Source of the DNA: Arthrobacter rhizosphaerae
Lineage (GTDB): Bacteria > Actinomycetota > Actinomycetes > Actinomycetales > Micrococcaceae
Assembly: GCF_023062595.1 (NCBI RefSeq)
Contig: NZ_JALLAN010000006.1
Coordinates: 1 to 64,000 of the forward strand
Length of the DNA: 64,000 bases
Direction: 5' to 3'
Of this stretch, positions 1 to 64,000 are shown piece by piece (within the stretch, counting starts at the first letter, position 1; each line of letters begins with the position of its first letter). The notes below the pieces were generated by a model. That model did not search any database, was not told the origin of the DNA, and saw only the letters and a program-made list of their open reading frames with translations. A program made the translations under genes and the position numbers.

Positions 1-983
1 ACTTCCCGCTGGCCATGGGGGCACGCAAGATCGCCCCCGCGGTCGCGGCCGGCTGCACCATGGTCTTCAAGCCCGCGGAACTGACCCCGCTGACCTCTCT
101 TGCCCTGGTGGATATTTTCCGCCAGGCGGGCCTGCCTGACGGTGTGCTGAACGTCGTAACCACCGCCAGCGCCGCGCCCGTGGTGGAGAACTGGACGGCC
201 AGCGGCATCGCCCGCAAGATCAGCTTCACCGGTTCCACCGGGGTCGGGAAGATCCTGCTGCGCCAGGCCGCGGAGAACGTGATGCGTTCCTCGATGGAAC
301 TGGGCGGAAACGCCCCGTTCATCGTCCTCGCCGACGCCGATATCGAAAAAGCCGTCGACGGGGCCATGAAGGCCAAGATGCGGAACATGGGCGAGGCCTG
401 CACTGCAGCGAACCGTTTCTTCGTGCACCGCTCAGTCGTCACCGAATTCAGCGAGAAGTTCGCCAAGAAAATCTCCGAACTGCAGGTCGGCAACGGAGCC
501 CTGGCCGGAACCGAAGTCGGACCCCTGATTGAGCAGAAGGGCCTGGACAAGGTCGAAAGCCTCGTTGCCGACGCCGTGTCCAAGGGCGCTAAAGTCCTCA
601 CCGGCGGCAACCGGCCCGAAGGCCCCGGCTACTTCTACACCCCCACCGTCCTGACCGACGTGACCCTGGACGCTGACCTGATGAACACCGAAATCTTCGG
701 ACCCGTCGCCGCCATCAGCACCTTCGACAGCGAAGACGACGTGCTCCGTGTAGCCAACGACACCGAATGGGGCCTGGTCGGCTACGTGTTCACCGAAAGC
801 ACGGCCAAGGCCCTGCGCTTCTCCGCCGAACTCGAAGTCGGAATGGTCGGCATCAACACCGGCCTCGTCTCCAACCCGATAGCCCCCTTCGGCGGCATCA
901 AGCAATCCGGACTCGGACGCGAAGGCGGCAAAATCGGTATCGAGGAATTCCTTGAATACAAATACACCGCAATAGCAATCTAG
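1..983 (+). CDS. gabD: Succinate-semialdehyde dehydrogenase-type aldehyde dehydrogenase, 5'-truncated by window edge
   Basis: NAD(P)-dependent oxidation of an aldehyde, probably succinate semialdehyde, to the acid in the cytoplasm. The reading frame is open at base 3 (FPLA before the first internal Met), so the N-terminal cofactor half begins outside the window and about 326 residues are seen. The general-base Glu lies in ELGGNAPF (codon at 297) and the catalytic Cys in GEACTAANRF (codon at 399). The C-terminal motif PFGGIKQSGLGREGG is the classic family ending. A FCD-GntR regulator follows 43 bp downstream, so the gene probably belongs to a regulated amino-acid or GABA-type catabolic unit. 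The family is clear; the exact substrate is inferred. Confidence 0.88.
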   Translation, partial: FPLAMGARKIAPAVAAGCTMVFKPAELTPLTSLALVDIFRQAGLPDGVLNVVTTASAAPVVENWTASGIARKISFTGSTGVGKILLRQAAENVMRSSMELGGNAPFIVLADADIEKAVDGAMKAKMRNMGEACTAANRFFVHRSVVTEFSEKFAKKISELQVGNGALAGTEVGPLIEQKGLDKVESLVADAVSKGAKVLTGGNRPEGPGYFYTPTVLTDVTLDADLMNTEIFGPVAAISTFDSEDDVLRVANDTEWGLVGYVFTESTAKALRFSAELEVGMVGINTGLVSNPIAPFGGIKQSGLGREGGKIGIEEFLEYKYTAIAI

Positions 984-1026
984 AAACTATGTAGTAATGC
1001 CAAAAAGTGAGACGAGGGGGATGTCA

Positions 1027-1719
1027 ATGGCGGCACCAGGAGCACTGTTTGCACTGGAGGGAAGGCCCACCGCGCAGCTGATCGCTGATCAGTTGCGCGA
1101 ACAGATTGTCCAGGGGATGTTCCGTCCGGGAGAGCAGATCAATGAGTCTGTGCTGGCGAGTCAGTTGAACACCTCCAGGGGGCCCGTCCGCGAAGCCTTG
1201 CAGCGGCTGTGCCAGGAGGGCATCCTGGTCAGCCGCCGGAACCGGGGTGTCTTCGTCCTGGAGCTATCCATTGATGACATCAGGGAGATCTATGCAGTGC
1301 GCGAGGCTGTGGAAACAACCGCTGCAGACGCGCTGCTGGATGCCGGCCAGGAACAGGTGGACGGCACCTGCCAGGTCTTGACATCAGTCATCGAAGACAT
1401 GGCCAAGCAGGTTGCTGCATCAGACTGGCAGGCAATTGCGCGGCTGGACATGCAGTTCCACACAGCCTTCGTCTCCGGCACAGGCAACACCCGCCTGATC
1501 CGCATTTACGAGACCCTGGCAGCGGAATCGAGGATGTGTATCCTCAATCTGGCGGTCGCGTACCCCCGGATAGACGTTCTGGTCCAGGAACACCAGAACC
1601 TTCTGGATCTCCTGGCGGCGGGCGACAGGGAGGCCCTCCACAAAGCCATCGCACGGCACATGCAAAAGGCCGTCGAGGACCTCACCTTGTCCGGCGAAGA
1701 GCAGGAAAGCGTCGTCTAA
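1027..1719 (+). CDS. FCD-type GntR regulator, copy 1
   Basis: DNA-binding repressor/activator of the FadR (FCD) subfamily, 230 residues. The N-terminal winged helix-turn-helix covers roughly residues 15-80 (AQLIADQLREQIVQG, SRGPVREALQRL). The C-terminal all-helical FCD ligand domain carries the metal-site pattern D-x3-H (LDMQFHTAF) and a late His (ARHMQKA). ATG 1027 is chosen over 997 or 1021 because a GAGGGGG ribosome site ends 6 bp before it and it aligns with the start of the second copy at 3986. It sits between the semialdehyde dehydrogenase and an ABC transporter and ends before a very strong terminator. Most residues match the copy at 3986-4696, implying a recent duplication. Confidence 0.9.
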   Translation: MAAPGALFALEGRPTAQLIADQLREQIVQGMFRPGEQINESVLASQLNTSRGPVREALQRLCQEGILVSRRNRGVFVLELSIDDIREIYAVREAVETTAADALLDAGQEQVDGTCQVLTSVIEDMAKQVAASDWQAIARLDMQFHTAFVSGTGNTRLIRIYETLAAESRMCILNLAVAYPRIDVLVQEHQNLLDLLAAGDREALHKAIARHMQKAVEDLTLSGEEQESVV

Positions 1720-1752
1720 GGCTCTCCCGCCCACGCCCTCAACAATTCCATA

Positions 1753-1796
1753 AAAGAGAAGGCCAGATCCATCGGATCTGGCCTTCTCTTTGTTTA
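1753..1796 (+). terminator. Rho-independent terminator after gntR copy 1
   Basis: A perfect 18-bp inverted repeat (arms 1753-1770 and 1774-1791, 3-base loop ATC) runs into a T-rich tail. It separates the regulator from the transporter genes, which must therefore have their own promoter in about 1797-1900. Confidence 0.92.
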
Positions 1797-1912
1797 CGGC
1801 AACACCCTGACGGGATACAGAAAAAGAAAATCATGTGAACTGTCGACGATCTGCTATTTGGGTGGTTGCATTGTAACTACAGAGCGGAGGGGGTCGTGCA
1901 AAGGAGGCAAGC

Positions 1913-2839
1913 ATGAAACCCGGAATCCAAGTCAGGGCATTCGCTGCAGCAGTCACAGCATTGCTGGTCCTCAGCGCGTGCGGGCCGAGTGCCGGCAACG
2001 ACCCCGGCGGTAACGACTCCAAGACCTCGAACACCGCCGATATCTCAGAAGGGGTCCAGCCTGACGAGGCCGCCGTCAGGCTCCTGCCGCAGTCCTTCAA
2101 GGACAAGGGCCAAGTGACGGTCGCGATGGACCTGCATTACCCGCCGACGACGTTCCTGGCCGATGACAACACAACCCCCATCGGCCTGAACCCGGATATG
2201 GCACGACTGATTGCCAAGAAACTTGGACTGAAGCTGAAGTTCGAGAACACCGCATTCGACACGATCATTCCCGGTATCGACGGCGGCCGCTACGACTTCA
2301 CCGCCACCACCATGTCCCCCACGGACGAGCGCCTGAAAGTCCTGGACATGATCGACTACTTCAATGGAGGGCTTTCTGTGGCAGTTGCCCATGGGAACCC
2401 CCTCAACATCACCAACGACGATATGTGCGGCAGGAACATTGCGGTCACCAAGGGCTCGAACGCCCAGCTGAAGCACCTGCCGAACGTCTCAAGGTGGACG
2501 TGCGAGGAAGAGGGCAAGCCAGCCATCAATGGCGTCACGCTTCCCAACATCCAGGAAGCCCTGACGCAGCTGGCTTCCAAGCGCGTTGACGGCATCTTGT
2601 ACGACACTGTTTCACTCGTCTGGGCAGACGAACAGCAGCCGGACACTTTCACGGTTCTCACTCCACAGGTGGACACACGTTCGGATCATGTGGTTGCCGT
2701 TGCCTTGAAAAAGGGCTCGCCGTTGACGCCAGCGTTGCAGGCCGCTGTTCAGTCCGTTCTTGACAGCCCCGAATACAAGAAGTCACTCGCCAATTGGGGC
2801 CTCGAAGAAGGCGCCATCACCGAAGCCAAGCTCAACTAG
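1913..2839 (+). CDS. Amino-acid ABC transporter substrate-binding lipoprotein
   Basis: Extracellular, lipid-anchored solute receptor of the family-3 (polar amino acid) type, 308 residues. A lipoprotein signal peptide ends in LSAC with the lipidated Cys at residue 23. The mature part has family features such as a ligand-lobe opening (VTVAMDLHYPPTTF), GLNPDMARLIAKKLGLKL and TTMSPTDERLKVLDMIDYF. An AAAGGAGG ribosome site lies just upstream of ATG 1913. The permease follows at once, so the two form a transport operon. The specific ligand (for example a basic or polar amino acid) cannot be told from sequence. Confidence 0.92.
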   Translation: MKPGIQVRAFAAAVTALLVLSACGPSAGNDPGGNDSKTSNTADISEGVQPDEAAVRLLPQSFKDKGQVTVAMDLHYPPTTFLADDNTTPIGLNPDMARLIAKKLGLKLKFENTAFDTIIPGIDGGRYDFTATTMSPTDERLKVLDMIDYFNGGLSVAVAHGNPLNITNDDMCGRNIAVTKGSNAQLKHLPNVSRWTCEEEGKPAINGVTLPNIQEALTQLASKRVDGILYDTVSLVWADEQQPDTFTVLTPQVDTRSDHVVAVALKKGSPLTPALQAAVQSVLDSPEYKKSLANWGLEEGAITEAKLN

Positions 2840-2849
2840 AGAGACGCCC

Positions 2850-3782
2850 GTGCTGAAAATAGTTCGTCGATCAAATGAGACATCCACGGGTGCTATGGAC
2901 CCGGCCCTCAAACCCAGGCTAAAGCGTCGCAGTACCTTCGAGTACGTCGCGTGGGTGCTGTCCAGCTTGTTCGGGCTGGGCATCCTGATCTCCGTATCCA
3001 CCAACCCCAACTTCAAGTGGGGCGTGGTTGCGAGGTATTTTACCCACGAGACCATTATCCGCGGGCTCATGCTCACCATTTTCCTGACGGTTGCCAGCAT
3101 GGCCCTCGGAACCCTCCTGGGACTGGTGCTGGCGATCATGAGGTCCTCCAGCATCAAACCCGTTGCGGCAACGGCGGGCGTATACATCACCATCTTCCGG
3201 GGTACGCCGGTCCTGGTGCAGCTCATTTTCTGGTTCAACGTTGCAGCGCTCTACCCGAACCTGTCTATCGGAATTCCATTTACGGACATCAGCACAGCAA
3301 TCGATATGAACACGTTGATGTCGCCCATCACCGCGGCCCTGGTAGGCCTGACCCTGAACGAGGCCGCCTACATGGCCGAGATCATCCGTGGTGGATTCTC
3401 CTCGGTGGGCAAGGGCCAGATAGAGGCCGCAGATTCACTGGGTATGAGCGCCGGCATGAAGATGCGCAAGGTAATCATTCCGCAGGCGATGCCCTCGATC
3501 ATCCCGGCGACCGGCAACCAGGTCATCGGTATGTTCAAGGAAACGTCGCTGGTCAGCGTGCTCGGTGTGGCGGAACTGCTTCAGAGCGCCCAGCTGATCT
3601 ACGCCCGCACTTACGAGACCATCCCGCTGCTGATCGTTGCCAGCCTCTGGTACCTCGTGATGACGCTGCTGCTGAGCTACCCGCAGTCCAAGCTCGAGCA
3701 GAAATACTCCCGCGCAACCTCCAGGCTCCCCCAGAAGGCCAAACCCGTTGTGCTGACCGACCCGGAAGGCGCTGCCCGATGA
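2850..3782 (+). CDS. Amino-acid ABC transporter permease
   Basis: Inner-membrane channel subunit of the HisM/GlnP type, about 310 residues with several hydrophobic helices. The EAA loop that docks the ATPase is present (IEAADSLGMSAGMKMRKVIIPQAMPSIIPA), followed by FKETSLVSVLG. GTG 2850 is preferred: it lies 10 bp after the binding-protein stop with AGAGAG upstream, whereas an upstream-extended frame would overlap that gene. ATG 2895 is an alternative. The hydrophilic N-terminus is long for the family. Its stop overlaps the ATG of a broken ATPase gene by 3 bases (ATGA), so its usual energy partner is missing here. Confidence 0.9.
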   Translation: MLKIVRRSNETSTGAMDPALKPRLKRRSTFEYVAWVLSSLFGLGILISVSTNPNFKWGVVARYFTHETIIRGLMLTIFLTVASMALGTLLGLVLAIMRSSSIKPVAATAGVYITIFRGTPVLVQLIFWFNVAALYPNLSIGIPFTDISTAIDMNTLMSPITAALVGLTLNEAAYMAEIIRGGFSSVGKGQIEAADSLGMSAGMKMRKVIIPQAMPSIIPATGNQVIGMFKETSLVSVLGVAELLQSAQLIYARTYETIPLLIVASLWYLVMTLLLSYPQSKLEQKYSRATSRLPQKAKPVVLTDPEGAAR

Positions 3783-3895
3783 GCGACGAGGGAACGATTC
3801 TTGACCGGGGAATCCGAAAGTCCTTCGGCCCCAGTCCGTCCTGAAGGACATCGACTGAAATCGCGAGCGGCGCTGCTCTGATGGACGGATAACTC
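3779..3895 (+). pseudogene. Decayed stub of the ABC transporter ATP-binding gene
   Basis: The intact start at 3779 overlaps the permease stop (ATGA) and reads MSDEGTILDRGIRKSFG, the typical N-terminus of a GlnQ/HisP ATPase, then hits a stop at 3842-3844. Shifting frame continues the homology as SVLKDID and, after another shift, EIASGAA, the segment that normally precedes Walker A. No Walker A, signature or Walker B sequence follows before the next gene at 3986. This is a deletion plus frameshift relic. The transporter must either borrow an ATPase from elsewhere or be inactive. Confidence 0.72.
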
Positions 3896-3985
3896 GCCGT
3901 AAGCGCCCGATGCGGTTTGAAGGGCTCACGAGTCCAATACTGTCTATGAAGGTAATAGCCCAGGAATGAAGTGAGGGGAACAGCA

Positions 3986-4696
3986 ATGGCGGCATTTGAG
4001 GGACTGTTTGCACTGGAGGGAAGACCTACTGCGCAGCTGATCGCAGACCAGTTGCGGGAACAGATTGTCCAAGGGATTTTCCGTCCAGGTGAGCAGATCA
4101 ATGAGTCTGTCCTGGCAAGCCAGCTGCATTCGTCCAGGGGCCCGGTCCGCGAGGCGCTGCAGCGGCTGTCCCAGGAGGGCCTCCTGGTCAGCCACCGCAA
4201 CCGTGGAGTGTTCGTCCTGGAACTCTCCAACGAGGACATCAAGGAGATCTATGCGGTCCGCGAGGCGGTGGAAACAACGGCGGCAGAAGCTTTGCTGGCT
4301 GCCGGCGAGGAGCGGGTGAAGGACACCTGCCAGATCCTGACGGGCATCATCGAAGACATGGCGAAGCAGGTTGCTGTATCCGACTGGCAGGCAATTGCAC
4401 GGCTGGACATGCAGTTCCACACAGCCTTCGTCTCCGGCACAGGCAACACCCGCCTGATCCGGATTTACGAGACCCTGGCAGCGGAGTCGAGGATGTGTAT
4501 CCTCAACCTCGAAGTGGCCTATCCCCGTATAGACGCCCTGGTGGAGGAACACCAGAAGCTGCTGGATCTACTGGCGGCGGGCAACAAGGCAGGACTCCTG
4601 AAGGCCATCAAACGGCACATGCAGACAGCCGTTGACGATCTCACGGCGCAGAGGGACGACAAAAGAGAAACAGTTAAAAAAACGTCTCGGGCATAG
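3986..4696 (+). CDS. FCD-type GntR regulator, copy 2
   Basis: Second FadR-subfamily regulator, 236 residues, nearly the same as copy 1 (1027-1719) through the winged helix and FCD domain; long runs of DNA are also identical. Differences cluster in the N-terminal few residues, around the wing and in the last 25 residues, which here are longer and basic (DDKRETVKKTSRA). ATG 3986 is chosen over GTG 3971 because the GTGAGGGG at 3971 is itself the ribosome site. The stop codon lies inside the first unit of a 20-bp tandem repeat. Its position directly after the ATPase stub suggests the duplication or recombination removed the ATPase gene. Confidence 0.9.
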   Translation: MAAFEGLFALEGRPTAQLIADQLREQIVQGIFRPGEQINESVLASQLHSSRGPVREALQRLSQEGLLVSHRNRGVFVLELSNEDIKEIYAVREAVETTAAEALLAAGEERVKDTCQILTGIIEDMAKQVAVSDWQAIARLDMQFHTAFVSGTGNTRLIRIYETLAAESRMCILNLEVAYPRIDALVEEHQKLLDLLAAGNKAGLLKAIKRHMQTAVDDLTAQRDDKRETVKKTSRA

Positions 4697-4730
4697 TTCC
4701 AACCACTGCGGCATAGTTCCAACCACTGCG
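4691..4730 (+). repeat. Perfect 20-bp tandem duplication at the end of gntR copy 2
   Basis: Two exact 20-bp units (4691-4710, 4711-4730) lie head to tail, the first containing the gntR stop codon. This looks like a local slippage or repair scar next to the rearranged transporter locus. Confidence 0.9.
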
Positions 4731-4837
4731 GAGTCCAGCTCGTCCAATGGTCCCGGACGGCCTCAGGGCTGCTGCCGCCAGGACAGTGATGGGCATTCCC
4801 ATGCAGGACTGGCAAATTTGATTTCTCTCTAGTAATT

Positions 4838-4850
4838 GTCAACAGTTGAC
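4838..4850. promoter_or_regulatory. Candidate operator palindrome (GTCAAC-A-GTTGAC)
   Basis: Two 6-bp arms around a single central base, in an AT-rich stretch downstream of gntR copy 2. Short odd-spaced palindromes of this type are typical of FadR-family operators. A related GTCGACGAT string stands at 1843-1852 upstream of the binding-protein gene. Assignment to the two GntR proteins is inferred. Confidence 0.4.
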
Positions 4851-4937
4851 GATAGACTGCATGAGGGCATTTGCCCGGCATACAAGAGTGGAACCGGAAA
4901 GGCAGAGGGGAATGCTACAAAACAATGGTGTATCTCC

Positions 4938-5147
4938 GTGGGCGTCATGTTGAGCCTGACCGTGCTCATCGCGGCCGCACTCCTGACCAGCACATGCGCA
5001 GTCTTGCGCGTTCCGCGCTCAGCCCCAGGCGCAAGGCGCTGGAAGGCATTCAGCGATAGCTCCTTGGTGCTGGCCTGTACGGGAATCATTGCCCTGAGTT
5101 CCTTGCTGTTCGCTGTCCATGTTGATCTGGGTATGTCCGTTGGCTGA
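4938..5147 (+). CDS. Possible small two-helix membrane protein
   Basis: Open frame of about 69 residues with two hydrophobic segments (GVMLSLTVLIAAALL and LVLACTGIIALSSLLFAV) separated by a basic loop (RVPRSAPGARRWK). No family is recognised. The start is uncertain: GTG 4938 has no clear ribosome site, and the frame stays open back to 4836. Membrane-like composition is the only support. Confidence 0.35.
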   Translation: MGVMLSLTVLIAAALLTSTCAVLRVPRSAPGARRWKAFSDSSLVLACTGIIALSSLLFAVHVDLGMSVG

Positions 5148-5466
5148 AACGTTGTTCTCAGCTCTTTCTCCAAAAGGACCGGAGCTGATCTTCCACGACC
5201 CTCTCCGTACCTCCGGACCTGCCTTCGAGCCCGAGCAGTCAGTCCCGCCCCGCGACAACGCTGAGTCATATCAGTGTTCCCCCGGGCCGACACGCCCGAA
5301 GAGAAGGCCGGCCACGAGGGCCGATCGCCTGGAAGCCGTTTCCAGGGAACTGATTCTCCTCGCTCGGGAAAGACGAAAGCCGGCCGGCTGACATCAGGCT
5401 CGTGCTCCCCGGAGAGTGCCTGCCGCAGCTGCTGACCAAAGGCAGGGCATAGGACTACCATCAAGC
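5148..5466. other. Non-coding stretch upstream of lysE-type gene
   Basis: No convincing gene is seen. It contains short hairpins, for example CCTGGAA/TTCCAGG around 5329-5346, and GCCGGCC repeats, and it probably carries the promoter of the exporter at 5467. Short frames here lack family features. Confidence 0.5.
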
Positions 5467-6102
5467 ATGGTCCCGTTGAGTAACCTTGTTGCTTTTTCGC
5501 TTGCTGCCTTCGTGCTCATTGCCATTCCCGGCCCCAGCGTCCTGTTTGTGGTGGGCCGATCCCTGGCCCTGGGGCGCAAAGGCGGGCTGCTGAGTGTCCT
5601 GGGCAATACCCTCGGGGAACTTCTCCAGGTAGCAGCGGTTGCAGTGGGCCTCGGCGTCGTCCTGACGCAATCGGTGGTGTTGTTCACCGTGATCAAGTTC
5701 GCCGGCGCAGCATATTTGGTCTACTTGGGCATCCGCGCCATCAGGCATCGCGGACAGGGAACGACGACGGCGGACCCGGTCCGCGGGTCCTCCACCGGAC
5801 GTGTCCTCAGGGAAGGCACCCTCGTGGGAGCCACCAATCCAAAGTCATTGATGTTCTTCGTGGCCGTATTGCCGCAGTTCGTTGACTACTCCGCAGGCGA
5901 GATTCCATGGCAGCTTGCCACGCTGGGCCTGGTGTTCCTGCTGATAGCTGTGGTGTCCGACAGCGCCTGGGCCCTTGCGGCGGGTACCGCCCGGCAATGG
6001 TTTGCCCGCTCCCCGCGCAGGGTTGCTGCTGTGGGGACTACCGGCGGTGTGATGATGATCGGCCTGGGCGGAACCCTCGCCCTGACCGGCACCAAAACCT
6101 AG
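5467..6102 (+). CDS. LysE/RhtB family amino-acid exporter
   Basis: Inner-membrane exporter of amino acids or their derivatives, 211 residues with about six hydrophobic helices. The N-terminal family signature IPGPSVLFVVGRSLALGRKGG is present, as are GAAYLVYLGIRAIR and the later GATNPKSLMFFVAVLPQF. ATG 5467 is chosen because the signature helix then starts at the usual distance; a GTG start at 5416 would add 17 atypical residues. It is a stand-alone gene, convergent with the dehydrogenase at 6160-6915. Confidence 0.9.
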   Translation: MVPLSNLVAFSLAAFVLIAIPGPSVLFVVGRSLALGRKGGLLSVLGNTLGELLQVAAVAVGLGVVLTQSVVLFTVIKFAGAAYLVYLGIRAIRHRGQGTTTADPVRGSSTGRVLREGTLVGATNPKSLMFFVAVLPQFVDYSAGEIPWQLATLGLVFLLIAVVSDSAWALAAGTARQWFARSPRRVAAVGTTGGVMMIGLGGTLALTGTKT

Positions 6103-6159
6103 GTCCCAGCCCTCCCGTGCGGCGACCCGGGTCCTCTCCTCGCCAACGTGCCCTCGCGA

Positions 6160-6915
6160 CTAACGCGCCGACCAGCCGCCATCCATCGTATAGCTGGCGC
6201 CGGTCACCATCCCGGCGTGGTCGGACGCCAGCCATGCAACCAGCGAAGCTACCTCTTCGGGTTCAACGAGGCGCTTTACTGCGCTCTCCGTGAGCATGAC
6301 CTTGGCCAGGACTTCGGCTTCCGGAATACCGTGGACCTTGGCCTGATCTGCTATCTGAGATTCCACCAGCGGCGTGCGGACGTAGCCCGGGTTGATGCAG
6401 TTGGACGTGACCCCATACTCCCCGCCTTCAAGGGCCGTTACCTTACTCAGGCCCTCGAGCCCATGCTTGGCGGCAACATAGGCGCCCTTGAAGGGAGACG
6501 CGCGGATCCCGTGGACCGAGGAAACGTTGATGATGCGTCCAAAGCCGTTCGCATACATGTGCGGCAGCGCCGCGCGGATGAGAAGGAACGGCGCTTCCAG
6601 CATGAGCGCAAGGAGTTGCCGGAAGTCGGCGGGGTCGAACTCGTGCAGGGTGTTGATGCGCTGGATTCCGGCGTTATTGACCAATATGTCGCAGTCCAGG
6701 CTCAGTGCCTCCAACGATCCCACGTCCAGCAGGTCAACCGCCCACGCAGTACCGCCCACTTCGTCGGCCAAACGGGTGGCGCCAGCGTGATCGACGTCGG
6801 CCACGACCACCTTTGCCCCGGCATCTGCAAGAGCCCGCACGCAGGCCGCTCCGATTCCGCTCGCGCCGCCAGTGACCAGCGCTTTCCTGCCGTTCAGCAT
6901 GTTTCCCTTTTCCAT
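6160..6915 (-). CDS. 3-hydroxybutyrate dehydrogenase-type SDR
   Basis: Classical short-chain dehydrogenase of about 251 residues that probably interconverts 3-hydroxybutyrate and acetoacetate with NAD. The nucleotide loop TGGASGIG (residues 15-22), NNAG, catalytic Ser in SSVHGIRASPFKGAY and Tyr/Lys in YVAAKHG are all present; SVHG-xxASPFKxAY is typical of the 3-hydroxybutyrate dehydrogenases. ATG 6915 is used; ATG 6900, with AAGGGA just upstream, is possible. It is transcribed divergently from a LysR regulator 124 bp away, its likely controller. Confidence 0.82.
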   Translation of the reverse strand: MEKGNMLNGRKALVTGGASGIGAACVRALADAGAKVVVADVDHAGATRLADEVGGTAWAVDLLDVGSLEALSLDCDILVNNAGIQRINTLHEFDPADFRQLLALMLEAPFLLIRAALPHMYANGFGRIINVSSVHGIRASPFKGAYVAAKHGLEGLSKVTALEGGEYGVTSNCINPGYVRTPLVESQIADQAKVHGIPEAEVLAKVMLTESAVKRLVEPEEVASLVAWLASDHAGMVTGASYTMDGGWSAR

Positions 6916-7039
6916 GGTCCAGCCATTCCTTAGCTCAACGCCCTCCAAACCAGGCAGGTTTGTGCATTCCTGAGTATTACTTTCCAAATGTTGCGGTTCA
7001 ATGGGCAATGAAGCACCACTCGTGTGCAGAATTGCAGAT

Positions 7040-7948
7040 ATGGACATTAATCCTGACGACCTGCTGGTGCTGCTCGCGGTATCCCGCTCGGCAAAATTCA
7101 CGACGGCGGCCCAGGCTTTGGGTCTGAACCACACCACCGTTTCACGCAGGATAGCGGCATTGGAAAAAACTCTGGGAGGCAGGGTGCTGGCTCGCGCTGC
7201 CGGAGGTTGGGAGCTGACCGAGCTGGGTGCCCAGGCCGTGGCAGTTGCCGAGCAGGTGGAGGCGGCGGTGGATACACTGGGGCCGTCAGGGAAGGCACCT
7301 GACCCGATTACCGGCGTCGTCCGCATGACAGCTACCGACGGCTTCAGCGCGTACATTGCCGCCCCGGCAGTGGCGCGGTTGCGAAAGAACCATCCCGGGC
7401 TGACTGTGGAAATCGTCACGGTGACCAGGCGCGCGCTCCAACAGCGGTCGGGCCTGGATATCGAGGTGGTGGTCGGAGAGCCCCAGGTGCATCGTGCTGA
7501 GGCCTTCCGGTTGGGCGAATACGTGCTCGGTATGTATGCCTCGAGGAGATACCTGGCCGCCAACGGAACCCCGGCCACGGTGGCCGAGCTGGCGCAGCAT
7601 CCCCTGGTCTACTTCGTGGATTCCATGCTGCAGGTGGATGACCTGGATGCTCCACGCAGGCTGGTTCCCGAGATGAAGGATGGACTCAGCTCCACGAATG
7701 TTTTCGTCCATGTTGAGGCCACCCGGGCCGGAGCCGGAATAGGCTTCCTGCCGTGCTTCATGGGCGACCTCCATGAGGATCTGGTGCGGCTGATGCCGGA
7801 GAAATTTGCCGAGCGCCTCCCCTACTGGATGGTCCTGCGTCCGGATTCCATGCGCCGCCCCGCTGTCGCCGCCGTCGTCCATGCCCTGCGCGAGCAGACA
7901 ATGACGCACCGCAAGTCGCTGCTGGGTATAACCCAGGGGAAAACTTAG
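7040..7948 (+). CDS. LysR-family regulator
   Basis: LysR-type transcription factor of about 302 residues. The N-terminal winged HTH (LLAVSRSAKFTTAAQALGLNHTTVSRRIAALEK) is followed by a substrate-binding domain. ATG 7040 gives the usual start distance to the HTH; an in-frame ATG at 7001 would add 13 residues, and neither has a clear ribosome site. LysR proteins commonly control the divergently transcribed neighbour, here the hydroxybutyrate dehydrogenase. The stop overlaps the end of the convergent gene at 7945 by 4 bp. Confidence 0.9.
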   Translation: MDINPDDLLVLLAVSRSAKFTTAAQALGLNHTTVSRRIAALEKTLGGRVLARAAGGWELTELGAQAVAVAEQVEAAVDTLGPSGKAPDPITGVVRMTATDGFSAYIAAPAVARLRKNHPGLTVEIVTVTRRALQQRSGLDIEVVVGEPQVHRAEAFRLGEYVLGMYASRRYLAANGTPATVAELAQHPLVYFVDSMLQVDDLDAPRRLVPEMKDGLSSTNVFVHVEATRAGAGIGFLPCFMGDLHEDLVRLMPEKFAERLPYWMVLRPDSMRRPAVAAVVHALREQTMTHRKSLLGITQGKT

Positions 7949-8883
7949 GGGACGTCCACGGTTTCCATCGGATCCAGCAGTTCGACAGGATCGCGGCGGA
8001 TCGGTGCACCAGCGGCGAAAGCACGCACCTTGGCATCGTCCCAGATGTGGGCGGGGACGCCGCCGCCGAGGAGCCGGCGGGTCAACCGGGGATCGTCGTC
8101 GAACGGCTGGTCGCTCCCGGCCATGACCATATTGCCGTAGCGGCGGCCTTTCAGCATGGCCGGGTCCGCAATGATCATGGTGTGCTCGAAGGTATCCGCA
8201 ATGGTGGCGGCGTCCTCCCGGGCATTCTTCAGGTCAGGAGCATCTCCCGAGTTCACGACGTACATTCCTCCCGGCGCGAGGACGCGGCGGGCGTGCCGGT
8301 TGAATTCCCTGGTGGTCAAGGAACGCGGCGTGAAGGCTCCCGCGAAGACATCCCGGATGATGACGTCCCGCGTTTGCGGGGTGAGGGTTTCGGTAACCTC
8401 GCGGGCTTCACCCACGCGCAGGCGCAGCATGGGGGCTTTCGGCAGATCGAACCAGCCGCGGACGTATTCGGCCAGTTTGCCGTCCAGTTCCACCACCACT
8501 TGGCGGGCCTCGGGATAGGCGGCATGGAAATACCGGGCAAGGGAGCATGCTCCGCCGCCGAGGTGCAGAAGCCTTAGCTTGGGTTTGGACTCCGGCGGCC
8601 AGCGGGACTCGACCAAGGCGGACATCCAGCGCATGTACTCGAATTCGAGGAGCAGCGGGTCAGCCAGGTCGATGTGCGAGCTCATGACCCCGTTGATCCG
8701 CAGGAGCCAGCCCGTTGAGTTGTCCTGGTCCGCGATCAGCTGGCAGTCGCCGGTATCGATGTAGTAGACACCTTCCGCAGGTCCTGCCGGGCGGGTTCCT
8801 TTGGGTATCTCCACCACTCCCGGCACAGACTTTCCGGCCATCGCGCTTCCGGCGGTTTTACCGGCTCTGCCCTTCCGCCCCAT
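7945..8883 (-). CDS. Spermidine-synthase-like (aminopropyltransferase/methyltransferase fold) protein
   Basis: Rossmann-fold protein of the spermidine/spermine synthase superfamily, 312 residues. The nucleotide-binding glycine loop is LLHLGGGACSLARY and the acidic residue after strand 2 is in VVVELDGKLAEYVR. A DVFAGAFTPRSLTTREF segment corresponds to the D-x-F-x-G region of soluble bacterial relatives. It lacks the N-terminal membrane domain of many actinobacterial members. Real polyamine synthesis is uncertain, because many such proteins are uncharacterised. ATG 8883 has a weak ribosome site; ATG 8841 behind GGAAG is an alternative start. Confidence 0.72.
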   Translation of the reverse strand: MGRKGRAGKTAGSAMAGKSVPGVVEIPKGTRPAGPAEGVYYIDTGDCQLIADQDNSTGWLLRINGVMSSHIDLADPLLLEFEYMRWMSALVESRWPPESKPKLRLLHLGGGACSLARYFHAAYPEARQVVVELDGKLAEYVRGWFDLPKAPMLRLRVGEAREVTETLTPQTRDVIIRDVFAGAFTPRSLTTREFNRHARRVLAPGGMYVVNSGDAPDLKNAREDAATIADTFEHTMIIADPAMLKGRRYGNMVMAGSDQPFDDDPRLTRRLLGGGVPAHIWDDAKVRAFAAGAPIRRDPVELLDPMETVDVP

Positions 8884-8936
8884 CAGCCGGTCACTGCTTT
8901 AGTCATGCCTTAACCCTAGTTGCTGACGCCCGAACG

Positions 8937-10481
8937 TTAGTTCACAGCACCGTCGCTGACAGCACCGTCAACGGCACTGTCTCCAAGTGCAGCGCTATCG
9001 CCCTTCCTGATTCGCTCCACGACGGCGGTAGTGGACAATTCTGCGACGTAATCCAGGATGGTCACTTTGCCGCCGTAGCGTTCAACGGCCTGGGTCTCGG
9101 CGAGCATTTCCGGCGTGTAATCGCCGCCCTTGGCGTAGATCTCGGGCTGGACCGCCTCGATCAACGGGATGGGGGTCGGAGTATCGAAAACCGTCACGTA
9201 GTCCACGCAGCTCAGCGCGGCAATCACGGCTGCCCGGTCAGCCACCGTGTTGATCGGCCGGCCGGGACCTTTGAGCTTTCGGACGGAATCATCACTGTTG
9301 AGCGCCACCACCAGGATGTCACCCAATTGCTTGGCCTGGTTGAGGTATCTCGTGTGGCCGCGGTGCAGCACGTCGAAGCAACCGTTGGTCAGGACGATCC
9401 TGCGGCCTTCGCTGCGGTGGGCTTGAACATGGCGCACCAGTTCGTCAGCACTAAGCGCGGTATCCACGAAGCTTTCGAGGTACCGGCTGAGCTCTGCAGT
9501 TCCGCACACCGAGGTACCGGCATGGTGCACCACCACGTCGGCAGCAGCCTGGGCGAGGTCCAGGCTGGTGGTGAGGGGCAGGGACGCAGTCCGGGCCAGG
9601 GTCAGGGCAGCCACGAAAGTGTCCCCGGCCCCTGATGCCTGCTTTTCCGCGGCCGGCCGCGCCCAGGTGCGGTGGGTGGTGCCCGCGGCGGGCAGCAGTA
9701 CCGTGCCGTCCCGGTCGAGTGTGACCACCACGGCCTTTGCCCCGGTTGCTTCGATCAGCCGGTCCCGGTTGCTTTCGATAACGGCGGGGCGGTCGTCGTC
9801 GTCGGACAACCGAAGGCCCAGCAGCCGTGCAGCCTCCTGAGCGTTGGGAGTCACAAGGTCCGGTTGGAGGCGTGCCCAGGGGCGCGGATCGTGTGCGTCC
9901 ACGACCGTGAGAAGTCCTGCCTGCCGGTCGGAAAGTACATCCAGGAGGGTGCTCCGGACCGGACCTTCAAGCGCGCCGGAACTGTAGTCGCACAGGACAA
10001 CGGCATCCTGTCCCTTGACGGAATCGGCCACAGTGTCCGCCAGCGCATTCACCGCTTCGAGGGGAATGGCCCGGGCGGCATCATCGAAACGGAGCAGGAC
10101 CTGCCCGCTGCTGCTGACGCGGGTCTTGGTGGTGGTGACCATGTCCGCATGGTCCACCAGATTCCGGACGTCCACGCCTGCGTCCTGCAGCTGCCTCTTG
10201 AGTTCCCGGCCTGCCTCATCCCGGCCGATTATTCCCGCAATGCTGACCCGGGCCCCCAGGGCAGCGAGGTTCATGGCGGTATTGGCGGCGCCGCCGGGAG
10301 CGAAGTCCCTCCGGTTAATTTCCACCACCGGCGCCGGGGCCTCACGGCACATACGGTTGATGGCACCGCTCCACCAGCCATCGAGGATGACGTCGCCCAT
10401 CACGGTAATGGCGGGAGACGTAGCGGCGAGCCTGCCGGGCAGCCAGTCCGCGAGGCCCCGCTGCTCGGAGAGTTCCGTCAT
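8937..10481 (-). CDS. hldE: Bifunctional heptose-7-phosphate kinase / heptose-1-phosphate nucleotidyltransferase (HldE-like), copy A
   Basis: Two fused enzymes in 514 residues. The N-terminal ribokinase/PfkB domain (about 25-335) has FAPGGAANTAMNLAALG and the catalytic ASGAGDTF loop (GAGD 284-287). The C-terminal nucleotidyltransferase domain (about 360-505) has NGCFDVLHRGH (HRGH 373-376) and later AKGGDY. This architecture is that of HldE, which phosphorylates D-glycero-D-manno-heptose 7-phosphate and then couples the 1-phosphate to a nucleotide. The start overlaps the upstream aldehyde dehydrogenase stop by 4 bp, so they are co-translated. The substrate is inferred from architecture plus the nearby gmhA and gmhB homologues. 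Confidence 0.82.
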   Translation of the reverse strand: MTELSEQRGLADWLPGRLAATSPAITVMGDVILDGWWSGAINRMCREAPAPVVEINRRDFAPGGAANTAMNLAALGARVSIAGIIGRDEAGRELKRQLQDAGVDVRNLVDHADMVTTTKTRVSSSGQVLLRFDDAARAIPLEAVNALADTVADSVKGQDAVVLCDYSSGALEGPVRSTLLDVLSDRQAGLLTVVDAHDPRPWARLQPDLVTPNAQEAARLLGLRLSDDDDRPAVIESNRDRLIEATGAKAVVVTLDRDGTVLLPAAGTTHRTWARPAAEKQASGAGDTFVAALTLARTASLPLTTSLDLAQAAADVVVHHAGTSVCGTAELSRYLESFVDTALSADELVRHVQAHRSEGRRIVLTNGCFDVLHRGHTRYLNQAKQLGDILVVALNSDDSVRKLKGPGRPINTVADRAAVIAALSCVDYVTVFDTPTPIPLIEAVQPEIYAKGGDYTPEMLAETQAVERYGGKVTILDYVAELSTTAVVERIRKGDSAALGDSAVDGAVSDGAVN

Positions 10482-11986
10482 GGCTGACCGTCCACGCTGC
10501 CGTCGACGCCGGCGGCACGTTCTGTGCGAAGAAGCGCAATACTCGCGGGAGCGGCAAGTTCAGGAGCAGTGTCAGCCTCGGGAGCGAAGTCAGGCTCAGG
10601 GGCAGCGGCAATGTGGACCACCTTGACGCGGGTGAATTCATCCAGCAGTTCCGGCCCGTACCCGAAGCCATCGCCACTCTCTCCACGCGGTTGGGCAGAG
10701 CCGCCGGGCGCCCCGCCAAAGACCTCGTTGATCTTGACAGTGCCCACCGGGAGTCCGGCGATGGCGCGCTGGGCGTGGGCGATCCTTCCCGTCATTACAG
10801 TCGCAGCGAGGCCGTAACGTCCTGCCGCAGCCAGGGCCAGGCCCTCGTCGAAACTGTCCACCACCTGTACTGGTGCCACCGGTCCGAACGTCTCTTTTGT
10901 CATGATGTCCATGCTGCCGGTGCAGTCCAGGAGAACGGTCGCTGGGTAATAAGCGCCCGGGCCTTCCGGCACGTCGCCGCCTTCAACCGCCCTGGCTCCC
11001 TGCTCCAAAGCAGCCGCTACCTGTTGGTGAACCGCCTCCCGCATGCGGAGATCCACCAGCGGCGCCAAGGCACCGGCGTCGTTCCGTTGGCGCGCTTCCG
11101 CTTCCAGCGCTGTGCAGAATGCCTCCGCGATGGAGCGGTGAACGTAGATCCGCTCCACTGACGTGCAGATCTGCCCGCTATTGCTGAACGCGCCGATCGC
11201 AGCTTGCCGGGCCGCCCAGACGGGGTCGACGTCGTCATCCACCAGAAGGGGATCGTTGCCCCCGTTTTCCCTGATCACATGCGCCGCGTTCTGCAGCGAA
11301 CTGCGCGCAATCTTTGCCCCGGCTTCGCTGGAGCCTACGTGCGCCACCACTGCCACTCCCGCCTGCTCAGTGAGGAGTGTTCCGATCTCCGGGCCACCGG
11401 TGATGGTTATCAGGACATCCGGCGGGAATACCGGAGCCAGGACCTCGCCGAGCAGTTCGCCAAGGTGGGGGCACCTTTCGCTTGGCTTGTGGATCACCGT
11501 ATTCCCGGTCACCAGGGCGGCCCCGATCAGTCCACAGGCAACAGCCACGGGATCGTTCCAGGGGGTCAAAAGAACGGCGACGCCACGGGGTTCGGCAACC
11601 GTGTAGTCGGACGCCAGGAGATTGCCCCTCAGGCTGTGGCCGCGGTGGATAGGTCCAAGCTCCGCGTATTGCTCCAGCGTTGAGACACCGGCCGCAATGC
11701 CGGCCAACGCTTCTTCCACAGGCCGGCCTGTTTCCCGGGCGTTCAACTCAGCGAGATCGGCCGCCGCCGAGTCCAAGGCGAGCGCTGCTTCCCTCAGATG
11801 ACGCCCACGGTCGGACGGCGACGTGGCACCCCATACCTCCTGGGCGGCACGGGCAGCGTTGACCGCTCGTCGGATATCCAGGGGAGCCGCCTCCTGCAAG
11901 GTACCTACCAGATCCCCGGTCCTCGGATCGTAGATGGTGATTCCTTCCACGTCGGCGGTACGGACTCGCTGGACAACTGTGGACAT
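10478..11986 (-). CDS. Aldehyde dehydrogenase coupled to hldE copy A
   Basis: NAD(P)-dependent aldehyde dehydrogenase, 502 residues. The proton-relay Glu is in VIRENGGNDP (Glu240), where the usual ELGG is altered to ENGG, and the catalytic Cys is in NSGQICTSVERI (Cys274). The C-terminus past about residue 460 is a low-complexity Ala/Pro/Glu tail. GAGGAGG stands 7 bp before ATG 11986. It is the first gene of a pair with hldE copy A (4-bp overlap), an unusual partner for a heptose enzyme. It may oxidise a sugar- or polyol-derived aldehyde; this is inference from context only. Confidence 0.8.
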   Translation of the reverse strand: MSTVVQRVRTADVEGITIYDPRTGDLVGTLQEAAPLDIRRAVNAARAAQEVWGATSPSDRGRHLREAALALDSAAADLAELNARETGRPVEEALAGIAAGVSTLEQYAELGPIHRGHSLRGNLLASDYTVAEPRGVAVLLTPWNDPVAVACGLIGAALVTGNTVIHKPSERCPHLGELLGEVLAPVFPPDVLITITGGPEIGTLLTEQAGVAVVAHVGSSEAGAKIARSSLQNAAHVIRENGGNDPLLVDDDVDPVWAARQAAIGAFSNSGQICTSVERIYVHRSIAEAFCTALEAEARQRNDAGALAPLVDLRMREAVHQQVAAALEQGARAVEGGDVPEGPGAYYPATVLLDCTGSMDIMTKETFGPVAPVQVVDSFDEGLALAAAGRYGLAATVMTGRIAHAQRAIAGLPVGTVKINEVFGGAPGGSAQPRGESGDGFGYGPELLDEFTRVKVVHIAAAPEPDFAPEADTAPELAAPASIALLRTERAAGVDGSVDGQP

Positions 11987-12236
11987 CGCGCTCCTCCTCG
12001 GCAGTCGCTCCCCGGCCCCGGGTAAGGGTGGAAAGCAGTGGTCTGCAACACGTTCTTATCCCGTTTCCGTACCCCTTGCAAAGGGCCTTTAGACACCGAA
12101 CCGCGAACTGGTTTTGGAGCGGAAATGGTGGGTACTTTGCCAGTAGCCAGAGGCGTCCGAAGAGCCGTATGGTGTCCCAACGGGGAGCGGCGGCCGGGGC
12201 CTTCAGAAAGGCGATCAGCAGCGTTAGGAGAGCAGA
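11987..12236. promoter_or_regulatory. Divergent promoter region between aldehyde dehydrogenase and GT9 gene
   Basis: A 250-bp intergenic region between genes read away from each other. No single promoter or operator stands out by eye. A ribosome site TTAGGAG lies just before GTG 12237. Confidence 0.4.
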
Positions 12237-13382
12237 GTGGAGCAGCTGACGGCAGATTTTGGTGGTGCCGGCGTCGTTGGGACAGGGGTGGGTCCCGTCC
12301 TGGAAAAGTTCGACGGAATCTCAAGGATTGCTGTGCTCCGCGGAGGCGGGCTCGGGGATTTGCTGTTCGCTGTTCCTGCCATCGCCGCACTGAAGGCCGC
12401 CTATCCCGGCGCGGACGTCACGCTGCTGGGAACACCAATCCATGAGCAGGTGGTTTCTGCCACGGTCGGCCCCATCGACAGGGTACGGGTTCTGCCCTAT
12501 TCCGAGGGCGTCCGCCCGGGCGACGAGAACCCGGCCGGGTTGGAGCACTTTTTTGCGGAGATGCGCGCAGAACGGTTTGACCTTGCCGTGCAGCTCCACG
12601 GCGGCGGGCGCTACTCCAATCCCTTCCTGCTGAGGCTGGGAGCCCGCCACACGGTGGGCATGCGGACAGTTGACGCGGCTAGTCTGGAGCGCACGGTCCC
12701 CTACCTCTACTACCAGAGTGAGCCGCTCCGGGCCTTGGAGGTGGCTGGCTTTGCCGGCGCCCCTCCCATTGATCTTGAGGCGAGGCTTGCCCCTTCCGCC
12801 AGCCTGGATGAGGACCTGGTAAACAACGAAGCCCAGGCGCTGGTGGTGATCCACCCGGGAGCCACCGATCCCCGGCGGCGTTGGCCTGCGGAACGGTTTG
12901 CGGAAGTGGCAGCATCCTGCGCGGCCGATGGATGCCAGGTATTGATCGTGGGCGACTCCAGTGAACAACCGCTGGCTGAACGCACCGCTGAACTCGCCGC
13001 TGTTTCCTCCCCCTCGATGGTCAGGTCAGTAGCGGGCCAGCTCGATGTGTCAGGGCTGGTAGCACTGCTGGCCCGGTGCACCGTGATGGTGGCAAACGAC
13101 AGCGGGCCGCGTCACTTGGCCCAGGCACTCGGCACACCCACGGTGGGCATTTACTGGGCAGGGAACGTCATTAACGCAGCCGCCCTGGGCCGGAGCCTGC
13201 ACCGGGTCCATGCCTCCTGGATCACCAAATGCCGGAGCTGTGGCATTGATGTGACCCAGGTCGGTTGGACAGCCCCCCGGTGCAGCCATAACGATTCTCT
13301 CGTGGAGGACATAGCGGTCACTGCCGTCTATGAGGACGTCAGGGGCCTTACGGCCAGGAGCCCTCGTCTTCGTGGCAGATGA
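12237..13382 (+). CDS. Glycosyltransferase family 9 (heptosyltransferase-type), copy A
   Basis: GT-B glycosyltransferase of 381 residues resembling LPS heptosyltransferases. The N-terminal domain opens IAVLRGGGLGDLLFAVPAIAALKAAYPGADVTLLGTP, the hallmark of GT9, and the C-terminal nucleotide-sugar domain has VVIHPGATDPRRRWPAERFAEVA and VANDSGPRHLAQALGTPTVGIYW. The product would transfer a heptose-like sugar from an NDP donor in the cytoplasm. GTG 12237 follows TTAGGAG. The last 35 bp overlap the convergent SDR gene. The acceptor is unknown; there is no LPS in this type of cell. Confidence 0.85.
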   Translation: MEQLTADFGGAGVVGTGVGPVLEKFDGISRIAVLRGGGLGDLLFAVPAIAALKAAYPGADVTLLGTPIHEQVVSATVGPIDRVRVLPYSEGVRPGDENPAGLEHFFAEMRAERFDLAVQLHGGGRYSNPFLLRLGARHTVGMRTVDAASLERTVPYLYYQSEPLRALEVAGFAGAPPIDLEARLAPSASLDEDLVNNEAQALVVIHPGATDPRRRWPAERFAEVAASCAADGCQVLIVGDSSEQPLAERTAELAAVSSPSMVRSVAGQLDVSGLVALLARCTVMVANDSGPRHLAQALGTPTVGIYWAGNVINAAALGRSLHRVHASWITKCRSCGIDVTQVGWTAPRCSHNDSLVEDIAVTAVYEDVRGLTARSPRLRGR

Positions 13383-14049
13383 GCATCTCGCGGATTTCGC
13401 ATCCTTGGGGCTGGGACAGCACAAACAGAATGGCCTGTGCCACGTTGGCCGGATCATTCAACCGGGAGTCATCCTGTGGCTTGTACTGTTCAGGACGGTC
13501 ATCGAAAAACCTGGTTTTCATTCCGCCGGGGATCATGGTGGTGACTCCGATCTCGCCGCCGGTCTCGGCTGCCAATGCGTGACTGAAGCCCACCACGCCG
13601 AACTTTGAGGCGCAGTAAGCCGATGCCTCGGGCAAGGCCCGTTTTCCCAACGTAGACGCGACGGTCACCGCTCTGCCCCGGGACGCCTTCAGGTACGGCA
13701 AGGCGGCGCGGACAACGGAGACCGTCCCGAGAAGATTGACGCCGATTACCTTCTCCCAATCGTCGGCGGCCACGTCCTCGAGTTTTCCGCAGCGGTCAAT
13801 CCCTGCGGCGGTCACCACGGCATCAAGTCCATCGAGGGTCTCCGCCGCCTGGCGCACCGCCTCCTCCACCGCCCTCCGATCAGAGACGTCCACTTCGAAA
13901 GCCTTTACGGCAGAGACGTTGCTGATATCGCGGTCCAGCACCACCGGGGTCCCGCCGGCTCTCAGCACGGCGTCAACGACGGCGGCACCAAGCCCGGAGG
14001 CTCCTCCCGTCACCAATACTCTGCCAGGGCGCATTGATTCTGCGTTCAT
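13348..14049 (-). CDS. Short-chain dehydrogenase in the sugar island
   Basis: Classical SDR of 233 residues. The cofactor loop TGGASGLG, NNAG-region variant VTAAGIDRCGK, Ser (VASTLGKRALPEAS) and Tyr-x3-Lys (YCASKFG) are visible. It follows hldE copy B by 34 bp with an AAGGA ribosome site, so it closes the island operon. It may oxidise or epimerise a sugar intermediate. It is not of the extended type to which HldD (ADP-heptose 6-epimerase) belongs, so it is not an obvious HldD substitute. The 3' end overlaps the convergent GT9 gene by 35 bp. Confidence 0.82.
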   Translation of the reverse strand: MNAESMRPGRVLVTGGASGLGAAVVDAVLRAGGTPVVLDRDISNVSAVKAFEVDVSDRRAVEEAVRQAAETLDGLDAVVTAAGIDRCGKLEDVAADDWEKVIGVNLLGTVSVVRAALPYLKASRGRAVTVASTLGKRALPEASAYCASKFGVVGFSHALAAETGGEIGVTTMIPGGMKTRFFDDRPEQYKPQDDSRLNDPANVAQAILFVLSQPQGCEIREMLICHEDEGSWP

Positions 14050-14083
14050 GGTTTTCCTTCCGTTTGTGAAAATGATGGACGTA

Positions 14084-15478
14084 TCAGCCGACTTTCAAGA
14101 GCGCTTCCGCCAGGTTCGACGTCGATCTGGCCGGATGATAGGGGACGGTGGTGCAGCGCCCGCCCCAGCCTTCAACGATGGCAGTTTCCGGCAGTTCAGT
14201 GACGTCGTAGTCGCCGCCCTTAACCCATAGGTCCGGCCGCAACTGGCCCAGGCATACCTCAGGCGTGTCCTCGTCGAACACCATCACGGCGTCCACGTAT
14301 TCAAGGGCAAGGAGCATCTCTGTCCGGTCCTCCTGGCTGATGATAGGCCGGTGCTCGCCCTTGATGCGGCGCACTGATTCATCGGAATTCAGGCACACAA
14401 TCAGGCAATCCCCCAGCCTCCGGGCAGCGGCGAGCGCCCGGATGTGGCCAGCGTGCAACAGGTCGAAGCAGCCCCCGGTCGCCACCACGGTGCCGCCCGC
14501 GGCGTGTACGTTGCGGGCGAGGGCCAAGGCGTCGGTGACGCTCCCGTGCAGTTTCACCGGTTCGCGTTCGCCGGCAAGGTTGGCAACGCCGCCCGCTCCA
14601 AGGAAGGCTGCCGCCTCCCGGACGGCCAGGACCGCTGAGTCATCGACATTGAGGCCGTCCAGCAGGTGTACCGCCAGGCTTGCAGCCAGCCGGTCGCCGG
14701 CACCGCACGGGTCTGAGACCGAGGTCGCCGGGGCGGGGACCGTCAGGGCCGGCCTGCCGTCATCCCGCACCAGCACGGCGCCGCGGGCTCCCAGCGTGAC
14801 CAGCACGGCTTTACTGTGCCAGTTCCGCAACAGGGCCGCCGCAATGTATCCGGGGTCTTCACTGCGGTCACCTCCCTTGGGCCCACCGCCCCTGAACTCC
14901 CCCGCCAATACCGAGAACTTACGGGCTTCGCTCAGATTCGGAGTCACGGCCTCGACGCCGGGGACAGGCTCAGTCCCTGCCGGATGCGGGTCCCAGACGA
15001 TGGGGATCTGCGAAGCCAGGGACTCCAGCAGCATCCGGAGCTCTGGTGCCGCCGTGAGTCCCCTGCCGTAGTCAGCCACCACAATGGCCTTGGCCTGTTC
15101 AAGGGCGTGCAGCATAGGCTCGGTGACAGCAGGCACCGGTGCGGGCTCGCAGCCCTCGTCAAAGCGCACCACAGGGTGGCCGTCGGCTCGGACCCTGGTC
15201 TTGACCGGCGTCGGCGCTCCGGAGGGTCCGGCGATTACAGTGACTCCTTCCAAGGCGCGTTCCAGGTGCGAGGCGGAGTCGTCGTCGGACAGGACAGTCA
15301 CCAGGGTGACGTGATGCCCATCAGCAGCCAGCATCTTCGCCACAAGCCCGGCGCCTCCGGCCCGGCGCTGGACAGACCCGACGTCCACCACTGGAACGGG
15401 GGCGTCCGGGCACAGACGGGTGGCGTGACCAGCGATATCAACATCCAGCAGCACATCCCCCACTACAACGATCCTCAC
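14084..15478 (-). CDS. hldE: Bifunctional PfkB kinase / nucleotidyltransferase (HldE-like), copy B
   Basis: 464 residues with the HldE layout: a ribokinase-type domain (about 1-315; QRRAGGAGLVAKMLAADG, DPCGAGDR with GAGD 259-262) and a cytidylyltransferase-type domain (about 328-464; GGCFDLLHAGH with HAGH 342-345, then KGGDY). Compared with copy A it is shorter and diverged, with no N-terminal leader. GTG 15478 overlaps the gmhA stop by 4 bp. Its position directly after gmhA and downstream of gmhB makes this the main candidate for making the activated heptose. Nucleotide preference cannot be read from the sequence. Confidence 0.82.
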   Translation of the reverse strand: MRIVVVGDVLLDVDIAGHATRLCPDAPVPVVDVGSVQRRAGGAGLVAKMLAADGHHVTLVTVLSDDDSASHLERALEGVTVIAGPSGAPTPVKTRVRADGHPVVRFDEGCEPAPVPAVTEPMLHALEQAKAIVVADYGRGLTAAPELRMLLESLASQIPIVWDPHPAGTEPVPGVEAVTPNLSEARKFSVLAGEFRGGGPKGGDRSEDPGYIAAALLRNWHSKAVLVTLGARGAVLVRDDGRPALTVPAPATSVSDPCGAGDRLAASLAVHLLDGLNVDDSAVLAVREAAAFLGAGGVANLAGEREPVKLHGSVTDALALARNVHAAGGTVVATGGCFDLLHAGHIRALAAARRLGDCLIVCLNSDESVRRIKGEHRPIISQEDRTEMLLALEYVDAVMVFDEDTPEVCLGQLRPDLWVKGGDYDVTELPETAIVEGWGGRCTTVPYHPARSTSNLAEALLKVG

Positions 15479-16185
15479 GGCCGGACCTCCCCGGGGGAAA
15501 GGTGGGCGGCAGAGCCGGTTGCCCGCCTCGAAACCTCAGTGTCAAACGCCCGGCACATTGCGTGCAGTGCGATCAAGTGCCCCTCCTGTGCATTGGCTGA
15601 AACGGCATCAATAATTACTGCTTCATCGCAGGCATCCGCCAGGGGATTGGGCCCAGGTCCTGTCAGGGCCCACGTGCTGATGTTCAGGGCTGCAGCGGTT
15701 TCAACAGCCCGCAGGAGGTTGGGGCTTTTGCCGCTCGTCGAGAGCAGGATCAGCACGTCCCCTGACCTGCCATGCGCCCTGACCTGGCGGGCGAAGAGCT
15801 CCTCAAAGCCGTAATCATTGGCAATGGCTGTCACGGCTGACGTCTCGGCGTGCAGGCTGATAGCCGAAAACGGCACCCTTTCGCCGTCGAACCTTCCTAC
15901 CAGTTCCGCCGTCAGGTGCTGGGCCTCGGCAGCCGAACCGCCGTTGCCGGCTGCGAGAAGCCGCTGGCCGCGCAGCAACCGCTGCGCCAGCTCCTGCCCC
16001 CATGAAGCGAGACGCTCAGCCTGGCCCCGCAGGGACTCCAGGGCGGGGAGGACGTTCTGCAGGTGAGCCTGGACAGCCAGCAGGGACTGGTTGCCTCTGG
16101 AGTCCACCACGGGCAGCGTGGCCAACGGCGGGAACGGAAGCAATGCCGGCACGGCACCATCCTTGACTTTCCATTGAGTAGTCAC
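15475..16185 (-). CDS. gmhA: Phosphoheptose isomerase-like SIS protein
   Basis: SIS-domain sugar-phosphate isomerase, 236 residues. In Gram-negatives GmhA converts sedoheptulose 7-phosphate to D-glycero-D-manno-heptose 7-phosphate. The motif GNGGSAAEAQHLTAELVGRF (from residue 80) carries the conserved Glu, followed by LLSTSGKSPNLLRAV and the C-terminal AQEGHLIALHAMCRAFD expected of GmhA. A hydrophobic N-terminal extension of about 35 residues is longer than in typical GmhA. GTG 16185 behind AAAGGAG is chosen; it overlaps the preceding glycosyltransferase stop (GTGA), showing translational coupling. Confidence 0.84.
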   Translation of the reverse strand: MTTQWKVKDGAVPALLPFPPLATLPVVDSRGNQSLLAVQAHLQNVLPALESLRGQAERLASWGQELAQRLLRGQRLLAAGNGGSAAEAQHLTAELVGRFDGERVPFSAISLHAETSAVTAIANDYGFEELFARQVRAHGRSGDVLILLSTSGKSPNLLRAVETAAALNISTWALTGPGPNPLADACDEAVIIDAVSANAQEGHLIALHAMCRAFDTEVSRRATGSAAHLSPGEVRP

Positions 16186-17441
16186 AGCGCTGCTCCTTTC
16201 ATATGCTCCAACTGACGGGATGCCACGTTCCCTGCTATCGCCTGCTGATAGGCCCTCTCCGATTCCGCTGCCACCCTGTCCCATGAGTAGCGGGACCTGG
16301 CACGTTTCTCCCCGGCTTTACCCAGCTCTGACCGCAGCAGCGGGGCCCCGAGCAGTTCCGCCAGCGCAGCTGCGATAGCTTCCGGATCCTTCGGTGGCAC
16401 GTGCAGTCCCGTCTTCCGGTCCACCACTGTGTCCCTCAGCCCGCCCACAGCAGCAGCCACGACAGGGACACCGCAGGCCATGGCTTCAAGTGGCACAATT
16501 CCGAACGGCTCGTACCAGGGTGTGCACACAACGGCGTCGGCGCTGCGCAGGATTCCCGGCATCGCGTCCCTCGGCAACTGCCCGCGCAGGCTCACCTGGT
16601 TCGCCACCCCAAGCTCCTCGGCAACTGCCATGAGCCGGCTGCCTTCCGGATCGGCACCAGTGACGGCTGCGTCGCCCTCTCCGCCTACAATCAGCAGTTC
16701 GACGTCGTCAAAGCCCGCCGCCCGCAGGAACGGCAAGGCCTGAATTACCAGGTCCACTCCCTTACGCGGCACAAGGCGACCCACGGACAGGATGCGGTAG
16801 GTACGGGGCCGGGGTTCGGAGGCGCCTGTGGCGGAAAAGAGGTCCAGGTCCACACCGCAGGGGGCAATGGAAATCTTCCCGGTGTTTATGCCCATGGCTT
16901 TCAGTTCGAAGACTTCGTCCGAGCAGGTGGCGATGATCCGGTCAGCGGCCCGGCCCACGTACGGTTCGAGCCACCCGCGCTCGGCGGGGCTGGTGTCCTG
17001 GGCGCCCTGGTGCCGTCGTTTGACAGTTCCCAGGGCATGGAAGGTCTGGACCATTGGCACGTGCAGGCTTGCATCGCCCCTTCTGGCGGCGTCCAGCGAG
17101 GCCAATCCGGACATCCAGAAATGCCCATGTACGACGTCGGGACGGCGGCTTCCCCAGTCCTTGGCGATTCCGTCGGCGAGCTTACCCATAAAGGGGAGCA
17201 ATTCATCCTTGGGAACGTGCTTCGCCGGACCGGCGTCAATATGTACCACGTCAAGGCGTGGCATGATGCCAACCCTTGCCGGCAGATCGGCGGCGTCCCG
17301 GCGGGTATAGACGGTGACGTGATGGCCCCGGCGGGAGAGTGCTGTTGAGAGCGCCGCAACGTGTACGTTCTGCCCTCCGGCGTCCACGCCGCCCAGCGCG
17401 GCCAGAGGACTCGCGTGTTCTGACACCATGGATATTCTCAT
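16182..17441 (-). CDS. Glycosyltransferase family 4
   Basis: GT-B retaining glycosyltransferase, 419 residues, beginning MRISMVSEHASPLAALGGVDAGGQNVHVAAL, a MshA/sucrose-synthase-like donor-acceptor lobe opening. The C-terminal lobe has the SVGRLVPRKGVDLVI loop and the E-x7-E motif (EPFGIVPLEAMACG). ATG 17441 with AGAGGA upstream is chosen; the frame extends open to 17795 but that part overlaps another gene. It is coupled to both neighbours by 4-bp overlaps. It probably adds a hexose or heptose to the island's glycan. Confidence 0.87.
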   Translation of the reverse strand: MRISMVSEHASPLAALGGVDAGGQNVHVAALSTALSRRGHHVTVYTRRDAADLPARVGIMPRLDVVHIDAGPAKHVPKDELLPFMGKLADGIAKDWGSRRPDVVHGHFWMSGLASLDAARRGDASLHVPMVQTFHALGTVKRRHQGAQDTSPAERGWLEPYVGRAADRIIATCSDEVFELKAMGINTGKISIAPCGVDLDLFSATGASEPRPRTYRILSVGRLVPRKGVDLVIQALPFLRAAGFDDVELLIVGGEGDAAVTGADPEGSRLMAVAEELGVANQVSLRGQLPRDAMPGILRSADAVVCTPWYEPFGIVPLEAMACGVPVVAAAVGGLRDTVVDRKTGLHVPPKDPEAIAAALAELLGAPLLRSELGKAGEKRARSRYSWDRVAAESERAYQQAIAGNVASRQLEHMKGAAL

Positions 17442-18454
17442 TGCATTTTCCTCTCTTGCGCCGGAACAAGTACTTGTCCCCTCCGGAAACGCCTGCACGG
17501 GAGATCGTCCAGCAGCTCGTCCCAGGCACGGAGGAAGGCACCCAGGCTGTAGTTCGCCAAGGCCGACTCCCGTGCCGCCGCTCCCATCTGCCGGGCTTCC
17601 TCCGGATCCAGGATCAGCCTGTGCGCCCAGCGTCGGAGCTCCTCGACGTCGGTTGAAACGACGCCGGCCCCGGGAGGAACCGCGCGGGCCGCCTCCGTAG
17701 TGGCCAGGGCGAGTACAGGCATGCCCAGATGCATTGCCTCCAGCAGTGACAGTCCCAACGAGGTCCACCGCAACGGATGCAGGTACACGCGGCAATGGGC
17801 CAGTTCACGGTGCAGGTCCGGCGTCACCAGGTCCCCGCGCACCCTCAACCGTGACGGATAGATTCCCGTTTCAGCCAGCAGCCCGCCACCGCCCATGCCG
17901 AAGACCTGGAGCGGGGCTACGGAGGCAAAACGCGCCAACAGGTCGGTCCCGGTAACCCTCCCCCGGCGCACGGGTTCGTTCACTACAACCCCCAGATCCG
18001 GGGTCGCCCCCGTGTAGAGGTAGCCCGGATCCGGGATGCCGTGTTCAATCACCACCGTGGGGGCGGCCCCGCTGTCCCAGAAGAGGTCGTTGAAATGAGT
18101 TACGTGGACTATGGGAATGTTGTTCTGGGCGGCGAGCGGGTGGCTTGTCCACGGCACGTCCCCCTTCGGCGTGTTGTGCTCCACGTAAACAGCGGGAAGC
18201 TCCGGTCCGGGCCTGCGTCCCAGCACGCGGTGCACTTCGTCGATCTCTTCGGGCCGTTGGAGGACGACGGCGTCAATGCTGTCCGGGTCCAACGTCGCCA
18301 ACGTGACTTCAGAGACTGATGCCGGCCAGTTCCTGCCTGCGCGTCCCAGGCCCCATGGACCTCCTTCGGGAAGGACCGGCAGGAGGTACTGGTGACGCCC
18401 GCGGACGAACGCATCCGTCCAGGCGCCGTGAACATGCCACAACAGGATTCTCAT
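17438..18454 (-). CDS. Glycosyltransferase (GT-B fold)
   Basis: Putative cytoplasmic glycosyltransferase of 338 residues. It starts MRILLWHVHGAWTDAFVRGRH and has VYVEHNTPKGD, VTHFNDLFWDSG, a phosphate-site stretch FGMGGGGL and the C-terminal SLGLSLLEAMHLGMPVLALATTEAARA, equivalent to the E-x7-E region. It is a short, diverged member of the GT1/GT4 group. ATG 18454 overlaps the following GT9 stop (18451), and its own stop overlaps the GT4 start. Donor and acceptor are unknown. Confidence 0.78.
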   Translation of the reverse strand: MRILLWHVHGAWTDAFVRGRHQYLLPVLPEGGPWGLGRAGRNWPASVSEVTLATLDPDSIDAVVLQRPEEIDEVHRVLGRRPGPELPAVYVEHNTPKGDVPWTSHPLAAQNNIPIVHVTHFNDLFWDSGAAPTVVIEHGIPDPGYLYTGATPDLGVVVNEPVRRGRVTGTDLLARFASVAPLQVFGMGGGGLLAETGIYPSRLRVRGDLVTPDLHRELAHCRVYLHPLRWTSLGLSLLEAMHLGMPVLALATTEAARAVPPGAGVVSTDVEELRRWAHRLILDPEEARQMGAAARESALANYSLGAFLRAWDELLDDLPCRRFRRGQVLVPAQERKMQ

Positions 18455-19527
18455 GGGTGCCAGACCTTTCTCCGCGTACTGAGGGAAGACACTCCGCTGA
18501 TCAGTCGTTCCACGGCATCCGCCACCTGTTCAGGTGCCACGGAGCTGAGGCAAGGATGCCCCGGTACAGGACATTCCCTGGCCCTGGTGAGCCTGCACGG
18601 AGCATTTTGGTCTCCCAACAGCTCCAGCGGAACCCCATAGGGTGCCCAGCGGACCGCGGGAACCACGGGGGAAAAGAGGCACACCACCGGTGTACCCACC
18701 GCAGCAGCAAGGTGGGCAGGACCGGTGTTACCCGTTACCACCGCCTTCGCCCGGGCAAGGACACCGGACAGCGTCCGCAGGTCGGTGCGTCCTCCGAGGT
18801 CGATCCCGGATGGTCCTGCCACGGTTGCCGTGAGGGCCCGTTCCCCCGGAGCACCGGTCACCACTACGCGATGACCTGCACCTTCGAGCAGTTCCACGGC
18901 AGCAGCGTGATGCAGCGGCGGCCAGGCCCGCGCAGGTGCTGTTGCCCCGGGATGCACCACGACGTAGGGCTCCTCCCCCACAAGGTCAGTGACGTCGGGA
19001 ACAGGAAGCACCTTGAGCTTGCCGTCATCGCCTGGAGGTAAGTCAAATCCGGCAGCCCGGGCGATGCCGAGGGCACGCTCCGCTTCAGGCTGGTCCTCGG
19101 GAAAATCTTCGCCCGGCCGCAGCCTGACATCCAGAAGTGATCCGGGGTAGTCCGTTGAGGCGCCAGCAACGCGGGTAACTCCGGCCAAACGGAGCAGTAA
19201 AGCGAGGGGCAACGGAGATTGATGAAAGGAAGTGAGAATGACGGCTTCGGTAATCCTGGAGTGCCGGATGAAGTCAGTAAGCGTATCCAGGTGCCTTGCA
19301 CTCACCGGAGGGCCAGGGTTGGCGATCCAAGGGCATGCCCAGCTGAAGACCTCAGTCACGCTGGGGAGGATGGACGCCGCCGCTTCGCCCTGGGGCCCGC
19401 ACAGCATGACAACGTCGTTGGCCCGCCCGGGGCCCGAGCGCCTGCCATGGGCAACAGCCCGGACGGCAGGACCTGCCAGCAGAACATCGCCCACACTGTC
19501 CAGGCGGGCCACCAGGACGCGGCTCAC
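18451..19527 (-). CDS. Glycosyltransferase family 9 (heptosyltransferase-type), copy B
   Basis: GT9 protein, 358 residues: VLVARLDSVGDVLLAGPAVRAVA at the N-terminus, then VVVHPGATAPARAWPPLHHAAAVELL and VTGNTGPAHLAAAVGTPVVCLFSPVVPA in the nucleotide-sugar domain. An RARECPVPGHPCLSS segment near the C-terminus carries the Cys pair common in WaaF-type members. GTG 19527 overlaps the gmhB stop by 4 bp. Likely transfers a heptose made by the neighbouring enzymes. Confidence 0.86.
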   Translation of the reverse strand: MSRVLVARLDSVGDVLLAGPAVRAVAHGRRSGPGRANDVVMLCGPQGEAAASILPSVTEVFSWACPWIANPGPPVSARHLDTLTDFIRHSRITEAVILTSFHQSPLPLALLLRLAGVTRVAGASTDYPGSLLDVRLRPGEDFPEDQPEAERALGIARAAGFDLPPGDDGKLKVLPVPDVTDLVGEEPYVVVHPGATAPARAWPPLHHAAAVELLEGAGHRVVVTGAPGERALTATVAGPSGIDLGGRTDLRTLSGVLARAKAVVTGNTGPAHLAAAVGTPVVCLFSPVVPAVRWAPYGVPLELLGDQNAPCRLTRARECPVPGHPCLSSVAPEQVADAVERLISGVSSLSTRRKVWHP

Positions 19528-20066
19528 GGCGGACCGTCCAGGAGCATCCGGATTGCAGCGCTAAGGTCCTCTGCAACGTTTCCGACGGCGGCTTCCACCT
19601 CTTCGGTGCGCGTCGCCTGCGTCGGAACAAGGACGCCCCTGGCACCGGCCGCTTCTGCAGCTTCCAGGTCAGAGCCGATGTCTCCTATGTAGGCTGCCTG
19701 CGCGGGGGAGATTCCGAGGCGGCGGCAGGCGGCGATGATCATGCCGGGGGCGGGCTTCCGGCAGCCGCACCTGTCCTCGGGCGCATGCGGACAGATTTCC
19801 CAAACATCGAAAGGCCCCAGCAGCTCTTCGATGCGCAAATTGACGCTGCTGACCTGGTTTTGGGTTAAGAGACCGCGGGAAATTCCGGACTGGTTACTGA
19901 TGACGCCCGTGGCCAGGCCAAGGGCGCGAAGTTCCTGCAAAACAATGGAGGCATGGCCCATGGGCTCCACCAGGTCAGGGTTCCCGTTGTAGGGCACGTC
20001 CTGTACCAGCGTGCCGTCCCGGTCGAACAGGACAGCCCGAAGCGGTAATGAGTTGTCACTTCCCAT
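19524..20066 (-). CDS. gmhB: Heptose-1,7-bisphosphate 7-phosphatase-like HAD protein
   Basis: HAD-IIIA phosphatase, 180 residues, the usual GmhB size. The catalytic DRDGT is at residues 15-19, SNQSGISRG forms motif II, and the zinc-ligand cluster C-x-H-x5-C-x-C (Cys92, His94, Cys100, Cys102) is intact, followed by RKPAPG and GDIGSDLEAA. GmhB removes the 7-phosphate of D-glycero-D-manno-heptose 1,7-bisphosphate. This is the promoter-proximal gene of the seven-gene reverse-strand operon that runs down to the SDR. Histidinol-phosphatase-type relatives share the motif, so the substrate rests on context. Confidence 0.86.
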   Translation of the reverse strand: MGSDNSLPLRAVLFDRDGTLVQDVPYNGNPDLVEPMGHASIVLQELRALGLATGVISNQSGISRGLLTQNQVSSVNLRIEELLGPFDVWEICPHAPEDRCGCRKPAPGMIIAACRRLGISPAQAAYIGDIGSDLEAAEAAGARGVLVPTQATRTEEVEAAVGNVAEDLSAAIRMLLDGPP

Positions 20067-20157
20067 ATCCAGTCCGTTCCCCGTTACAGTCCTTGCTAAA
20101 CAGCTCGGGAAGGACTTCTCTTGGGGCTAGACTCCAAACTCGAGGAAGGACACGGAT

Positions 20158-21102
20158 TTGAACGGTCATCCTGTGCAGCAACCCAGGCCTGATTTACTGG
20201 TGTTGCGGGCCCTCAAGCTCGGAGACCTGCTGGTTGCGGTGCCGGCATTGCACGCTTTGCGCCGCGCTTATCCGGAACACCGTCTTCGCTATGCTGCCCA
20301 GGGCTGGCTGACGGAGGCGCTCCAGCTCGTCGGCGGTTTTGAACTTCTGCCGACGCACGGGCTGGACGAACCGATTGCCCTGGAGCCCGGCACTGTTGAC
20401 GTGGCAGTCAACCTGCATGGCAGCGGACCGGAAAGCCAGGAGCGCATAGAGGAACTCAAGGCCCGCCACACCATTTCCCACATATCTGAGCGCAGGGACG
20501 GGCCCCCATGGCAACCGGACCTCCATGAGCGGGAGCGCTGGACGACCCTGTTGCAATGGCATGGCATCGAAGCTGACCCCTTGGACTTTCGCCTCAACCG
20601 TCCGGCAGTACCTGCGGCAATACCGGATGCCACCGTAATCCACGTCGGCGCGGCCTACGGCAGCCGTCTCTGGCCCGTCGACCGGTTCGCTTTCGTGGCG
20701 TCCAAGCTGGCGGCTTCAGGGCACAGCGTTCTTTTTACGGGGAGCGCTGCCGAACGCGAGCGCGCCCTGGTGGTCTGCCGAAGGGCAGGCCTCGCCGAAA
20801 CCGCAGTTGTGGCGGGGCAACTGACGCTCAGCCAGTTCGCAGCGGCGGTGGCCGACGCACGGCTGGTCATCTCGGCAGACACGGGGGCAGCACATCTGGC
20901 CTCCGCTTACGGCATACCGTCCGTAGTGCTCTTCGGCCCGGCTCCGCCCGAAATCTGGGGCCCTCCGCCAGGCCCGCATGTGGTGCTGACCAAGGCTGCG
21001 GTAAGGCGCGGAGACACCTTTGCCGCTGACCCGGATCCGGCGATATTGGGGGTGGCCACTCAGGAGGTACTGGAGGCCGTCCGAGGCCTGGGCCTGCTTT
21101 GA
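20158..21102 (+). CDS. Glycosyltransferase family 9 (heptosyltransferase-type), copy C
   Basis: GT9 protein, 314 residues: LLVLRALKLGDLLVAVPALHALRRAYPEH, then VIHVGAAYGSRLWPVDRFAFVASKLA and ISADTGAAHLASAYGIPSVVLFGPAPPEIWG. TTG 20158 is used because GAGGAAGGA lies directly upstream and no ATG is nearby. It is divergent from gmhB with only 91 bp between them, so both probably share a control region. The last 43 bp overlap the convergent sigma-factor gene. Confidence 0.85.
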   Translation: MNGHPVQQPRPDLLVLRALKLGDLLVAVPALHALRRAYPEHRLRYAAQGWLTEALQLVGGFELLPTHGLDEPIALEPGTVDVAVNLHGSGPESQERIEELKARHTISHISERRDGPPWQPDLHERERWTTLLQWHGIEADPLDFRLNRPAVPAAIPDATVIHVGAAYGSRLWPVDRFAFVASKLAASGHSVLFTGSAAERERALVVCRRAGLAETAVVAGQLTLSQFAAAVADARLVISADTGAAHLASAYGIPSVVLFGPAPPEIWGPPPGPHVVLTKAAVRRGDTFAADPDPAILGVATQEVLEAVRGLGLL

Positions 21103-21977
21103 GTATCGCCGTCGAGCAGCCGTTGCTGAAGCTGGACCAGGATCTTTGAGAGCCGGCGGGAGACCTGCATTTGGGTCATCCCCACTCTCTGGCCCAGTTC
21201 GCTTTGTGATTCCTCCAGGAAGTAGCGCCGGTAGAGCAGCTGCCGATCCGCTTCACTGAGCTCCTGGATGGCGTCGCTGAGGCTGAGAAGTTCTTCGAGC
21301 CGCTCAGGGGAGGCATCGGGGGAGACGAGCGTTTCGGCGGGAGGTGGCGCATCACTATGTACATCAACCGCATCCAGCGAGTCCGGACGAAGGCTGGCGG
21401 AAGCGGCCATCGCTTCCCGGACGCACGCGACGTCGGCGCCCAGTTCCAGGGCGATTTCAGCGTCCGTGGGAGACCTTCGCAGCCTCTGCGACAGCAGGGG
21501 CTCAGTCCGCAGGATCTCTGTGCGAAGGTCCTGGATGTGCCGGGGCGGCCGGACCATCCAGCAACGGTCCCGCAGATATCGTTTGAGTTCACCGGTGATG
21601 GTGGGGGTTGCGTAAGCGGGAAAACTCCCACCCCGGCTCTCATCAAAACCCCGCGCGGCCTTGACCAGGCCCAGGTAGGCAACCTGATTCAGGTCCGCCC
21701 TTTCGCGTCCCCTGGAGACGAACCTTGCGGCGAGGGACTCGGCAAGATCCAGGTAGGTGAGAACCAGGTGATTCTGGAACGTGAGCTGAATCTGGCCTTG
21801 CTGGTTCTGTCGTGGCTGATTATTCGCCGGTTTATTGTGCTCCGGCTGACTGTGCGCTTTTTGGTTGTGCGCTCTTTGGTTGTGCGCAGGCTGGCTGTGC
21901 ACAGGCCGGTTTGGAGCCGTCTTGTAGCTTCGTCCGGTTGCCGGGAGCAACGGCAGGGAAGGCTGGGTTTCCCGCAT
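21060..21977 (-). CDS. SigB/SigF-class RNA polymerase sigma factor
   Basis: Group 3 sigma-70 factor, 305 residues, of the stress/sporulation type. Region 2 is recognisable in ERADLNQVAYLGLVKAARGFDESRGGSFPAYATPTITGELKRYLRD, region 3 in RLRRSPTDAEIALELG, and region 4 HTH in ESQSELGQRVGMTQMQVSRRLSKIL. ATG 21977 behind AAAGGA is the start. The first 60 residues are a hydrophilic Gln/Asn/His tail with seven five-residue repeats, absent from typical members. No anti-sigma (RsbW-like) gene adjoins it. It probably controls part of the stress genes nearby (inferred). Confidence 0.9.
   Translation of the reverse strand: MRETQPSLPLLPATGRSYKTAPNRPVHSQPAHNQRAHNQKAHSQPEHNKPANNQPRQNQQGQIQLTFQNHLVLTYLDLAESLAARFVSRGRERADLNQVAYLGLVKAARGFDESRGGSFPAYATPTITGELKRYLRDRCWMVRPPRHIQDLRTEILRTEPLLSQRLRRSPTDAEIALELGADVACVREAMAASASLRPDSLDAVDVHSDAPPPAETLVSPDASPERLEELLSLSDAIQELSEADRQLLYRRYFLEESQSELGQRVGMTQMQVSRRLSKILVQLQQRLLDGDTQSRPRPRTASSTS
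21798..21902 (-). repeat. Seven 15-bp units encoding a five-residue H-N-Q repeat in the sigma factor
   Basis: Residues 26-60 read as successive pentads VHSQP, AHNQR, AHNQK, AHSQP, EHNKP, ANNQP and RQNQQ. The DNA shows matching degenerate repeats with the core TTGTGCGC. It is disordered, low-complexity sequence. Confidence 0.85.
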
Positions 21978-22041
21978 GTCGTTCGTTCCTTTGTGCTGGA
22001 GCGTTCGAAAAGCCCGTGGCAAGACTTATCAGTAGCGAACC

Positions 22042-22055
22042 ATAAGGTTGCTTAT
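22042..22055. promoter_or_regulatory. Candidate operator ATAAG-GTTG-CTTAT
   Basis: A perfect 5-bp palindrome with a 4-base centre in the 184-bp region between the divergent sigma factor and epimerase genes. A further CTTAT half-site lies at 22025-22029. A similar TAAG-N2-TGCTTA site stands at 36292-36302. The regulator is unknown. Confidence 0.4.
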
Positions 22056-22161
22056 TAAACAATGCCCGGTAGCGTTATTCGAAGAAACTGTCTGAAGCCG
22101 GGAACGGAGCAATTGGACTTCCGGGCCCGTGGCCACCAGCTGAACGGAAGGACCGTCCGAG

Positions 22162-23313
22162 ATGCGCGTCGTTATCGTAGGAGCCAGCGGCAATGTTGGA
22201 ACGGCCGTTCTGCGCAGGCTCCAAAAAGAGCGTTCTGTGAGGCCGGACCTGGAGCTGGTCGGAGTCAGCAGACGGGTGCCAGACTCCTCCAAGCCACCTT
22301 TCAACGGCGTTTTGTGGCATGCCCTCGACGTGGGCGCGGAAGAGGATCGGCACCAGCTCAGAGCAGCCCTTAAAGGTGCAGATGCGGTGGTGCATCTTGC
22401 CTGGCAAGTCCAGCCAAACCACGATCTGGACCGGCTCTACCGCACGAATGTGACAGGCACGGCGAACATGCTCAGCGCTGCCAAAGAGGCCGGAGTAAAG
22501 CACATCGTTTGCGCTTCTTCCATCGGCGCATACAGCCGGGCGGCCAGCAAGGAATTCCGCGTCGACGAGAGTTGGCCCGCTACCGGCATCCCAGGCTCGC
22601 ACTACAGCAGGCACAAGGCGGAGCAGGAGGCCTTGCTGGATAGCTTCATGGCCGAGAACCCCACTGTTACCGTGGCAAGGCTAAGGCCTGGCCTGACGTT
22701 CCAGCGTGATGCCGGATCCGAGATCGGGAGGTACTTCCTCGGCCCACTGATACCGAAGCTCTTGCTTGGTAAGCCCAGGACGCCCATCCTTCCCGTTCCC
22801 CCGCAGTTTGTTTTCCAGGCCGCCCATGCCGACGACGTTGCTGACGCCTACTGGCGCGTTCTTGACCGCGGAGCGGGGGGCGCCTTCAACATTGCCGCCG
22901 AGCCGGTGGTGACACCCCAAGGGCTCGCAGGGCTGTTCCACGCTAAGCGCTGGTTGCCCATCCCGGTACGCATGGTCCACGCCGCCGCGGATATCAGCTG
23001 GAGGCTGCATTTACAGCGAACCGACGCCGGCTGGGTGGACATGGCTGAAGGGGCTCCCATCATGGACACCACCCGGGCACGGGAAATCCTCGGCTGGACA
23101 CCGCAGGTATCCTCACTTGATGCCATCAAGGAAGTACTGGCCGGGCTCGGCTCCGGGCACGGGATAGCAGCATCGCCTGCCATGCACCCCCGGCCGCTGC
23201 TTGGGCCGGCAGGGCTTCGAAGGCAGGCGATGCGCAGGGTGGCCGTCCGCAGTGGCGCTTTGCGCAGTGAGGCTTTGCGGCGTCAGGCCTTCCGCACGCC
23301 CAGCGGGCAGTAG
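22162..23313 (+). CDS. NAD-dependent epimerase/dehydratase with basic repeat tail
   Basis: Extended SDR, 383 residues. The N-terminal Rossmann loop GASGNVG, VVHLAWQVQP, SSIGAY and the catalytic Tyr-x3-Lys (HYSRHKAEQ) are visible, followed by a variable sugar- or lipid-binding domain. It is likely to act on a nucleotide sugar or related substrate, but no specific reaction is evident. The final 32 residues form five basic pentads (xRRxA), an odd addition to this family. It starts at ATG 22162 behind AAGGA, divergent from the sigma factor, which may regulate it. Confidence 0.85.
   Translation: MRVVIVGASGNVGTAVLRRLQKERSVRPDLELVGVSRRVPDSSKPPFNGVLWHALDVGAEEDRHQLRAALKGADAVVHLAWQVQPNHDLDRLYRTNVTGTANMLSAAKEAGVKHIVCASSIGAYSRAASKEFRVDESWPATGIPGSHYSRHKAEQEALLDSFMAENPTVTVARLRPGLTFQRDAGSEIGRYFLGPLIPKLLLGKPRTPILPVPPQFVFQAAHADDVADAYWRVLDRGAGGAFNIAAEPVVTPQGLAGLFHAKRWLPIPVRMVHAAADISWRLHLQRTDAGWVDMAEGAPIMDTTRAREILGWTPQVSSLDAIKEVLAGLGSGHGIAASPAMHPRPLLGPAGLRRQAMRRVAVRSGALRSEALRRQAFRTPSGQ
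23215..23289 (+). repeat. Five 15-bp units encoding basic pentads at the epimerase C-terminus
   Basis: Residues 352-376 read LRRQA, MRRVA, VRSGA, LRSEA and LRRQA. The arginine-rich tail could bind acidic lipid or nucleic acid, but that is a guess. Confidence 0.8.
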
Positions 23314-23325
23314 CGGCAATAACGC

Positions 23326-23871
23326 CTAGCGGCGCCCCTCGTCATTCCGGCGGCGTTCGTTAGCATCACGGTCAGCAGCATCGCGGTCACCAGGGCCGCG
23401 GTCACCAGGGCCGCGGTCGGGAACGCCATGTTCTACGTGGCTGCGATCGTCGCCGCGATCGGGAACGCCTTGTTCAACATGGCCGTGACCGTCATCGCGG
23501 ACCCGATCCTGCCGGTTCCTTGTATCGACATCCGGATCCAGGGAGTCGGCACGCCTCAGCCGTTCAGCTGATTCGCCACGCAGGGACTCAGCTTCGCTCT
23601 GCCGCTTCTCAGCCTCCTGGCGCATTCTCTCGGCATCCACCTGAGCCTGTTCGGCATCTGCGCGGGCCTTAGTGGCGTTAGCCTCGCGCTCGCGGGCGTC
23701 CAGCTCAATGTTTTCCGCCTTGCGGCGCATTTCCCCGGCCTGTTGGCGCTGTTCGGCAACGTGCTTGTGGTGCAGTTCCTCTTTGCGTCTCCGGGCGGCC
23801 ATCGCTCCCAATACGAGCGCGACCACGACGACGATTCCTATCACGATCCAGACCCAGGCCATTGCATCCAT
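23326..23871 (-). CDS. Membrane-anchored coiled-coil protein
   Basis: 181 residues of unrecognised family. One N-terminal membrane helix (AWVWIVIGIVVVVALVLGA) is followed by about 90 residues rich in Arg/Glu/Ala with heptad character (REREANATKARADAEQAQVDAERMRQEAEKRQ), then a charged, repeat-rich tail (HVEQGVPDRG and HVEHGVPDRG, PGDRG repeats). The topology suggests a membrane-tethered cytoplasmic rod, as in stress or envelope scaffolds. It is divergent from the envelope-stress operon at 24068 and may share its regulation. Confidence 0.8.
   Translation of the reverse strand: MDAMAWVWIVIGIVVVVALVLGAMAARRRKEELHHKHVAEQRQQAGEMRRKAENIELDAREREANATKARADAEQAQVDAERMRQEAEKRQSEAESLRGESAERLRRADSLDPDVDTRNRQDRVRDDGHGHVEQGVPDRGDDRSHVEHGVPDRGPGDRGPGDRDAADRDANERRRNDEGRR
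23385..23414 (-). repeat. Two exact 15-bp repeats in the coiled-coil protein tail
   Basis: Units 23385-23399 and 23400-23414 are identical and encode the D-R-G-P-G pentads. Just beyond, two longer imperfect copies of a HVE-x-GVPDRG-coding segment occur (about 23415-23500). Confidence 0.88.
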
Positions 23872-23978
23872 GGGATATTCAACCCTTTCAACTCGCGCAA
23901 GATCCGGCGGTTTCCGCTGCCGTCCTCACTGTTCAGCAGCACCCCTCGTGTCCGTTTGAAAGATCTTAGGAAGGGTAC

Positions 23979-24009
23979 TTACTATTCGATAGTAATCATG
24001 CTTACTATT
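23979..24009. promoter_or_regulatory. Palindrome TTACTAT-TCG-ATAGTAA plus third TTACTAT half-site
   Basis: Perfect 7-bp arms (23979-23985, 23989-23995) followed by another TTACTAT at 24002-24008, within the AT-rich region between the divergent genes at 23871 and 24068. The layout fits an operator with cooperative half-sites over the promoter of the envelope-stress operon. Confidence 0.55.
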
Positions 24010-24067
24010 TAGTGCCAGTAATGCTGGTTCTTGATCAGCAGCCGACCTTTTGAGAAAGAGAGCGAAG

Positions 24068-24967
24068 ATGACAGAGAACCAATGGCCGCAGGACGGAAGC
24101 TACGGCACCGCTCCGGCCGATGCGCGATCGACCGACCCGTATGACCCCGCCTACCCTGCAGGAACAACCACTTCCGCAGGGATGCAGTCCGGTGAGGAGA
24201 CCGGGTCATCCAAAAAGGACGCCATGAAGACTGAGGCCGGGGAAGTCGGCAGGCAGGCCAGCGACTCTGCGCGGAACGTGGCGGAAACTGCAAAGGCTGA
24301 GGCAGCAAACGTTGCAACAGAGGTCAAGACGAACGCCAAGGATCTGCTGTATCAGGCAAGGTCCGACCTCACGAACCAAGCCGGAAGCCAACAGCAGAAA
24401 GTTGCTGAGGGCCTGCGCTCCATCTCCAGCCAGTTGCATTCCATGGCCTCGGCCCCTGATGAACAGGGCGTTGCATCAGATCTCGTCCGCCAAGCGGCCG
24501 AGCGCTCGTCCTCCGTGGCTTCCTGGCTCGAAGCAAGGGACCCGGGCTCGCTGCTTGACGAAGTAAAGTCCTTTGCCCGCCAGCGTCCGGGGACATTCCT
24601 CCTGCTTGCAGCTGGTGCAGGCGTCCTGGCCGGCCGCCTGACCAGAGGGTTGACCGCCGGTTCCCCTGATTCGGGAATGGGCAGCACCGGAACCAGAACC
24701 GGAATGGTTGAGCCCATGCCCGGAGGGATGGCAGTTCCCCCGCCGCCGGTCCAGTATCCGGCTCCCACAACCACCACGGCCGGGGTCGCAGCGGGGACTG
24801 GAGGCCAGACGTACCCGCCGAATCCCGTGGAGGGCGCAGGAACCACCCGCGACCAGTGGGCCGATGACCCGCTGGCAGGCGACCGCGTTGGTGAGAGCCC
24901 CCTGTCAGGAAGCCGCCCAACTGACGATCCTTACCGCGACGATCCGTTTGATGGTGGGCGTCGATGA
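24068..24967 (+). CDS. Stress-type protein with Ala-rich amphipathic helix and single membrane segment
   Basis: 299 residues, first gene of a three-gene operon. A hydrophilic N-terminus is followed by a long Ala/Lys/Glu/Thr-rich helical stretch (about 60-150; SARNVAETAKAEAANVATEVKTNAKDLL), one probable membrane helix near residue 185-200 (GTFLLLAAGAGVLAGRLTRG) and a Pro/Gly-rich tail ending in charged repeats. It resembles membrane-anchored, LEA-like stress proteins; no named family can be assigned with certainty. ATG 24068 is chosen over TTG 24050 because GAGCGAAG precedes it. Its stop overlaps the next start (ATGA). Confidence 0.75.
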   Translation: MTENQWPQDGSYGTAPADARSTDPYDPAYPAGTTTSAGMQSGEETGSSKKDAMKTEAGEVGRQASDSARNVAETAKAEAANVATEVKTNAKDLLYQARSDLTNQAGSQQQKVAEGLRSISSQLHSMASAPDEQGVASDLVRQAAERSSSVASWLEARDPGSLLDEVKSFARQRPGTFLLLAAGAGVLAGRLTRGLTAGSPDSGMGSTGTRTGMVEPMPGGMAVPPPPVQYPAPTTTTAGVAAGTGGQTYPPNPVEGAGTTRDQWADDPLAGDRVGESPLSGSRPTDDPYRDDPFDGGRR

Positions 24968-25386
24968 GCAGCCAGATACCGGAGCCTCCTCCCTCTGAGG
25001 CGCACATGAAAGCGGACAACTCCTCACTGGGCGATCTGCTGAGCGATGTCACCAGGGACATTTCCACGCTGATGCGCCAGGAAGTTGAGCTGGCCAAGGC
25101 CGAGATCAAGCAGTCGGGAACCCGGGCCGGGAAAGGTGCAGGCCTGTTGGCTGGCGCCGGCGTGGCCGGGCACTTCGTGCTGCTGTTCCTCTCCGTGGCT
25201 CTCTGGTGGGGACTGGGCAACCTGATCGGGCACGGCTGGTCCGCCGTCGTAGTCGCCGTGATCTGGGCCATCATCGCCGCAATCCTCGCGTCCATGGGCC
25301 GCAAGGAACTCAAGGCGATCAAGGGCATGCCCCAGACCGCGGAAACGCTCCAGGAGATTCCACCCACCTTGAAACCAAATACCTAG
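24964..25386 (+). CDS. Actinobacterial holin-X (DUF1469-like) membrane protein
   Basis: 140 residues. An N-terminal amphipathic part SLGDLLSDVTRDISTLMRQEVELAKAEIKQS is the hallmark of the holin-X/YqjD-related family, followed by two membrane helices (GHFVLLFLSVALWWGLGNLI and AVVVAVIWAIIAAILASMG) and the basic end RKELKAIKGMPQTAETLQEIP. Despite its name, in this context it is a membrane organiser in a stress operon, not phage lysis machinery; no phage genes are near. It starts at an ATGA overlap with the upstream gene. Confidence 0.88.
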   Translation: MSSQIPEPPPSEAHMKADNSSLGDLLSDVTRDISTLMRQEVELAKAEIKQSGTRAGKGAGLLAGAGVAGHFVLLFLSVALWWGLGNLIGHGWSAVVVAVIWAIIAAILASMGRKELKAIKGMPQTAETLQEIPPTLKPNT

Positions 25387-25404
25387 ATCGAGCAAGGACA
25401 GACG

Positions 25405-26001
25405 ATGACCGAAAACCCTGACGCGATCCGCGCCGACATAGAAGCAACCCGCGCACGGCTGGGCACCAATGTGGATGCTGTGGCAGACAAAGTCACACCG
25501 TCCAACATCGTCCACCGCCAGACGGACAAGGTAAGGGAAGCCGTTTTTGGAGTGAAGGAGAAAGTTATGGGAGCAGCCGAGAACACCGCTGACCGTATGC
25601 ACTCAGCCCAGCAAGGCACGGGCTCCGCTTTTAGCGACGCCGGCGCCGCCATCAGTGAGGCTCCGCAGCAGGTCAGGGCAAAAGCCCAGGGCAATCCGCT
25701 CGCTGCCGGACTGATCGCTTTCGGCGCCGGAATGCTCCTCTCCTCCCTGATCCCGGCAAGTGAGAAGGAACGTGAGGCCGCCCAGCAAGTCAAGACCGCC
25801 GCCGAACCCCTGGCCACCCAGCTGACGGAAACAGCAAAGGACATGGCCCAGGGACTGAAGGAACCTGCCCAGGAAGCCATGGAAAACGTCAAGGCGACTG
25901 CGGCAGAGGCCACCGAACATGTCAAAGGCGAAGGCCAGATGGCAGTGGAGGACGTCAAATACAAGGCAACAGACGCCAAGGACAACGTCCAGAACGCCTG
26001 A
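25405..26001 (+). CDS. DUF3618 family protein
   Basis: 198 residues. The N-terminal DUF3618 signature (NPDAIRADIEATRARLGTNVDAVADKVTPSN) is clear. Then come VKEKVMGAAENTADRM, a hydrophobic membrane segment (NPLAAGLIAFGAGMLLSSLIPAS) and a C-terminal Ala/Glu/Lys-rich helix of repeated TAxxAxE(H)VK pattern. It follows the holin-X gene by 18 bp and completes the operon before a strong terminator. This family trio recurs in actinobacteria; the likely role is envelope or membrane stress, but the exact function is unknown. Confidence 0.86.
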   Translation: MTENPDAIRADIEATRARLGTNVDAVADKVTPSNIVHRQTDKVREAVFGVKEKVMGAAENTADRMHSAQQGTGSAFSDAGAAISEAPQQVRAKAQGNPLAAGLIAFGAGMLLSSLIPASEKEREAAQQVKTAAEPLATQLTETAKDMAQGLKEPAQEAMENVKATAAEATEHVKGEGQMAVEDVKYKATDAKDNVQNA

Positions 26002-26018
26002 CCCTGCCGCGTCGATCA

Positions 26019-26060
26019 GGCCGGCCGCCCGCACGCGGGCCGGCCGGCCTGCCCGTTTAT
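26019..26060 (+). terminator. GC-rich terminator hairpin after DUF3618 gene
   Basis: Long inverted repeat GGCCGGCCGCCCGC / GCGGGCCGGCCGGCC (26019-26049, one bulged base, loop ACGC or similar) with a short T run at 26055-26057. Confidence 0.78.
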
Positions 26061-26122
26061 CCCTCCCTCACTCGTAGCGAAACGCCCCGGAAGGAAATCC
26101 GGCAGATTTGAGGATAATTCCC

Positions 26123-27274
26123 ATGGCCAGAAACAACTTCTCTGCGAAGAACAGCTCCAACGCAGGCACCGAGACGGCTGACAACAGCACGGCAAAGGCC
26201 CAAACAGCCCCCGCCCCGGATGATGCGAGCAAACCTGACAGCCTTCGGGACATCAGCAAACCGTCCTGGAAATACATTGCCCGGAAGTCGTTCCGGGAGT
26301 TCATGAGCGATCAATGTCAGGATCTTGCCGCAGCCCTGACATATTTCGGTGTGTTGTCGATATTCCCTGCCCTGCTGGCACTGGTGTCATTGCTCGGCGT
26401 ATTTGGCCAGGCGGAGAGAACCACCTCCGGACTGCTGGATATCGTTCAGGGTATTGCGCCAGGCGGAACGGTGGACTACATCCGGCAACCCGTGGAGGAA
26501 CTGGTCAACTCCCCCGCAGCGGGCTTCACTCTGGTCTTCGGTATCGTGACCGCACTTTGGTCCGCATCGGGTTACGTGGGTGCCTTCGGCCGGGCGATGA
26601 ACCGCATCTATGAGACTGATGAGGGCCGCGGTTTCGTCAAACTTCGCGGCACAATGCTGGGTGTCACCGTGGTGACCGTGCTTCTGGTCGCAGTGATCGC
26701 GGCCATGTTGGTTCTAAGCGGTCCCGTGGCTGAGGCCGTAGGGAGCGCCATTGGCTTGGGCGGAGCCTTCCTTACAACATGGAACATCCTGAAGTGGCCC
26801 GTGATCGTGCTCCTAGTGGTGGTTGCCATCGCCATCCTGTACTACGCCACACCCAACGTGAAGCAGCCCAAGTTCCGGTGGATGAGCATGGGCTCGTTCA
26901 TCGCCCTGGTTGTATCCTTCCTGGCCACACTGGGCTTCGCCTTCTATGTGGCCAACTTCGCCAATTACAACAAGACCTACGGAGCCCTGGGCGGCGTCAT
27001 CGTGCTGCTGCTGTGGCTCTGGATACTGAACATGTCGCTCCTCTTCGGGGCAGAGTTCGACGCCGAGATGGAACGCGGGCGGCAGCTTCAGGCAGGCATT
27101 GAGGCAGAGGAGACAATCCAGTTGCCGCCCCGTGACACCAAAAAGAGCGACAAGATGCAGGAAAAGGAAGAAGAAGACATCCGCCAGGGCCGCGAACTGC
27201 GCGAACAGCATGCCGGCCAGCCGGAAGCCGAAAGTAACGGCGGGGAAGGCAACGACAGAGCCCGTGGCAGGTAG
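26123..27274 (+). CDS. YihY/BrkB-family inner-membrane protein
   Basis: 383 residues with about six membrane helices. Family landmarks include DQCQDLAAALTYFGVLSIFPALLALVSLLG near the start, LWSASGYVGAFGRAMNRIYE and the C-terminal YGALGGVIVLLLWLWILNMSLLFGAEFDAEMER. The charged tail (DTKKSDKMQEKEEEDIRQGRELREQH) is typical. ATG 26123 is taken over TTG 26108 because GAGG lies upstream at normal distance. It lies just after the envelope-stress operon, behind its own AT-rich leader. The molecular role of the family is not settled; it is a membrane, possibly transport, protein. Confidence 0.92.
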   Translation: MARNNFSAKNSSNAGTETADNSTAKAQTAPAPDDASKPDSLRDISKPSWKYIARKSFREFMSDQCQDLAAALTYFGVLSIFPALLALVSLLGVFGQAERTTSGLLDIVQGIAPGGTVDYIRQPVEELVNSPAAGFTLVFGIVTALWSASGYVGAFGRAMNRIYETDEGRGFVKLRGTMLGVTVVTVLLVAVIAAMLVLSGPVAEAVGSAIGLGGAFLTTWNILKWPVIVLLVVVAIAILYYATPNVKQPKFRWMSMGSFIALVVSFLATLGFAFYVANFANYNKTYGALGGVIVLLLWLWILNMSLLFGAEFDAEMERGRQLQAGIEAEETIQLPPRDTKKSDKMQEKEEEDIRQGRELREQHAGQPEAESNGGEGNDRARGR

Positions 27275-27378
27275 CCGCCCCCGATAATCAGGCAGCGAGG
27301 CCCGCGCCCTAGTAATCCTGCGGCTCTTGGCGTTTACTTGGTTCCACCTTCGCGCCGATGCAATCCAGGGAGGCCGCA

Positions 27379-28230
27379 ATGCCAGGAGCCGCAGAATGGA
27401 ATGAGAACCGCATCCTTGCGGTGGGGTTCGACGGGTCCGAACAGTCCCAGCTCGCCGTCAAATGGGCAGCTGAACATGCTGCTGACCAGGACCTGAAGCT
27501 GCGGATTATCCACGCCTGGGTATGGCCTGTGTTCACCAAATCCCTGGGACCCGTCAAGGGCGTCTCCGGCAGCGGGCTGCGCCATGCCGCTGAGGCTACC
27601 CTGCAGGAGGGCGTGGACCTGGCGCACGAGGTATCGGGCGAACTGGAGGTTGAAGGCGTCTTCGAGGCCGGCCTCCCGGGCCAGGTGCTCAGGGACGCCA
27701 CCAAGGACGCCCGTCTTCTGGTTGTGGGGCATCGGGGAATAGGCGGGATCGTTGGCCAACTGGCAGGTTCCGTCTGCCTGGACCTCGCCGGGCATTCACC
27801 GTGCCCGCTTCTGGTTGTCCGGTATCCCCATCGCGGAGGGGAGCCGGTTGCGGCAGCGCTCAGCACCGCGCCCAACAGCGAAGCGGTAATCGTCGACGCC
27901 ATCAGAATGGCGCGGGCGCTGAACACCTCACTGGAACTGGTCCACGTCGAGGTGGAAAACGGGCGCCATCACGAAGCCCACGGCAGGCACTCCCCTCTGC
28001 ACGGACAGGCGTTGGTGGACCATGCCGTCGAGACCGCCCGTGAGCTGGCACCGGATGTGACTGTGTCTGGTGTCCTCCGGCAAGGGCACCCCATCTCGCG
28101 GGAACTTGCAGCCGCGTCAGCGAACGCGGACCTTCTCGTCCTGGGAGCCCACCGTCAGGAGGGTGGCCCGGGCCGCACAGTTTCGGCCCTCCTCCCGAGG
28201 GCACTGTGCAATGTGATGATTTCCCGGTGA
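27379..28230 (+). CDS. Tandem universal stress protein
   Basis: 283 residues with two UspA domains (about 8-145 and 150-283). Domain 1 has ILAVGFDGSEQSQLAVKWAAEHA and the ATP-loop-like VVGHRGIGGIVGQLAGSVCLDLAGHSPCPLLVV; domain 2 ends LLVLGAHRQEGGPGRTVSALLPRALCNVMIS. ATG 27379 behind GGGAGG is the start. It ends 3 bp before the convergent methyltransferase. Probably a nucleotide-binding stress regulator; it fits the surrounding stress genes. Confidence 0.92.
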   Translation: MPGAAEWNENRILAVGFDGSEQSQLAVKWAAEHAADQDLKLRIIHAWVWPVFTKSLGPVKGVSGSGLRHAAEATLQEGVDLAHEVSGELEVEGVFEAGLPGQVLRDATKDARLLVVGHRGIGGIVGQLAGSVCLDLAGHSPCPLLVVRYPHRGGEPVAAALSTAPNSEAVIVDAIRMARALNTSLELVHVEVENGRHHEAHGRHSPLHGQALVDHAVETARELAPDVTVSGVLRQGHPISRELAAASANADLLVLGAHRQEGGPGRTVSALLPRALCNVMISR

Positions 28231-28233
28231 TGA

Positions 28234-28911
28234 CTACCTGACCAGCGCGAGGGCAAAGCCGTCCCAGCCCTTTGATCCCACAGTCTGGATCACAGTCGCG
28301 TCCACCCTGGGGTCTTCCCCCATGATGTGGAGCGCATCGAGGATGCCCGGGGCGTTGACGTTGTCCAGTTCCGGCTCCAGAACAGCGCCCTCCCACACCA
28401 CGTTGTCCATCACGATGGTGGTTCCTGGCCGGCCGAGGCGGATAGCCCAGTCAAGGTAGTGCGGATCGTTTTCCTTGTCCGCATCGATGAAGACAAAATC
28501 AAAGGGTTCCCGCGATTCAGACTCCAACACGGGCAGGGTTTCCAGCGCGGCACCAACCCGGATCTCCACTTTGTGTCCGACGCCAGCCGCGTCCACGTTT
28601 GCCCGGGCTACCTTGGCATGCCGTGGAAGATATTCACACGTGACCAGCCGCCCGTCGTCGGGCAGTCCCTGGGCCATCCAGATGGTGCTGAAACCGGCAA
28701 GGGTGCCGATCTCCAGCACATTGCGGGAACCGGACAGCTGCACGAGCAACTTCAACAGCTTCCCTGCGTTTGGCGCCACCTCAATGCCGGGCATGCCTGC
28801 CGCGGCCGCAGACGTCACCGCCCGCTGAAGTCCAGGATCAGGATGGACGACGACGTCGGTCAGGAAATCTTCCACTGCGGTCCAGTTTGACTCGGCTTTG
28901 TGCTCGATCAT
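28234..28911 (-). CDS. SAM-dependent O-methyltransferase (COMT/CCoAOMT type)
   Basis: 225 residues. The SAM loop VLEIGTLAGFSTIWMAQGLPDDGRLVTCEY and the metal/catalytic FDFVFIDADKENDPHYLDWAIRLGRPGTTIVMDNVVWEG are characteristic of bacterial catechol-type O-methyltransferases. ATG 28911 is chosen; the frame is open further upstream but with no family match. A stand-alone gene; the natural phenolic or other substrate cannot be predicted. Confidence 0.88.
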   Translation of the reverse strand: MIEHKAESNWTAVEDFLTDVVVHPDPGLQRAVTSAAAAGMPGIEVAPNAGKLLKLLVQLSGSRNVLEIGTLAGFSTIWMAQGLPDDGRLVTCEYLPRHAKVARANVDAAGVGHKVEIRVGAALETLPVLESESREPFDFVFIDADKENDPHYLDWAIRLGRPGTTIVMDNVVWEGAVLEPELDNVNAPGILDALHIMGEDPRVDATVIQTVGSKGWDGFALALVR

Positions 28912-28972
28912 CCGCCCAGTCTGGCAGTTCACAGGGACGCGCGGAAGCGCCAACGTGCCGGAAGGACCAAAT

Positions 28973-29323
28973 TTATCGGCTTTCGCTGATGGCCTTTTCC
29001 AGCCGCTCAACCTTTCCGGACAATTCCCCGGAGTAGCCAGGCCTGATGTCCGCTTTGATGACTAGAGACACGCGGCTGCCGAAACGTCCCACGGCTTCGG
29101 TAGCCTCCTTCACAACAGCAAAAACCTCATCCCATTCGCCCTCGATGGTGGTGAACATCGAGTCTGTCTGATGCGGAAGTCCCGATTCCCGGACGATTTT
29201 CACTGCGGCGGCAACGGCGTCGTGAACGGAACCGTCAGCGGCATTGGTTGGGGAAGTAGCAGCGGAAGCGGGGTTCCTTCCTGCGGGCGTGCCTGAAGGG
29301 GCTACAGAGAATGCAAGCAACAT
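28973..29323 (-). CDS. MTH1187/YkoF-type thiamine-binding protein
   Basis: 116 residues of the small MTH1187 (DUF77) family, which binds thiamine-like ligands as tetramers. Recognised by LLAFSVAPSG at the start, VHDAVAAAVKIVRESGLPHQTDSMFTTIEGEWDEVF in the middle and VSLVIKADIRPGYSGELSGKVERLEKAI at the end. An insert of about 20 small residues (PAGRNPASAATSPTNAADGS) sits after the first strand, where the usual protein goes directly into the helix. No thi genes adjoin. Confidence 0.85.
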   Translation of the reverse strand: MLLAFSVAPSGTPAGRNPASAATSPTNAADGSVHDAVAAAVKIVRESGLPHQTDSMFTTIEGEWDEVFAVVKEATEAVGRFGSRVSLVIKADIRPGYSGELSGKVERLEKAISESR

Positions 29324-29392
29324 GCGTCCAGTGTTTCATGCCCCCTGCGTCATATAGGCTGCCTACCAATCAGTAACCCATAACCTTGAAAA

Positions 29393-30013
29393 ATGAACGT
29401 GGCAGTAGAGCGAAAGCCCCTCCGTGCTGATGCTGCACGCAATGTAGACAAAATCATCAGTGCCGCGAGGCAGTGTTTCCGCGAGTATGGTCCTGAAGTT
29501 CCCCTTCAAACCATCGCAGAAACGGCCGGGGTCGGACCAGCAACGCTTTTCCGGAACTTTGCCGACAAGGAACAGCTGGTGCTGGCCGCGCTCAACCGCC
29601 AGCTCCGCCTTCATGTCGATCCCGTCATCGACGATGCCCTCTCCGGACACGATGCAGCTGCAGGCCTCTTCAGTGTCATCGATGCCCTTATGACCGCAGC
29701 CAGCGAGGACGCCAATCTCCTCGGTGCTGTGGCCGGACGGAGGCAGCTGCTCACAGGCATCACCGGCGGGCTCATCGAGTCTGTGGGAGTCCTGCTGGGC
29801 CGGGGACAGGGTCAAGGAACACTCCGTGAGGACATTTCCCTGACGGACCTCTTCAGACTGCTGGCCATGCTGATCGGCGTGGTGGATACCATGGAGCCCG
29901 GCTCTGACGCCTGGCGCCGTCCGGTTGCCCTGATCGAGGACGCCATCCGTACCGAGCGTCCCCGCCGTCCTCTGCCTGCCCAGTCACCCCTGCCGGGCTT
30001 GCAGCTGGCCTGA
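29393..30013 (+). CDS. TetR-family regulator
   Basis: 206 residues. N-terminal HTH: KIISAARQCFREYGPEVPLQTIAETAGVGPATLFRNFADKEQLVLAAL. The C-terminal ligand domain is divergent. It is separated by 69 bp from the divergently read thiamine-binding gene, a possible target. It ends 17 bp from the convergent small gene at 30031. Confidence 0.9.
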   Translation: MNVAVERKPLRADAARNVDKIISAARQCFREYGPEVPLQTIAETAGVGPATLFRNFADKEQLVLAALNRQLRLHVDPVIDDALSGHDAAAGLFSVIDALMTAASEDANLLGAVAGRRQLLTGITGGLIESVGVLLGRGQGQGTLREDISLTDLFRLLAMLIGVVDTMEPGSDAWRRPVALIEDAIRTERPRRPLPAQSPLPGLQLA

Positions 30014-30030
30014 CCTACGCGGGTCCAGGT

Positions 30031-30354
30031 TTACTCCGAGTCCCCGGGCTCATTCTCCGAAGTTTCGCCGTCGTCGTGTGAGCGTCCGGCATCCTCAGAC
30101 TCCCTGCTGTAGGAAGCCCGTCCACCCTGCGAATCGAGCTCGTCCAGGCGCTCGTTGAGGGCATGGCTCAGGATGTCACGCTGAAGGGGCGGCAGGGCTA
30201 TGGCTCCGTGAATGTAGGCCTCGACTTCAAACTGGCCTGCAACCCCTCCAATGCTGAAATACCTCAGCCACAGTTCTTCGATTCGCAGGTCCGCATCCCT
30301 CAGCGTCTCTTCGAACCGAAGCCTTTGCTCATCCTCGTCTTTGCCCAGGGCCAA
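30031..30354 (-). CDS. Small acidic protein downstream of GAF-ANTAR gene
   Basis: 107 residues, no family recognised. A helical N-terminal part (EDEQRLRFEETLRDADLRIEELWLRYFSIGG) with a well-defined core (EVEAYIHGAIALPPLQRDILSHALNERLDEL) is followed by a disordered acidic tail (SESEDAGRS...NEPGDSE). It starts at TTG 30354 behind GGGGG, 13 bp after the GAF-ANTAR stop, so it is probably co-transcribed with it and may work with the sensor. Confidence 0.7.
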   Translation of the reverse strand: MALGKDEDEQRLRFEETLRDADLRIEELWLRYFSIGGVAGQFEVEAYIHGAIALPPLQRDILSHALNERLDELDSQGGRASYSRESEDAGRSHDDGETSENEPGDSE

Positions 30355-30367
30355 AGCGTACCCCCGA

Positions 30368-31150
30368 TCAGATGCCGGCTATCCGGGTGGAAGAAAGCAA
30401 TTCCGCTGAAATCTCACGTAAAGGCTTCCGGTCCCGCCGCGATTCTGTCAGGAGCTGCTGCATGGCTGAGGCCTCGTCAATCCCGTACCTCGCCATCAGG
30501 ACCCCTCTTGCCGCCGCAATCATTTCACGCCCCGCCAGGGCATCCTGCAGCATCTCGCTCAGGGTCTGAGCGCTCTCGCGGGCCTGGACGTTAATGATGA
30601 AGATGGAGGCCTGTGCCGCGAAGAGCTCCATCAGCTCCACAGTGGATGCGTTGAAGGTTCCGGCCTCGCGGGCGTATACCTTGACAGCGCCAAGGACCGA
30701 ATCGCCCGCGAGCAGCGGCGCGCTTACAGCAGATCCCAGCCCAAGCTTGCCAGCGTCTTCCAGCCACTCCGGCCAACGGTTATCCGTCCGGACGTCCTCA
30801 ACCAAAACCGGCTTCCCGGTTGCCCAAGCCTGCAAGCATGGGCCCTCTTCCAAGATGTACTGGGAGTTGTCGGCTGCCTCCACCAGGGGATCGGACGCCG
30901 CAGCCGTCCGCTTCCTTCCTGCGGCATCGACCAGGGTTACGCCGGCACCCACAGCACCCGGGATGGCAGCCTGGGCTGCAGCCGTGATGAGTTCGAGGGC
31001 ACGGGAAACGGTCTCCTCGGTGAGGAGAAGCTCGTTTGCCCTTGCGAAAACGGCTGCAAGCTCGTCGGCAAGCGGAAGGCCTACCACCATGACTGCCCCG
31101 ATTGCACCAACCCCGCCGCCTTCCATCTCTCCCAAGCCCACTTCCAGCAT
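30368..31150 (-). CDS. GAF-ANTAR RNA-binding regulator, copy 1
   Basis: About 260 residues. A GAF sensor domain (about 25-180; TLVDAAGRKRTAAASDP, LEEGPCLQAWATGKPVLVEDVRTDNRWPEW) is followed by a C-terminal ANTAR three-helix domain (about 195-250; LQDALAGREMIAAARGVLMARYGIDEASAMQQLLTESRRDRKPLREISAEL). ANTAR proteins bind paired RNA hairpins to prevent transcription termination. ATG 31150 is a likely start; the frame is open to TTG 31198. Located next to a second GAF-ANTAR gene, so they may heterodimerise or act in series. Confidence 0.88.
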   Translation of the reverse strand: MLEVGLGEMEGGGVGAIGAVMVVGLPLADELAAVFARANELLLTEETVSRALELITAAAQAAIPGAVGAGVTLVDAAGRKRTAAASDPLVEAADNSQYILEEGPCLQAWATGKPVLVEDVRTDNRWPEWLEDAGKLGLGSAVSAPLLAGDSVLGAVKVYAREAGTFNASTVELMELFAAQASIFIINVQARESAQTLSEMLQDALAGREMIAAARGVLMARYGIDEASAMQQLLTESRRDRKPLREISAELLSSTRIAGI

Positions 31151-31224
31151 ATCCCCGTACCGGAGGTGGAGCGCCGGATTATGGCGCCTGGTTTGCAAGG
31201 CCTGCCATAGGTCTCCGGCAGCCG

Positions 31225-31956
31225 TCAGATATCAAAGTGCGTACTGTTCTCGGCCGAGAGGGAGCTGTCGTAGTTCCGCAGGATCTCCTCAGCAACAACC
31301 CGGAGCTTGACGTTCCTGTTGTTGGAAACCCTGGTCAGGATTGATATTGCCTCAGCCTGCGTGCACCGGCTTTGGCCCATAACGATTCCGGACGCCAGAT
31401 TGATGCTGGTCCGGGACTTCATGGCCGCAAGGACATCATCCCTGAGTTCCTGAGAGGCACCTATCCTGACGGCCAGCCTGAGCGCCTTACCCCCCTGACA
31501 GGCGAAGGTCTGGCAATGGCGGATGATTTCCTCAGTAAAGGCGTCAGCTTCCGGAGCGAAGAAGCTTAGAGAAGCCGTGGCTCCATGCTCCAGTGCCAAC
31601 GGAACCCCAAGGATACTCAGCTGGCCGCGGTCGGCCACCAGTTGGTTGTAACGGCCCCACCGGGTGTCGGTCCTGGTGTCCCGCACCACCACGACAGCAG
31701 ACTCCCGCACAGCCTGGAGGCACGGCCCGTCCCCGAAGGCCTGCTGGATCTCGTCCAGTTGACGCGCCTCGGGACAGCTGCCGGCCACAGTCACGGACTT
31801 ACGCTGGCGGGTCAGAGCTACTGCACAGGTGACCGGCAATCCTGCTGCTTCCGTGATGGAAGCAGCAGAAAGCACAGACATCTCCTGCAGGAAAGCGCCG
31901 ACGTCGTTGCTGTCCAGGACGAGGTCCTGTAATCGCTGGAAAAAAATCTGATCCAC
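31225..31956 (-). CDS. GAF-ANTAR RNA-binding regulator, copy 2
   Basis: About 243 residues. GAF domain (CAVALTRQRKSVTVAGSCPEARQLDEIQQAFGDGPCLQAVRESAVVVVRDTRTDTRWGRY) and ANTAR domain (RDDVLAAMKSRTSINLASGIVMGQSRCTQAEAISILTRVSNNRNVKLRVVAEEIL). GTG 31956 is chosen because AAGGGGG lies 6 bp upstream; an ATG further out (32028) gives an unlikely N-terminus. The two ANTAR genes share the GPCLQA-V-DTRTD-RW pattern, so they are paralogues. The signal sensed is unknown. Confidence 0.86.
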   Translation of the reverse strand: MDQIFFQRLQDLVLDSNDVGAFLQEMSVLSAASITEAAGLPVTCAVALTRQRKSVTVAGSCPEARQLDEIQQAFGDGPCLQAVRESAVVVVRDTRTDTRWGRYNQLVADRGQLSILGVPLALEHGATASLSFFAPEADAFTEEIIRHCQTFACQGGKALRLAVRIGASQELRDDVLAAMKSRTSINLASGIVMGQSRCTQAEAISILTRVSNNRNVKLRVVAEEILRNYDSSLSAENSTHFDI

Positions 31957-32006
31957 TTCAACCCCCTTATGGCATGGATCCAAAGTCAGAAAAAGAAACA
32001 TCCTGT

Positions 32007-32022
32007 TGTGGGCAGGCCCACA
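32007..32022. promoter_or_regulatory. Palindrome TGTGGGC-AG-GCCCACA upstream of GAF-ANTAR copy 2
   Basis: Perfect 7-bp arms in the 246-bp gap between the GAF-ANTAR gene and the divergent small gene at 32203. It could be an operator or RNA hairpin with a tiny loop; the regulator is unknown. The rest of the gap holds no recognised gene. Confidence 0.4.
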
Positions 32023-32202
32023 TTTCAATAGACTTTTTGTGGGTTACGCAGTCAGCCCCAGAACTTTGGTATTGGAGCTAGTAATGTCCGTGCAACTGCA
32101 ACGCCATCTCCAGCCCGACTGCTTCCGTTCGGAATTTCCACGTTTGGCAGCCCGGCGACTCAGTGTCCCACCCTCTCCGCGACGGCTCCCGGCGGCGACA
32201 TC

Positions 32203-32427
32203 ATGAACCGCCCCCAGCTGGTCCACTACATCAATGACTCCCGGGATCCCGGGGTGGTCCTCTCCGAGGCTACGGTAAGAGAACTCGAGCAGCTGGTCGA
32301 CGCCCTGTACCGGAACCTGGACACACCCGAACCCGAGTTCGGCGCCCAAGTCTGGTATGAGCTCGCTTCCGAAGAGCTGGAACGCCGGAAGGTTCGGAAG
32401 TTTCCCGACGCCTATGGTGCCGCCTGA
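32203..32427 (+). CDS. Small conserved-looking protein
   Basis: 74 residues, not assigned to a family. Predicted helical, acidic: LSEATVRELEQLVDALYRNLDTPEPEFGAQVWYELASEELERRK. ATG 32203 lacks a strong ribosome site. Divergent from the GAF-ANTAR pair. Compact composition with few rare features supports a real gene, moderately. Confidence 0.6.
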   Translation: MNRPQLVHYINDSRDPGVVLSEATVRELEQLVDALYRNLDTPEPEFGAQVWYELASEELERRKVRKFPDAYGAA

Positions 32428-32498
32428 GACAAGACTCCCTGACCCGGGATCACCCAGACCGTGATCGCCTGAATCCAGGGGCGCAACGGGCAATCCTG

Positions 32499-32738
32499 TC
32501 ATTCGGAGGGTCCGTCTTGCGCCCCGGCAGGTTTGTCCTGGGCTTCTTTGTCTTGGGCTTCTTTGTCCTGGGCTTCCTTCAGGTGCTGCTGCAGCTTCTC
32601 TTCGGATTCCCGACGACGGCGGGAAACGTCCTGTAATTCACGGTTGGACTCGGATCCCGTGGAGGGCGGAGAAACCCGCGGCTGCGAGCGCGTGTCGTCG
32701 TCGTCCCGCGGTTCAGCAGGGACGTTTTCTTCAGTCAT
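32499..32738 (-). CDS. Small charged protein with KEAQD repeats
   Basis: 79 residues, highly hydrophilic and probably disordered: an acidic N-terminus (EPRDDDDTRSQ), a basic SRRRRESEEKLQQHLKE stretch and then three exact KEAQD pentads (residues 54-68). No known domain. ATG 32738 is the likely start; the frame open upstream overlaps the AzlD gene on the same strand and is not real coding. Confidence 0.55.
   Translation of the reverse strand: MTEENVPAEPRDDDDTRSQPRVSPPSTGSESNRELQDVSRRRRESEEKLQQHLKEAQDKEAQDKEAQDKPAGAQDGPSE
32535..32579 (-). repeat. Three 15-bp units encoding KEAQD
   Basis: Near-identical 15-bp DNA units with the reading TCTTTGTC(C/T)TGGGCT. They cause the tandem pentads in the small charged protein. 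Confidence 0.9.
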
Positions 32739-32872
32739 TCTCGAATACTGGCATATTTCCAGTTCCGCGGGATAGGGCCTTAGGCCCGTAGAAAACAGCG
32801 GTCTCCTTCCGACGTGCCTTCGCCGGGGCCTCGGCGGGGGCGGAAACAGCCCAGGGTCCTTGGGATCCGGAG

Positions 32873-33184
32873 TCAGTTCCAGCCCATCAGCCTTAATCCT
32901 GCGGCTGCCCCGGCGCCGGCAAGGACCACTACGAGGAACGGCGCCCTGAGCCAGAGCGCTATTGCCGCGGCGGCGAGCGCGCCGACGCGGGCGTCCAGGG
33001 TCACCGACTGACCTGATGCCACCGTGTTTACGATGGTCAGGGAGGCCAGAAGGCCGATGGTCATTGTGCCGGCGATCCTCGACATCCGCGGGTTCTTGAG
33101 CAGGCTTGCCGGGACAAAGTACCCTGCGAGTTTCCACAGGTATCCCAGGAGGCAGGCGACCAGAAGCCAGATCCACAGGCTCAT
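32873..33184 (-). CDS. azlD: AzlD-type branched-chain amino acid exporter small subunit
   Basis: 103 residues, three or four hydrophobic helices, with the family opening MSLWIWLLVACLLGYLWKLAGYFVP and the segment RIAGTMTIGLLASLTIVNTVASG. AzlD works with AzlC to export branched-chain amino acids or analogues. Its start overlaps the AzlC stop by 4 bp. Confidence 0.88.
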   Translation of the reverse strand: MSLWIWLLVACLLGYLWKLAGYFVPASLLKNPRMSRIAGTMTIGLLASLTIVNTVASGQSVTLDARVGALAAAAIALWLRAPFLVVVLAGAGAAAGLRLMGWN

Positions 33185-33972
33185 CGCATACCTTCTTCCG
33201 GAGCAGCCTGGTGCCGTGGTGCAGTGGCCTCGTGCCGGGGGTGACTGTGAATGTGGTGATGATGGCGTTCGGCATAGGGATCGACGTCCGGCTCCATGCC
33301 CTCATCGCTGCGACCATGGCTGAACCAGCCAATCGCTGCTGCCACCACTGCTGCAATCAGAATCGGCACCCCTGACGGCACCAACGGAACTGTGAGCACG
33401 GTGGCGAGAGCGCAGACAGCAGCGATGGCAACCGGCTCCCGGCCCTTGAGCCGGGGCCACAGCAGACCCAGGAAAGCCGCCACGGCAGCGCCGTCGAGAC
33501 CCCACTGCTTCGGGTCACCAAGGGCGCTCCCGGCGAGGGCGCCTACCGCGGTAAAGATGTTCCAGAGGACGTAGATGCCAATCCCGGCCGTCCAGAATCC
33601 ACGCTGCTGCTCGCCAGGATCAGTCTGGCCGGTACTGGTGGCTGTGGATTCATCAATAGTGATGTGCGCTGCTACATACTTCCGCCATCCACTGGGGCGG
33701 AGCAAGGCGTTGAGCTGCATCCCATAGATGCCGTTTCGCATGCCCAACAGGGTTGCGGCACTCATGGCGGCAATTCCGGTTCCGCCGCCGGCAACAACAC
33801 CGATGAATGCGAACTGCGAGCCGCCGCTGAACAACAGCAGGCTCAGTGCCATGGTCTGGAAAAAGTCCAAACCGGAAGACACCGACAACGCACCAAAGGA
33901 GATCCCGTAAAGGCCTGTGGCAATGCTGATGGAAATGCCCACCCGCACAGCGGGGGACTTGAGGAGGGTCAT
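33181..33972 (-). CDS. azlC: AzlC-type branched-chain amino acid exporter large subunit
   Basis: 263 residues. The family core is present: RVGISISIATGLYGISFGALSVSSGLDFFQTMALSLLLFSGGSQFAFIGVV, with later LGMRNGIYGMQLNALLRPSGWRKYVAAHITIDESTA. ATG 33972 is the start; the open frame extending upstream to 34089 lies inside the preceding gene. C-terminal His/Asp-rich tail (DPYAERHHHHIHSHPRHE) is unusual and might bind metal. Operon: GDPD - AzlC - AzlD. Confidence 0.9.
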   Translation of the reverse strand: MTLLKSPAVRVGISISIATGLYGISFGALSVSSGLDFFQTMALSLLLFSGGSQFAFIGVVAGGGTGIAAMSAATLLGMRNGIYGMQLNALLRPSGWRKYVAAHITIDESTATSTGQTDPGEQQRGFWTAGIGIYVLWNIFTAVGALAGSALGDPKQWGLDGAAVAAFLGLLWPRLKGREPVAIAAVCALATVLTVPLVPSGVPILIAAVVAAAIGWFSHGRSDEGMEPDVDPYAERHHHHIHSHPRHEATAPRHQAAPEEGMR

Positions 33973-33989
33973 GCTGTGAATATCCGTTC

Positions 33990-34865
33990 CTAAAGCTGTG
34001 CCAATACCTGCGCCGGCCGGTTGGTGGTGATTTCGTGAATCCCCAGCCCTTGACACAGTGCCACGTCGTTCTCCGAGTCCACAGTCCACACCCTGAAGCG
34101 GCGGCCCGATTCAAGCCAGCGCTGCACTGCCCTGGCGTGCTGACGGACGTAGTCAATGCCCGGACCTGCCATGCCTACCTCGCCCTCGTCCAGGATTCTT
34201 TCCCCTTCGAGCTGGGCTGCCCGCATGACGTTTGCCACGGCCCCGCCGGTGAACGGGCCAAGCCCCAGTTCTTCGCGGATCTCTTCAACGTTGATGTCAT
34301 CAACCAATTGGCAAATGAAATCGCCGGGTATCGATTTCCGCAGATGCCTTACGGAGTCGGGGCTGAAGCTCATGAAGGATACGGAGATGTTATCCACGGC
34401 AGAAGAGGGCGAATCCCAGCCCTCGGCCCGAAGCACTTCAAGCACCCGGTCCTCGAGCTTCAGCTGATACGGACTGGGATGCTTGAGTTCGATGGCCAAG
34501 CCGATGGGCCTGGCCGCTGCCCGCAGGATATCCAACAACTCGGGCAGGGTCAGGAATTGTTCTGACCGGGCACCGTATTCGGTTGGAATCCTGGCACCCT
34601 TCCAGGAGGAAAAATCTAAGAGCCTGAGCTCGTCCAGGGTCCGTTCCGCCACAGGCCCGGTGCCGTCAGAGGTTCGGTCCAGGTTTGCGTCGTGCAACAG
34701 GACAACGTGCTGGTCCTTTGTCAGGTGGACGTCGCACTCCACCCCGTCGGCACCTTCGGCAATGGCCCGCAGGTACGCCGCGCGGGTGTGCTCGGCGAAA
34801 GCGGCACTTGAGCCGCGATGGGCATAGACCAGGGGACGAACGGGTCTGGACTCGTCGATTGTCAT
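33990..34865 (-). CDS. Glycerophosphodiester phosphodiesterase
   Basis: 291 residues; hydrolyses glycerophosphodiesters to glycerol 3-phosphate and an alcohol. The TIM-barrel GDPD motif is intact: YAHRGSSAAFAEHTRAAYLRAIAEGADGVECDVHLTKDQHVVLLHDANLDRTSDGTG with the HR and E/D metal ligands. A VWTVDSEN-DVALCQGLGIHEITTNRP ending is typical. No signal peptide, so cytoplasmic. Upstream of azlCD by 17 bp, divergent from the DUF445 gene (50-bp gap). Confidence 0.93.
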   Translation of the reverse strand: MTIDESRPVRPLVYAHRGSSAAFAEHTRAAYLRAIAEGADGVECDVHLTKDQHVVLLHDANLDRTSDGTGPVAERTLDELRLLDFSSWKGARIPTEYGARSEQFLTLPELLDILRAAARPIGLAIELKHPSPYQLKLEDRVLEVLRAEGWDSPSSAVDNISVSFMSFSPDSVRHLRKSIPGDFICQLVDDINVEEIREELGLGPFTGGAVANVMRAAQLEGERILDEGEVGMAGPGIDYVRQHARAVQRWLESGRRFRVWTVDSENDVALCQGLGIHEITTNRPAQVLAQL

Positions 34866-34915
34866 GCTGCCACGTTATCGGACACCTGTTAAAGATGCGG
34901 CGATAGGCTGGGCAC

Positions 34916-36232
34916 ATGCAGGTGAATACTGAGCCAACCACCGTTCCGGCTGCTCCCGGGCGCGTATCCAACACCGAAGCCGAGGCGGCATCCAGCGACG
35001 CCCTCAAGGCTGCTGCCCTCGGCAGGATGAAGCTGCTCGCCTTGGCGATGCTCATCGCCATGGCTGTCATCTTCGTCTTTGCGTTCGCCCTGCAGGAAGA
35101 ATATCCGTGGCTGCAGTATGTACGTGCGGCTGCTGAAGGCGGAATGGTGGGTGCGCTCGCAGACTGGTTCGCAGTGACTGCCCTGTTCAAATACCCCATG
35201 GGCATCAGGATCCCGCACACGGCCATCATTCCGCGGAGGAAGGACCAGATCGGGGCCTCTCTCGGTGAATTCGTGGAGACCAACTTCCTGTCCGAGCAGG
35301 TGGTGCAGGAAAAGCTGGCCAGCGTGGATATCGCCCGGAAGGCAGGCTCCTGGCTGGCCGGCCCCGGCGGCGCCGAACGCGTCGCGAAGGAGGGCGCCGC
35401 CGTCATCCGCGGGGCATTCAAGGTTCTGAACGACGACGACGTCCAGGCAGTCATCGAAGGCATGGTGCGGAAGCACCTGCTGGCTCCGCCGTGGGGACCC
35501 CCCGTAGGACGCCTCGCTGAGCGGATTTTCGCCGACGGCCACCACCACACCCTGGTGGACCTCCTCATAGACCGGACCGTGGACTGGGTCGCCCAAAACC
35601 ATGAGACGGTCAGCAGGCTGGTGTCACAGCGCTCCCCGCAATGGGTTCCGCAGTTCGTGGACGGACTGGTAGGCGACAAGGTGTATGTGGAGGTGCTGAA
35701 GTTCGTCCGTGCAGTACAAACCGACCCCCAGCACCAGGTCAGGAAGTCGATCGACACCTATCTCAACGACCTCGCGCAGGACCTCCAACATGATCCCGTG
35801 ATGATCGCGCGGGCTGAAGGCATCAAGGCCCAGGTCCTCGGCGATCCTGAAGTCCGTGAACTCGCTTCCCGTACGTGGGGCACGATGAAGCGGGCGCTGC
35901 TCGACGCCGTCGACGATCCCCGCAGCGAGCTGACCATCAAGTTCAAGGCCGCCGTTCGGGACTTCGGTTCCCGGCTGGTGGACGACGAGGAGCTGGCAGG
36001 CAAGGTAAACGCCTGGATCGGTGACGCTGCAGGCTACCTCGTGAAGACTTACCGCTCTGACATTGCCGCCGTCATTACGGAGACCGTGGCCCGCTGGGAC
36101 GCCGAAGAGACATCACGCAAAATTGAACTGCAGGTGGGAAAGGACCTGCAGTTCATCCGGATCAACGGCACCGTGGTGGGCGCCTTGGCCGGCTGCGGGA
36201 TCTTCACAGTGGCCCACCTGATCTTCGGCTGA
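34916..36232 (+). CDS. DUF445 family membrane protein
   Basis: 438 residues. One membrane helix near the N-terminus (LLALAMLIAMAVIFVFAFAL) precedes the DUF445 core with AAAEGGMVGALADWFAVTALFKYPMGIRIPHTAIIPRRKDQIGASLGEFVETNFLS, and a second hydrophobic segment ends the protein (VVGALAGCGIFTVAHLIFG). The long middle is helical and charged. The family is widespread but functionally undefined. ATG 34916 is the start. Confidence 0.9.
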   Translation: MQVNTEPTTVPAAPGRVSNTEAEAASSDALKAAALGRMKLLALAMLIAMAVIFVFAFALQEEYPWLQYVRAAAEGGMVGALADWFAVTALFKYPMGIRIPHTAIIPRRKDQIGASLGEFVETNFLSEQVVQEKLASVDIARKAGSWLAGPGGAERVAKEGAAVIRGAFKVLNDDDVQAVIEGMVRKHLLAPPWGPPVGRLAERIFADGHHHTLVDLLIDRTVDWVAQNHETVSRLVSQRSPQWVPQFVDGLVGDKVYVEVLKFVRAVQTDPQHQVRKSIDTYLNDLAQDLQHDPVMIARAEGIKAQVLGDPEVRELASRTWGTMKRALLDAVDDPRSELTIKFKAAVRDFGSRLVDDEELAGKVNAWIGDAAGYLVKTYRSDIAAVITETVARWDAEETSRKIELQVGKDLQFIRINGTVVGALAGCGIFTVAHLIFG

Positions 36233-36284
36233 CGCGTTGCCTCCGCGACATCGTTGTCCCGGACGGCATTTCTGGGTAGCATCT

Positions 36285-36308
36285 AAAAACTAAGCCTGCT
36301 TAGTTTTT
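36285..36308. terminator. Perfect palindrome AAAAACTAAG-CCTG-CTTAGTTTTT
   Basis: Exact 10-bp arms and a 4-base loop, ending in a T run in the forward direction. It lies 53 bp after the DUF445 stop and 39 bp before the SDR start, so it can serve as a terminator. It also contains TAAG-N2-TGCTTA, matching the site at 22043-22054, so it may be an operator instead. Confidence 0.6.
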
Positions 36309-36346
36309 ACCAAATGCTTGAGCTCTGATGACCTTGGGAGACCAAG

Positions 36347-37378
36347 ATGCGGACAAGGGATTCTGTCGTCGTAATCACAGGCGCATCGAGCGGTATCGGC
36401 CGTGCGACTGCGCTCCGCTTTGCGCGTAAGAAGGCGCACGTGGTTCTGGCTGCCAGACGTTCGGAAGCCCTTGAATCGCTGGCTGGAGAGTGTCGAAAGC
36501 TTGGCGCCAAGGCAGTGGCTGTGCCAACCAACGTCCTTGATACGGCCTCAATGGACAGGCTGGCCGCCCGCGCCATCGAAGCATTCGGCCGGATCGACGT
36601 CTGGATCAACAACGCCGCAGTCGCCGTCTTCGGGGCTTTCCTCGACGTGCCGCTCAGCGACTATCAACGCGTCCTGGATGTCAACGTCATGGGCTATGTT
36701 CGTGGAGCCCGGGCAGTTCTCCCCCACTTCCGTGCCAAGGGGTCCGGCGTCCTCATCAACGTCTCTTCGGTTGAGGCGGTTATCGCCCAGCCCTACGGAA
36801 CTGCCTATGCCATCTCCAAAGCAGCTGAAAGGGCCCTGGGCGTGAGCCTTCGCTCGGAGCTCCTCCTGGAGGGCCGTAAAGGTATCCATGTCTGCACCGT
36901 TCTGCCTGCGGCGATTGACACGCCGATCTACCAGCAGGCCGCGAATTACACAGGCTACAAAGTGCGGCCGATACCGCCGGTTTACTCGCCCCAGAGGGTG
37001 GCCCGGACCATTGTTAAGCTGAGTGAAAAGCCCCGCCGTGAGGCAGCCGTTGGCCCAACCGGGCGGCTCCTCCTGCTAAAGCACAAGGCGGTGCCGGGAG
37101 CCATTGAGGCGGGCACAGCCCGGGTAGTGAACAAGACGCACTTATCCCGTAGACGCGCTGCCGCCGCGTCATCAGGGAACCTTTACCGATCGTCAACGGC
37201 GAAGAGAACCGCAAGGGTGGAAGGTGGATGGCACGGCCGCAGCCGGACAGCCCGACGCCGGCTGTTCGCCCTCGCGCTGCTGGCGGGAGCCGGGAGGGTC
37301 CTGTTGAAACGGCAGCCAGGCGCCCGGAACCCTGGACGTTCAGGCGAAAGCGTCAAGCTCCACGCCGGCCTGAAGTAG
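36347..37378 (+). CDS. Short-chain dehydrogenase with basic C-terminal extension
   Basis: 343 residues; the first 250 are a classical SDR: VVITGASSGIGRATALRFARKKA, NNAAVAVFG, catalytic Ser (NVSSVEAVIAQPYGTAY) and Tyr-x3-Lys (YAISKAAERALG). The remaining 90 residues are Arg/Lys-rich with a hydrophobic stretch (LFALALLAGAGRVLL) and may anchor it to membranes. Downstream of a perfect palindrome. It overlaps the convergent pxpA gene by 39 bp. Substrate unknown. Confidence 0.87.
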   Translation: MRTRDSVVVITGASSGIGRATALRFARKKAHVVLAARRSEALESLAGECRKLGAKAVAVPTNVLDTASMDRLAARAIEAFGRIDVWINNAAVAVFGAFLDVPLSDYQRVLDVNVMGYVRGARAVLPHFRAKGSGVLINVSSVEAVIAQPYGTAYAISKAAERALGVSLRSELLLEGRKGIHVCTVLPAAIDTPIYQQAANYTGYKVRPIPPVYSPQRVARTIVKLSEKPRREAAVGPTGRLLLLKHKAVPGAIEAGTARVVNKTHLSRRRAAAASSGNLYRSSTAKRTARVEGGWHGRSRTARRRLFALALLAGAGRVLLKRQPGARNPGRSGESVKLHAGLK

Positions 37379-38089
37379 GGCCTCCCGCACAGCCGAGGCA
37401 GTCTTGGCCGAGTTTGGAGCGTCCCCGGAGAGGTACAGCGAATCGGGACGAAGCCGCACGAGGCTTCCGTCAGCTGCCTCCACCTCGCCTTTCAGTGCAA
37501 GTCGGACGGCCCGCTCTACGATCTGTTCCTCACCGACGATTGCTGCTCCATCCTCGTCCCGCCTCATGGGACGGCCATCCGGATGGTAAACACGGTCGAT
37601 ATAGGCTTCGTGGAATACGGGCTGACCTGCTTCTCCGGCCATCGCCAGCAGGGCAGAGTCCGGCAGGCCCAGTACAGGTAGCCCGGGATCATAGGCCTGG
37701 ATCGCAGCGATCACCGCGGACGCCTGTTCGCCGTCGTGCAGGGTCTGGGTAAAGAGCGCGCCATGGAGCTTGACGTAATCCACGGACGCACCAACGGCAT
37801 GGGCCACCCCGTCCAGGGCGCCAAGCTGGTAGAGCACATCACCAAAAAGCTCATCAAAAGAGACGTCCAGGAACCGTCGACCGTAGCCCTGAAGATCGCG
37901 GTAACCCAGGTGCGCACCGACGGTGACATCCAGCTCGACCGCGGCACGGCACGTGTCCAGCATAGTGACGGGGTCTCCGGCGTGCAGTCCGCAGGCAACG
38001 TTGGCGCTGGTCAGCAGCGGGATAAGGGCGGCGTCATCCCCGGCCGCCCATGGGCCAAATGATTGCCCTAAATCGGCGTTAAGATCCAA
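37340..38089 (-). CDS. pxpA: 5-oxoprolinase subunit A (LamB/YcsF family)
   Basis: 249 residues, the usual family size. Starts MDLNADLGQSFG, with NVACGLHAGDPVTMLDTC, VGAHLGYRDLQGYGRRFLD and YVKLHGALFTQT, all diagnostic. In characterised bacteria PxpA works with PxpB and PxpC to hydrolyse 5-oxoproline with ATP; those partners are not in this window. The start is TTG 38089, read directly after AGGAAGG, 11 bp inside the end of the upstream ecsC-type gene. The frame is open further upstream but has no family match. Confidence 0.88.
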   Translation of the reverse strand: MDLNADLGQSFGPWAAGDDAALIPLLTSANVACGLHAGDPVTMLDTCRAAVELDVTVGAHLGYRDLQGYGRRFLDVSFDELFGDVLYQLGALDGVAHAVGASVDYVKLHGALFTQTLHDGEQASAVIAAIQAYDPGLPVLGLPDSALLAMAGEAGQPVFHEAYIDRVYHPDGRPMRRDEDGAAIVGEEQIVERAVRLALKGEVEAADGSLVRLRPDSLYLSGDAPNSAKTASAVREALLQAGVELDAFA

Positions 38090-38921
38090 AAGTGTCGCCT
38101 TCCTGAACAGGGTTACCCTGAATCGTGTTTCGGGGTGGGTAGTTTGCGGGCGCGGGTCCACCGGCTGGTCCAGCCTTCAACTCCCCGGGAATTGTATCCG
38201 GCATGGGGCCAAAGGCCTTCTTCGCATTGGCTACAACGGCTCGTCCCATCATGCGGTTGCCCACTCCTCCAACAACAGCGCCCACACCGAATGGCAGCGC
38301 ACGTCCCAGCAAGGCCGTGCCCTGACGTTGCAGCAGGTTCCGGAGGAAAGCCTTCTGGATACGCTCACGCACGGTTCCGCCGGAAAACGGGGTGGCACGG
38401 GCAAAAGCGGAACCCCAGGCCTGTGTTGGCCCCCTGCCTTTTCCTGTTGCCTGGCCGCCCAGTGAGCCCAGCAAGGACGTGCCCTCCTCCCCCAGCATGA
38501 TGGCCATGACCAAGGTGCTGGCCTTCTCGGGATCCACCATCCGTACACCATGAAGTTCGGCCAGGGAGGTTGCGTACAGGGCTGTTGCCTCGAGGAACCC
38601 AATGGTGGCCAGGGCCGACAACCCCAGAGCAGCCGCTGTTCCAACGCCTGGAACCACTGCCGTACCGCCCACTAAAGCGCCACCCCCGGTAACGGCAGCG
38701 ATGTAGTCGCGTTCAAGCTTGTCAGCCAACTGTGCCGCCGTGGCCGTCGGATACTTGCGCTGGAGACGCCGGATGTTGGCCAGGACCAGGGGCCGTTGGA
38801 TCTCCACGGCACGCAACAGCATGTTGTGGACTCCGGGCTTGGGTTTCCCGTGGGAATCGAAAACAGCGTTTTGGGCCGTCTTCTGCGCAATTCTCATCGC
38901 CGGATTTTGTCGCATGGCCAT
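38079..38921 (-). CDS. EcsC-family protein
   Basis: About 280 residues. The EcsC-like core is seen in ERDYIAAVTGGGALVGGTAVVPGVGTAAALGLSALATIGFLEATALYATSLAELHG and LLGRALPFGVGAVVGGVGNRMMGRAVVANAKKAFGPMP. Several hydrophobic, Gly-rich helices suggest membrane association. The start is one of the ATGs at 38924, 38921 or 38915, behind GAGG; 38921 has the best spacing. The stop overlaps the pxpA start by 11 bp. Function of the family is not well defined. Confidence 0.82.
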   Translation of the reverse strand: MAMRQNPAMRIAQKTAQNAVFDSHGKPKPGVHNMLLRAVEIQRPLVLANIRRLQRKYPTATAAQLADKLERDYIAAVTGGGALVGGTAVVPGVGTAAALGLSALATIGFLEATALYATSLAELHGVRMVDPEKASTLVMAIMLGEEGTSLLGSLGGQATGKGRGPTQAWGSAFARATPFSGGTVRERIQKAFLRNLLQRQGTALLGRALPFGVGAVVGGVGNRMMGRAVVANAKKAFGPMPDTIPGELKAGPAGGPAPANYPPRNTIQGNPVQEGDTFGS

Positions 38922-39076
38922 CATCACCTCATGTGGGATCGGGAACACCTGTTAGTTGTCTTATACCCCGCAGAGCGGCAAACACCCACCTTATCTGCAC
39001 GCGGGCAGGTGCGTCACCAGACGTCGGGCGGCCTGCAATCCCTGGCTCCCCGTCATTATCGAACACCGCTGTTGGT

Positions 39077-39451
39077 TCAAAAGCGGAAAAGCTGAGCTGC
39101 CAGCGAATATATCCCCCACAGCCCAGCCGCCAACAGGGTGCCCAGGTAGGCCAACACCAGCCTCGTATCGCGGAGGTAGCATTTCGACCTCGTGAGGCCC
39201 CGCCGTCGCGCTTTCCAATAGCCTGCGAAACCGACTGCGGCGAACACGGCCAGCGCCACCGGACCCGCTGCCCAGCCGAGCAGGGCAACGGTCGCGAAGA
39301 TGCAGAGCCGCAGCGGATCGAAGGGCGGTGGGGACTGCTGGTCCGTTTCAGGGTCAGGCCTGTGTCCGTGTCGGTCTGCGTCCTTGGAACCAACCAGCTG
39401 CGACGGCAATGGCCCGGCTGCAATACGCCGGGCATCAGAAGCGGAACTCAT
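39077..39451 (-). CDS. Small membrane protein upstream of EcsC gene
   Basis: About 124 residues, no family recognised. A hydrophilic His/Asp/Pro-rich N-terminus (DADRHGHRPDPETDQQ) precedes two helices (LCIFATVALLGWAAGPVALAVFAAVGFAGYW and LVLAYLGTLLAAGLWGIYSLAAQLF) with a basic loop (KARRRGLTRSKCYLRDTR). ATG 39451 or 39454 behind GGAGG. Follows the radical SAM gene by 17 bp and may be in the same transcript. Confidence 0.68.
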   Translation of the reverse strand: MSSASDARRIAAGPLPSQLVGSKDADRHGHRPDPETDQQSPPPFDPLRLCIFATVALLGWAAGPVALAVFAAVGFAGYWKARRRGLTRSKCYLRDTRLVLAYLGTLLAAGLWGIYSLAAQLFRF

Positions 39452-39471
39452 CATTCCTCCCTATCCCTGAC

Positions 39472-41076
39472 TCAGACCTGGCGGACTGGGAGAAGCCGGG
39501 TGCCCGTGGCTGTGCTCATTCGTTGCCTGGCCAGGGCCGGCCACGCCTGAACAGCACAGAACGGAGCGCACTGATGATCGCCGGCGTCACTCTTCGTGCC
39601 CACATGAATGCAGCATTGCGTGAGCCGTTCTTCGATCATGGTCGAGATGTCCATGAAGGGCTTGACCATGATGCGGGTGATCCGTTCGGCGAGGAGTCGG
39701 CGCAGCCGCTGTTGCTGCCCTGGCAGCTTCCCTGCGGCCAGTGTAGTGAGTGTGCCGATGCCGAGGTCGCACTGGGTGCAGATGTTCTTCCAAAGATCCA
39801 TTGTCCGCGGATGGGACAGGGAGGACTGCTCGCTGAGCAGGTCCAGCAGGGAGGACTTCATGAGGCTGCGCAACTCGAGCGGGATCGCGCTGTCGGCGAT
39901 GCGGTTTGCGATGCTGTCAGGATTGAGTTCCAGCCAGGCGAGCAGCTGGTCGTGCCCGATGAGGGCTGTCAACGAACGCCAGACCCCTGAGTCGTCCTTC
40001 AGCATGTAGCCCACGGACGCGCAATGCGGATGGGAGCACGGGAGTGCTGTCAGGTCGTGCCATGAGACCACCCCTCCGGTTTGCTCCGCAAGCCGCGCCA
40101 GCACACCTGTGTGGGTGAGCCTGTCCTTGGGGTCAATGCCGTGGCCGCGCCCTGAACCGAATACGGGCTGAAGCGCAACCCCGCCCACGAACGGGGTTTC
40201 CAAAGCCCGCATCACGACGGCGCCGACCTCGTCATCGTTGACGCCGAGTGTCGCTGTCATCGTCAGGGTGGTGAAAACACCTGCCTCGGACAGGCGGGAG
40301 ATGGCCATGTCCTTGAAGCGCGTGAGATCTCCCCCTCGGTGATGGATCGATGCTTCTTTGGACGGGCCGTCATATTGGAGGTACACCTCCACACGATCCC
40401 GGTGCCTGGCCAGCAGCGCGAGGAGTTCGTCGTCGGTGGCCATCAGCATGCCGTTGCTGTTCACCATGATCCGGACGATCGGCCGGGCGACGAGTTCATC
40501 CAGCAGTTCGGCCAGATGGGGATAGAGTGTCGGCTCACCGCCGGAGAGCATCAGCACGTCCAGCCGCCCGTTTTCGCGGGCCAGCCGGGTGTCGATATTC
40601 GCCAGGACCTCACTGAGCGGCGCCACTCCCTGCAACTGGGGGCCGGAGGCAGTGAAGCAGGTGGGGCAGCGCAGGTTGCAGTGCTCGATGATGTCCTGCA
40701 GGAGGATGCAGGTGTGCTGCGTCTGCATGGCAGGCAGCCCGTAGGCGTAGGCCTCAGGTACCTGGCGGTAATTGCCTGCCTGGTCCGGGATGTGTTGCTT
40801 GGTTGGCGCCTGCCACTTCTCCAGGTAGCGCAGAATTTCCGGAGACTCGTCGTACAAGGTGCTGATGAGGCCGTGATCAGGGCAGCCACGTTCGAGCCAA
40901 ACCCGGTCATCGCGGATCAGCAGCGCGCCGGACAGGCGCCGTACCTGCGTGAGCGGGGGGTTTGTCTCGTGGCAGTGGGGACAGAAGGCTGTGACGTACC
41001 GGTGGATGCGGTCCCCGCGCAGCGGCTGGCCGGGGCCGGGCAGCGCCTGCCGGGAAGAGAACGGTGACCGATTCAT
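39472..41076 (-). CDS. Radical SAM enzyme of the COG1964/MJ0619 type
   Basis: 534 residues. Radical SAM core starts at Cys133-x3-Cys137-x2-Cys140 (EHCNLRCPTCF), with LSGGEPTLYPHL and the glycine loop that binds SAM. A preceding domain carries C-x2-C (32, 35; FCPHCH) and later C-x2-H (65-68; ERGCPDHG), and the C-terminus has more Cys (ICTQCD, QCCIHVG, HQCAPFC) that could hold auxiliary clusters. This layout fits the family including archaeal MJ0619 and tetraether synthase (Tes), which form C-C links in lipids; other members methylate pterins. A function on lipids is inferred and unproven. Co-transcribed with an Lgt-like gene and a small membrane protein. Confidence 0.8.
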   Translation of the reverse strand: MNRSPFSSRQALPGPGQPLRGDRIHRYVTAFCPHCHETNPPLTQVRRLSGALLIRDDRVWLERGCPDHGLISTLYDESPEILRYLEKWQAPTKQHIPDQAGNYRQVPEAYAYGLPAMQTQHTCILLQDIIEHCNLRCPTCFTASGPQLQGVAPLSEVLANIDTRLARENGRLDVLMLSGGEPTLYPHLAELLDELVARPIVRIMVNSNGMLMATDDELLALLARHRDRVEVYLQYDGPSKEASIHHRGGDLTRFKDMAISRLSEAGVFTTLTMTATLGVNDDEVGAVVMRALETPFVGGVALQPVFGSGRGHGIDPKDRLTHTGVLARLAEQTGGVVSWHDLTALPCSHPHCASVGYMLKDDSGVWRSLTALIGHDQLLAWLELNPDSIANRIADSAIPLELRSLMKSSLLDLLSEQSSLSHPRTMDLWKNICTQCDLGIGTLTTLAAGKLPGQQQRLRRLLAERITRIMVKPFMDISTMIEERLTQCCIHVGTKSDAGDHQCAPFCAVQAWPALARQRMSTATGTRLLPVRQV

Positions 41077-41077
41077 C

Positions 41078-41443
41078 TCAGATCTCGCCTCTCATCTGCG
41101 CGAGGAATCCGACGCAGACGCCGCCGCCGAGCAGGGTGAAGATTCCCAGGCCAATCAGCAGCCCCGCACCCAGCCGGGACGTGCGTGGCCGGACCGCCAG
41201 GACAACGGCTACCGCCAGATAGACGGCGATTGGTAGGAACGCTGCAGGCCCGGCGAGGAAGGTCTTGTACCCCTGATCCGGAGCAATACCCTGTGTTGTT
41301 CCGAAATAGAGGGCATAAAGAGCAGGAGCCCCCAGCAGGATTCCGAGCACCAGGAGGCCGAGCCCTGGTTTAGGAGGCTCCTTCTCCTCTTCTTGGGGCG
41401 GTGGGGGCGGGTTCCGCGGAACGTCGGGAGTGTCCTCGCTCAT
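41078..41443 (-). CDS. Small proline-rich membrane protein
   Basis: 121 residues. Acidic/proline-rich N-terminus (NPPPPPQEEEKEPPKPG) then three membrane helices (LGLLVLGILLGAPALYALYFG, FLPIAVYLAVAVVLAV, LGAGLLIGLGIFTLLGGGVCVGFLA). No family recognised. ATG 41443 (behind AGGAAG) overlaps the Lgt-like stop by 4 bp, and the stop at 41078 is 1 bp before the radical SAM start, so the three proteins are made together. Likely a partner or membrane anchor for the other two. Confidence 0.8.
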   Translation of the reverse strand: MSEDTPDVPRNPPPPPQEEEKEPPKPGLGLLVLGILLGAPALYALYFGTTQGIAPDQGYKTFLAGPAAFLPIAVYLAVAVVLAVRPRTSRLGAGLLIGLGIFTLLGGGVCVGFLAQMRGEI

Positions 41444-42222
41444 GCCACTCTTCCTTCCAACTTCGGGCGGAATGGTTTCCCGAATACCCGCAGCATCCGC
41501 CAGGACAGCAGGGGGAGAATCATCAGGAGGAACCATTGTGGACGGCTCATCCCAAGCCAGACCACCTCGTTGCCGCGGACAAACTCGACTCCGAACCTGA
41601 ACAAGGCGTAGGAAGTCACATAGCAGATGAAGAGGTCGCCAGAACGAGGCAAGCGGTCCCGATAACGCCACATGAGCCCGAATGCGGCGAGATGGAACAC
41701 GATTTCATAGGCAAAGGACGGGTGGAGCCCTACCTCCGGCGGTCCGCCCAGCATCGCAGCCTGCCCGGATGTGAGCGTTATCCCCCAGGCTCCCCCAGTC
41801 GGGGTGCCAGGCAGTTCTGTAAGGAGACAGCCCACCCGTCCGATGACCAGCGCCAGGGCGACCGCGGGTGCCAGCAAATCCCCGGTGGCTTCGCGATAAC
41901 CTGTCAGCCGTTTACCCAAGTGGACGCCGAGCCACGCGCCCACCAGGCCCGCGAGGATGCTGCGGTCGCCGTTGCCCCACCAGTCCGCCAAGGAGACCTG
42001 CCGGGAAACATCCCATGTGAGGGCCCTTGAACCAATGGCCCCGAAGGCTATAGCGAAACCGGCAATGGGCCACAGCCGTGGGTCGGACAGGCCGCGCCGG
42101 CGCTTCTCATAGGCGTAGAACAGCAAGGCTGCGAGGATTCCCAGCCCTAACAGGCCGGCGTGCACCAGCCCGTCTCCCGCGAAGGGAAGCCCGATCATGA
42201 GCAGAGTGTAGCAAGTGACCAT
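41440..42222 (-). CDS. Prolipoprotein diacylglyceryl transferase-family protein, divergent
   Basis: 260 residues with about seven hydrophobic helices. The fold and layout match Lgt (GLVHAGLLGLGILAALLFYAYEK at the N-terminus; GDRSILAGLVGAWLGVHLGKRL; VIGRVGCLLTELPGTPTG; HPSFAYEIVFHLAAFGLMWRYR). The classical catalytic region is altered: the His-Gly-Gly of real Lgt is RSI-LAGL, and the GRxGN motif is GRVGC. It therefore probably transfers or binds lipid in another way, or is a non-lipoprotein relative. ATG 42222 behind GGAGGG. A 131-bp repeat of its 5' end lies at 45940-46070. Confidence 0.75.
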   Translation of the reverse strand: MVTCYTLLMIGLPFAGDGLVHAGLLGLGILAALLFYAYEKRRRGLSDPRLWPIAGFAIAFGAIGSRALTWDVSRQVSLADWWGNGDRSILAGLVGAWLGVHLGKRLTGYREATGDLLAPAVALALVIGRVGCLLTELPGTPTGGAWGITLTSGQAAMLGGPPEVGLHPSFAYEIVFHLAAFGLMWRYRDRLPRSGDLFICYVTSYALFRFGVEFVRGNEVVWLGMSRPQWFLLMILPLLSWRMLRVFGKPFRPKLEGRVA

Positions 42223-42234
42223 TCCAGCCCTCCG
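42104..42234 (-). repeat. 131-bp direct repeat, copy at intact lgt-like gene
   Basis: Covers the first 40 codons of the lgt-like gene and its ribosome site. It is almost identical (about six mismatches over 131 bp by eye) to 45940-46070, which lies 3.7 kb away in the same orientation. The pair flanks the GDSL hydrolase and LuxR genes. Confidence 0.95.
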
Positions 42235-42265
42235 TCGGCAGCGCTGCACGATACGCGAGCGTGGG

Positions 42266-43114
42266 TTAGTTCAAGACGAACGCACCCTGACTGACCAACG
42301 AGGCAAAGTAGCCGTGCCTGTAGCCTTCGCCGGTTGGATGGAAGTTCGTAGGATCCAGCGGGTTGTCCGGGAAGAAGTTGAGCCATGGCTCAGCCGAACC
42401 GACTGCGTGCCCGGCGAAGGCAGCCGTGACATCGACGTACTGGGACCCCGTTGCTGCTGCGACGCCGGCGATCACCTGGTTGAGTGCGCCAGCCAAAAGA
42501 TTTCCCACGGCAGCAAACGGGTGATTCGGATCGAAGAGGTAAGGGTATCCCGTGAGGACAATTTTCGCGTCTGGTGCGAACATGTGGATCCTGGTCACCA
42601 GGGTGGCCAATTCCATTGCAAAGCTACCGTCCGTCAGCATGTCCTCCACGCGCTTACCAGCCTCAAGGCATTGAACCGATAACGGGTCGGGAAGGCATGC
42701 GATCAGGAGGTCTGTGCTGTTCAAATCGTTCGCCCCTACAGTGAGCGTGACAATTTCGGCATCCTGCAGAGCAGCGACAGGAAGGTTGGCCAGGACGGCA
42801 TCCATGGTCCATCCCGAGCACGCGGCGTTGGCTGTCAGCTGTACGTCCCGGCGTTTGTCGGCAATCGCAGGGTATCCCTTTTGGCTCCGGAAGCAGCTAT
42901 CGGTATACGGTGCCGCGCCATGGCCAGCCGCGTAGGAGTCCCCGAGTGCGACATAGTCCAACGGCGGGGGCGGCGGTACGGCCTGTGCCGGTATGGCCGC
43001 CAATCCGATTGACATCGCGATGGCAGCGACGCCTGCCGCAATTGCCGAGAGCCGACGTCGTCCTGCTGAATGGGTGTATCTATCGCCTGATGCACCATAA
43101 ACCTGGAATGGCAT
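42266..43114 (-). CDS. Secreted SGNH/GDSL hydrolase
   Basis: 282 residues. Signal peptide (SAIAAGVAAIAMSIGLAAIPAQA, cleaved near residue 45) then a GDSL-esterase domain: nucleophile Ser60 in VALGDSYAAG, block III GANDL, and the C-terminal Asp/His pair in DPTNFHPTGEGYRHG. Family members cleave lipid or carbohydrate ester bonds. Lies between the LuxR regulator and the Lgt-like gene, all on one strand, so probably co-regulated with them. The natural substrate is unknown. Confidence 0.9.
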   Translation of the reverse strand: MPFQVYGASGDRYTHSAGRRRLSAIAAGVAAIAMSIGLAAIPAQAVPPPPPLDYVALGDSYAAGHGAAPYTDSCFRSQKGYPAIADKRRDVQLTANAACSGWTMDAVLANLPVAALQDAEIVTLTVGANDLNSTDLLIACLPDPLSVQCLEAGKRVEDMLTDGSFAMELATLVTRIHMFAPDAKIVLTGYPYLFDPNHPFAAVGNLLAGALNQVIAGVAAATGSQYVDVTAAFAGHAVGSAEPWLNFFPDNPLDPTNFHPTGEGYRHGYFASLVSQGAFVLN

Positions 43115-43221
43115 GACAACTCATCTCTGAAATGGATCACGATGCTCTCGTTGGGGGCGGAGCTATTCTCACGTCTTCACGCTAGGCGCCCGTAATGAGA
43201 GGGTCATGAGCGGCGGGGTAC

Positions 43222-45894
43222 TCATTTTTCCGGGTCCAGGCGATGTGGCTGCACCTGCGGCTGGAGTTGTGGCTGAGTGGGGTGGTTGAAGATGCCGGGG
43301 AGGTCTTGCCGGCCGGTGAGTGCGAGTTTGTCGTAGACGTGGTGGAGAATGTTCTCCACGGTCCGGACGGAGATCACCAGGTTCGCGGCGATGCCGGCGT
43401 TGCTCAGCCCTGTGGCAGCTAGCCGGGCGATGTCGTTTTCGCGCCGGGTCAGGGATACCGGGTCGGTGAGCAGGGACAGGGCAGGGGTCCGGGCGCCTTC
43501 GCAGCTGGCCACCCAGGCATGCGCCCTCCGGGTGGAGGCGCCAGCGGCAGTATGAAGCCCGGCATGCTGGTGGGCGTGGGCAGCGTGGGCGGCTGCTTCC
43601 GCTGCCAGCAGCACAAACCCGTACCCGTGGAATCCCTGGGCGATCCGGTCCAGGGCGTGCCCGTCACCGGCTGCCAGGGCGGCGCCGTGGCCAGCGTACA
43701 AAAGGGCCAGAGGGCTGTTCACTTCTTGCGCCAGCTGATGGATTCTGTGGTTGGCCAGGTGGGGTTCGCCGAATCGGATCATCTGGTGCAGGGCCAGGAT
43801 TTCCCAGCCGTGCTGGTGGTCTTGGCGAGCCCGCCCGGCAGCGGCCAGCGCGAGCCTGACGCCGCGTTGGGAATCGTTCTGGGCCACGGCGAGCCAGGCC
43901 TGGCTCGAACCGCCCCAGACGTCCAGCGCGCCCATCCAGGGCCGGGCGTGTTCTTCAGCCCTAGCCAGTGCGGTGGCCGCCAGGGCCGCATCACCGCAAA
44001 GGGCCGCGGCGCGGGCAAGATTGATCGCGGCGACCCTGATCAGCCATTGCCGATAGGGGTGGTGGTCCGCGGTGGCGGCGGCGAGGGCGGCCTGGAAACA
44101 GCGGACAGCGGAAGCGGGCCGTCCCCGGGCCAGACGGATTTCCCCACGCCAGACACTCCACATGCCGGCCCCTGCGTCCCACCCGGCGTCCAGGGCGCGT
44201 TGGTAGCCGGTGTTGGTCAGGTCCTCAGCTTCTCCAAGTTGCCCGCACAGGATCATGGCTCCCACCAGTGAACCTTCAGCCTCGTCCTGGGACATGGACC
44301 AGTCACCGCCCAGGAGCCGTGTGTTCAGGTCCACCGCCTGCAAGCCGGCGTCCACTGCCTCGACACACCGGCCCTGCACGGCCAGGGACTCACACCTGGC
44401 GATCAGTTTCCGCACCGTGGCCGTATCCGGATGCCCGTTGCCAGGTTCAAGCTCCGTCACCGCCAGGGCCTCGGCTGGGTGGCCGGCATAACTGAGAAGA
44501 CTCGCCCGCTGTGCGGCCAGCACGTCCCGGCACTGGGGGAACATCTCCCAGGCTTCGTCCAGGACCGCTGCCGCGTCCGCAGGACGCTGCAGCCCAAACG
44601 TCAGGTTCCATGCCCTGGACGCCGCCAGCTCCGCCTGGGCAAGAGCAGGCAACTCCCGTGCATTCATATGCCCGAGCAGCTCTTCGGCTTCGGCAGTATT
44701 GCCCCGCAGAATCAGTGCCTGGGCCAGGACGGCCCCGGACTCCGCTCCGCCACCGGCGTCGATAGATGCCCGCGCCAGCCTCACCGCCAGCGTGAGATCG
44801 AGAACAGCCAAGGCCCGGACCGCCCCCTGCCGCAGAAGATCAGGCTCCCCCGGAGCACCACCCTCCACATGCCAGACCGCCCGGCGGAGGATTTCGGCCG
44901 GACGGTCCGTGAGATCTGCCGTACGCAGGAGCAGCCCGGCAAGATGCTTCCGATACAACACCGGCGTCAAGTGACGGGCAATTTCACCGTAGAGCGGATG
45001 GGCCAAGCGGACAGCCACCCCCCGGCCCGTTGCTTCTGTCCGTACCAGCCCCGCGTGCTCGGCTTCCTCAATGGCGTCCGGGGGGATGCCTGCCCGGCCG
45101 AGAGCGGATACCTCAAGAGGTTCACCGAAAGCCAGCAGATCCACCAGCTTCCGGGTCTGGCCGCCTTGTCCCTTCAGGCGTTCCATGATGAGCTCCGCCA
45201 GCCGCGGAGCTGCCGAGACAGGACCAGACCAATGCCAGGTTCCGTTGGCGACACGAAGCGCACCCGAGCCCAGCCCGCCCCGGACCAGCTCGCACAGGTA
45301 CAGGGCGTTGCCACCGCTCAACCGCCACAGCCGCTCCTCGGTTACCGGCTGGACGGGTCCATCCAACAGGGAACTCAGCAGCCGCACAGCGTCCGGGCGC
45401 CCCAACGGCCCGACGTCGATACGCTCACCGAGGCCGTCCTTCCACAACGCGGTGATGGCATCGGGGACGTCCTCGCCGGATCTCAGCGTGGCAATAACCG
45501 ACGCAGCCCCCGTGGACACAAGATGATGGATCAAAGCCGCTGAGGCCTCGTCGAGCCGGTGGGCGTCGTCAACACCAAGAACGGCCGGCCCGTGACCGGC
45601 CCTCGCCTTGAACCATTCGGCGCTCCCGTGCATGATCCGGAACCGGTCCGCACCATCGATGTCGGGCACCAGGTGTGAAACGGCACCAAACGGGATCGCC
45701 GAGGCCGAACTCGAGGCAGCAACCCAGAACCGTTCGCGTGAGGCCATCGGGGCGGCAGCCAAGGCCTCGCGCGCCAGCCGCGTCTTGCCCACCCCGGTAT
45801 CGCCGACCAGGACAACGGCGCATACCCCGCTGCTGGCCAAGGACCGGTCAATGACCGCCAGCTCACGGGTACGGCCGACCAAATCCCCGTTCAT
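43222..45894 (-). CDS. Large ATP-binding LuxR-family regulator (LAL/MalT-like)
   Basis: 890 residues. N-terminal AAA-type ATPase with Walker A GDTGVGKT (31-38) and Walker B in VLGVDDAHRLDEASAALIHHL (near 100), a helical middle, and a C-terminal LuxR HTH (LTRRENDIARLAATGLSNAGIAANLVISVRTVENILHHVYDKL). LAL proteins integrate nucleotide and signal binding to activate clusters. ATG 45894 has no good ribosome site, but it overlaps the stop of a short upstream frame (TGATG), so translation is probably coupled. It may control the GDSL and lipid genes downstream. Confidence 0.93.
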   Translation of the reverse strand: MNGDLVGRTRELAVIDRSLASSGVCAVVLVGDTGVGKTRLAREALAAAPMASRERFWVAASSSASAIPFGAVSHLVPDIDGADRFRIMHGSAEWFKARAGHGPAVLGVDDAHRLDEASAALIHHLVSTGAASVIATLRSGEDVPDAITALWKDGLGERIDVGPLGRPDAVRLLSSLLDGPVQPVTEERLWRLSGGNALYLCELVRGGLGSGALRVANGTWHWSGPVSAAPRLAELIMERLKGQGGQTRKLVDLLAFGEPLEVSALGRAGIPPDAIEEAEHAGLVRTEATGRGVAVRLAHPLYGEIARHLTPVLYRKHLAGLLLRTADLTDRPAEILRRAVWHVEGGAPGEPDLLRQGAVRALAVLDLTLAVRLARASIDAGGGAESGAVLAQALILRGNTAEAEELLGHMNARELPALAQAELAASRAWNLTFGLQRPADAAAVLDEAWEMFPQCRDVLAAQRASLLSYAGHPAEALAVTELEPGNGHPDTATVRKLIARCESLAVQGRCVEAVDAGLQAVDLNTRLLGGDWSMSQDEAEGSLVGAMILCGQLGEAEDLTNTGYQRALDAGWDAGAGMWSVWRGEIRLARGRPASAVRCFQAALAAATADHHPYRQWLIRVAAINLARAAALCGDAALAATALARAEEHARPWMGALDVWGGSSQAWLAVAQNDSQRGVRLALAAAGRARQDHQHGWEILALHQMIRFGEPHLANHRIHQLAQEVNSPLALLYAGHGAALAAGDGHALDRIAQGFHGYGFVLLAAEAAAHAAHAHQHAGLHTAAGASTRRAHAWVASCEGARTPALSLLTDPVSLTRRENDIARLAATGLSNAGIAANLVISVRTVENILHHVYDKLALTGRQDLPGIFNHPTQPQLQPQVQPHRLDPEK

Positions 45895-46058
45895 CAGGTC
45901 GCCAAGGAGCCAGGCGCCTGTGCCCTGACATCCGGGCGTTTCTCATAGGCGTAGAACAGCAGGGCTGCGAGGATTCCCAGCCCTAACAGGCCGGCGTGCA
46001 CCAGCCCGTCTCCCGCGAGGGGAAGCCCGATCATGAGCAGAGTGTAGCAGTGGACCAT
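45894..46058 (-). pseudogene. Truncated lgt-like duplicate fused to new tail, coupled to LuxR gene
   Basis: 54 codons. The first 40 reproduce the start of the lgt-like protein (MVHCYTLLMIGLPLAGDG...YAYEK), then the frame runs into RPDVRAQAPGSLAT and stops in TGATG shared with the LuxR start. It keeps GCAGGA-type ribosome-site sequence and could be translated as a membrane-inserted leader peptide. As an enzyme it is a fragment. Confidence 0.8.
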
Positions 46059-46070
46059 TCCTGCCCTCCG
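45940..46070 (-). repeat. 131-bp direct repeat, displaced copy of lgt-like 5' end
   Basis: Matches 42104-42234 with about six substitutions and abrupt ends. The upstream sequence beyond 46070 differs from that beyond 42234, so one side shows the original lgt leader and the other a join. See the finding on the 3.7-kb segment. Confidence 0.95.
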
Positions 46071-46105
46071 GTCCTCAACCGAAACGTCAAAAAAGGACGT
46101 AGGGA

Positions 46106-46756
46106 CTACGTCATCCAGGATTCCGCCACGGCTATATAGGCGGACGACGACGGTCCCCGCGGCCCGGCATATGTGATGGGAGCGCCGGGCCACCGGACGT
46201 CCAACTCGCTCAGCCGCCCGGAGCTGCAGGGAAGGTAGACGTTGTTGAGTGTTCCGCTTCCCCCGCCAAGCTGGAAGTCAGCGGCCGCGAACTGCCGGCG
46301 GTCAAGGACGCCGCTGATTTCCAGCTCGGCCTTGCCTCCGGTCGCACGGAAGCCGCGTTCAAGGTCAAGTTCGACGTCGAACTCGTCCTGCGTATGGGTC
46401 AGTTCAGTCAAGGGAAACCTGGCGGCTTCAGGGAAGTACCGGGTGAATTCAGAGGCCATGGTGGCTGCGAAGTATTCATTGGACCCATAGCTCCGCCACC
46501 CTTGCGTGGTGGCCACCAGCAAGGCCAGGCCAGTACCCCAGCGCGACCAGTCCGCCATCCAGAACGAGGCAAAACAGCTTGCCGGCTCTCCCGGGACATG
46601 GACGCCATTGGGGTCCACGGGATGTAACGCGAGGCCAGGGTTCGCCCCAACAAAGGCCATGGTCCGCCGTGACGGTCCCGGTCGTGGCGAACCCAGCGGG
46701 ATCGATCCCGGTATGGACGATCCAGTGGTGCTGTCCCCCGTGCCAAGAGTCCCCAT
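46106..46756 (-). CDS. Hypothetical protein
   Basis: 216 residues of unrecognised family. N-terminus is Gly/Ser/Pro-rich and unlikely to be folded; a more compact part starts near MAFVGANPGLALHPVDPNG and contains LVATTQGWRSYGSNEYFAATMASEFTRYFPEAARFPLTELTHTQDEFDVELDLERGFRATGG. The start is unclear: ATG 46756 has little ribosome-site support and ATG 46660 is an alternative. Upstream of the lgt-like duplicate. Amino-acid composition is balanced, so probably real. Confidence 0.55.
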   Translation of the reverse strand: MGTLGTGDSTTGSSIPGSIPLGSPRPGPSRRTMAFVGANPGLALHPVDPNGVHVPGEPASCFASFWMADWSRWGTGLALLVATTQGWRSYGSNEYFAATMASEFTRYFPEAARFPLTELTHTQDEFDVELDLERGFRATGGKAELEISGVLDRRQFAAADFQLGGGSGTLNNVYLPCSSGRLSELDVRWPGAPITYAGPRGPSSSAYIAVAESWMT

Positions 46757-46892
46757 ACCGGGAGCCTAACGTGAATGGCCCGAACGGGAAGGGCGGCAAC
46801 ACGATGCTCGTGCCTCTCAGAACAGGAATCATTGGTGCGCTTCGGAGCGAATGTCCGGAACCCGAGGGGGTGCACCTGCCTAGAATTGCCCT

Positions 46893-48209
46893 ATGCCTGC
46901 CCCCAGAGCCCTGCGTCCGTTTGCTCATCGGGAGTACCGCGTACTGATTGCAGCCTTGGCTGTCTCGATCTTCGGCTCCGGAATGTGGGCCGTTGCGATG
47001 GTGTACCAGGTGATTCATCTGGGTGGAGGGCCCTTGGAGCTCTCCCTGGTGGCTGCGGCAGCCGGCATTGGGCTGGTCGCTTTTGTGCTGGCCGGAGGCA
47101 TTGCAGCGGATCGACTTCCGCAGCGGCTGCTCATCATCGCAGTGGAGGGCACCAATCTTGCCGTCATAGCGGCGGTCACCGGATTATCCTTCATGGGTTG
47201 GCTGCAACTGTGGCATCTTGCCGCAGGCGCGTTTGTGTTGGGCGTGGGCGCGGCCTTCTTCTTTCCTGCGTACTCAGCCATCCTGCCGAGGATCCTGCCA
47301 CCGGAAGACCTTTTGGCCGCTAACGGCATGGAGGGCACCATGCGGCCCATCCTGCAGCAAGCGGCCGGCCCGGCGCTGGCAGGAATTATCGTGGCCGAGC
47401 TTTCTCCCTCACATGCCGTCGCCGGAGTTGCGCTCTGCCATGTAACGGCATTCATCGTGCTGAATTTCCTGGGCCAGCATGCACTGGAAGCGCCTGGCCA
47501 TGACGGCCAGCCCACCCCCGAGCGAGCCAAGACATCGGTCTTCCATGACCTCCGGGAGGGCGTGAGGTACACAGTCCGAACACCCTGGCTGTTGTGGACC
47601 CTCCTGTGGGCGTGTATTTCGGTACTTTTCCTGATTGGGCCCATCGAAGTGCTGCTGCCGTTCGTGGTGGAGGACCAGCTCGGCGGGGACTCCAAGATGT
47701 TCGGTTTCCTGCTGGCCATCATGGGGGTCGGAGGCGCAGTAGCTTCGTTGGCCACAGCGTCGTTTCCCCTGCCCAGGCGCTACCTCACGCTGATGATGGT
47801 CACTTGGGGGGCCGGAGCCCTGCCGCTGGCCGCCATCGGTTTCATTGACAGCTTCTGGGCCGTGGCAATTGTCCTGTTCGTGTTCGGCGCTACGGGCGGC
47901 ATGGGAATGGTCATCTGGGGAACCCTGCTGCAGCGGCGTGTACCACCGCACCTGCTCGGCAGGATCTCGAGCCTGGACTTCTTCGTATCGCTGGCGCTGA
48001 TGCCCGTGTCCATGGCCCTCGCCGGCCCGGCAGCGGAAGTGGTGCCCATCTGGGTGATCTTCCTCGTGGCCGGAGTCGTCTGCCCCGCCATGTCCGTCGT
48101 GGCGCTGATCGCGGCCAAGATGCCGGAAGACGAACTAGCCCACCCCCTCGACAGGGGGCGCGCAGCTGTCAGGGCCCGGGAGGCTCGCAACGCGAGCCTC
48201 CCGGAGTAG
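46893..48209 (+). CDS. MFS transporter (MFS_3/EntS-like)
   Basis: 438 residues with about twelve membrane helices. Recognised by the N-terminal FAHREYRVLIAALAVSIFGSGMWAVAMVYQVIHLG, GGIAADRLPQRLLII at the loop 2-3 position, RPILQQAAGPALAGIIV and the second-half motif GKRISSL-like LLGRISSLDFFVSLALMPVSMALAGP. Members often export siderophores or drugs. The acidic/basic tail after helix 12 contains the terminator hairpin. Divergent from the hypothetical gene at 46106. Confidence 0.9.
   Translation: MPAPRALRPFAHREYRVLIAALAVSIFGSGMWAVAMVYQVIHLGGGPLELSLVAAAAGIGLVAFVLAGGIAADRLPQRLLIIAVEGTNLAVIAAVTGLSFMGWLQLWHLAAGAFVLGVGAAFFFPAYSAILPRILPPEDLLAANGMEGTMRPILQQAAGPALAGIIVAELSPSHAVAGVALCHVTAFIVLNFLGQHALEAPGHDGQPTPERAKTSVFHDLREGVRYTVRTPWLLWTLLWACISVLFLIGPIEVLLPFVVEDQLGGDSKMFGFLLAIMGVGGAVASLATASFPLPRRYLTLMMVTWGAGALPLAAIGFIDSFWAVAIVLFVFGATGGMGMVIWGTLLQRRVPPHLLGRISSLDFFVSLALMPVSMALAGPAAEVVPIWVIFLVAGVVCPAMSVVALIAAKMPEDELAHPLDRGRAAVRAREARNASLPE
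48176..48204. terminator. Perfect 13-bp hairpin inside the MFS gene's last codons
   Basis: Arms CCGGGAGGCTCGC and GCGAGCCTCCCGG (48176-48188, 48192-48204) with loop AAC, 3 bp before the stop codon. It lies between convergent genes and may end transcription from both sides; no strong T run follows. Confidence 0.65.
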
Positions 48210-48249
48210 ACACTTTCGGGGTGGATAGCCCTACAGCGAAAGCTGGATG

Positions 48250-50607
48250 TTAGGCGCGCGCCCGCACGATCGGGATGCTCGCCGTCGGAAGTCCGCTCGG
48301 GAATACCGTGGGTTCGGGCACTTCAACCGGTTCCAGTGCAACGTGCACCGGTTCGGTTCCCACGGTGTGGACTTCGCCCCGGACACTGACATCCAGAGGT
48401 GAACCCTCGCTCACGGAAAGGGAGATGCCTTCCTGGTTTAGGTCCACAAACAAGAGCCTCCCCTGGAGTTTCAGGTGGAAGGAGAGCCGCTCCCATTCGG
48501 TGGGCAACCGGGGATCGAAGAATGGCAAGGCTCCCTGGTCACGCATCCCGGCGAAGCCGCAGACCAGTGAACTCCAGACTCCGCCTGTTGAGGCGATGTG
48601 CACGCCGTCGATGGTGTTGCCGTGGGTATCGTCCAGATCGATGAACAAGGCATCGGTGAAGTGTTCCAGTGCCGCTTTTCCGTAGCCCACTTCGGCTGCC
48701 ATGATTCCCTGGACGCACGCGGAGAGTGTGGAGTCTCCGGTGGTGATGGGATCGTAGAAATCGAACGCTCGCCGCTTTTCCTCGGCGCTGAAGTCCGCCC
48801 ACTGCAGGAACATCGCCAGGACTGTGTCCGCCTGCTTCAGTACCTGGTGCCGATAAATCACCAAGGGGTGGAAGTGCAGCAGCAGAGGGTACTTGGAGCG
48901 GGGAGTGTTCCAGTCCCAGGCCTCAAGGGTCATGAAGTCGTTGTCCTGGGAGTAAACCTGGAGCCGGTCGTCAAACGGAAGCTGCATGCGGTCGGCAGCA
49001 GCCGCCCAAAGCTGGCGCTCGGCGTCGTCAATCCCCGCGTGGTCCAAGGCTGCAGCAGCGCGAAGGTTGAAGCGGGCCATGACGTTCGTATAGAGGTTGT
49101 CATTGACGACTGCGGTGTACTCGTCCGGTCCGGTGACACCATGAATGTGGAATTGACCGTCCTTGCCGAAGAAGCCAAGGGACACCCACATGCGTGCCGT
49201 TTCGATGAGCAGCTCGGCCCCAATTCCGGCCTTGAATTCCTCATCCCCGCTGGCCCAGAGGTATCTGTTGGTGGCAAACGCGATGGCGGCGGCAATGTGG
49301 AACTGGGCGGTTCCAGCGGCGTAGTAGGCGCTGGCCTCCAGTCCGTTGATGGTCCGCCAGGGGAACAGGGCGCCGTCCACGCTAAGTTCCTTGGCCCTGA
49401 TCTTGGCCTCCGGGAGCATTGCGTGACGGAATTCCAGGACCTGGCGGGCGCCGTCGGGGTTGGTGTACGTCAGGTAAGGCAGGAGGTAAATCTCCTGGTC
49501 CCAGAAGTAGTGCCCTTCATAGCCCGAACCGCTCACGCCTTTGGCGGGAATGCCCGCAACGTCGGCGCAGGCAGTTGCCTGGGCGAGCTGGAAGAGGCTC
49601 CAGCGGATGGCTTGCTGCAGTTCAGGTTGCGCGCCCACCACAATATCCGTTGTGGCCCAGTAATCAGCGTAGTGGGCCTGGCTCTGGGCGAAAATATCTG
49701 CCACTGGCAACAGTGCAGCCTCCGCGAGCTCTACCGGGTCCTGGGCTGAAGCGTCTGCGAGTGAAGGATCTACGGCACGTGCCACGGCGTAGCTGACCGA
49801 CTTGTCCAAGCGGAACGGCCTGTCAGGACCCACGGCCAGAACATAGCGTGCACTGCTCTCATCCGGGCCCACCGGAGTATCGAAGGGCTGGAGCACGGGA
49901 GACGTCACGTGATCCACCGCGAGCCCAATCCGCTGGCGGGATTCCGCAGCCTGCCACGACAACCGCAATGCCCCGTCGCCGCCCTCAAGTTGCATCGGAA
50001 GCAGCACCCGCCCCGCGTGCCGGCCGGCGCGGCGGGGATCATGCTCGGATTGGTCCTCTACCGGCTGGTCCTGCCTGTTGATCACGGAGGATGTCACGTC
50101 GGCAGAAATGTATTGGTCTGCGTAAAGCTCCAGAGTGATGGCCATGCAGCCTCGCGACTCGAAACCCACGGCCCGGCGTTCCACGGTTGTGACTACGGCA
50201 CCGGACCTGCAGAGCCAGGTGACCCGGCACTCATAGACGCCCGTGCCGAAATCCACGCTCCGCTGGTAGTCCTGCACGGATGATTCGGCCAGGCTCAGGG
50301 TTTCGCCGTCAATGATCACCGTGAAGTTATTGACGTCAGGGATATAGAGAATGCGCTGACCAGTCCGGGCAAACCCGAAAGCATTCTCGGCATGCTTGAT
50401 GTCCCAGATCTCGTGGAACCCGTTGATGAAGCTCCCGGGGAGCTCAGTATCAGCGGCGGCCCAATGTCCGCCACGGATGCCGAGATGTCCATTGCCGAGG
50501 CAGAAGAGCGTTTCGAGGGTTCCGGCGTTGCCGGGTTCGTGGGCAGTTTCGACGAGCCGCCAAGGGTCGTTGGGGAACCGGGAGCGGTCGGAGCTGATGA
50601 GTGCCAT
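48250..50607 (-). CDS. Glycoside hydrolase family 65 (maltose/kojibiose/trehalose phosphorylase type)
   Basis: 785 residues, the usual GH65 length. It phosphorolyses an alpha-linked glucose disaccharide to beta-glucose 1-phosphate plus glucose. N-terminal GNGHLGIRGGHWAA and the catalytic stretch VTGPDEYTAVVNDNLYTNVMARFNL, with the general-acid Glu, are diagnostic; QDNDFMTLEAWDWNT and GNTIDGVHIASTGGVWSSLV are also present. ATG 50607 behind AAAGGA. Partner of the beta-phosphoglucomutase 55 bp upstream, so the product glucose 1-phosphate enters glycolysis as glucose 6-phosphate. Exact disaccharide unknown. Confidence 0.92.
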   Translation of the reverse strand: MALISSDRSRFPNDPWRLVETAHEPGNAGTLETLFCLGNGHLGIRGGHWAAADTELPGSFINGFHEIWDIKHAENAFGFARTGQRILYIPDVNNFTVIIDGETLSLAESSVQDYQRSVDFGTGVYECRVTWLCRSGAVVTTVERRAVGFESRGCMAITLELYADQYISADVTSSVINRQDQPVEDQSEHDPRRAGRHAGRVLLPMQLEGGDGALRLSWQAAESRQRIGLAVDHVTSPVLQPFDTPVGPDESSARYVLAVGPDRPFRLDKSVSYAVARAVDPSLADASAQDPVELAEAALLPVADIFAQSQAHYADYWATTDIVVGAQPELQQAIRWSLFQLAQATACADVAGIPAKGVSGSGYEGHYFWDQEIYLLPYLTYTNPDGARQVLEFRHAMLPEAKIRAKELSVDGALFPWRTINGLEASAYYAAGTAQFHIAAAIAFATNRYLWASGDEEFKAGIGAELLIETARMWVSLGFFGKDGQFHIHGVTGPDEYTAVVNDNLYTNVMARFNLRAAAALDHAGIDDAERQLWAAAADRMQLPFDDRLQVYSQDNDFMTLEAWDWNTPRSKYPLLLHFHPLVIYRHQVLKQADTVLAMFLQWADFSAEEKRRAFDFYDPITTGDSTLSACVQGIMAAEVGYGKAALEHFTDALFIDLDDTHGNTIDGVHIASTGGVWSSLVCGFAGMRDQGALPFFDPRLPTEWERLSFHLKLQGRLLFVDLNQEGISLSVSEGSPLDVSVRGEVHTVGTEPVHVALEPVEVPEPTVFPSGLPTASIPIVRARA

Positions 50608-50662
50608 GGTGTTGGGGTCCTTTGGCGTGAATACCGTGATAAATGCGGGGAACTGCGGCGGC

Positions 50663-51409
50663 CTACACCAGTTCGATAAGGTCGTTAACCACAAAGGTAG
50701 CCCCGGCGGCCAGCAAAATCTGCCGCCCGGCTCCCCTGTCTACCCCGATGACGGAATGAAACTTTCCGGAGCTGCCGGCCTGCACACCGGAGACCGCATC
50801 CTCCACCACAACGCACTCCTCGCTCGGCAGCCCCAGCAGCCGTGCAGCGTACTCGTAGGTGGCAGGATCCGGCTTGCCCGGCAGTCCTTCGGTGGCAGCC
50901 ACAACGCCGTCGACGACCACCGGGAAGTGGTGCGAAAGTCCGGCTGCCTCCAGCACGGCGGGAGCATTCCGGGAGGAGGAGACGACGGCGAGCTTCAGTC
51001 CGCGCGCAAGTGCTGCTTCAATGAAGCGCACGGAACCTTCAAAGGGCTCCACTCCTGCGGCCACAATCTCGTTGAAGACCAGGTTCTTGCGGTTACCAAG
51101 GCCTTGCACTGTTTCGTTGGCGGGGTCGTCGTCGGCGGGCCCTTCGGGAAGCACGATGCTTCGGGAAGCCAGGAAATCCCGGACACCGTCGAACCGTGGT
51201 TTTCCGTCGATGTGGTCGAAGTAGTCGCTTTCGCGGTATCCCGCGGCACTGGGCACCGACTCAAGGTAGCCGTCGAAGAGTTCCTGCCACGCACGCTCGT
51301 GGACCACCGCGGTGGGCGTCAGGACGCCGTCGAGATCAAAGAGGATGGCTGAGGCAGTGGTCCAACTGCTGAGCTGGGCGTTTTGGGCGCCGCTGTGGAG
51401 TTGAGGCAT
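50663..51409 (-). CDS. Beta-phosphoglucomutase-family HAD hydrolase
   Basis: 248 residues. HAD motifs: DLDGVLT with both Asp, SSSRNAPAVLEAAGL, GKPDPATYEYAARLLG and VVEDAVSGVQAG. A DHIDGKPRFDGVRDFLASR cap segment is typical of the subfamily. It converts beta-glucose 1-phosphate to glucose 6-phosphate. First gene of the operon with the GH65 gene, under the LacI-type operator upstream. Confidence 0.9.
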   Translation of the reverse strand: MPQLHSGAQNAQLSSWTTASAILFDLDGVLTPTAVVHERAWQELFDGYLESVPSAAGYRESDYFDHIDGKPRFDGVRDFLASRSIVLPEGPADDDPANETVQGLGNRKNLVFNEIVAAGVEPFEGSVRFIEAALARGLKLAVVSSSRNAPAVLEAAGLSHHFPVVVDGVVAATEGLPGKPDPATYEYAARLLGLPSEECVVVEDAVSGVQAGSSGKFHSVIGVDRGAGRQILLAAGATFVVNDLIELV

Positions 51410-51493
51410 GCGGATTCTTGTCCTTTCAGACGTGAGGCGTGGTGCATTGGGGTGCGCCTTGGCAGAGGCGTCTTCGCCGCATGGCCGAAGTCG

Positions 51494-51523
51494 AGTGTAA
51501 GCGCTTGCAATTCCGCTTGCAAG
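51494..51523 (-). promoter_or_regulatory. Promoter with overlapping LacI-type operators for the phosphorylase operon
   Basis: On the reverse strand a TTGCAA (-35; 51517-51522) and TACACT (-10; 51494-51499) are 17 bp apart. Within the spacer and -10 lies TGCAAGCGCTTACA (51496-51509), a LacI-family operator with core AAGCGCTT; the -35 overlaps CTTGCAAG (51516-51523), a second site. The layout fits repression released by a sugar; no LacI gene is in the window. Confidence 0.75.
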
Positions 51524-51682
51524 TGGTTTTTTTAGTTCCGAGCGCTAAGACAATCATAGGAGGCTCTGCGGCGTATTGGCGGCGGCGCATTATGCCCAAT
51601 TTGGCCCAGCAAGGGGCGGCTCCGCGTTGAAGTGCTGGCAGGCACTACCATGGGGCCAGAACTGCTCAATTGGAGGGACGGC

Positions 51683-52060
51683 GTGGAACCTATCGTTATC
51701 GACGGCGGCAAGGGCACGGTGACATTGGGTCCGGACGGGGTGATTCATCTCGTGTGGAAATCCAAGGTCAGTATTGACCGCAGAGACTCTGAGGCCGCGA
51801 TGGCCAAGGTCAACGAGATCAGTGGGGGCTCTGAATATCCGATGCTCGTGGACATGGCCACCACCGAATCGGTGAGCCGCGATGCCCGGGCAGTATTTTC
51901 CATCCCGTGCGCCGCAAACCGGATCGCCTTACTCGGCTCCAGCCCTGTAGATCGGGTGCTGGCGAACTTTTTCCTCGGAATCTACACCCCTCCGTGCCCA
52001 ACGCGCTTCTTCACGTCCAGGAGCGATGCCATGACCTGGCTCAAGAAGACGGACGCCTGA
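51683..52060 (+). CDS. Small STAS/SpoIIAA-like protein
   Basis: 125 residues. The start GTG 51683 is placed after GGAGGG; sequence begins VEPIVIDGGKGTVTLGPDGVIHLVWKSKVSIDRRDSEAAMAKVNEISGG and continues YPMLVDMATTESVSRDARAVFSI, resembling the SpoIIAA-like/STAS proteins common in actinobacteria. No conserved phosphorylatable Ser can be assigned. Stand-alone; function unknown. Confidence 0.7.
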   Translation: MEPIVIDGGKGTVTLGPDGVIHLVWKSKVSIDRRDSEAAMAKVNEISGGSEYPMLVDMATTESVSRDARAVFSIPCAANRIALLGSSPVDRVLANFFLGIYTPPCPTRFFTSRSDAMTWLKKTDA

Positions 52061-52086
52061 ACCGCCCATTGGAGCACACGAGTGAA

Positions 52087-52704
52087 TCAGCGCAGCACGT
52101 AGTGGCGAAGGAAAGCGCTGACGTCCACCATCTCCGCCTTGCACATCGCGTGCCCCATTCCCGGGTAGGTGCGGGCCGTCAGCTGCGTGTTCCGATGCAG
52201 CCACTCCTCGGTAAACGCAATGGCTTCCTCATTGATGACCAGGTCTGCTTTGTCCCTCCCCCAGAAGAAGGGCGGAGGGGAGTCAAAAGATTCACTCATC
52301 GTCAGGAGTTCGTTGTCCAAGACAAAGCCTGAGAGCCCGACGACGGCCCGGTACTCCTGCGGGCGAAGCCGCAGGAGCGTGCTGGCCATGGCCATCCCTT
52401 GGGAGTATCCCAGCAGGCTCACGCTGGCGTGCTGCCCTTTGACGGTGTTGATCCAGTCCGCCACCTTGTTGGTGACGGCAATGACGTCGGCAAAATCGTT
52501 GGTGAGGAAGTAGTCAAGAAGGAACCAGCCATAGTGGTCCCCGATGTCCGTGGGAGCCCTAAGCGCGGCGCACGTAAACTCCTGGGGCAGGTGGGGAAAC
52601 AGGTTCACCATGCGGGATTCGTCGGTGCCGTAGCCGTGCATCATGACCAGCAGCGGTGTCCCAGCGCGTTCATGTTCTGGCTTGGACCATACGACTGTCT
52701 CCAT
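52087..52704 (-). CDS. Alpha/beta hydrolase (phospholipase/carboxylesterase type)
   Basis: 205 residues. Compact esterase of the PhoH-less YpfH/Abhydrolase_2 type: HGYGTDESRMVNLFPHLP, nucleophile Ser in LLGYSQGMAMAS, Asp/His region with final His in YPGMGHAMCKAEM. A cytosolic enzyme; substrate undetermined. Convergent with the preceding STAS-like gene. Confidence 0.88.
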   Translation of the reverse strand: METVVWSKPEHERAGTPLLVMMHGYGTDESRMVNLFPHLPQEFTCAALRAPTDIGDHYGWFLLDYFLTNDFADVIAVTNKVADWINTVKGQHASVSLLGYSQGMAMASTLLRLRPQEYRAVVGLSGFVLDNELLTMSESFDSPPPFFWGRDKADLVINEEAIAFTEEWLHRNTQLTARTYPGMGHAMCKAEMVDVSAFLRHYVLR

Positions 52705-52824
52705 CGGAACAGCCTAGCTTTTCCCGTGGAGCGCCATCGCTTCCCGGCTCTTCCTCGCCGCCCCCTGGCCTTACGACGCGCCGGAGAGGTGGACGTTGAA
52801 TCAGCAGGTGCCCGGATGTAGCCT

Positions 52825-52877
52825 GACAACAAGACAGCATGCTTAGCATTGTTGTCGCCAAGTCCTCTATGGACTTG
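52825..52877. promoter_or_regulatory. Nested inverted repeats upstream of DUF6458 gene
   Basis: GACAACAA/TTGTTGTC (52825-52832, 52849-52856) with 16 bases between, then CAAGTCC-TCTAT-GGACTTG (52859-52877), a perfect 7-bp hairpin, 26 bp before the ATG. Could be an operator or a 5' leader structure. A TGCTTA lies inside the first pair (52840). Confidence 0.5.
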
Positions 52878-52902
52878 TCCGTCCGGATATTAGGAGAACG
52901 TC

Positions 52903-53160
52903 ATGAGAATCGGTTCCTCCATCTTCCTGATCGCCCTCGGCGCGATCCTGGCCTGGGCAGTATCTCCGGGCCTCATCCCCAACGTTGACCTGACCCTGAT
53001 CGGCTACATTCTCATGGTTGTCGGAGCCATCGGCCTGGTTGCCTCCCTCATACTGGCGTCCCCCGGCCGCAGCCGGAGGGTCAGCGAGACCCGCTCCGTC
53101 GTCGACCCCAACACGGGAGAACAAATCACCCGGAACGAAAGCCGGGACGGCAATATCTGA
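52903..53160 (+). CDS. DUF6458 small membrane protein
   Basis: 85 residues. Two membrane helices (SIFLIALGAILAWAVSPGLI and LTLIGYILMVVGAIGLVASLILA) and a basic C-terminal tail (RSRRVSETRSVVDPNTGEQ). The MRIGSSIFLIALGAILAWAV start marks the actinobacterial DUF6458 family of unknown function. Preceded by AGGAGAA ribosome site. Confidence 0.9.
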   Translation: MRIGSSIFLIALGAILAWAVSPGLIPNVDLTLIGYILMVVGAIGLVASLILASPGRSRRVSETRSVVDPNTGEQITRNESRDGNI

Positions 53161-53262
53161 CAGCGTGGCTACATCTCACAGCGGCCATCACAGGATCTGA
53201 TAGCCGCCATCAGAGGGCCGCCCCGCCCATTACGTCAGTACTGCGCTAGGACACTCCCGCGG

Positions 53263-54495
53263 CTAGGACACCCCTGCGCCAACACTCCTGTGCGCCGCCA
53301 GGAAAGCTGCGATCCTCCGGACCGCTTCCCTGATGTCCTGTACCGACGGAAGAATGACAAAGCGGAAATGATCAGGCCGGGGCCAGTTGAATGCCGTCCC
53401 GTGTGACACGAGGATCTTCTGCTCCCGCAGCAGGTCAAGGACAAACTGCTCGTCGCTTTCGAAGGGATACAGCTCCGGATCCAGCCGGGGAAAGAGATAC
53501 ATGGCGCCGGCAGCAGGAACACAGGTAACACCGGGAATGGCGGTCAGGAGTTCAAAAGCGAGGTCCCTCTGTTCACGGAGCCTGCCACCTGGCCGGATCA
53601 ACGCCTCAATGCTCTGATACCCGCCGAGGCAGGTCTGGATAGCGTGTTGGGCGGGAACATTGGGGCACAGCCGCAGCGATGCCAACAGCTCCAGCCCTTC
53701 ACGGTATGCCAAGGTAGCTGCACGGGGTCCCGTGATTGCAACCCAGCCTGCCCGGTACCCTGGCATCCGATATGCCTTCGAGAGCCCGCTGAATGTCAGG
53801 CAACATACGTCTTCCGCCACAGAAGCTGTGTGGATGTGCTGGGCGTCCTCGTACCGGACCTTCTCGTAGATCTCGTCCGAGAAGAGCACCAGGTCGTGCT
53901 TGCGGGCCAACGCTGCAAACTGCTCCAGAATGCGCCTCGGGTAGACGGCTCCGGTGGGGTTGTTCGGATTGATGATCACAATGCCTTTGGTGAGGCTGGT
54001 GATCTTGGATTCGACCTCGGCCATATCCGGCCACCAGTTTTCATTTTCGTCGCACACATAGTGCACCGGTTTGCCCCCGGCCAGGGTCACTGCCGCTGTC
54101 CAGAGCGGGTAGTCGGGCGCCGGAATCAGGATTTCGTCGCCGTTTTCCAGAAACGCCTGCAGGGTCATGGAGATGAGCTCGCTGACACCGTTGCCGATGA
54201 AGATGTCCTCGACGCCGATCTGCATCAATCCCCGGGTCTGGTAGTACTGGGAAATGGCTGTGCGGGCGGAAAATATGCCTTTGGAATCGCTGTAGCCCTG
54301 CGCTCCGCGGAGATGATGAATCATATCCAGCACAACGGACTCCGGAGCTTCAAGCCCGAACGGCGCGGTGTCTCCGAGATTCATTTTGAGGATCCGGTGC
54401 CCCTCTGCCTCCATCTCCCTTGCCGCCTGGAGGATGGGTCCGCGGAGTTCGTAGTTGACGTTCTGGAGCTTGCTGGAATGTTGCATCGGAGGCAT
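53263..54495 (-). CDS. Alanine-aminotransferase-like PLP enzyme
   Basis: 410 residues, class I/II fold: INPNNPTGAVYPRRILEQF, FSDEIYEKVRYED, PLP Lys in TFSGLSKAYRMPGYRAGW and the Arg in RFVILP. Closest to AlaA/Aat-type proteins that move amino groups between alanine, glutamate and 2-oxoacids. ATG 54495 or 54486 are possible starts (no clear ribosome site). Downstream of the TetR gene on the same strand with a long hairpin between. Confidence 0.9.
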   Translation of the reverse strand: MPPMQHSSKLQNVNYELRGPILQAAREMEAEGHRILKMNLGDTAPFGLEAPESVVLDMIHHLRGAQGYSDSKGIFSARTAISQYYQTRGLMQIGVEDIFIGNGVSELISMTLQAFLENGDEILIPAPDYPLWTAAVTLAGGKPVHYVCDENENWWPDMAEVESKITSLTKGIVIINPNNPTGAVYPRRILEQFAALARKHDLVLFSDEIYEKVRYEDAQHIHTASVAEDVCCLTFSGLSKAYRMPGYRAGWVAITGPRAATLAYREGLELLASLRLCPNVPAQHAIQTCLGGYQSIEALIRPGGRLREQRDLAFELLTAIPGVTCVPAAGAMYLFPRLDPELYPFESDEQFVLDLLREQKILVSHGTAFNWPRPDHFRFVILPSVQDIREAVRRIAAFLAAHRSVGAGVS

Positions 54496-54584
54496 GGCTA
54501 ATCTTTTCACAGCAAACAAGGATGCCTCGAAGAGTCAACATCTTTTTCCTGAACGTTAGGGCAATCCGTCCACCGCGCCGAGAT

Positions 54585-54629
54585 GGCACTTCGCGGCAAT
54601 GTTCAGCCTCAGCATTGCCGTGAAGTGCC
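54585..54629. terminator. Long hairpin between TetR gene and aminotransferase
   Basis: 17-bp arms GGCACTTC(G/A)CGGCAATG with one mismatch (54585-54601 and 54613-54629), loop of 11 bases. Lies 38 bp beyond the TetR stop, so it can terminate that gene; the reverse-strand tail is not T-rich. It might also act in the aminotransferase leader. Confidence 0.6.
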
Positions 54630-54666
54630 TTCTCGTGCTGGGGAGGGTGCGCAAGGTCTAAGGCAC

Positions 54667-55374
54667 CTACCTAACACCGTGCGCCTGGCCGGAGGTCCAG
54701 TTCTGCTGGTGGAGCCGCTCAAAGCCGTCAAGGAGGAGGCTCAGGGCAAACTCGAACTCGAACTGGTCATCACAGCCGCTGCCAACTGCAGTTTCCTGTT
54801 CATGAGACCCGGCCGTGGCAATTTCGATGATGTACGGATACTGCCTTGCCACTTGATGGAACATAGCTGCCCGCACTTCAGGATCCGCGGGCGGGGGCGG
54901 CGTGGGAAACACCTCCTGGGTGAATCCCCACATCCTGCTCCCAAGGGCGTGCATCACGTGGTGGGTAAGGTCAGCCGACAACCCCCCGGCCCGAAACAGT
55001 CCGATCAGCGAATCCATGTACTCGAGCACCACAGGCGGGGCTTTCGTGCGGGACTCGATCACCTGGGATGCCCAGCGGTGGCGCAGCATGGCTTGCCGGG
55101 CGGAGAGGATCCGCAGCCGTACCGCGTCCTTCCAGTTTTCGCCCCGGACCCGGGTGTCGATCTCGCTGACGATGACCTCCACCATGCCATCCAGGAGCTC
55201 TTCCTTGTTCGCCACATGTTTGTAGAGCGCCATCGGCACAACATCCAGCTTTTCGGAGAGCTTACGCATGCTCAGCGACTCCACTCCCGCTTCATCAGCC
55301 AGGGCGACGGCGGCATTCAAGACCCGCTCCCGACTCAGGGGCGTGCGGCGCCCAGCAATTCCTGACTGAGCCAA
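54667..55374 (-). CDS. TetR-family regulator
   Basis: 235 residues. HTH: RERVLNAAVALADEAGVESLSMRKLSEKLDVVPMALYKHVANKEELLDGMVEVI; C-terminal TetR_C-type ligand domain. TTG 55374 behind AAAGGTGG is the best start (ATG is lacking); the open frame to 55431 runs into the operators. Divergent from the DUF4386 gene, with two palindromes in between, so it is its likely repressor. Confidence 0.87.
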   Translation of the reverse strand: MAQSGIAGRRTPLSRERVLNAAVALADEAGVESLSMRKLSEKLDVVPMALYKHVANKEELLDGMVEVIVSEIDTRVRGENWKDAVRLRILSARQAMLRHRWASQVIESRTKAPPVVLEYMDSLIGLFRAGGLSADLTHHVMHALGSRMWGFTQEVFPTPPPPADPEVRAAMFHQVARQYPYIIEIATAGSHEQETAVGSGCDDQFEFEFALSLLLDGFERLHQQNWTSGQAHGVR

Positions 55375-55409
55375 GTGACCACCTTTCGTTGGAACTCCAG
55401 CTCTACGTG

Positions 55410-55468
55410 TTGACAAGTGTACAACGTACACCTATCGTCGGATTCATCCCCTGGTGTACGCCGTACAC
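55410..55468 (+). promoter_or_regulatory. Promoter with two GTGTAC-N3-GTACAC operators
   Basis: TTGACA (55410-55415) and TATCGT (55433-55438) are 17 bp apart and read toward the DUF4386 gene. Operator 1 (55417-55431) fills the spacer; operator 2 (55454-55468) has the same arms and lies 37 bp downstream centre to centre. A TetR dimer pair would block the promoter and autoregulate. Confidence 0.88.
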
Positions 55469-55490
55469 CTTTCACAGCAGGAGAGATGAA

Positions 55491-56198
55491 ATGACCTCAT
55501 ATCGAAGGATCGCCATGGCCGCCGGCATCCTCTTCCTAGCCACCCACGTCACCTCAATCACGGCACGTGCTCTCTACCTGCCGATCCTGAACAACCCCGC
55601 GTACATCGAGAGTGGCGGCCAGGATGGCCAGGTATTCCTTGGCGCCCTCCTCGAGGTGCTCCTTGCCCTCACAATTGTCGGAACCGGAGTGGCGCTCTAC
55701 CCGGTAATCAAGCGCCAAAACGAAGGTGTCGCCCTCGGGTATGTGGCGCTGCGGACCCTTGAGGCGGGGGTGATAGCCGTTGGAGTGCTCCCCCTCCTTG
55801 CCATCGTGACGTTGCGGCAGGATCTGTCAGGACTGGCCGCCGCCGACAGCGTCCCCCTCGCGAGCGCCCTGGCTGCCTTTAACAAGTGGGCATTCCTGGT
55901 TGGACCGAGTTTGATCTGCGGAACCAACACCGCACTGCTCGCGTACCTGCTCTACCGGTCCACCCTCGTGCCCAGGTTCATCGCCATACTCGGATTGATC
56001 GGCGGCCCACTCGTGTTCGCTTCGGGGACCGCACAGATGTTTGGCGCCTACGAGCAGGTTTCAGTGTGGGCAGGAGTTGGTGCCGTTCCAGTATTCGCCT
56101 GGGAAATCTGCCTTGCCATCTACTTCATCGCAAAGGGCTTCAGGCCGTCCGTCGACGCCGGGCTCAATTCCCGACAGGCGGTGGCCCTGAAGGTGTAA
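55491..56198 (+). CDS. DUF4386 membrane protein
   Basis: 235 residues, six or so membrane helices (AMAAGILFLATHVTSITARALYLPIL, FLGALLEVLLALTIVGTGVALYPVI, FLVGPSLICGTNTALLAYLLY and others). The MTSYRRIAMAAGILFLATHVTSI start and EAGVIAVGVLPLLAI region match the DUF4386 family. ATG 55491 behind AGGAGAG. Probably induced when the divergent TetR protein binds a ligand; a role in tolerance is possible but unproven. Confidence 0.88.
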   Translation: MTSYRRIAMAAGILFLATHVTSITARALYLPILNNPAYIESGGQDGQVFLGALLEVLLALTIVGTGVALYPVIKRQNEGVALGYVALRTLEAGVIAVGVLPLLAIVTLRQDLSGLAAADSVPLASALAAFNKWAFLVGPSLICGTNTALLAYLLYRSTLVPRFIAILGLIGGPLVFASGTAQMFGAYEQVSVWAGVGAVPVFAWEICLAIYFIAKGFRPSVDAGLNSRQAVALKV

Positions 56199-56230
56199 CT
56201 GCACACCATTAGTTCCATCCGCATCGGAGA

Positions 56231-56285
56231 AAGGGCCGGCCCTCGTTCCCCACGCTATTCAGGGGAATGGAGGGTCGGTCCTTGT
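56231..56285 (+). terminator. Terminator after DUF4386 gene
   Basis: Long imperfect inverted repeat, AAGGGCCGGCCCTC...CCCC paired with GGGG...GAGGGTCGGTCCTT, followed by TTGTTGGTTT. Confidence 0.75.
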
Positions 56286-56319
56286 TGGTTTAGACAATCT
56301 TTGTTTATGTGGTTTTCCA

Positions 56320-56349
56320 TTGACAAAGCAACACGAATAAAGATAAAGT
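56320..56349 (+). promoter_or_regulatory. Probable promoter of the fructose operon
   Basis: TTGACA (56320-56325) and TAAAGT (56344-56349), 18 bp spacer, about 110 bp before the fruR-type start. AT-rich sequence around it could hold DeoR-family sites. Confidence 0.55.
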
Positions 56350-56458
56350 CAAGGTATTCAACATCAGTGTGATGCCTGTCACGATCGGCTCGGAGCCTTC
56401 GTCAGGACTCGCACTTTCAGCTTCTCGCAGTAGTCCACCTATACGCAATGGAGGGTAA

Positions 56459-57268
56459 GTGTTTGCTGAAGAGCGCCAGCAACTGATCGCAGGGCTCGTC
56501 GCTGAGAGCGGCAGGGCCAGCGTCACGGACCTGGCGGAGCGGTTCAGGATCACCACCGAAACTGTTCGGAGGGATCTCGCTGCCCTTGAATCAGCTGGGA
56601 GCCTGCGTCGCGTCCACGGCGGAGCAGTTGCCGCCGATCGGTTCAGCACCACTGAAGAGAGCATTCTGGTTCGCACGGTGCAGAAGCAGCCGGAAAAACT
56701 CAGGATTGCGGAGGCTGCTTTGGCCTTCGTTCCGGAAGGCCCCTCTGGAAGCATCCTGATGGACGCCGGCTCCACCACGGAGGCTCTGGCGGATCTTCTC
56801 GCTCTCCGGATGTCTGATCCGTCCTCTGCCCGGGCGGTGGCGGAGGGCAACGAGCTGGTTGTTATCACCAATGCGATTCCCATCGCAGGAAAGCTTGCCG
56901 GCGAACCCGGCATCGCCCTCCAGATCCTGGGGGGCCGTGTGCGCGGACTGACTCAGGCCGCAGTGGGCCAGTCAACGGTGGAGGCGGCACAAAGGATTCG
57001 TCCCGACATCGCCTTCATCGGCACCAATGGAATACACGCAGCCTTCGGGCTGAGCACTCCCGATCCTGAAGAAGCCGCCGCAAAGGCTGCCTTCGTTCAA
57101 TCGGCGCACCGCATCGTTGTGTTGGCCGATTCGTCCAAGCTGGATACAGAGACCCTGGTCCAGTTCGCTTCGTTGAAAGATCTGGATACCTTGATTACAA
57201 ACAGTGAACCCAGCCCGGAACTGGCGGCGGCCCTGACCGAAGCCGGAGTGGAGGTGGTGATCGCATGA
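56459..57268 (+). CDS. fruR: DeoR-family regulator of fructose operon
   Basis: 269 residues. HTH DeoR: ERQQLIAGLVAESGRASVTDLAERFRITTETVRRDLAALESAGSLRRVHGGAV; C-terminal sugar-phosphate sensor with MDAGSTTEALADLL, VVITNAIPIAGKL and DIAFIGTNGIHAAFGLSTPDPEEAAAKAAFVQSAHRIVVLADSSKL. GTG 56459 behind GGAGGG. First gene of the PTS operon; the stop overlaps the fruK start (ATGA). Confidence 0.92.
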   Translation: MFAEERQQLIAGLVAESGRASVTDLAERFRITTETVRRDLAALESAGSLRRVHGGAVAADRFSTTEESILVRTVQKQPEKLRIAEAALAFVPEGPSGSILMDAGSTTEALADLLALRMSDPSSARAVAEGNELVVITNAIPIAGKLAGEPGIALQILGGRVRGLTQAAVGQSTVEAAQRIRPDIAFIGTNGIHAAFGLSTPDPEEAAAKAAFVQSAHRIVVLADSSKLDTETLVQFASLKDLDTLITNSEPSPELAAALTEAGVEVVIA

Positions 57269-58263
57269 TTGTCACCCTTACAGCCAATCCCAGCCTGGAC
57301 CGCACCGTGGCGTTGCCATCACCGTTGGAACGCGGCGAAGTCCAGCGGGCAGTGTCAGTGAGCCAGGAATCGGGCGGGAAAGGCGTCAATGTCTCCCGTG
57401 CGCTGGTTTCTTCCGGTCTGGAAACCATCGCCATACTTCCGGGCGGTGACGGGGACCCCGTGTTGGCAGGACTGCGGGAAAGCGGAGTTCCTTTTGCCGC
57501 GCTCGCCATCGGCGAGCCGTTGCGGACCAACATGGCATTGACCGAACCAGGCGGCGTGACCACCAAAATCAACGAACCCGGCCCTGTGCTGAACGCCGAG
57601 CAGCAGGAGGCCCTGATCGGGCTCCTGCTGGAACGCTCTCATGGTGCCACCTGGGTGGTCCTGGCAGGATCACTCCCACCAGGGGTCCCTGCCGACTTCT
57701 ATGCCACCGTCACCCGGCGGCTCCGTTCCATGAGTAACGGCCATGATGCCCCCCGCATCGCCGTCGACTCCTCTGGTGAACCTCTCAGCGCCGCCATATC
57801 GGGGGATGAAACCGGCGGTATCTCCGGGAAGCCGGACCTTCTCAAGCCCAATGCGGAGGAACTTGCGGAACTGGCCGCAGCAGCGGGCTTCACCACGGTA
57901 GTTTCTGCCGAGGAACTTGAAGCGGACCCGCTGGCAGCAGCAAACGCGGCTGCCGCCGTCGTCCGTTCCGGGGTGGGTGCTGTTCTTGCCACCTTGGGCT
58001 CCAAGGGCGCGGTTCTTGTAACGCCCGACGGCGCGTGGCTGGCTACTCACGCTCCCGTCAAGGCCGTCAGCACCGTCGGAGCCGGTGATTCCTCGCTCGC
58101 AGGTTATCTGCTCGCTTCCAGCCAAGGCGCGGCCCCTGCCGATTGCCTCCGTCAGGCTGTGGCACACGGTGCCGCCGCCGCTTCCCTGCCGGGCTCCACA
58201 GTCCCGGCAGTCCACCAAACCACCCCCGATGCCGTAACCATCACGGCCCTCCGGAAGGACTGA
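57265..58263 (+). CDS. fruK: 1-phosphofructokinase
   Basis: 332 residues, ribokinase/PfkB family. It phosphorylates fructose 1-phosphate at C6. Signature: VTLTANPSLDRTV at the start, GGKGVNVSRAL, WVVLAGSLPPGVPADFY, KPNAEELAEL and AVSTVGAGDSSLAGYLLA, with the catalytic Asp in GAGD. Coupled to fruR by a 4-bp overlap; fruA follows after 1 bp. Confidence 0.94.
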   Translation: MIVTLTANPSLDRTVALPSPLERGEVQRAVSVSQESGGKGVNVSRALVSSGLETIAILPGGDGDPVLAGLRESGVPFAALAIGEPLRTNMALTEPGGVTTKINEPGPVLNAEQQEALIGLLLERSHGATWVVLAGSLPPGVPADFYATVTRRLRSMSNGHDAPRIAVDSSGEPLSAAISGDETGGISGKPDLLKPNAEELAELAAAAGFTTVVSAEELEADPLAAANAAAAVVRSGVGAVLATLGSKGAVLVTPDGAWLATHAPVKAVSTVGAGDSSLAGYLLASSQGAAPADCLRQAVAHGAAAASLPGSTVPAVHQTTPDAVTITALRKD

Positions 58264-58264
58264 C

Positions 58265-60331
58265 ATGACTCAGCTCATTACCACCGAATTGGTCATTCTT
58301 GACCAGGATCTGGGCAATTCGCCCGAGGATGTGATCCGGCACCTCGCCAGCAAAGTTGCTGCAACCGGACGCGCCAGTGAAGTTGAAGGACTCTTTGCGG
58401 ACGCCTTTGCCCGTGAACAGAAGACCGCAACCGGCGTGCCGGGCGGCATCGCCATTCCGCACTGCCGCTCAGGAGCCGTAGTTGTTCCCACCCTCGCGAT
58501 GGCACGGCTCTCCCAGCCTGTGGACTTCGGCGCGAAGGACGGCCCTGCTGATCTCATCTTTTTCATTGCGGCCCCGGACGGAGCGGACCAGGAGCACCTG
58601 AAGCTCCTTTCCAAGCTTGCCCGGTCGCTCATCAAAAAGGATTTCACCGGCGCACTCCGCGCAGCGTCCACCGAAGCGGAAATCGTTGAGCTGGTTGAGG
58701 GAGCTGTAGCGGACAAGCCGGCAGCGCACGCGGCAACTACAACCGGGGCTACCGCTGAGGGAACCTCCGCCGGGACCACCGGCGAATCCGCTGGACTTGC
58801 TCCTGTCTCGGCAGAGGCCCCGTCCTCCGGCAAGGGCGTCAAGCGCCTCGTGGCTGTGACGGCCTGCCCCACCGGCATCGCCCACACCTATATGGCCGCT
58901 GATTCGCTCGTGGCGGCAGCCAAGGAAGTCGGCGTAGACCTGCAGGTGGAAACCCAGGGTTCCTCAGGCGCCAAACCGCTCGACCCCGCAGTTATCGCCG
59001 CCGCAGACGCCGTGATCTTCGCCGTCGATGTTGACGTGCGCGGCAAGGAACGGTTTGCCGGAAAGCCGGTCATCAATGCTCCCGTCAAGCGCGGCATCGA
59101 CGAGCCAGCCAAGATGGTCCAGGAGGCACTGGCTGCGGCAGACAACCCCAACGCACGCCGTGTTCCGCACTTCGGTGCCGAGGAGCAGGCTCAGAACGCC
59201 GAGCTGGAAAAGGGCGAACACATTGGCCAGAAGCTGAAGAAGGCTCTCCTCACGGGCGTCAGCTACATGATCCCGTTTGTGGCCGGTGGTGGTCTGCTGA
59301 TGGCGTTGGGCTTCCTGCTTGGTGGCTACGACATCACGGAAGTCGCCAACAAAGTGGTGCTGGAGAACAGCTTCGGCAACCTTCCGGAAGGCGGACTCAG
59401 CATCTACCTGGGCGCAGTTGCTTTCAAGATCGGCAACTTGTCCATGAGCTTCCTCGTTCCGGCTCTGGCAGGTTACATCGCCTATGCCATTGCCGATCGT
59501 CCCGGCATCGCCCCGGGCTTCACGGCCGGAGCGGTTGCCCTTTTCATGGGTGCCGGTTTTATAGGTGGCATGGTTGGAGGCTTGTTGGCCGGCTACATTG
59601 CCTATCAGATCGGATCTTGGGCTGTGCCGCGCTGGCTGCGCGGGCTCATGCCCGTCGCCATCATTCCGTTGCTTGCGTCGATTGTTGCATCAGGACTTCT
59701 GTTCCTGGTTCTCGGTAACCCCATTAAGAACCTCACCGACGGCTTGAATGGCTGGCTCACCGGGATGACCGGCGCCTCAGCAATTGCCCTCGGCATCATC
59801 CTTGGCCTCATGATGTGCTTCGACCTTGGTGGCCCGGTTAACAAGGTTGCCTATGCCTTCGCTGTCGCAGGATTGGTCAACGGAAGTGCCACCAACACAG
59901 CCCCTTGGCAGATCATGGCAACAGTTATGGCGGCTGGAATGGTTCCGCCGCTGGCGATGGCCCTGGCCACCGTGCTGGACAAGAAGCGCTTCAGCCTGGC
60001 CGAGCGGGAAAACGGCAAGGCTGCCTGGCTGCTGGGAGCATCCTTCATCTCCGAAGGCGCCATCCCCTTCGCCGCAGCCGATCCCCTGCGTGTTATCCCG
60101 GCCAGCATGATCGGTGGTGCTCTAACGGGAGCACTGACCATGGCAACAGGAGTCACGTCTCAGGCACCTCACGGAGGCATCTTCGTTTTCTTCGCAATCG
60201 GAAACCTGGCGATGTTCATCATTGCCATCGTGGTGGGCACCATCGTGAGTGCCCTCGCAGTCCTGGCGCTCAAGCGCTGGGCGGTCCGCGAACCCGTTGA
60301 TACGGTGGAGAAAGTTCCCGTAACTGTCTGA
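58265..60331 (+). CDS. fruA: Fructose PTS transporter, fused IIABC
   Basis: 688 residues. Domain order: IIA (about 1-150; phospho-His66 in IAIPHCRSG), an Ala/Thr/Gly linker, IIB (about 190-300; phospho-Cys201 in TACPTGIAHTYMAA) and membrane IIC (about 320-675; GVSYMIPFVAGGGLLMALGFLLGGYDI, MMCFDLGGPVNKVAYAFAV, ISEGAIPFAAADPLRVIP). Imports fructose as fructose 1-phosphate using HPr made next door. Enzyme I is not in the window. ATG 58265. Confidence 0.95.
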   Translation: MTQLITTELVILDQDLGNSPEDVIRHLASKVAATGRASEVEGLFADAFAREQKTATGVPGGIAIPHCRSGAVVVPTLAMARLSQPVDFGAKDGPADLIFFIAAPDGADQEHLKLLSKLARSLIKKDFTGALRAASTEAEIVELVEGAVADKPAAHAATTTGATAEGTSAGTTGESAGLAPVSAEAPSSGKGVKRLVAVTACPTGIAHTYMAADSLVAAAKEVGVDLQVETQGSSGAKPLDPAVIAAADAVIFAVDVDVRGKERFAGKPVINAPVKRGIDEPAKMVQEALAAADNPNARRVPHFGAEEQAQNAELEKGEHIGQKLKKALLTGVSYMIPFVAGGGLLMALGFLLGGYDITEVANKVVLENSFGNLPEGGLSIYLGAVAFKIGNLSMSFLVPALAGYIAYAIADRPGIAPGFTAGAVALFMGAGFIGGMVGGLLAGYIAYQIGSWAVPRWLRGLMPVAIIPLLASIVASGLLFLVLGNPIKNLTDGLNGWLTGMTGASAIALGIILGLMMCFDLGGPVNKVAYAFAVAGLVNGSATNTAPWQIMATVMAAGMVPPLAMALATVLDKKRFSLAERENGKAAWLLGASFISEGAIPFAAADPLRVIPASMIGGALTGALTMATGVTSQAPHGGIFVFFAIGNLAMFIIAIVVGTIVSALAVLALKRWAVREPVDTVEKVPVTV

Positions 60332-60388
60332 TCCGTCTGAAAAACCTTCACCACCAGAAATCCACGTACAGCAATGCAAGGAGCAGTA

Positions 60389-60667
60389 ATGCCAGAACGT
60401 ACCGCAACCGTCGCCAGCCGTGTCGGCCTGCACGCCCGCCCTGCCGCCATCTTCGCCGAGGCCGCCGGGGAGTTCGACCTCGAGATCACCATCGCCCGTG
60501 AAGGCGAGCCGGCAGACGAAGCCATGGATGCAGCAAGCATCCTGTCGCTCATGAGCCTGGGAGCATCGCACGGTGACATCGTGGTCCTGCGCGCTGACGG
60601 CGCCGGGGCAGATGCTGCCCTGGACCAGCTGGTCCAGATCCTGGAAACGGATCACGACGCCGAGTAG
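60389..60667 (+). CDS. ptsH: HPr phosphocarrier protein
   Basis: 92 residues. The active His15 is in VGLHARPAA; the regulatory-site stretch AASILSLMSLGASHGD carries a Ser at the position of HPr Ser46. ATG 60389 behind AAGGAG; a start at 60374 would add a MQGAV leader. Last gene of the fructose operon, before a strong terminator. Confidence 0.94.
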   Translation: MPERTATVASRVGLHARPAAIFAEAAGEFDLEITIAREGEPADEAMDAASILSLMSLGASHGDIVVLRADGAGADAALDQLVQILETDHDAE

Positions 60668-60694
60668 CAGCTCCGGAAGCACCCCCTTCCAAAG

Positions 60695-60770
60695 CCGTGG
60701 CCGGCCCCCGCAGAAGCAGACTTTTTCCCTCCAAGGAAAGGCTGCAGCGGGTGGCCGGTCACGGTTTTTT
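60695..60770 (+). terminator. Terminator after ptsH
   Basis: Large hairpin: CCGTGGCCGGCC... (60695-60713) with ...GGCCGGTCACGG (60742-60764), slightly mismatched, then six T. Confidence 0.9.
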
Positions 60771-60871
60771 GCTGCGAACATGGGAGCCTAAACCGATAAG
60801 CTTCCTTACTAAAATTGCTTGTTTTTGCCTAGGAGCCCAACTAGCGTGGAAAACCTAGGGAGGACAACACC

Positions 60872-61471
60872 ATGGCAACTTTGCATGAAAGCATCGAGGT
60901 GGAAGTACCTGTAACCACCGCCTATAACCAGTGGACCCAGTTCGAAACGTTCCCGAAGTTTATGAGCGGAGTCGAATCCGTAGAGCAACTCGACGAGACC
61001 TCACTCCGCTTCCGGACCCACATTGCCGGTGTGAAGCGTGAATACAACGCCAAGATCTCTGAGCAGCTCCCGGACCGGCGCATTACCTGGGTCAGCACGG
61101 ACAAGCCGCGGAATTCCGGCACGGTCACTTTCGAACCCCTGGACGATCAAAGAGCCAGGGTCAGCGTCGAAGTGTACTGGGAACCCGAAGGCCTGGCAGA
61201 GAAGGCGGGTTCGGCCCTCGGGGCAGACAGCCGGCAGGTGAGCGCCGATCTCAAGCGCTTCAAGGAATTCATTGAGTCAAGGGGCATAGAAACAGGGGCA
61301 TGGCGTTCCACGGTCGAGCAAGGGGAGGTTGACGATCCGCCCTTTGAAACAGCCGCCTCCGGCATTCCGTCCAGCTCTCCAGCTGTTATCCCTTCCGCGG
61401 TTCCGTCGCCGGAGCGTCCGGCGGGCACCGATCCCCTGATTGACGACGACGAGCCCGTAGATCCGAGGTAG
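60872..61471 (+). CDS. SRPBCC (polyketide-cyclase-like) protein
   Basis: 199 residues. START/SRPBCC hydrophobic-pocket fold: [54 protein letters not shown]-type segment and [24 protein letters not shown] Pro/Ser-rich C-terminal tail after residue 145. ATG 60872 with GGGAGGA. AT-rich promoter region with TGCTTG and CTTACT motifs upstream. The ligand or role is unknown; such proteins are common next to stress genes. Confidence 0.88.
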
Positions 61472-61473
61472 CC

Positions 61474-61740
61474 ATGCCTGAGAAAAAGAATCCGAGCGTA
61501 AAAGATCCCAAGCTCTACGAAAAGCTTCGGGACGACGGCGCCTCGAAGCAAAAGGCAGCCAGAATTTCCAATACGGCCGCCAAAAAAGGGCGCTCCTCCG
61601 TGGGGAAAAAAGGCGGCAAGGCCGGTGATTACGACGACTGGACCGTTGCCCAGCTCAAAGCAAAAGCCAAGGAGATCGGTCTGACAGGCTACTCCAGCAA
61701 AAAGAAGAGCGAGCTTATTTCGGCGCTGAGAAACTCCTGA
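61474..61740 (+). CDS. DUF7218-type / Rho N-terminal (SAP-like) domain protein
   Basis: 88 residues. A basic N-terminal part ([37 protein letters not shown]) is followed by a SAP/Rho_N-like helix-turn-helix, [34 protein letters not shown], known for nucleic-acid binding. Co-transcribed with the SRPBCC gene (2-bp gap). Convergent with ku, so a DNA-end or chromatin role is tempting but unproven. Confidence 0.82.
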
Positions 61741-61829
61741 TCGCGGCGATGGATTCGCGCCAGTGGGATTGGCGCCAGCGAAACAAACGCCACCAGGATT
61801 CCCTAGCCAGCCGCAGACCTACCCGCCTA

Positions 61830-62870
61830 TCATGCGCCCTTTCGCCTGCTCTTGGTCTCCGTGCCGGCTTCGGCGGCGGCCGGCTTCTTGGCGGGCGCCT
61901 TGGCAGCAGTCGACTTCGTGGCCGTCGATTTAGCAGCGGTCGATTTAGTCGCCGCGGACTTAGTTGCGGTCGACTTGGCGGCCGTGGATTTAGTCGCCGT
62001 CGCCCTTGTCCCACTGGACTTAGTGGCAGTGGACTTTTCGGCCGTGGATTTGCTGTCAGCAGCGGCAGGTTTCTCTTCCCCGCCTCCGCGTTTCTTGTCC
62101 AGACTCCGTTTGAGGGCCTCCATCAGGTCGATCACTTCGCCCTTGCCCGCGTCATCAGCAGTGACTCCAAACGTTTCCTCAGTGTCGAGCGATTCTCCCT
62201 GCTCCAGCTTGGCCTCGATGAGCTGTCGCAATTGCTCCTGGTACTCGTCGGTAAAGCGTTCCGGCTCAAAGTCGCCTGCCATGGATTCAACGAGTGCGGC
62301 GGACATTTCCCGCTCCTGGGAGGAAATCTTGATGCTGGTATCCAGCGACGAAAACTTTGCTTCGCGGACCTCATCCGGCCACAGCAGGGACTGGAGCATC
62401 AGTACGTCATCGCGGATGCGCAATACGCCGAGGCGGGTCTTGTCGCGCAGGGCGAACTGGACGATGGCCACCCTGTCTGTATCCTCAAGTGCCCTCCGCA
62501 GAAGCATGTACGCCTTCGGAGACTTCGAGTCAGGCTCCAGGTAGTAGCTCTTTTCGAACATGATGGGGTCCATCTGCTCGGACGGCACAAACTCCACTAC
62601 TTCGATCTCGTTGCTGTTTTCTGCCGGAATAGCCTTCAGCTCGTCGCGCGTGAGAATTACTGTGCGGCCACCTTCTTCGTAGGCCTTTTCGATGTCCGCG
62701 TAGTCAATGACCTCGCTGCATACCTCACAGCGACGCTGGTAGCGGATCCGTCCGCCGTCGGCATTGTGGACTTGGTGCAGACTGATGTCATGGTCCTCAG
62801 TGGCGCTGTAAACCTTGACCGGGACGTTTACCAGTCCAAATGCGATGGCGCCTTTCCAGATCGCTCTCAT
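61830..62870 (-). CDS. ku: Ku DNA end-binding protein with extended Lys/Ser/Thr/Ala tail
   Basis: 346 residues. Bacterial Ku core (about 1-260): MRAIWKGAIAFGLVNVPVKVYSATEDHDISLHQVHNADGGRIRYQRRCEVC, then VEFVPSEQMDPIMFEKSYYLEPDSKSPKAYMLLRRAL. It bridges double-strand breaks and recruits LigD. The C-terminal about 90 residues are a low-complexity basic tail, including ten KSTAx pentads (274-323). Basic tails help some bacterial Ku bind DNA. Divergent from ligD, 40 bp apart. Confidence 0.95.
   Translation of the reverse strand: MRAIWKGAIAFGLVNVPVKVYSATEDHDISLHQVHNADGGRIRYQRRCEVCSEVIDYADIEKAYEEGGRTVILTRDELKAIPAENSNEIEVVEFVPSEQMDPIMFEKSYYLEPDSKSPKAYMLLRRALEDTDRVAIVQFALRDKTRLGVLRIRDDVLMLQSLLWPDEVREAKFSSLDTSIKISSQEREMSAALVESMAGDFEPERFTDEYQEQLRQLIEAKLEQGESLDTEETFGVTADDAGKGEVIDLMEALKRSLDKKRGGGEEKPAAADSKSTAEKSTATKSSGTRATATKSTAAKSTATKSAATKSTAAKSTATKSTAAKAPAKKPAAAEAGTETKSRRKGA
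61902..62051 (-). repeat. Ten 15-bp units encoding KSTAA/KSTAT-type pentads in Ku
   Basis: Residues 274-323. Reverse-strand units read in the forward direction around GTCGATTTAG and GTGGATTTAG, ten in a row. Confidence 0.92.
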
Positions 62871-62910
62871 GGATCAAGTGAACATCAGACTGGGGCGGAG
62901 GTGAAGCCCT

Positions 62911-64000
62911 ATGGCCGGTAGCAAGGAACGTGTCCGTGTGGGGGGACGTGAACTGGTGGTCACCAATCTGGACAAAGTGCTGTACCCGGAGACCGGCACC
63001 ACCAAGGCGGACGTCCTGGCCTACTACGCAGCAGTAGCCCACGTCCTTATCCCGGCCGGGAAAAACAGGCCGGTCACCCGGAAGCGGTGGGTTCATGGCG
63101 TGGGAACGGCTGAAGAGCCCGGAGAAGTGTTTTTCCAGAAGAACCTGGAGGGCTCCGCTCCCGGCTGGATACCCCGTGCCTCCATCACGCACAAAGACCG
63201 CACTATCCAGTACCCGCTGGTCAACGATCCCGCGACCCTGACCTGGCTCGCCCAAATAGCGTCGCTGGAGATCCATGTGCCGCAATGGCGGATTGACTCG
63301 CACGGGGATCCCCTGCCACCGGACCGCATGGTGCTGGACCTTGACCCCGGGGAAGGCGCCGGCCTTGCCGAATGCGTGGAAGTAGCAAAGCTTGCCCGCG
63401 TGATCCTGAAGGACGTCGGACTGGAGCCTGTTCCCGTGACCAGCGGCAGCAAGGGAATCCACCTGTATGCGGGATTGGACGGTACGCAAAGTTCAGAGCA
63501 GATTTCAGCGTTTGCAAGGGAACTCGCCCGCGCTTTGGAGGCCGACCATCCGGAGCTTGCCGTCAGCGACATGAAGAAGACGCTGCGCACCGGCAAGGTG
63601 CTGGTGGACTGGAGCCAAAACAACGCCGCAAAGACCACCATCGTGCCCTACTCCCTCCGCGGCCGCCTCCATCCCACTGTGGCGGCGCCGCGGACATGGC
63701 GCGAGCTCACCGCACCTTCTTTGCACCAGCTTGACTATGAGGAGGTCATGCGGCGAGTCAAGGATGGCAAGGATCCCTTCGCACCGATTTCCGCTACAGC
63801 CGGTCACCCCCGCCTAAGCAGCACTCATGGCTCCTTCACCGCCGTCGAAAGTTCAGCACGTCTCCCTGAACACGAACGTGGCGGGCGCGACGGCGGCACC
63901 GCCGATCCCCGGCTCGAAAAGTACCGGTCCATGAGGGACCCCGGCGAAACCCCCGAGCCCTTTGCTGCCGACCAGCATCGTGCTTTGGCGGATGACAGTG
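62911..64000 (+). CDS. ligD: LigD-type DNA repair ligase, 3' end outside the window
   Basis: At least 363 residues visible. The primase/polymerase domain (about 1-290): LDKVLYPETGTTKADVLAYYAAVAHVLIP, GEVFFQKNLEG, catalytic Asp pair in MVLDLDPGEG, VTSGSKGIHLYA and SDMKKTLRTGKVLVDWSQNN. A 3'-phosphoesterase domain starts near residue 335 (LEKYRSMRDPGETPEPF), so the order is POL-PE-(LIG), as in mycobacterial LigD. ATG 62911; ribosome site GGAGG is a little distant. NHEJ partner of Ku on the divergent side. Confidence 0.93.
   Translation, partial: MAGSKERVRVGGRELVVTNLDKVLYPETGTTKADVLAYYAAVAHVLIPAGKNRPVTRKRWVHGVGTAEEPGEVFFQKNLEGSAPGWIPRASITHKDRTIQYPLVNDPATLTWLAQIASLEIHVPQWRIDSHGDPLPPDRMVLDLDPGEGAGLAECVEVAKLARVILKDVGLEPVPVTSGSKGIHLYAGLDGTQSSEQISAFARELARALEADHPELAVSDMKKTLRTGKVLVDWSQNNAAKTTIVPYSLRGRLHPTVAAPRTWRELTAPSLHQLDYEEVMRRVKDGKDPFAPISATAGHPRLSSTHGSFTAVESSARLPEHERGGRDGGTADPRLEKYRSMRDPGETPEPFAADQHRALADDS

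Follow-up and report, generated by a model that had tools for sequence, protein, structure and literature searches.

What use does an actinobacterium, in which to our knowledge no lipid A core is expected, have for heptose-activating and heptosyltransferase-type enzymes? The question is raised by a 64,000-nucleotide stretch of Arthrobacter rhizosphaerae DNA (the window), in which genes for such enzymes lie side by side. Heptose, a sugar of seven carbons, is familiar above all from the outer membranes of Gram-negatives. Here we describe this predicted heptose pathway, whose stress-type promoter motif and homology to the cwg operon of Streptomyces offer a handle on heptose use by these bacteria. 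The new points are a SigB-type motif with a nearby sigma gene in Micrococcaceae, two HldE lineages, and related clusters in Burkholderiaceae; among the open-access literature matches listed, none dealt by title or abstract with the Arthrobacter operon or the Burkholderiaceae clusters. The vertebrate immune receptor ALPK1 responds strongly to NDP-heptoses, whose roles in the producers have been described as little known (PMC11573728).

The locus holds a predicted heptose activation pathway

GmhB, a GT9 enzyme, two GT4 glycosyltransferases, GmhA and a bifunctional HldE are encoded in one reverse-strand operon (Table 1). Overlaps of 4 bp join GmhB to GT9_2, GT9_2 to GT4_1, GT4_1 to GT4_M and GmhA to HldE-B, and the SDR gene follows after a gap of 34 bp; the overlap between GT4_M and GmhA hinges on the choice of GmhA start. 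The open reading frame at 16182-17795 probably starts near 17441, at an ATG overlapping the upstream stop, and the true GmhA start is probably downstream of 16284, because the domain match begins only at residue 77. The preliminary description had placed gmhA-like, gmhB-like and two HldE-like genes, three GT9 genes and two further glycosyltransferase genes here, joined by overlaps from gmhB to the second hldE copy with the SDR close behind; the genes lie where it put them, profile searches back their families, and the overlaps bear out the joining, with that between GT4_M and GmhA hinging on the GmhA start.

Table 1. Features of the locus, by position in the window, with profile and structure matches
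Feature	Position	Strand	Evidence or remark
HldE-A, second bifunctional HldE, other lineage	8937..10481	-	PRK11316 E 1e-112, under cut-off
Aldehyde dehydrogenase (ALDH)	10478..11986	-	PF00171 E 3.6e-103
GT9_1, heptosyltransferase-type glycosyltransferase	12237..13382	+	PF01075 E 6.2e-28; WaaF structure 1psw E 4.9e-13
SDR oxidoreductase, operon member	13348..14049	-	PF00106 E 6e-42
HldE-B, bifunctional heptose kinase/nucleotidyltransferase (CwgI homologue)	14084..15478	-	PRK11316 E 1.2e-84, under cut-off
GmhA-like sedoheptulose 7-phosphate isomerase (CwgH homologue)	15475..16284	-	TIGR00441 E 5.1e-41, under cut-off; phosphoheptose isomerase 1tk9 E 9.4e-40
GT4_M, MshA/sucrose-phosphate-synthase-like glycosyltransferase (CwgG homologue)	16182..17441	-	TIGR03449 (MshA) E 1.1e-69, under cut-off
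GT4_1 glycosyltransferase (CwgF homologue)	17438..18454	-	PF00534 E 6.8e-10
GT9_2, heptosyltransferase-type glycosyltransferase (CwgE homologue)	18451..19527	-	PF01075 E 3.9e-22
GmhB-like HAD-IIIA phosphatase (CwgD homologue), operon gene 1	19524..20066	-	NCBIfam PRK08942 E 4.6e-33, under cut-off; D,D-heptose 1,7-bisphosphate phosphatase 4pnh (PDB) E 3.2e-18
SigB-type promoter-like motif	20077..20101	-	GTTTAG-N14-GGGAA, 10 bp before GmhB start codon
GT9_3, divergent heptosyltransferase-type glycosyltransferase (CwgJ homologue)	20158..21102	+	PF01075 E 2.7e-21
SigB/SigF/SigG-family sigma factor, candidate regulator	21060..22022	-	TIGR02980 E 1.6e-58, under cut-off

All three families of the D,D-heptose activation trio (GmhA, HldE and GmhB) are present with their key motifs, with family scores mostly under the NCBIfam equivalog cut-offs. 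GmhA, the single match of its kind in the whole genome, shares with solved isomerases the blocks GNGGSAA..AQH and QE.H. The three GT9 proteins exceed the Pfam gathering score (98, 79 and 76 bits vs 22) and are the only Pfam GT9 matches in the genome. When characterised enzymes were searched, GmhA, GmhB, GT9 and GT4_M all matched solved structures, and a profile based on GT9_2 (A1) matched those of both WaaC and WaaF (E below 1e-15). By family, then, the GT9 enzymes are predicted to use an NDP-heptose donor; counting against this, all 12 aligned GT9_2 sequences have asparagine where WaaC has aspartate ahead of T-G-x-x-H.

The enzyme families, and by family the chemical steps, are shared with the Gram-negative GmhA-HldE-GmhB-HldD pathway and its transferases WaaC/WaaF, but the locus differs from the Gram-negative ADP-heptose pathway in having two HldE lineages and no HldD over cut-off. 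The best match to this epimerase in the genome scores 85.2 bits where the cut-off is 274.6, as the earlier remark that no clear HldD was present had anticipated. The family matches support the reading of the locus as an NDP-heptose pathway served by heptosyltransferase-type enzymes, and since the genome has no HldD over cut-off, D,D-heptose is likely the form made.

The cluster resembles the Streptomyces cwg operon

The cwg operon of S. coelicolor (SCO6179-6190) is described in the relevant part of PMC6767563 as a sigma-E target that is induced by vancomycin (the original, Hong 2002, is cited through others). In the portions of the literature that treat it, its product is a cell wall glycan as a prediction only, and CwgE, a putative heptosyltransferase, and CwgH, a phosphoheptose isomerase, already bear these names in print. 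The cwg promoter, as printed in that part of PMC6767563, has an exact match in genome G778, lying 147 bp ahead of a cluster of 12 genes. Genes 4-10 of this cluster are homologues, in the same order, of GmhB (55% identity), GT9_2 (60%), GT4_1 (57%), GT4_M (54%), GmhA (58%), HldE-B (48%) and GT9_3 (46%). The ordered GmhB-GT9-GT4-GT4-GmhA-HldE-GT9 block (cwgD-J) is thus common to both, but GT9_3 is divergent in the window and downstream in cwg, the window adds SDR, HldE-A, ALDH and GT9_1, and a SigB-type motif stands at its operon start, whereas cwg is a sigma-E target. Homologues of cwgA, cwgB, cwgC, cwgK and cwgL were absent from the window genes scanned. CwgA resembles annotated UDP-glucuronate decarboxylases; cwgB encodes a carbamoyltransferase, and a search of the genome for this type, run without a positive control, gave no match. 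Judging from these gene comparisons, the cluster probably represents a variant form of the cwg-type operon of actinobacteria and, taken as one reading with this, the source of a stress-induced heptose glycan.

At least 80 named relatives were listed, 61 of them with enough flank. All seven core genes occur as open reading frames in one stretch in 57 of these 61 (58 by tblastn), so the cluster is not a chance assembly, and the question of whether the block is conserved in related genomes, raised by the preliminary description, is answered. Some core genes are missing from L157, L183 and L194, tblastn included, and from L202 by open reading frame only. The SDR is present as an open reading frame in 60 of the 61, but none turned up in L115-L117, which are Streptomyces-like regions. 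Of 20 regions fetched from the phylum, 16 contain the core block, and the core is widespread though patchy in Actinomycetota and not an isolated island. A horizontal island was rejected, as G+C at the locus (0.64-0.66) is little above that of its flanks (0.59-0.63 over most of the window) and most relatives share the gene order. In the 40 family regions there are two exceptions, L065 and L070, where GmhA is missing and HldE-B is split.

A SigB-type motif precedes the operon in Micrococcaceae

Of 91 distinct upstreams in the Micrococcaceae-like set, 70 have the strict promoter-like motif, compared with 91 of 20000 random pieces (0.5%); outside this set, none of 35 upstreams has it. The spacing is 14 in 65 of the 70 spaced matches. 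Its -35 element differs at a single base from the SigB consensus of B. subtilis given in PMC8346170, and at the motif level it agrees with the GTTT-N-GGG(A/T)A-type promoter of the SigB/SigF regulon. In 48 of the 61 fully flanked relatives listed, the stretch also includes a SigB/F/G sigma homologue, and the product of the neighbouring sigma gene is a candidate regulator of the operon. A general SigB regulon was rejected: counted in its strict form alone, the motif occurs twice genome-wide, no excess over the two of the reversed control, and the second copy appears by eye to lie inside an open frame. Sharing of the operon promoter by HldE-A and ALDH was likewise rejected, as none of 69 distinct ALDH upstreams contains the motif. 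For S. coelicolor cwg, the pertinent section of PMC6767563 reports control by sigma-E, with vancomycin induction running partly through it, and the corresponding section of a salt study reports activation of cwgA by salt with little sign of SigB (PMC13011467).

Related clusters in Burkholderiaceae lack gmhA and hldE

Nine Burkholderiaceae records from the plasmid collection matched the cluster (L131, L221, L222 and L226-L231). All nine carry homologues of CwgB, C, D, E and F and a further GT9; a CwgL-like gene is present in eight, and CwgG and CwgA in six. Nearby, five of six annotated records have an ABC transporter of about 890-915 residues and four of the six a PIG-L deacetylase. Within the 17-25 kb read, gmhA and hldE are absent from all nine clusters. 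Burkholderiaceae make ADP-heptose for LPS, and the missing genes are as expected if the host LPS pathway supplies activated heptose; their absence points to a cluster that relies on activated heptose and predicts that such glycosyltransferases can use a shared NDP-heptose pool. GmhB is kept in these clusters, so the HAD enzyme may have another substrate. The remark of the preliminary description that no LPS is there to receive the sugar loses its weight here, since related clusters also occur in LPS-bearing Gram-negatives.

Two actinobacterial clusters have a similar gap: L192, just below the flank limit, lacks GT4_1, GmhA and HldE-B, and in both L192 and L194 GT9, GT4_M, GmhB, SDR and HldE-A are kept, with gmhA and HldE-B absent from the cluster. 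Loss of gmhA is therefore not confined to LPS bacteria, unless the gene lies elsewhere in these genomes.

The product is most likely a heptose glycoconjugate made under stress

Going by family membership for each reaction, HldE would phosphorylate C1, GmhB would then strip the 7-phosphate, and the HldE nucleotidyltransferase would yield NDP-D,D-heptose. GT4_M, GT4_1 and the GT9 enzymes may assemble a short glycan containing heptose, to be modified by the SDR and perhaps by the ALDH. In Micrococcaceae, the operon would be turned on by a stress sigma factor of the SigB/F type, and the product of the adjacent sigma gene is the likeliest candidate. A short heptose-containing glycoconjugate made under stress is the most likely product, and it may be attached to the envelope; the conserved core as defined here includes no export gene, so the genes give no pointer to the surface.

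The leading alternative, which we consider somewhat unlikely, is a soluble oligosaccharide, intracellular or secreted, such as a stress solute, with GT4_M glycosylating a phosphorylated acceptor that the HAD enzyme then dephosphorylates. The best PDB match of GT4_M is 6kih (Tll1590, which we take to be a sucrose-phosphate synthase), followed by MshA-type structures (3c4q). The lysine and arginine aligned to MshA K78 and R154, presumably phosphate contacts, are conserved in 138 and 139, respectively, of 139 rows (in all alignments, a genome supplied by both genome collections counts twice), which suggests a phosphorylated acceptor. The HAD gene is retained in all nine Burkholderiaceae clusters without gmhA and hldE, and the SigB-type motif and the activation of cwgA by salt, from the section cited (PMC13011467), also favor a solute. 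However, the positions of MshA Y110 and T134 read F and A in all 139 aligned rows, so the acceptor is probably not inositol phosphate, and the vancomycin induction of cwg partly via sigma-E, as far as that section of PMC6767563 goes, fits an envelope product.

Clearly less probable is that the enzymes act on a sugar phosphate other than D-glycero-D-manno-heptose, PfkB-type kinases and SIS isomerases being versatile. Consistent with this, the kinase domains of both HldEs fall well under the HldE-specific cut-offs, HldE-B further than HldE-A, and L192 and L194 have glycosyltransferases without gmhA and HldE-B; against it, the families GmhA, two-domain HldE, GmhB and GT9 are found together, no GT9 match lies elsewhere in the genome, and gmhA and hldE are missing together from all nine Burkholderiaceae clusters. 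A natural-product cluster like that of septacidin, an ADP-heptose user that exemplifies actinobacterial NDP-heptose use in a small molecule (PMC11573728), is very improbable, as no assembly-line enzyme is among the scanned proteins of 8937-21102 and the block is spread more broadly than such clusters. Equally hard to credit is cytosolic protein heptosylation by a GT9-type enzyme, as by Aah/TibC: the trace match of GT9_2 to TIGR04414 (E 8e-4) reaches 18 bits against a cut-off of 200, its profile matches WaaC/WaaF structures, and several glycosyltransferases and the SDR would be left without a role.

HldE-A and HldE-B belong to different lineages

By their placement in the tree, HldE-A and HldE-B are members of two old lineages, separated by fully supported branches, and a recent duplication was rejected. 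The tree was midpoint-rooted, and E. coli was the only non-member of the phylum included on purpose; a stop in the fixed-cut translation, in some cases surely an artefact of the cut, removed 10 of 28 further homologues, and nine rows were dropped because the match was too short. Nineteen of 20 A rows form one group, and L126 sits with E. coli HldE. The nucleotidyltransferase domain of HldE-A is over the TIGR02199 cut-off (197.9 vs 181.5 bits); of 134 aligned HldE-B rows, 132 have GAGD and 130 have HxGH. According to two commentaries on Tang et al. (2024), NDP-heptose enzymes, promiscuous nucleotidyltransferases, carry the STTR5 motif (F/L)XXGRSTT. Compared with STTR5 enzymes as presented there, HldE-B shares a mostly kept arginine (118 of 134 rows, other positions variable), but the window copy, YHPARSTS at the C-terminal end, differs at three positions. 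The arginine also occurs in 38 of 103 HldE-A rows, and there is thus no clean split between the lineages.

It is conceivable, though we rate it as unlikely, that the two HldE lineages feed two distinct pools of activated heptose: CDP- or UDP-heptose from HldE-B, whose STTR5-type arginine is mostly kept, for the cwg-type glycosyltransferases, and ADP-heptose from HldE-A for GT9_1. On this view the missing physiological users of CDP-/UDP-heptose would be the cwg-type clusters, with the Burkholderiaceae ones among them, and what they make would be a heptose glycoconjugate, induced by stress and common to Gram-positives and Gram-negatives. The ALDH gene, which overlaps the HldE-A gene by 4 bp, is present as an open reading frame in 33 of the 61 fully flanked relatives listed.

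Enzyme families and likeness to the Streptomyces cwg operon

Profile searches of the window proteins recovered all of the genes that the preliminary description had placed in 8937-21102 (see table). Against solved structures, GmhA matched phosphoheptose isomerases (1tk9, E 9.4e-40), GmhB matched D,D-heptose bisphosphate phosphatases, and the two bifunctional kinase/nucleotidyltransferases, HldE-A and HldE-B, matched heptose kinase 4e84 and nucleotidyltransferase 5x9q, the latter deposited as a putative cytidylyltransferase. The profile of the heptosyltransferase-type GT9_2 matched the WaaC and WaaF structures (E < 1e-15), GT9_1 matched the WaaF structure, and the MshA-like glycosyltransferase GT4_M matched Tll1590 (6kih) first and MshA-type structures next. 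The HldE-A nucleotidyltransferase domain scored over the NCBIfam cut-off and that of HldE-B slightly under it (197.9 and 178.7 vs 181.5 bits); the HldE kinase domains, GmhA, GmhB and GT9 gave strong E-values yet stayed under the equivalog cut-offs. At the level of family membership, these matches to solved heptose enzymes support the heptose pathway that had been proposed. In the host genome (5.02 Mb in 48 contigs), GmhA had a single match and the only GT9 matches were GT9_1, GT9_2 and GT9_3. As the preliminary description had noted, there was no clear HldD: none in the host genome was over the cut-off (best 85.2 vs 274.6 bits), and the epimerase-like gene divergent from the sigma factor gene was not among the matches of that search.

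Features of the heptose cluster and its surroundings in the window
Feature	Position	Strand	Remark
312-residue protein	7945-8883		no Pfam match at 1e-5
ALDH (aldehyde dehydrogenase) + HldE-A		-	second minus-strand pair; 4-bp overlap
GT9_1	12237-13382	+	
SDR (oxidoreductase)		-	34 bp beyond HldE-B
GmhA + HldE-B		-	4-bp overlap between the two
GmhB	19524-20066	-	4-bp overlaps chain GmhB, GT9_2, GT4_1, GT4_M
GT9_3	20158-21102	+	
Sigma factor gene, SigB/SigF/SigG family	21060-22022		adjoins GT9_3
NAD-dependent epimerase-like gene	22162-23313		divergent from sigma factor gene; neighbour in some relatives
Holin-X family, DUF3618 and BrkB-family genes	24964-27274		consecutive; near sigma factor gene

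The cwg operon of S. coelicolor comprises SCO6179-6190. According to PMC6767563, sigma-E targets it through a promoter that lies 147 bp ahead of the start codon, vancomycin induces it in a partly sigma-E-dependent manner, and its predicted product is a cell wall glycan. The names cwgB-cwgJ are in print, with cwgH given as 'phosphoheptose isomerase' (entry in PMC5839063) and CwgE as a putative heptosyl transferase (entry in PMC5882110). We searched the promoter string in 392 genomes of one genus, which we infer to be Streptomyces; it occurred at <=2 mismatches in seven, exactly in G778, and in G481 the match lay 8.9 kb before HldE-B. In G778, a 12-gene cluster starts 147 bp behind the exact promoter. 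It begins with an epimerase, a carbamoyltransferase and a glycosyltransferase (genes 1-3), continues with homologues of the window genes GmhB (55% identity), GT9_2 (60%), GT4_1 (57%), GT4_M (54%), GmhA (58%), HldE-B (48%) and GT9_3 (46%), and ends with two further glycosyltransferases (genes 11-12). Genes 4-10 thus match the window genes at 46-60%, making the window operon a homologue of cwgD-J. Unlike the cwg operon, the window region has no homologue of cwgA, B, C, K or L nearby, and a search of the host genome for the carbamoyltransferase, run without a positive control, gave no match.

By Pfam, the gene divergent from this promoter in G778 (L218:18807-19631) encodes a polysaccharide deacetylase, in agreement with the annotation of SCO6178 as 'putative deacetylase' in the sigma-E regulon table of PMC6767563. 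A whole cwg-type cluster is also present on the linear plasmid p65_CHABEC of Streptomyces sp. CA-256286, typed as mobilizable, where stress-type genes (STAS, ANTAR, CsbD and a SigB/SigF/SigG sigma factor) surround it.

Conservation in Actinomycetota

Conservation of the block in relatives, which the preliminary description had proposed to check, was examined at three levels. A search of 149 genomes of the family found full or split HldE-B in 44, own genome included (count from the listed matches), so the cluster is patchy even inside the family. Regions were fetched from 40 of the other 43 genomes (one, L061, ends at a contig end), and ORF matches were found for HldE-B in 40, GT4_M in 39, GmhB in 38, GT9_2 and GT4_1 in 37 each, HldE-A, SDR and GT9_3 in 33 each, GmhA in 32, GT9_1 in 31, ALDH in 30 and the sigma factor gene in 28. 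Using tblastn, GmhA was recovered in six more (L058, L066-L069, L071), giving 38/40; it was not found even by tblastn in L065 and L070, both with split HldE-B.

At phylum level, the HldE profile matched at E 1e-40 in 49 of 396 genomes, counting the host genome; some matches were single-domain. The core block was present in 16 of 20 regions fetched from 19 of those genomes; one of the 16 regions (L123) ends at a contig end without GmhB. It was not found in L114, L119, L126 and L127; L119 shares its genome with L118, where the core block is present. Finally, scanning named genomes with the GT9_2 alignment gave at least 590 stretches, 578 of them confirmed, and the best 80 came from Micrococcaceae, Microbacteriaceae, Brevibacterium, Pseudonocardiaceae and a few others. 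Among the 61 of these 80 loci with sufficient flanks, all seven core genes were present as ORFs in 57 (58 with tblastn), HldE-A in 51, the sigma factor gene in 48 and ALDH in 33. A homologue of the 312-residue protein adjoins HldE-A in 15 of the best 80 of 578 named loci (count from the listing).

Two HldE lineages

In a tree of 59 sequences, HldE-B grouped with CwgI and phylum-wide relatives, and fully supported branches divided it from HldE-A, which fell on the E. coli HldE side. The motif (F/L)XXGRSTT (STTR5) is reported, in PMC11573728 and PMC11461863, to mark nucleotidyltransferases that also make CDP- and UDP-heptose. Its arginine was present in 118/134 HldE-B rows (the rest H 7, Y 5, K 1, gap 3) and in 38/103 HldE-A rows, where H (42), Q (11) and others also occurred and the window protein has L; the lineages differ here by tendency rather than strictly. 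HldE-A of four loci of one Micrococcaceae genus (L059, L060, L062, L063) reads NGVFDGLHRGH; having lost the STT motif, it may have an inactive or altered nucleotidyltransferase half.

Clusters without gmhA and HldE-B in the fetched stretches

Searching plasmid records with GT9_2 returned 12: Arthrobacter, Streptomyces, Nonomuraea and nine Burkholderiaceae (L131, L221, L222, L226-L231; two are one species, B. multivorans). All nine carried homologues of CwgB (46-48%), CwgC, GmhB, GT9_2 and CwgF and an additional GT9; GT4_M and a CwgA-like epimerase were each present in six, and SDR in four. Within the fetched 17-25 kb, no GmhA or HldE match was found in any of the nine. Burkholderiaceae make ADP-heptose for LPS. 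Most simply read, the cluster requires activated heptose but can lack the genes for producing it in hosts that make it already. Clusters L192 (Leifsonia) and L194 (Flaviflexus), both actinobacterial, are a caveat to this reading of shared heptose: gmhA and HldE-B were not found within their stretches, HldE-A and much of the remaining cluster are retained, and HldE-A may stand alone there. The GmhB-like phosphatase was kept in all nine Burkholderiaceae clusters and in L192 and L194, and its persistence without gmhA and HldE-B hints at a second role. In the six annotated Burkholderiaceae records, an ABC transporter some 890-915 residues long was near the cluster in five and a PIG-L deacetylase in four.

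A putative SigB-type promoter motif

A SigB-like motif preceded GmhB in 92/133 loci, compared with 84/5000 random pieces. After removal of duplicate upstreams and sorting by locus number, the strict form GTTTAG-N-GGG(A/T)A was present in 70/91 Micrococcaceae-like upstreams vs 91/20000 random pieces, with a spacing of 14 in 65/70 spaced matches and variable flanking sequence. It occurred in none of the 35 other upstreams (looser form, 7/35), and the upstreams of ten other neighbourhood genes had 0 or 1 strict match each. The B. subtilis SigB consensus is quoted in PMC8346170 as GTTTAA-N12-14-GGG(A/T)A(A/T). The window copy, GTTTAGCAAGGACTGTAACGGGGAA, ends 10 bp before the GmhB ATG, a position from which the operon mRNA would probably have little or no leader. 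Genome-wide in the host, the strict pattern was not commoner than a reversed control (2 vs 2), and the case for a promoter therefore rests on conservation, not on the lone site. With this putative SigB-type motif, regulation of the window operon would differ from that of cwg. In the salt response of S. coelicolor, the relevant passages of PMC13011467 report activation of cwgA without sigE induction and little sign of SigB. For Frankia, an ADP-heptose:LPS heptosyltransferase is recorded only in salt-tolerant strains and up-regulated under salt (as excerpted from PMC5563000).

Acceptor and product

The preliminary description had proposed a heptose-containing surface glycan. Beyond the pathway itself, a surface glycan is plausible as the product by analogy with cwg; no export gene lies within the conserved core, so the cwg literature is the sole basis for the location. 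The operon would connect stress control with two heptose-activating enzymes and with a glycan common to the window operon and the Burkholderiaceae clusters, a connection open to experiment. A phosphorylated acceptor is plausible for GT4_M from its alignment with MshA, in which K78 and R154 are phosphate contacts: the lysine is kept in 138/139 rows (two rows being Burkholderiaceae) and the arginine in 139/139. MshA Y110 and T134 align with F and A of GT4_M in all 139 rows.
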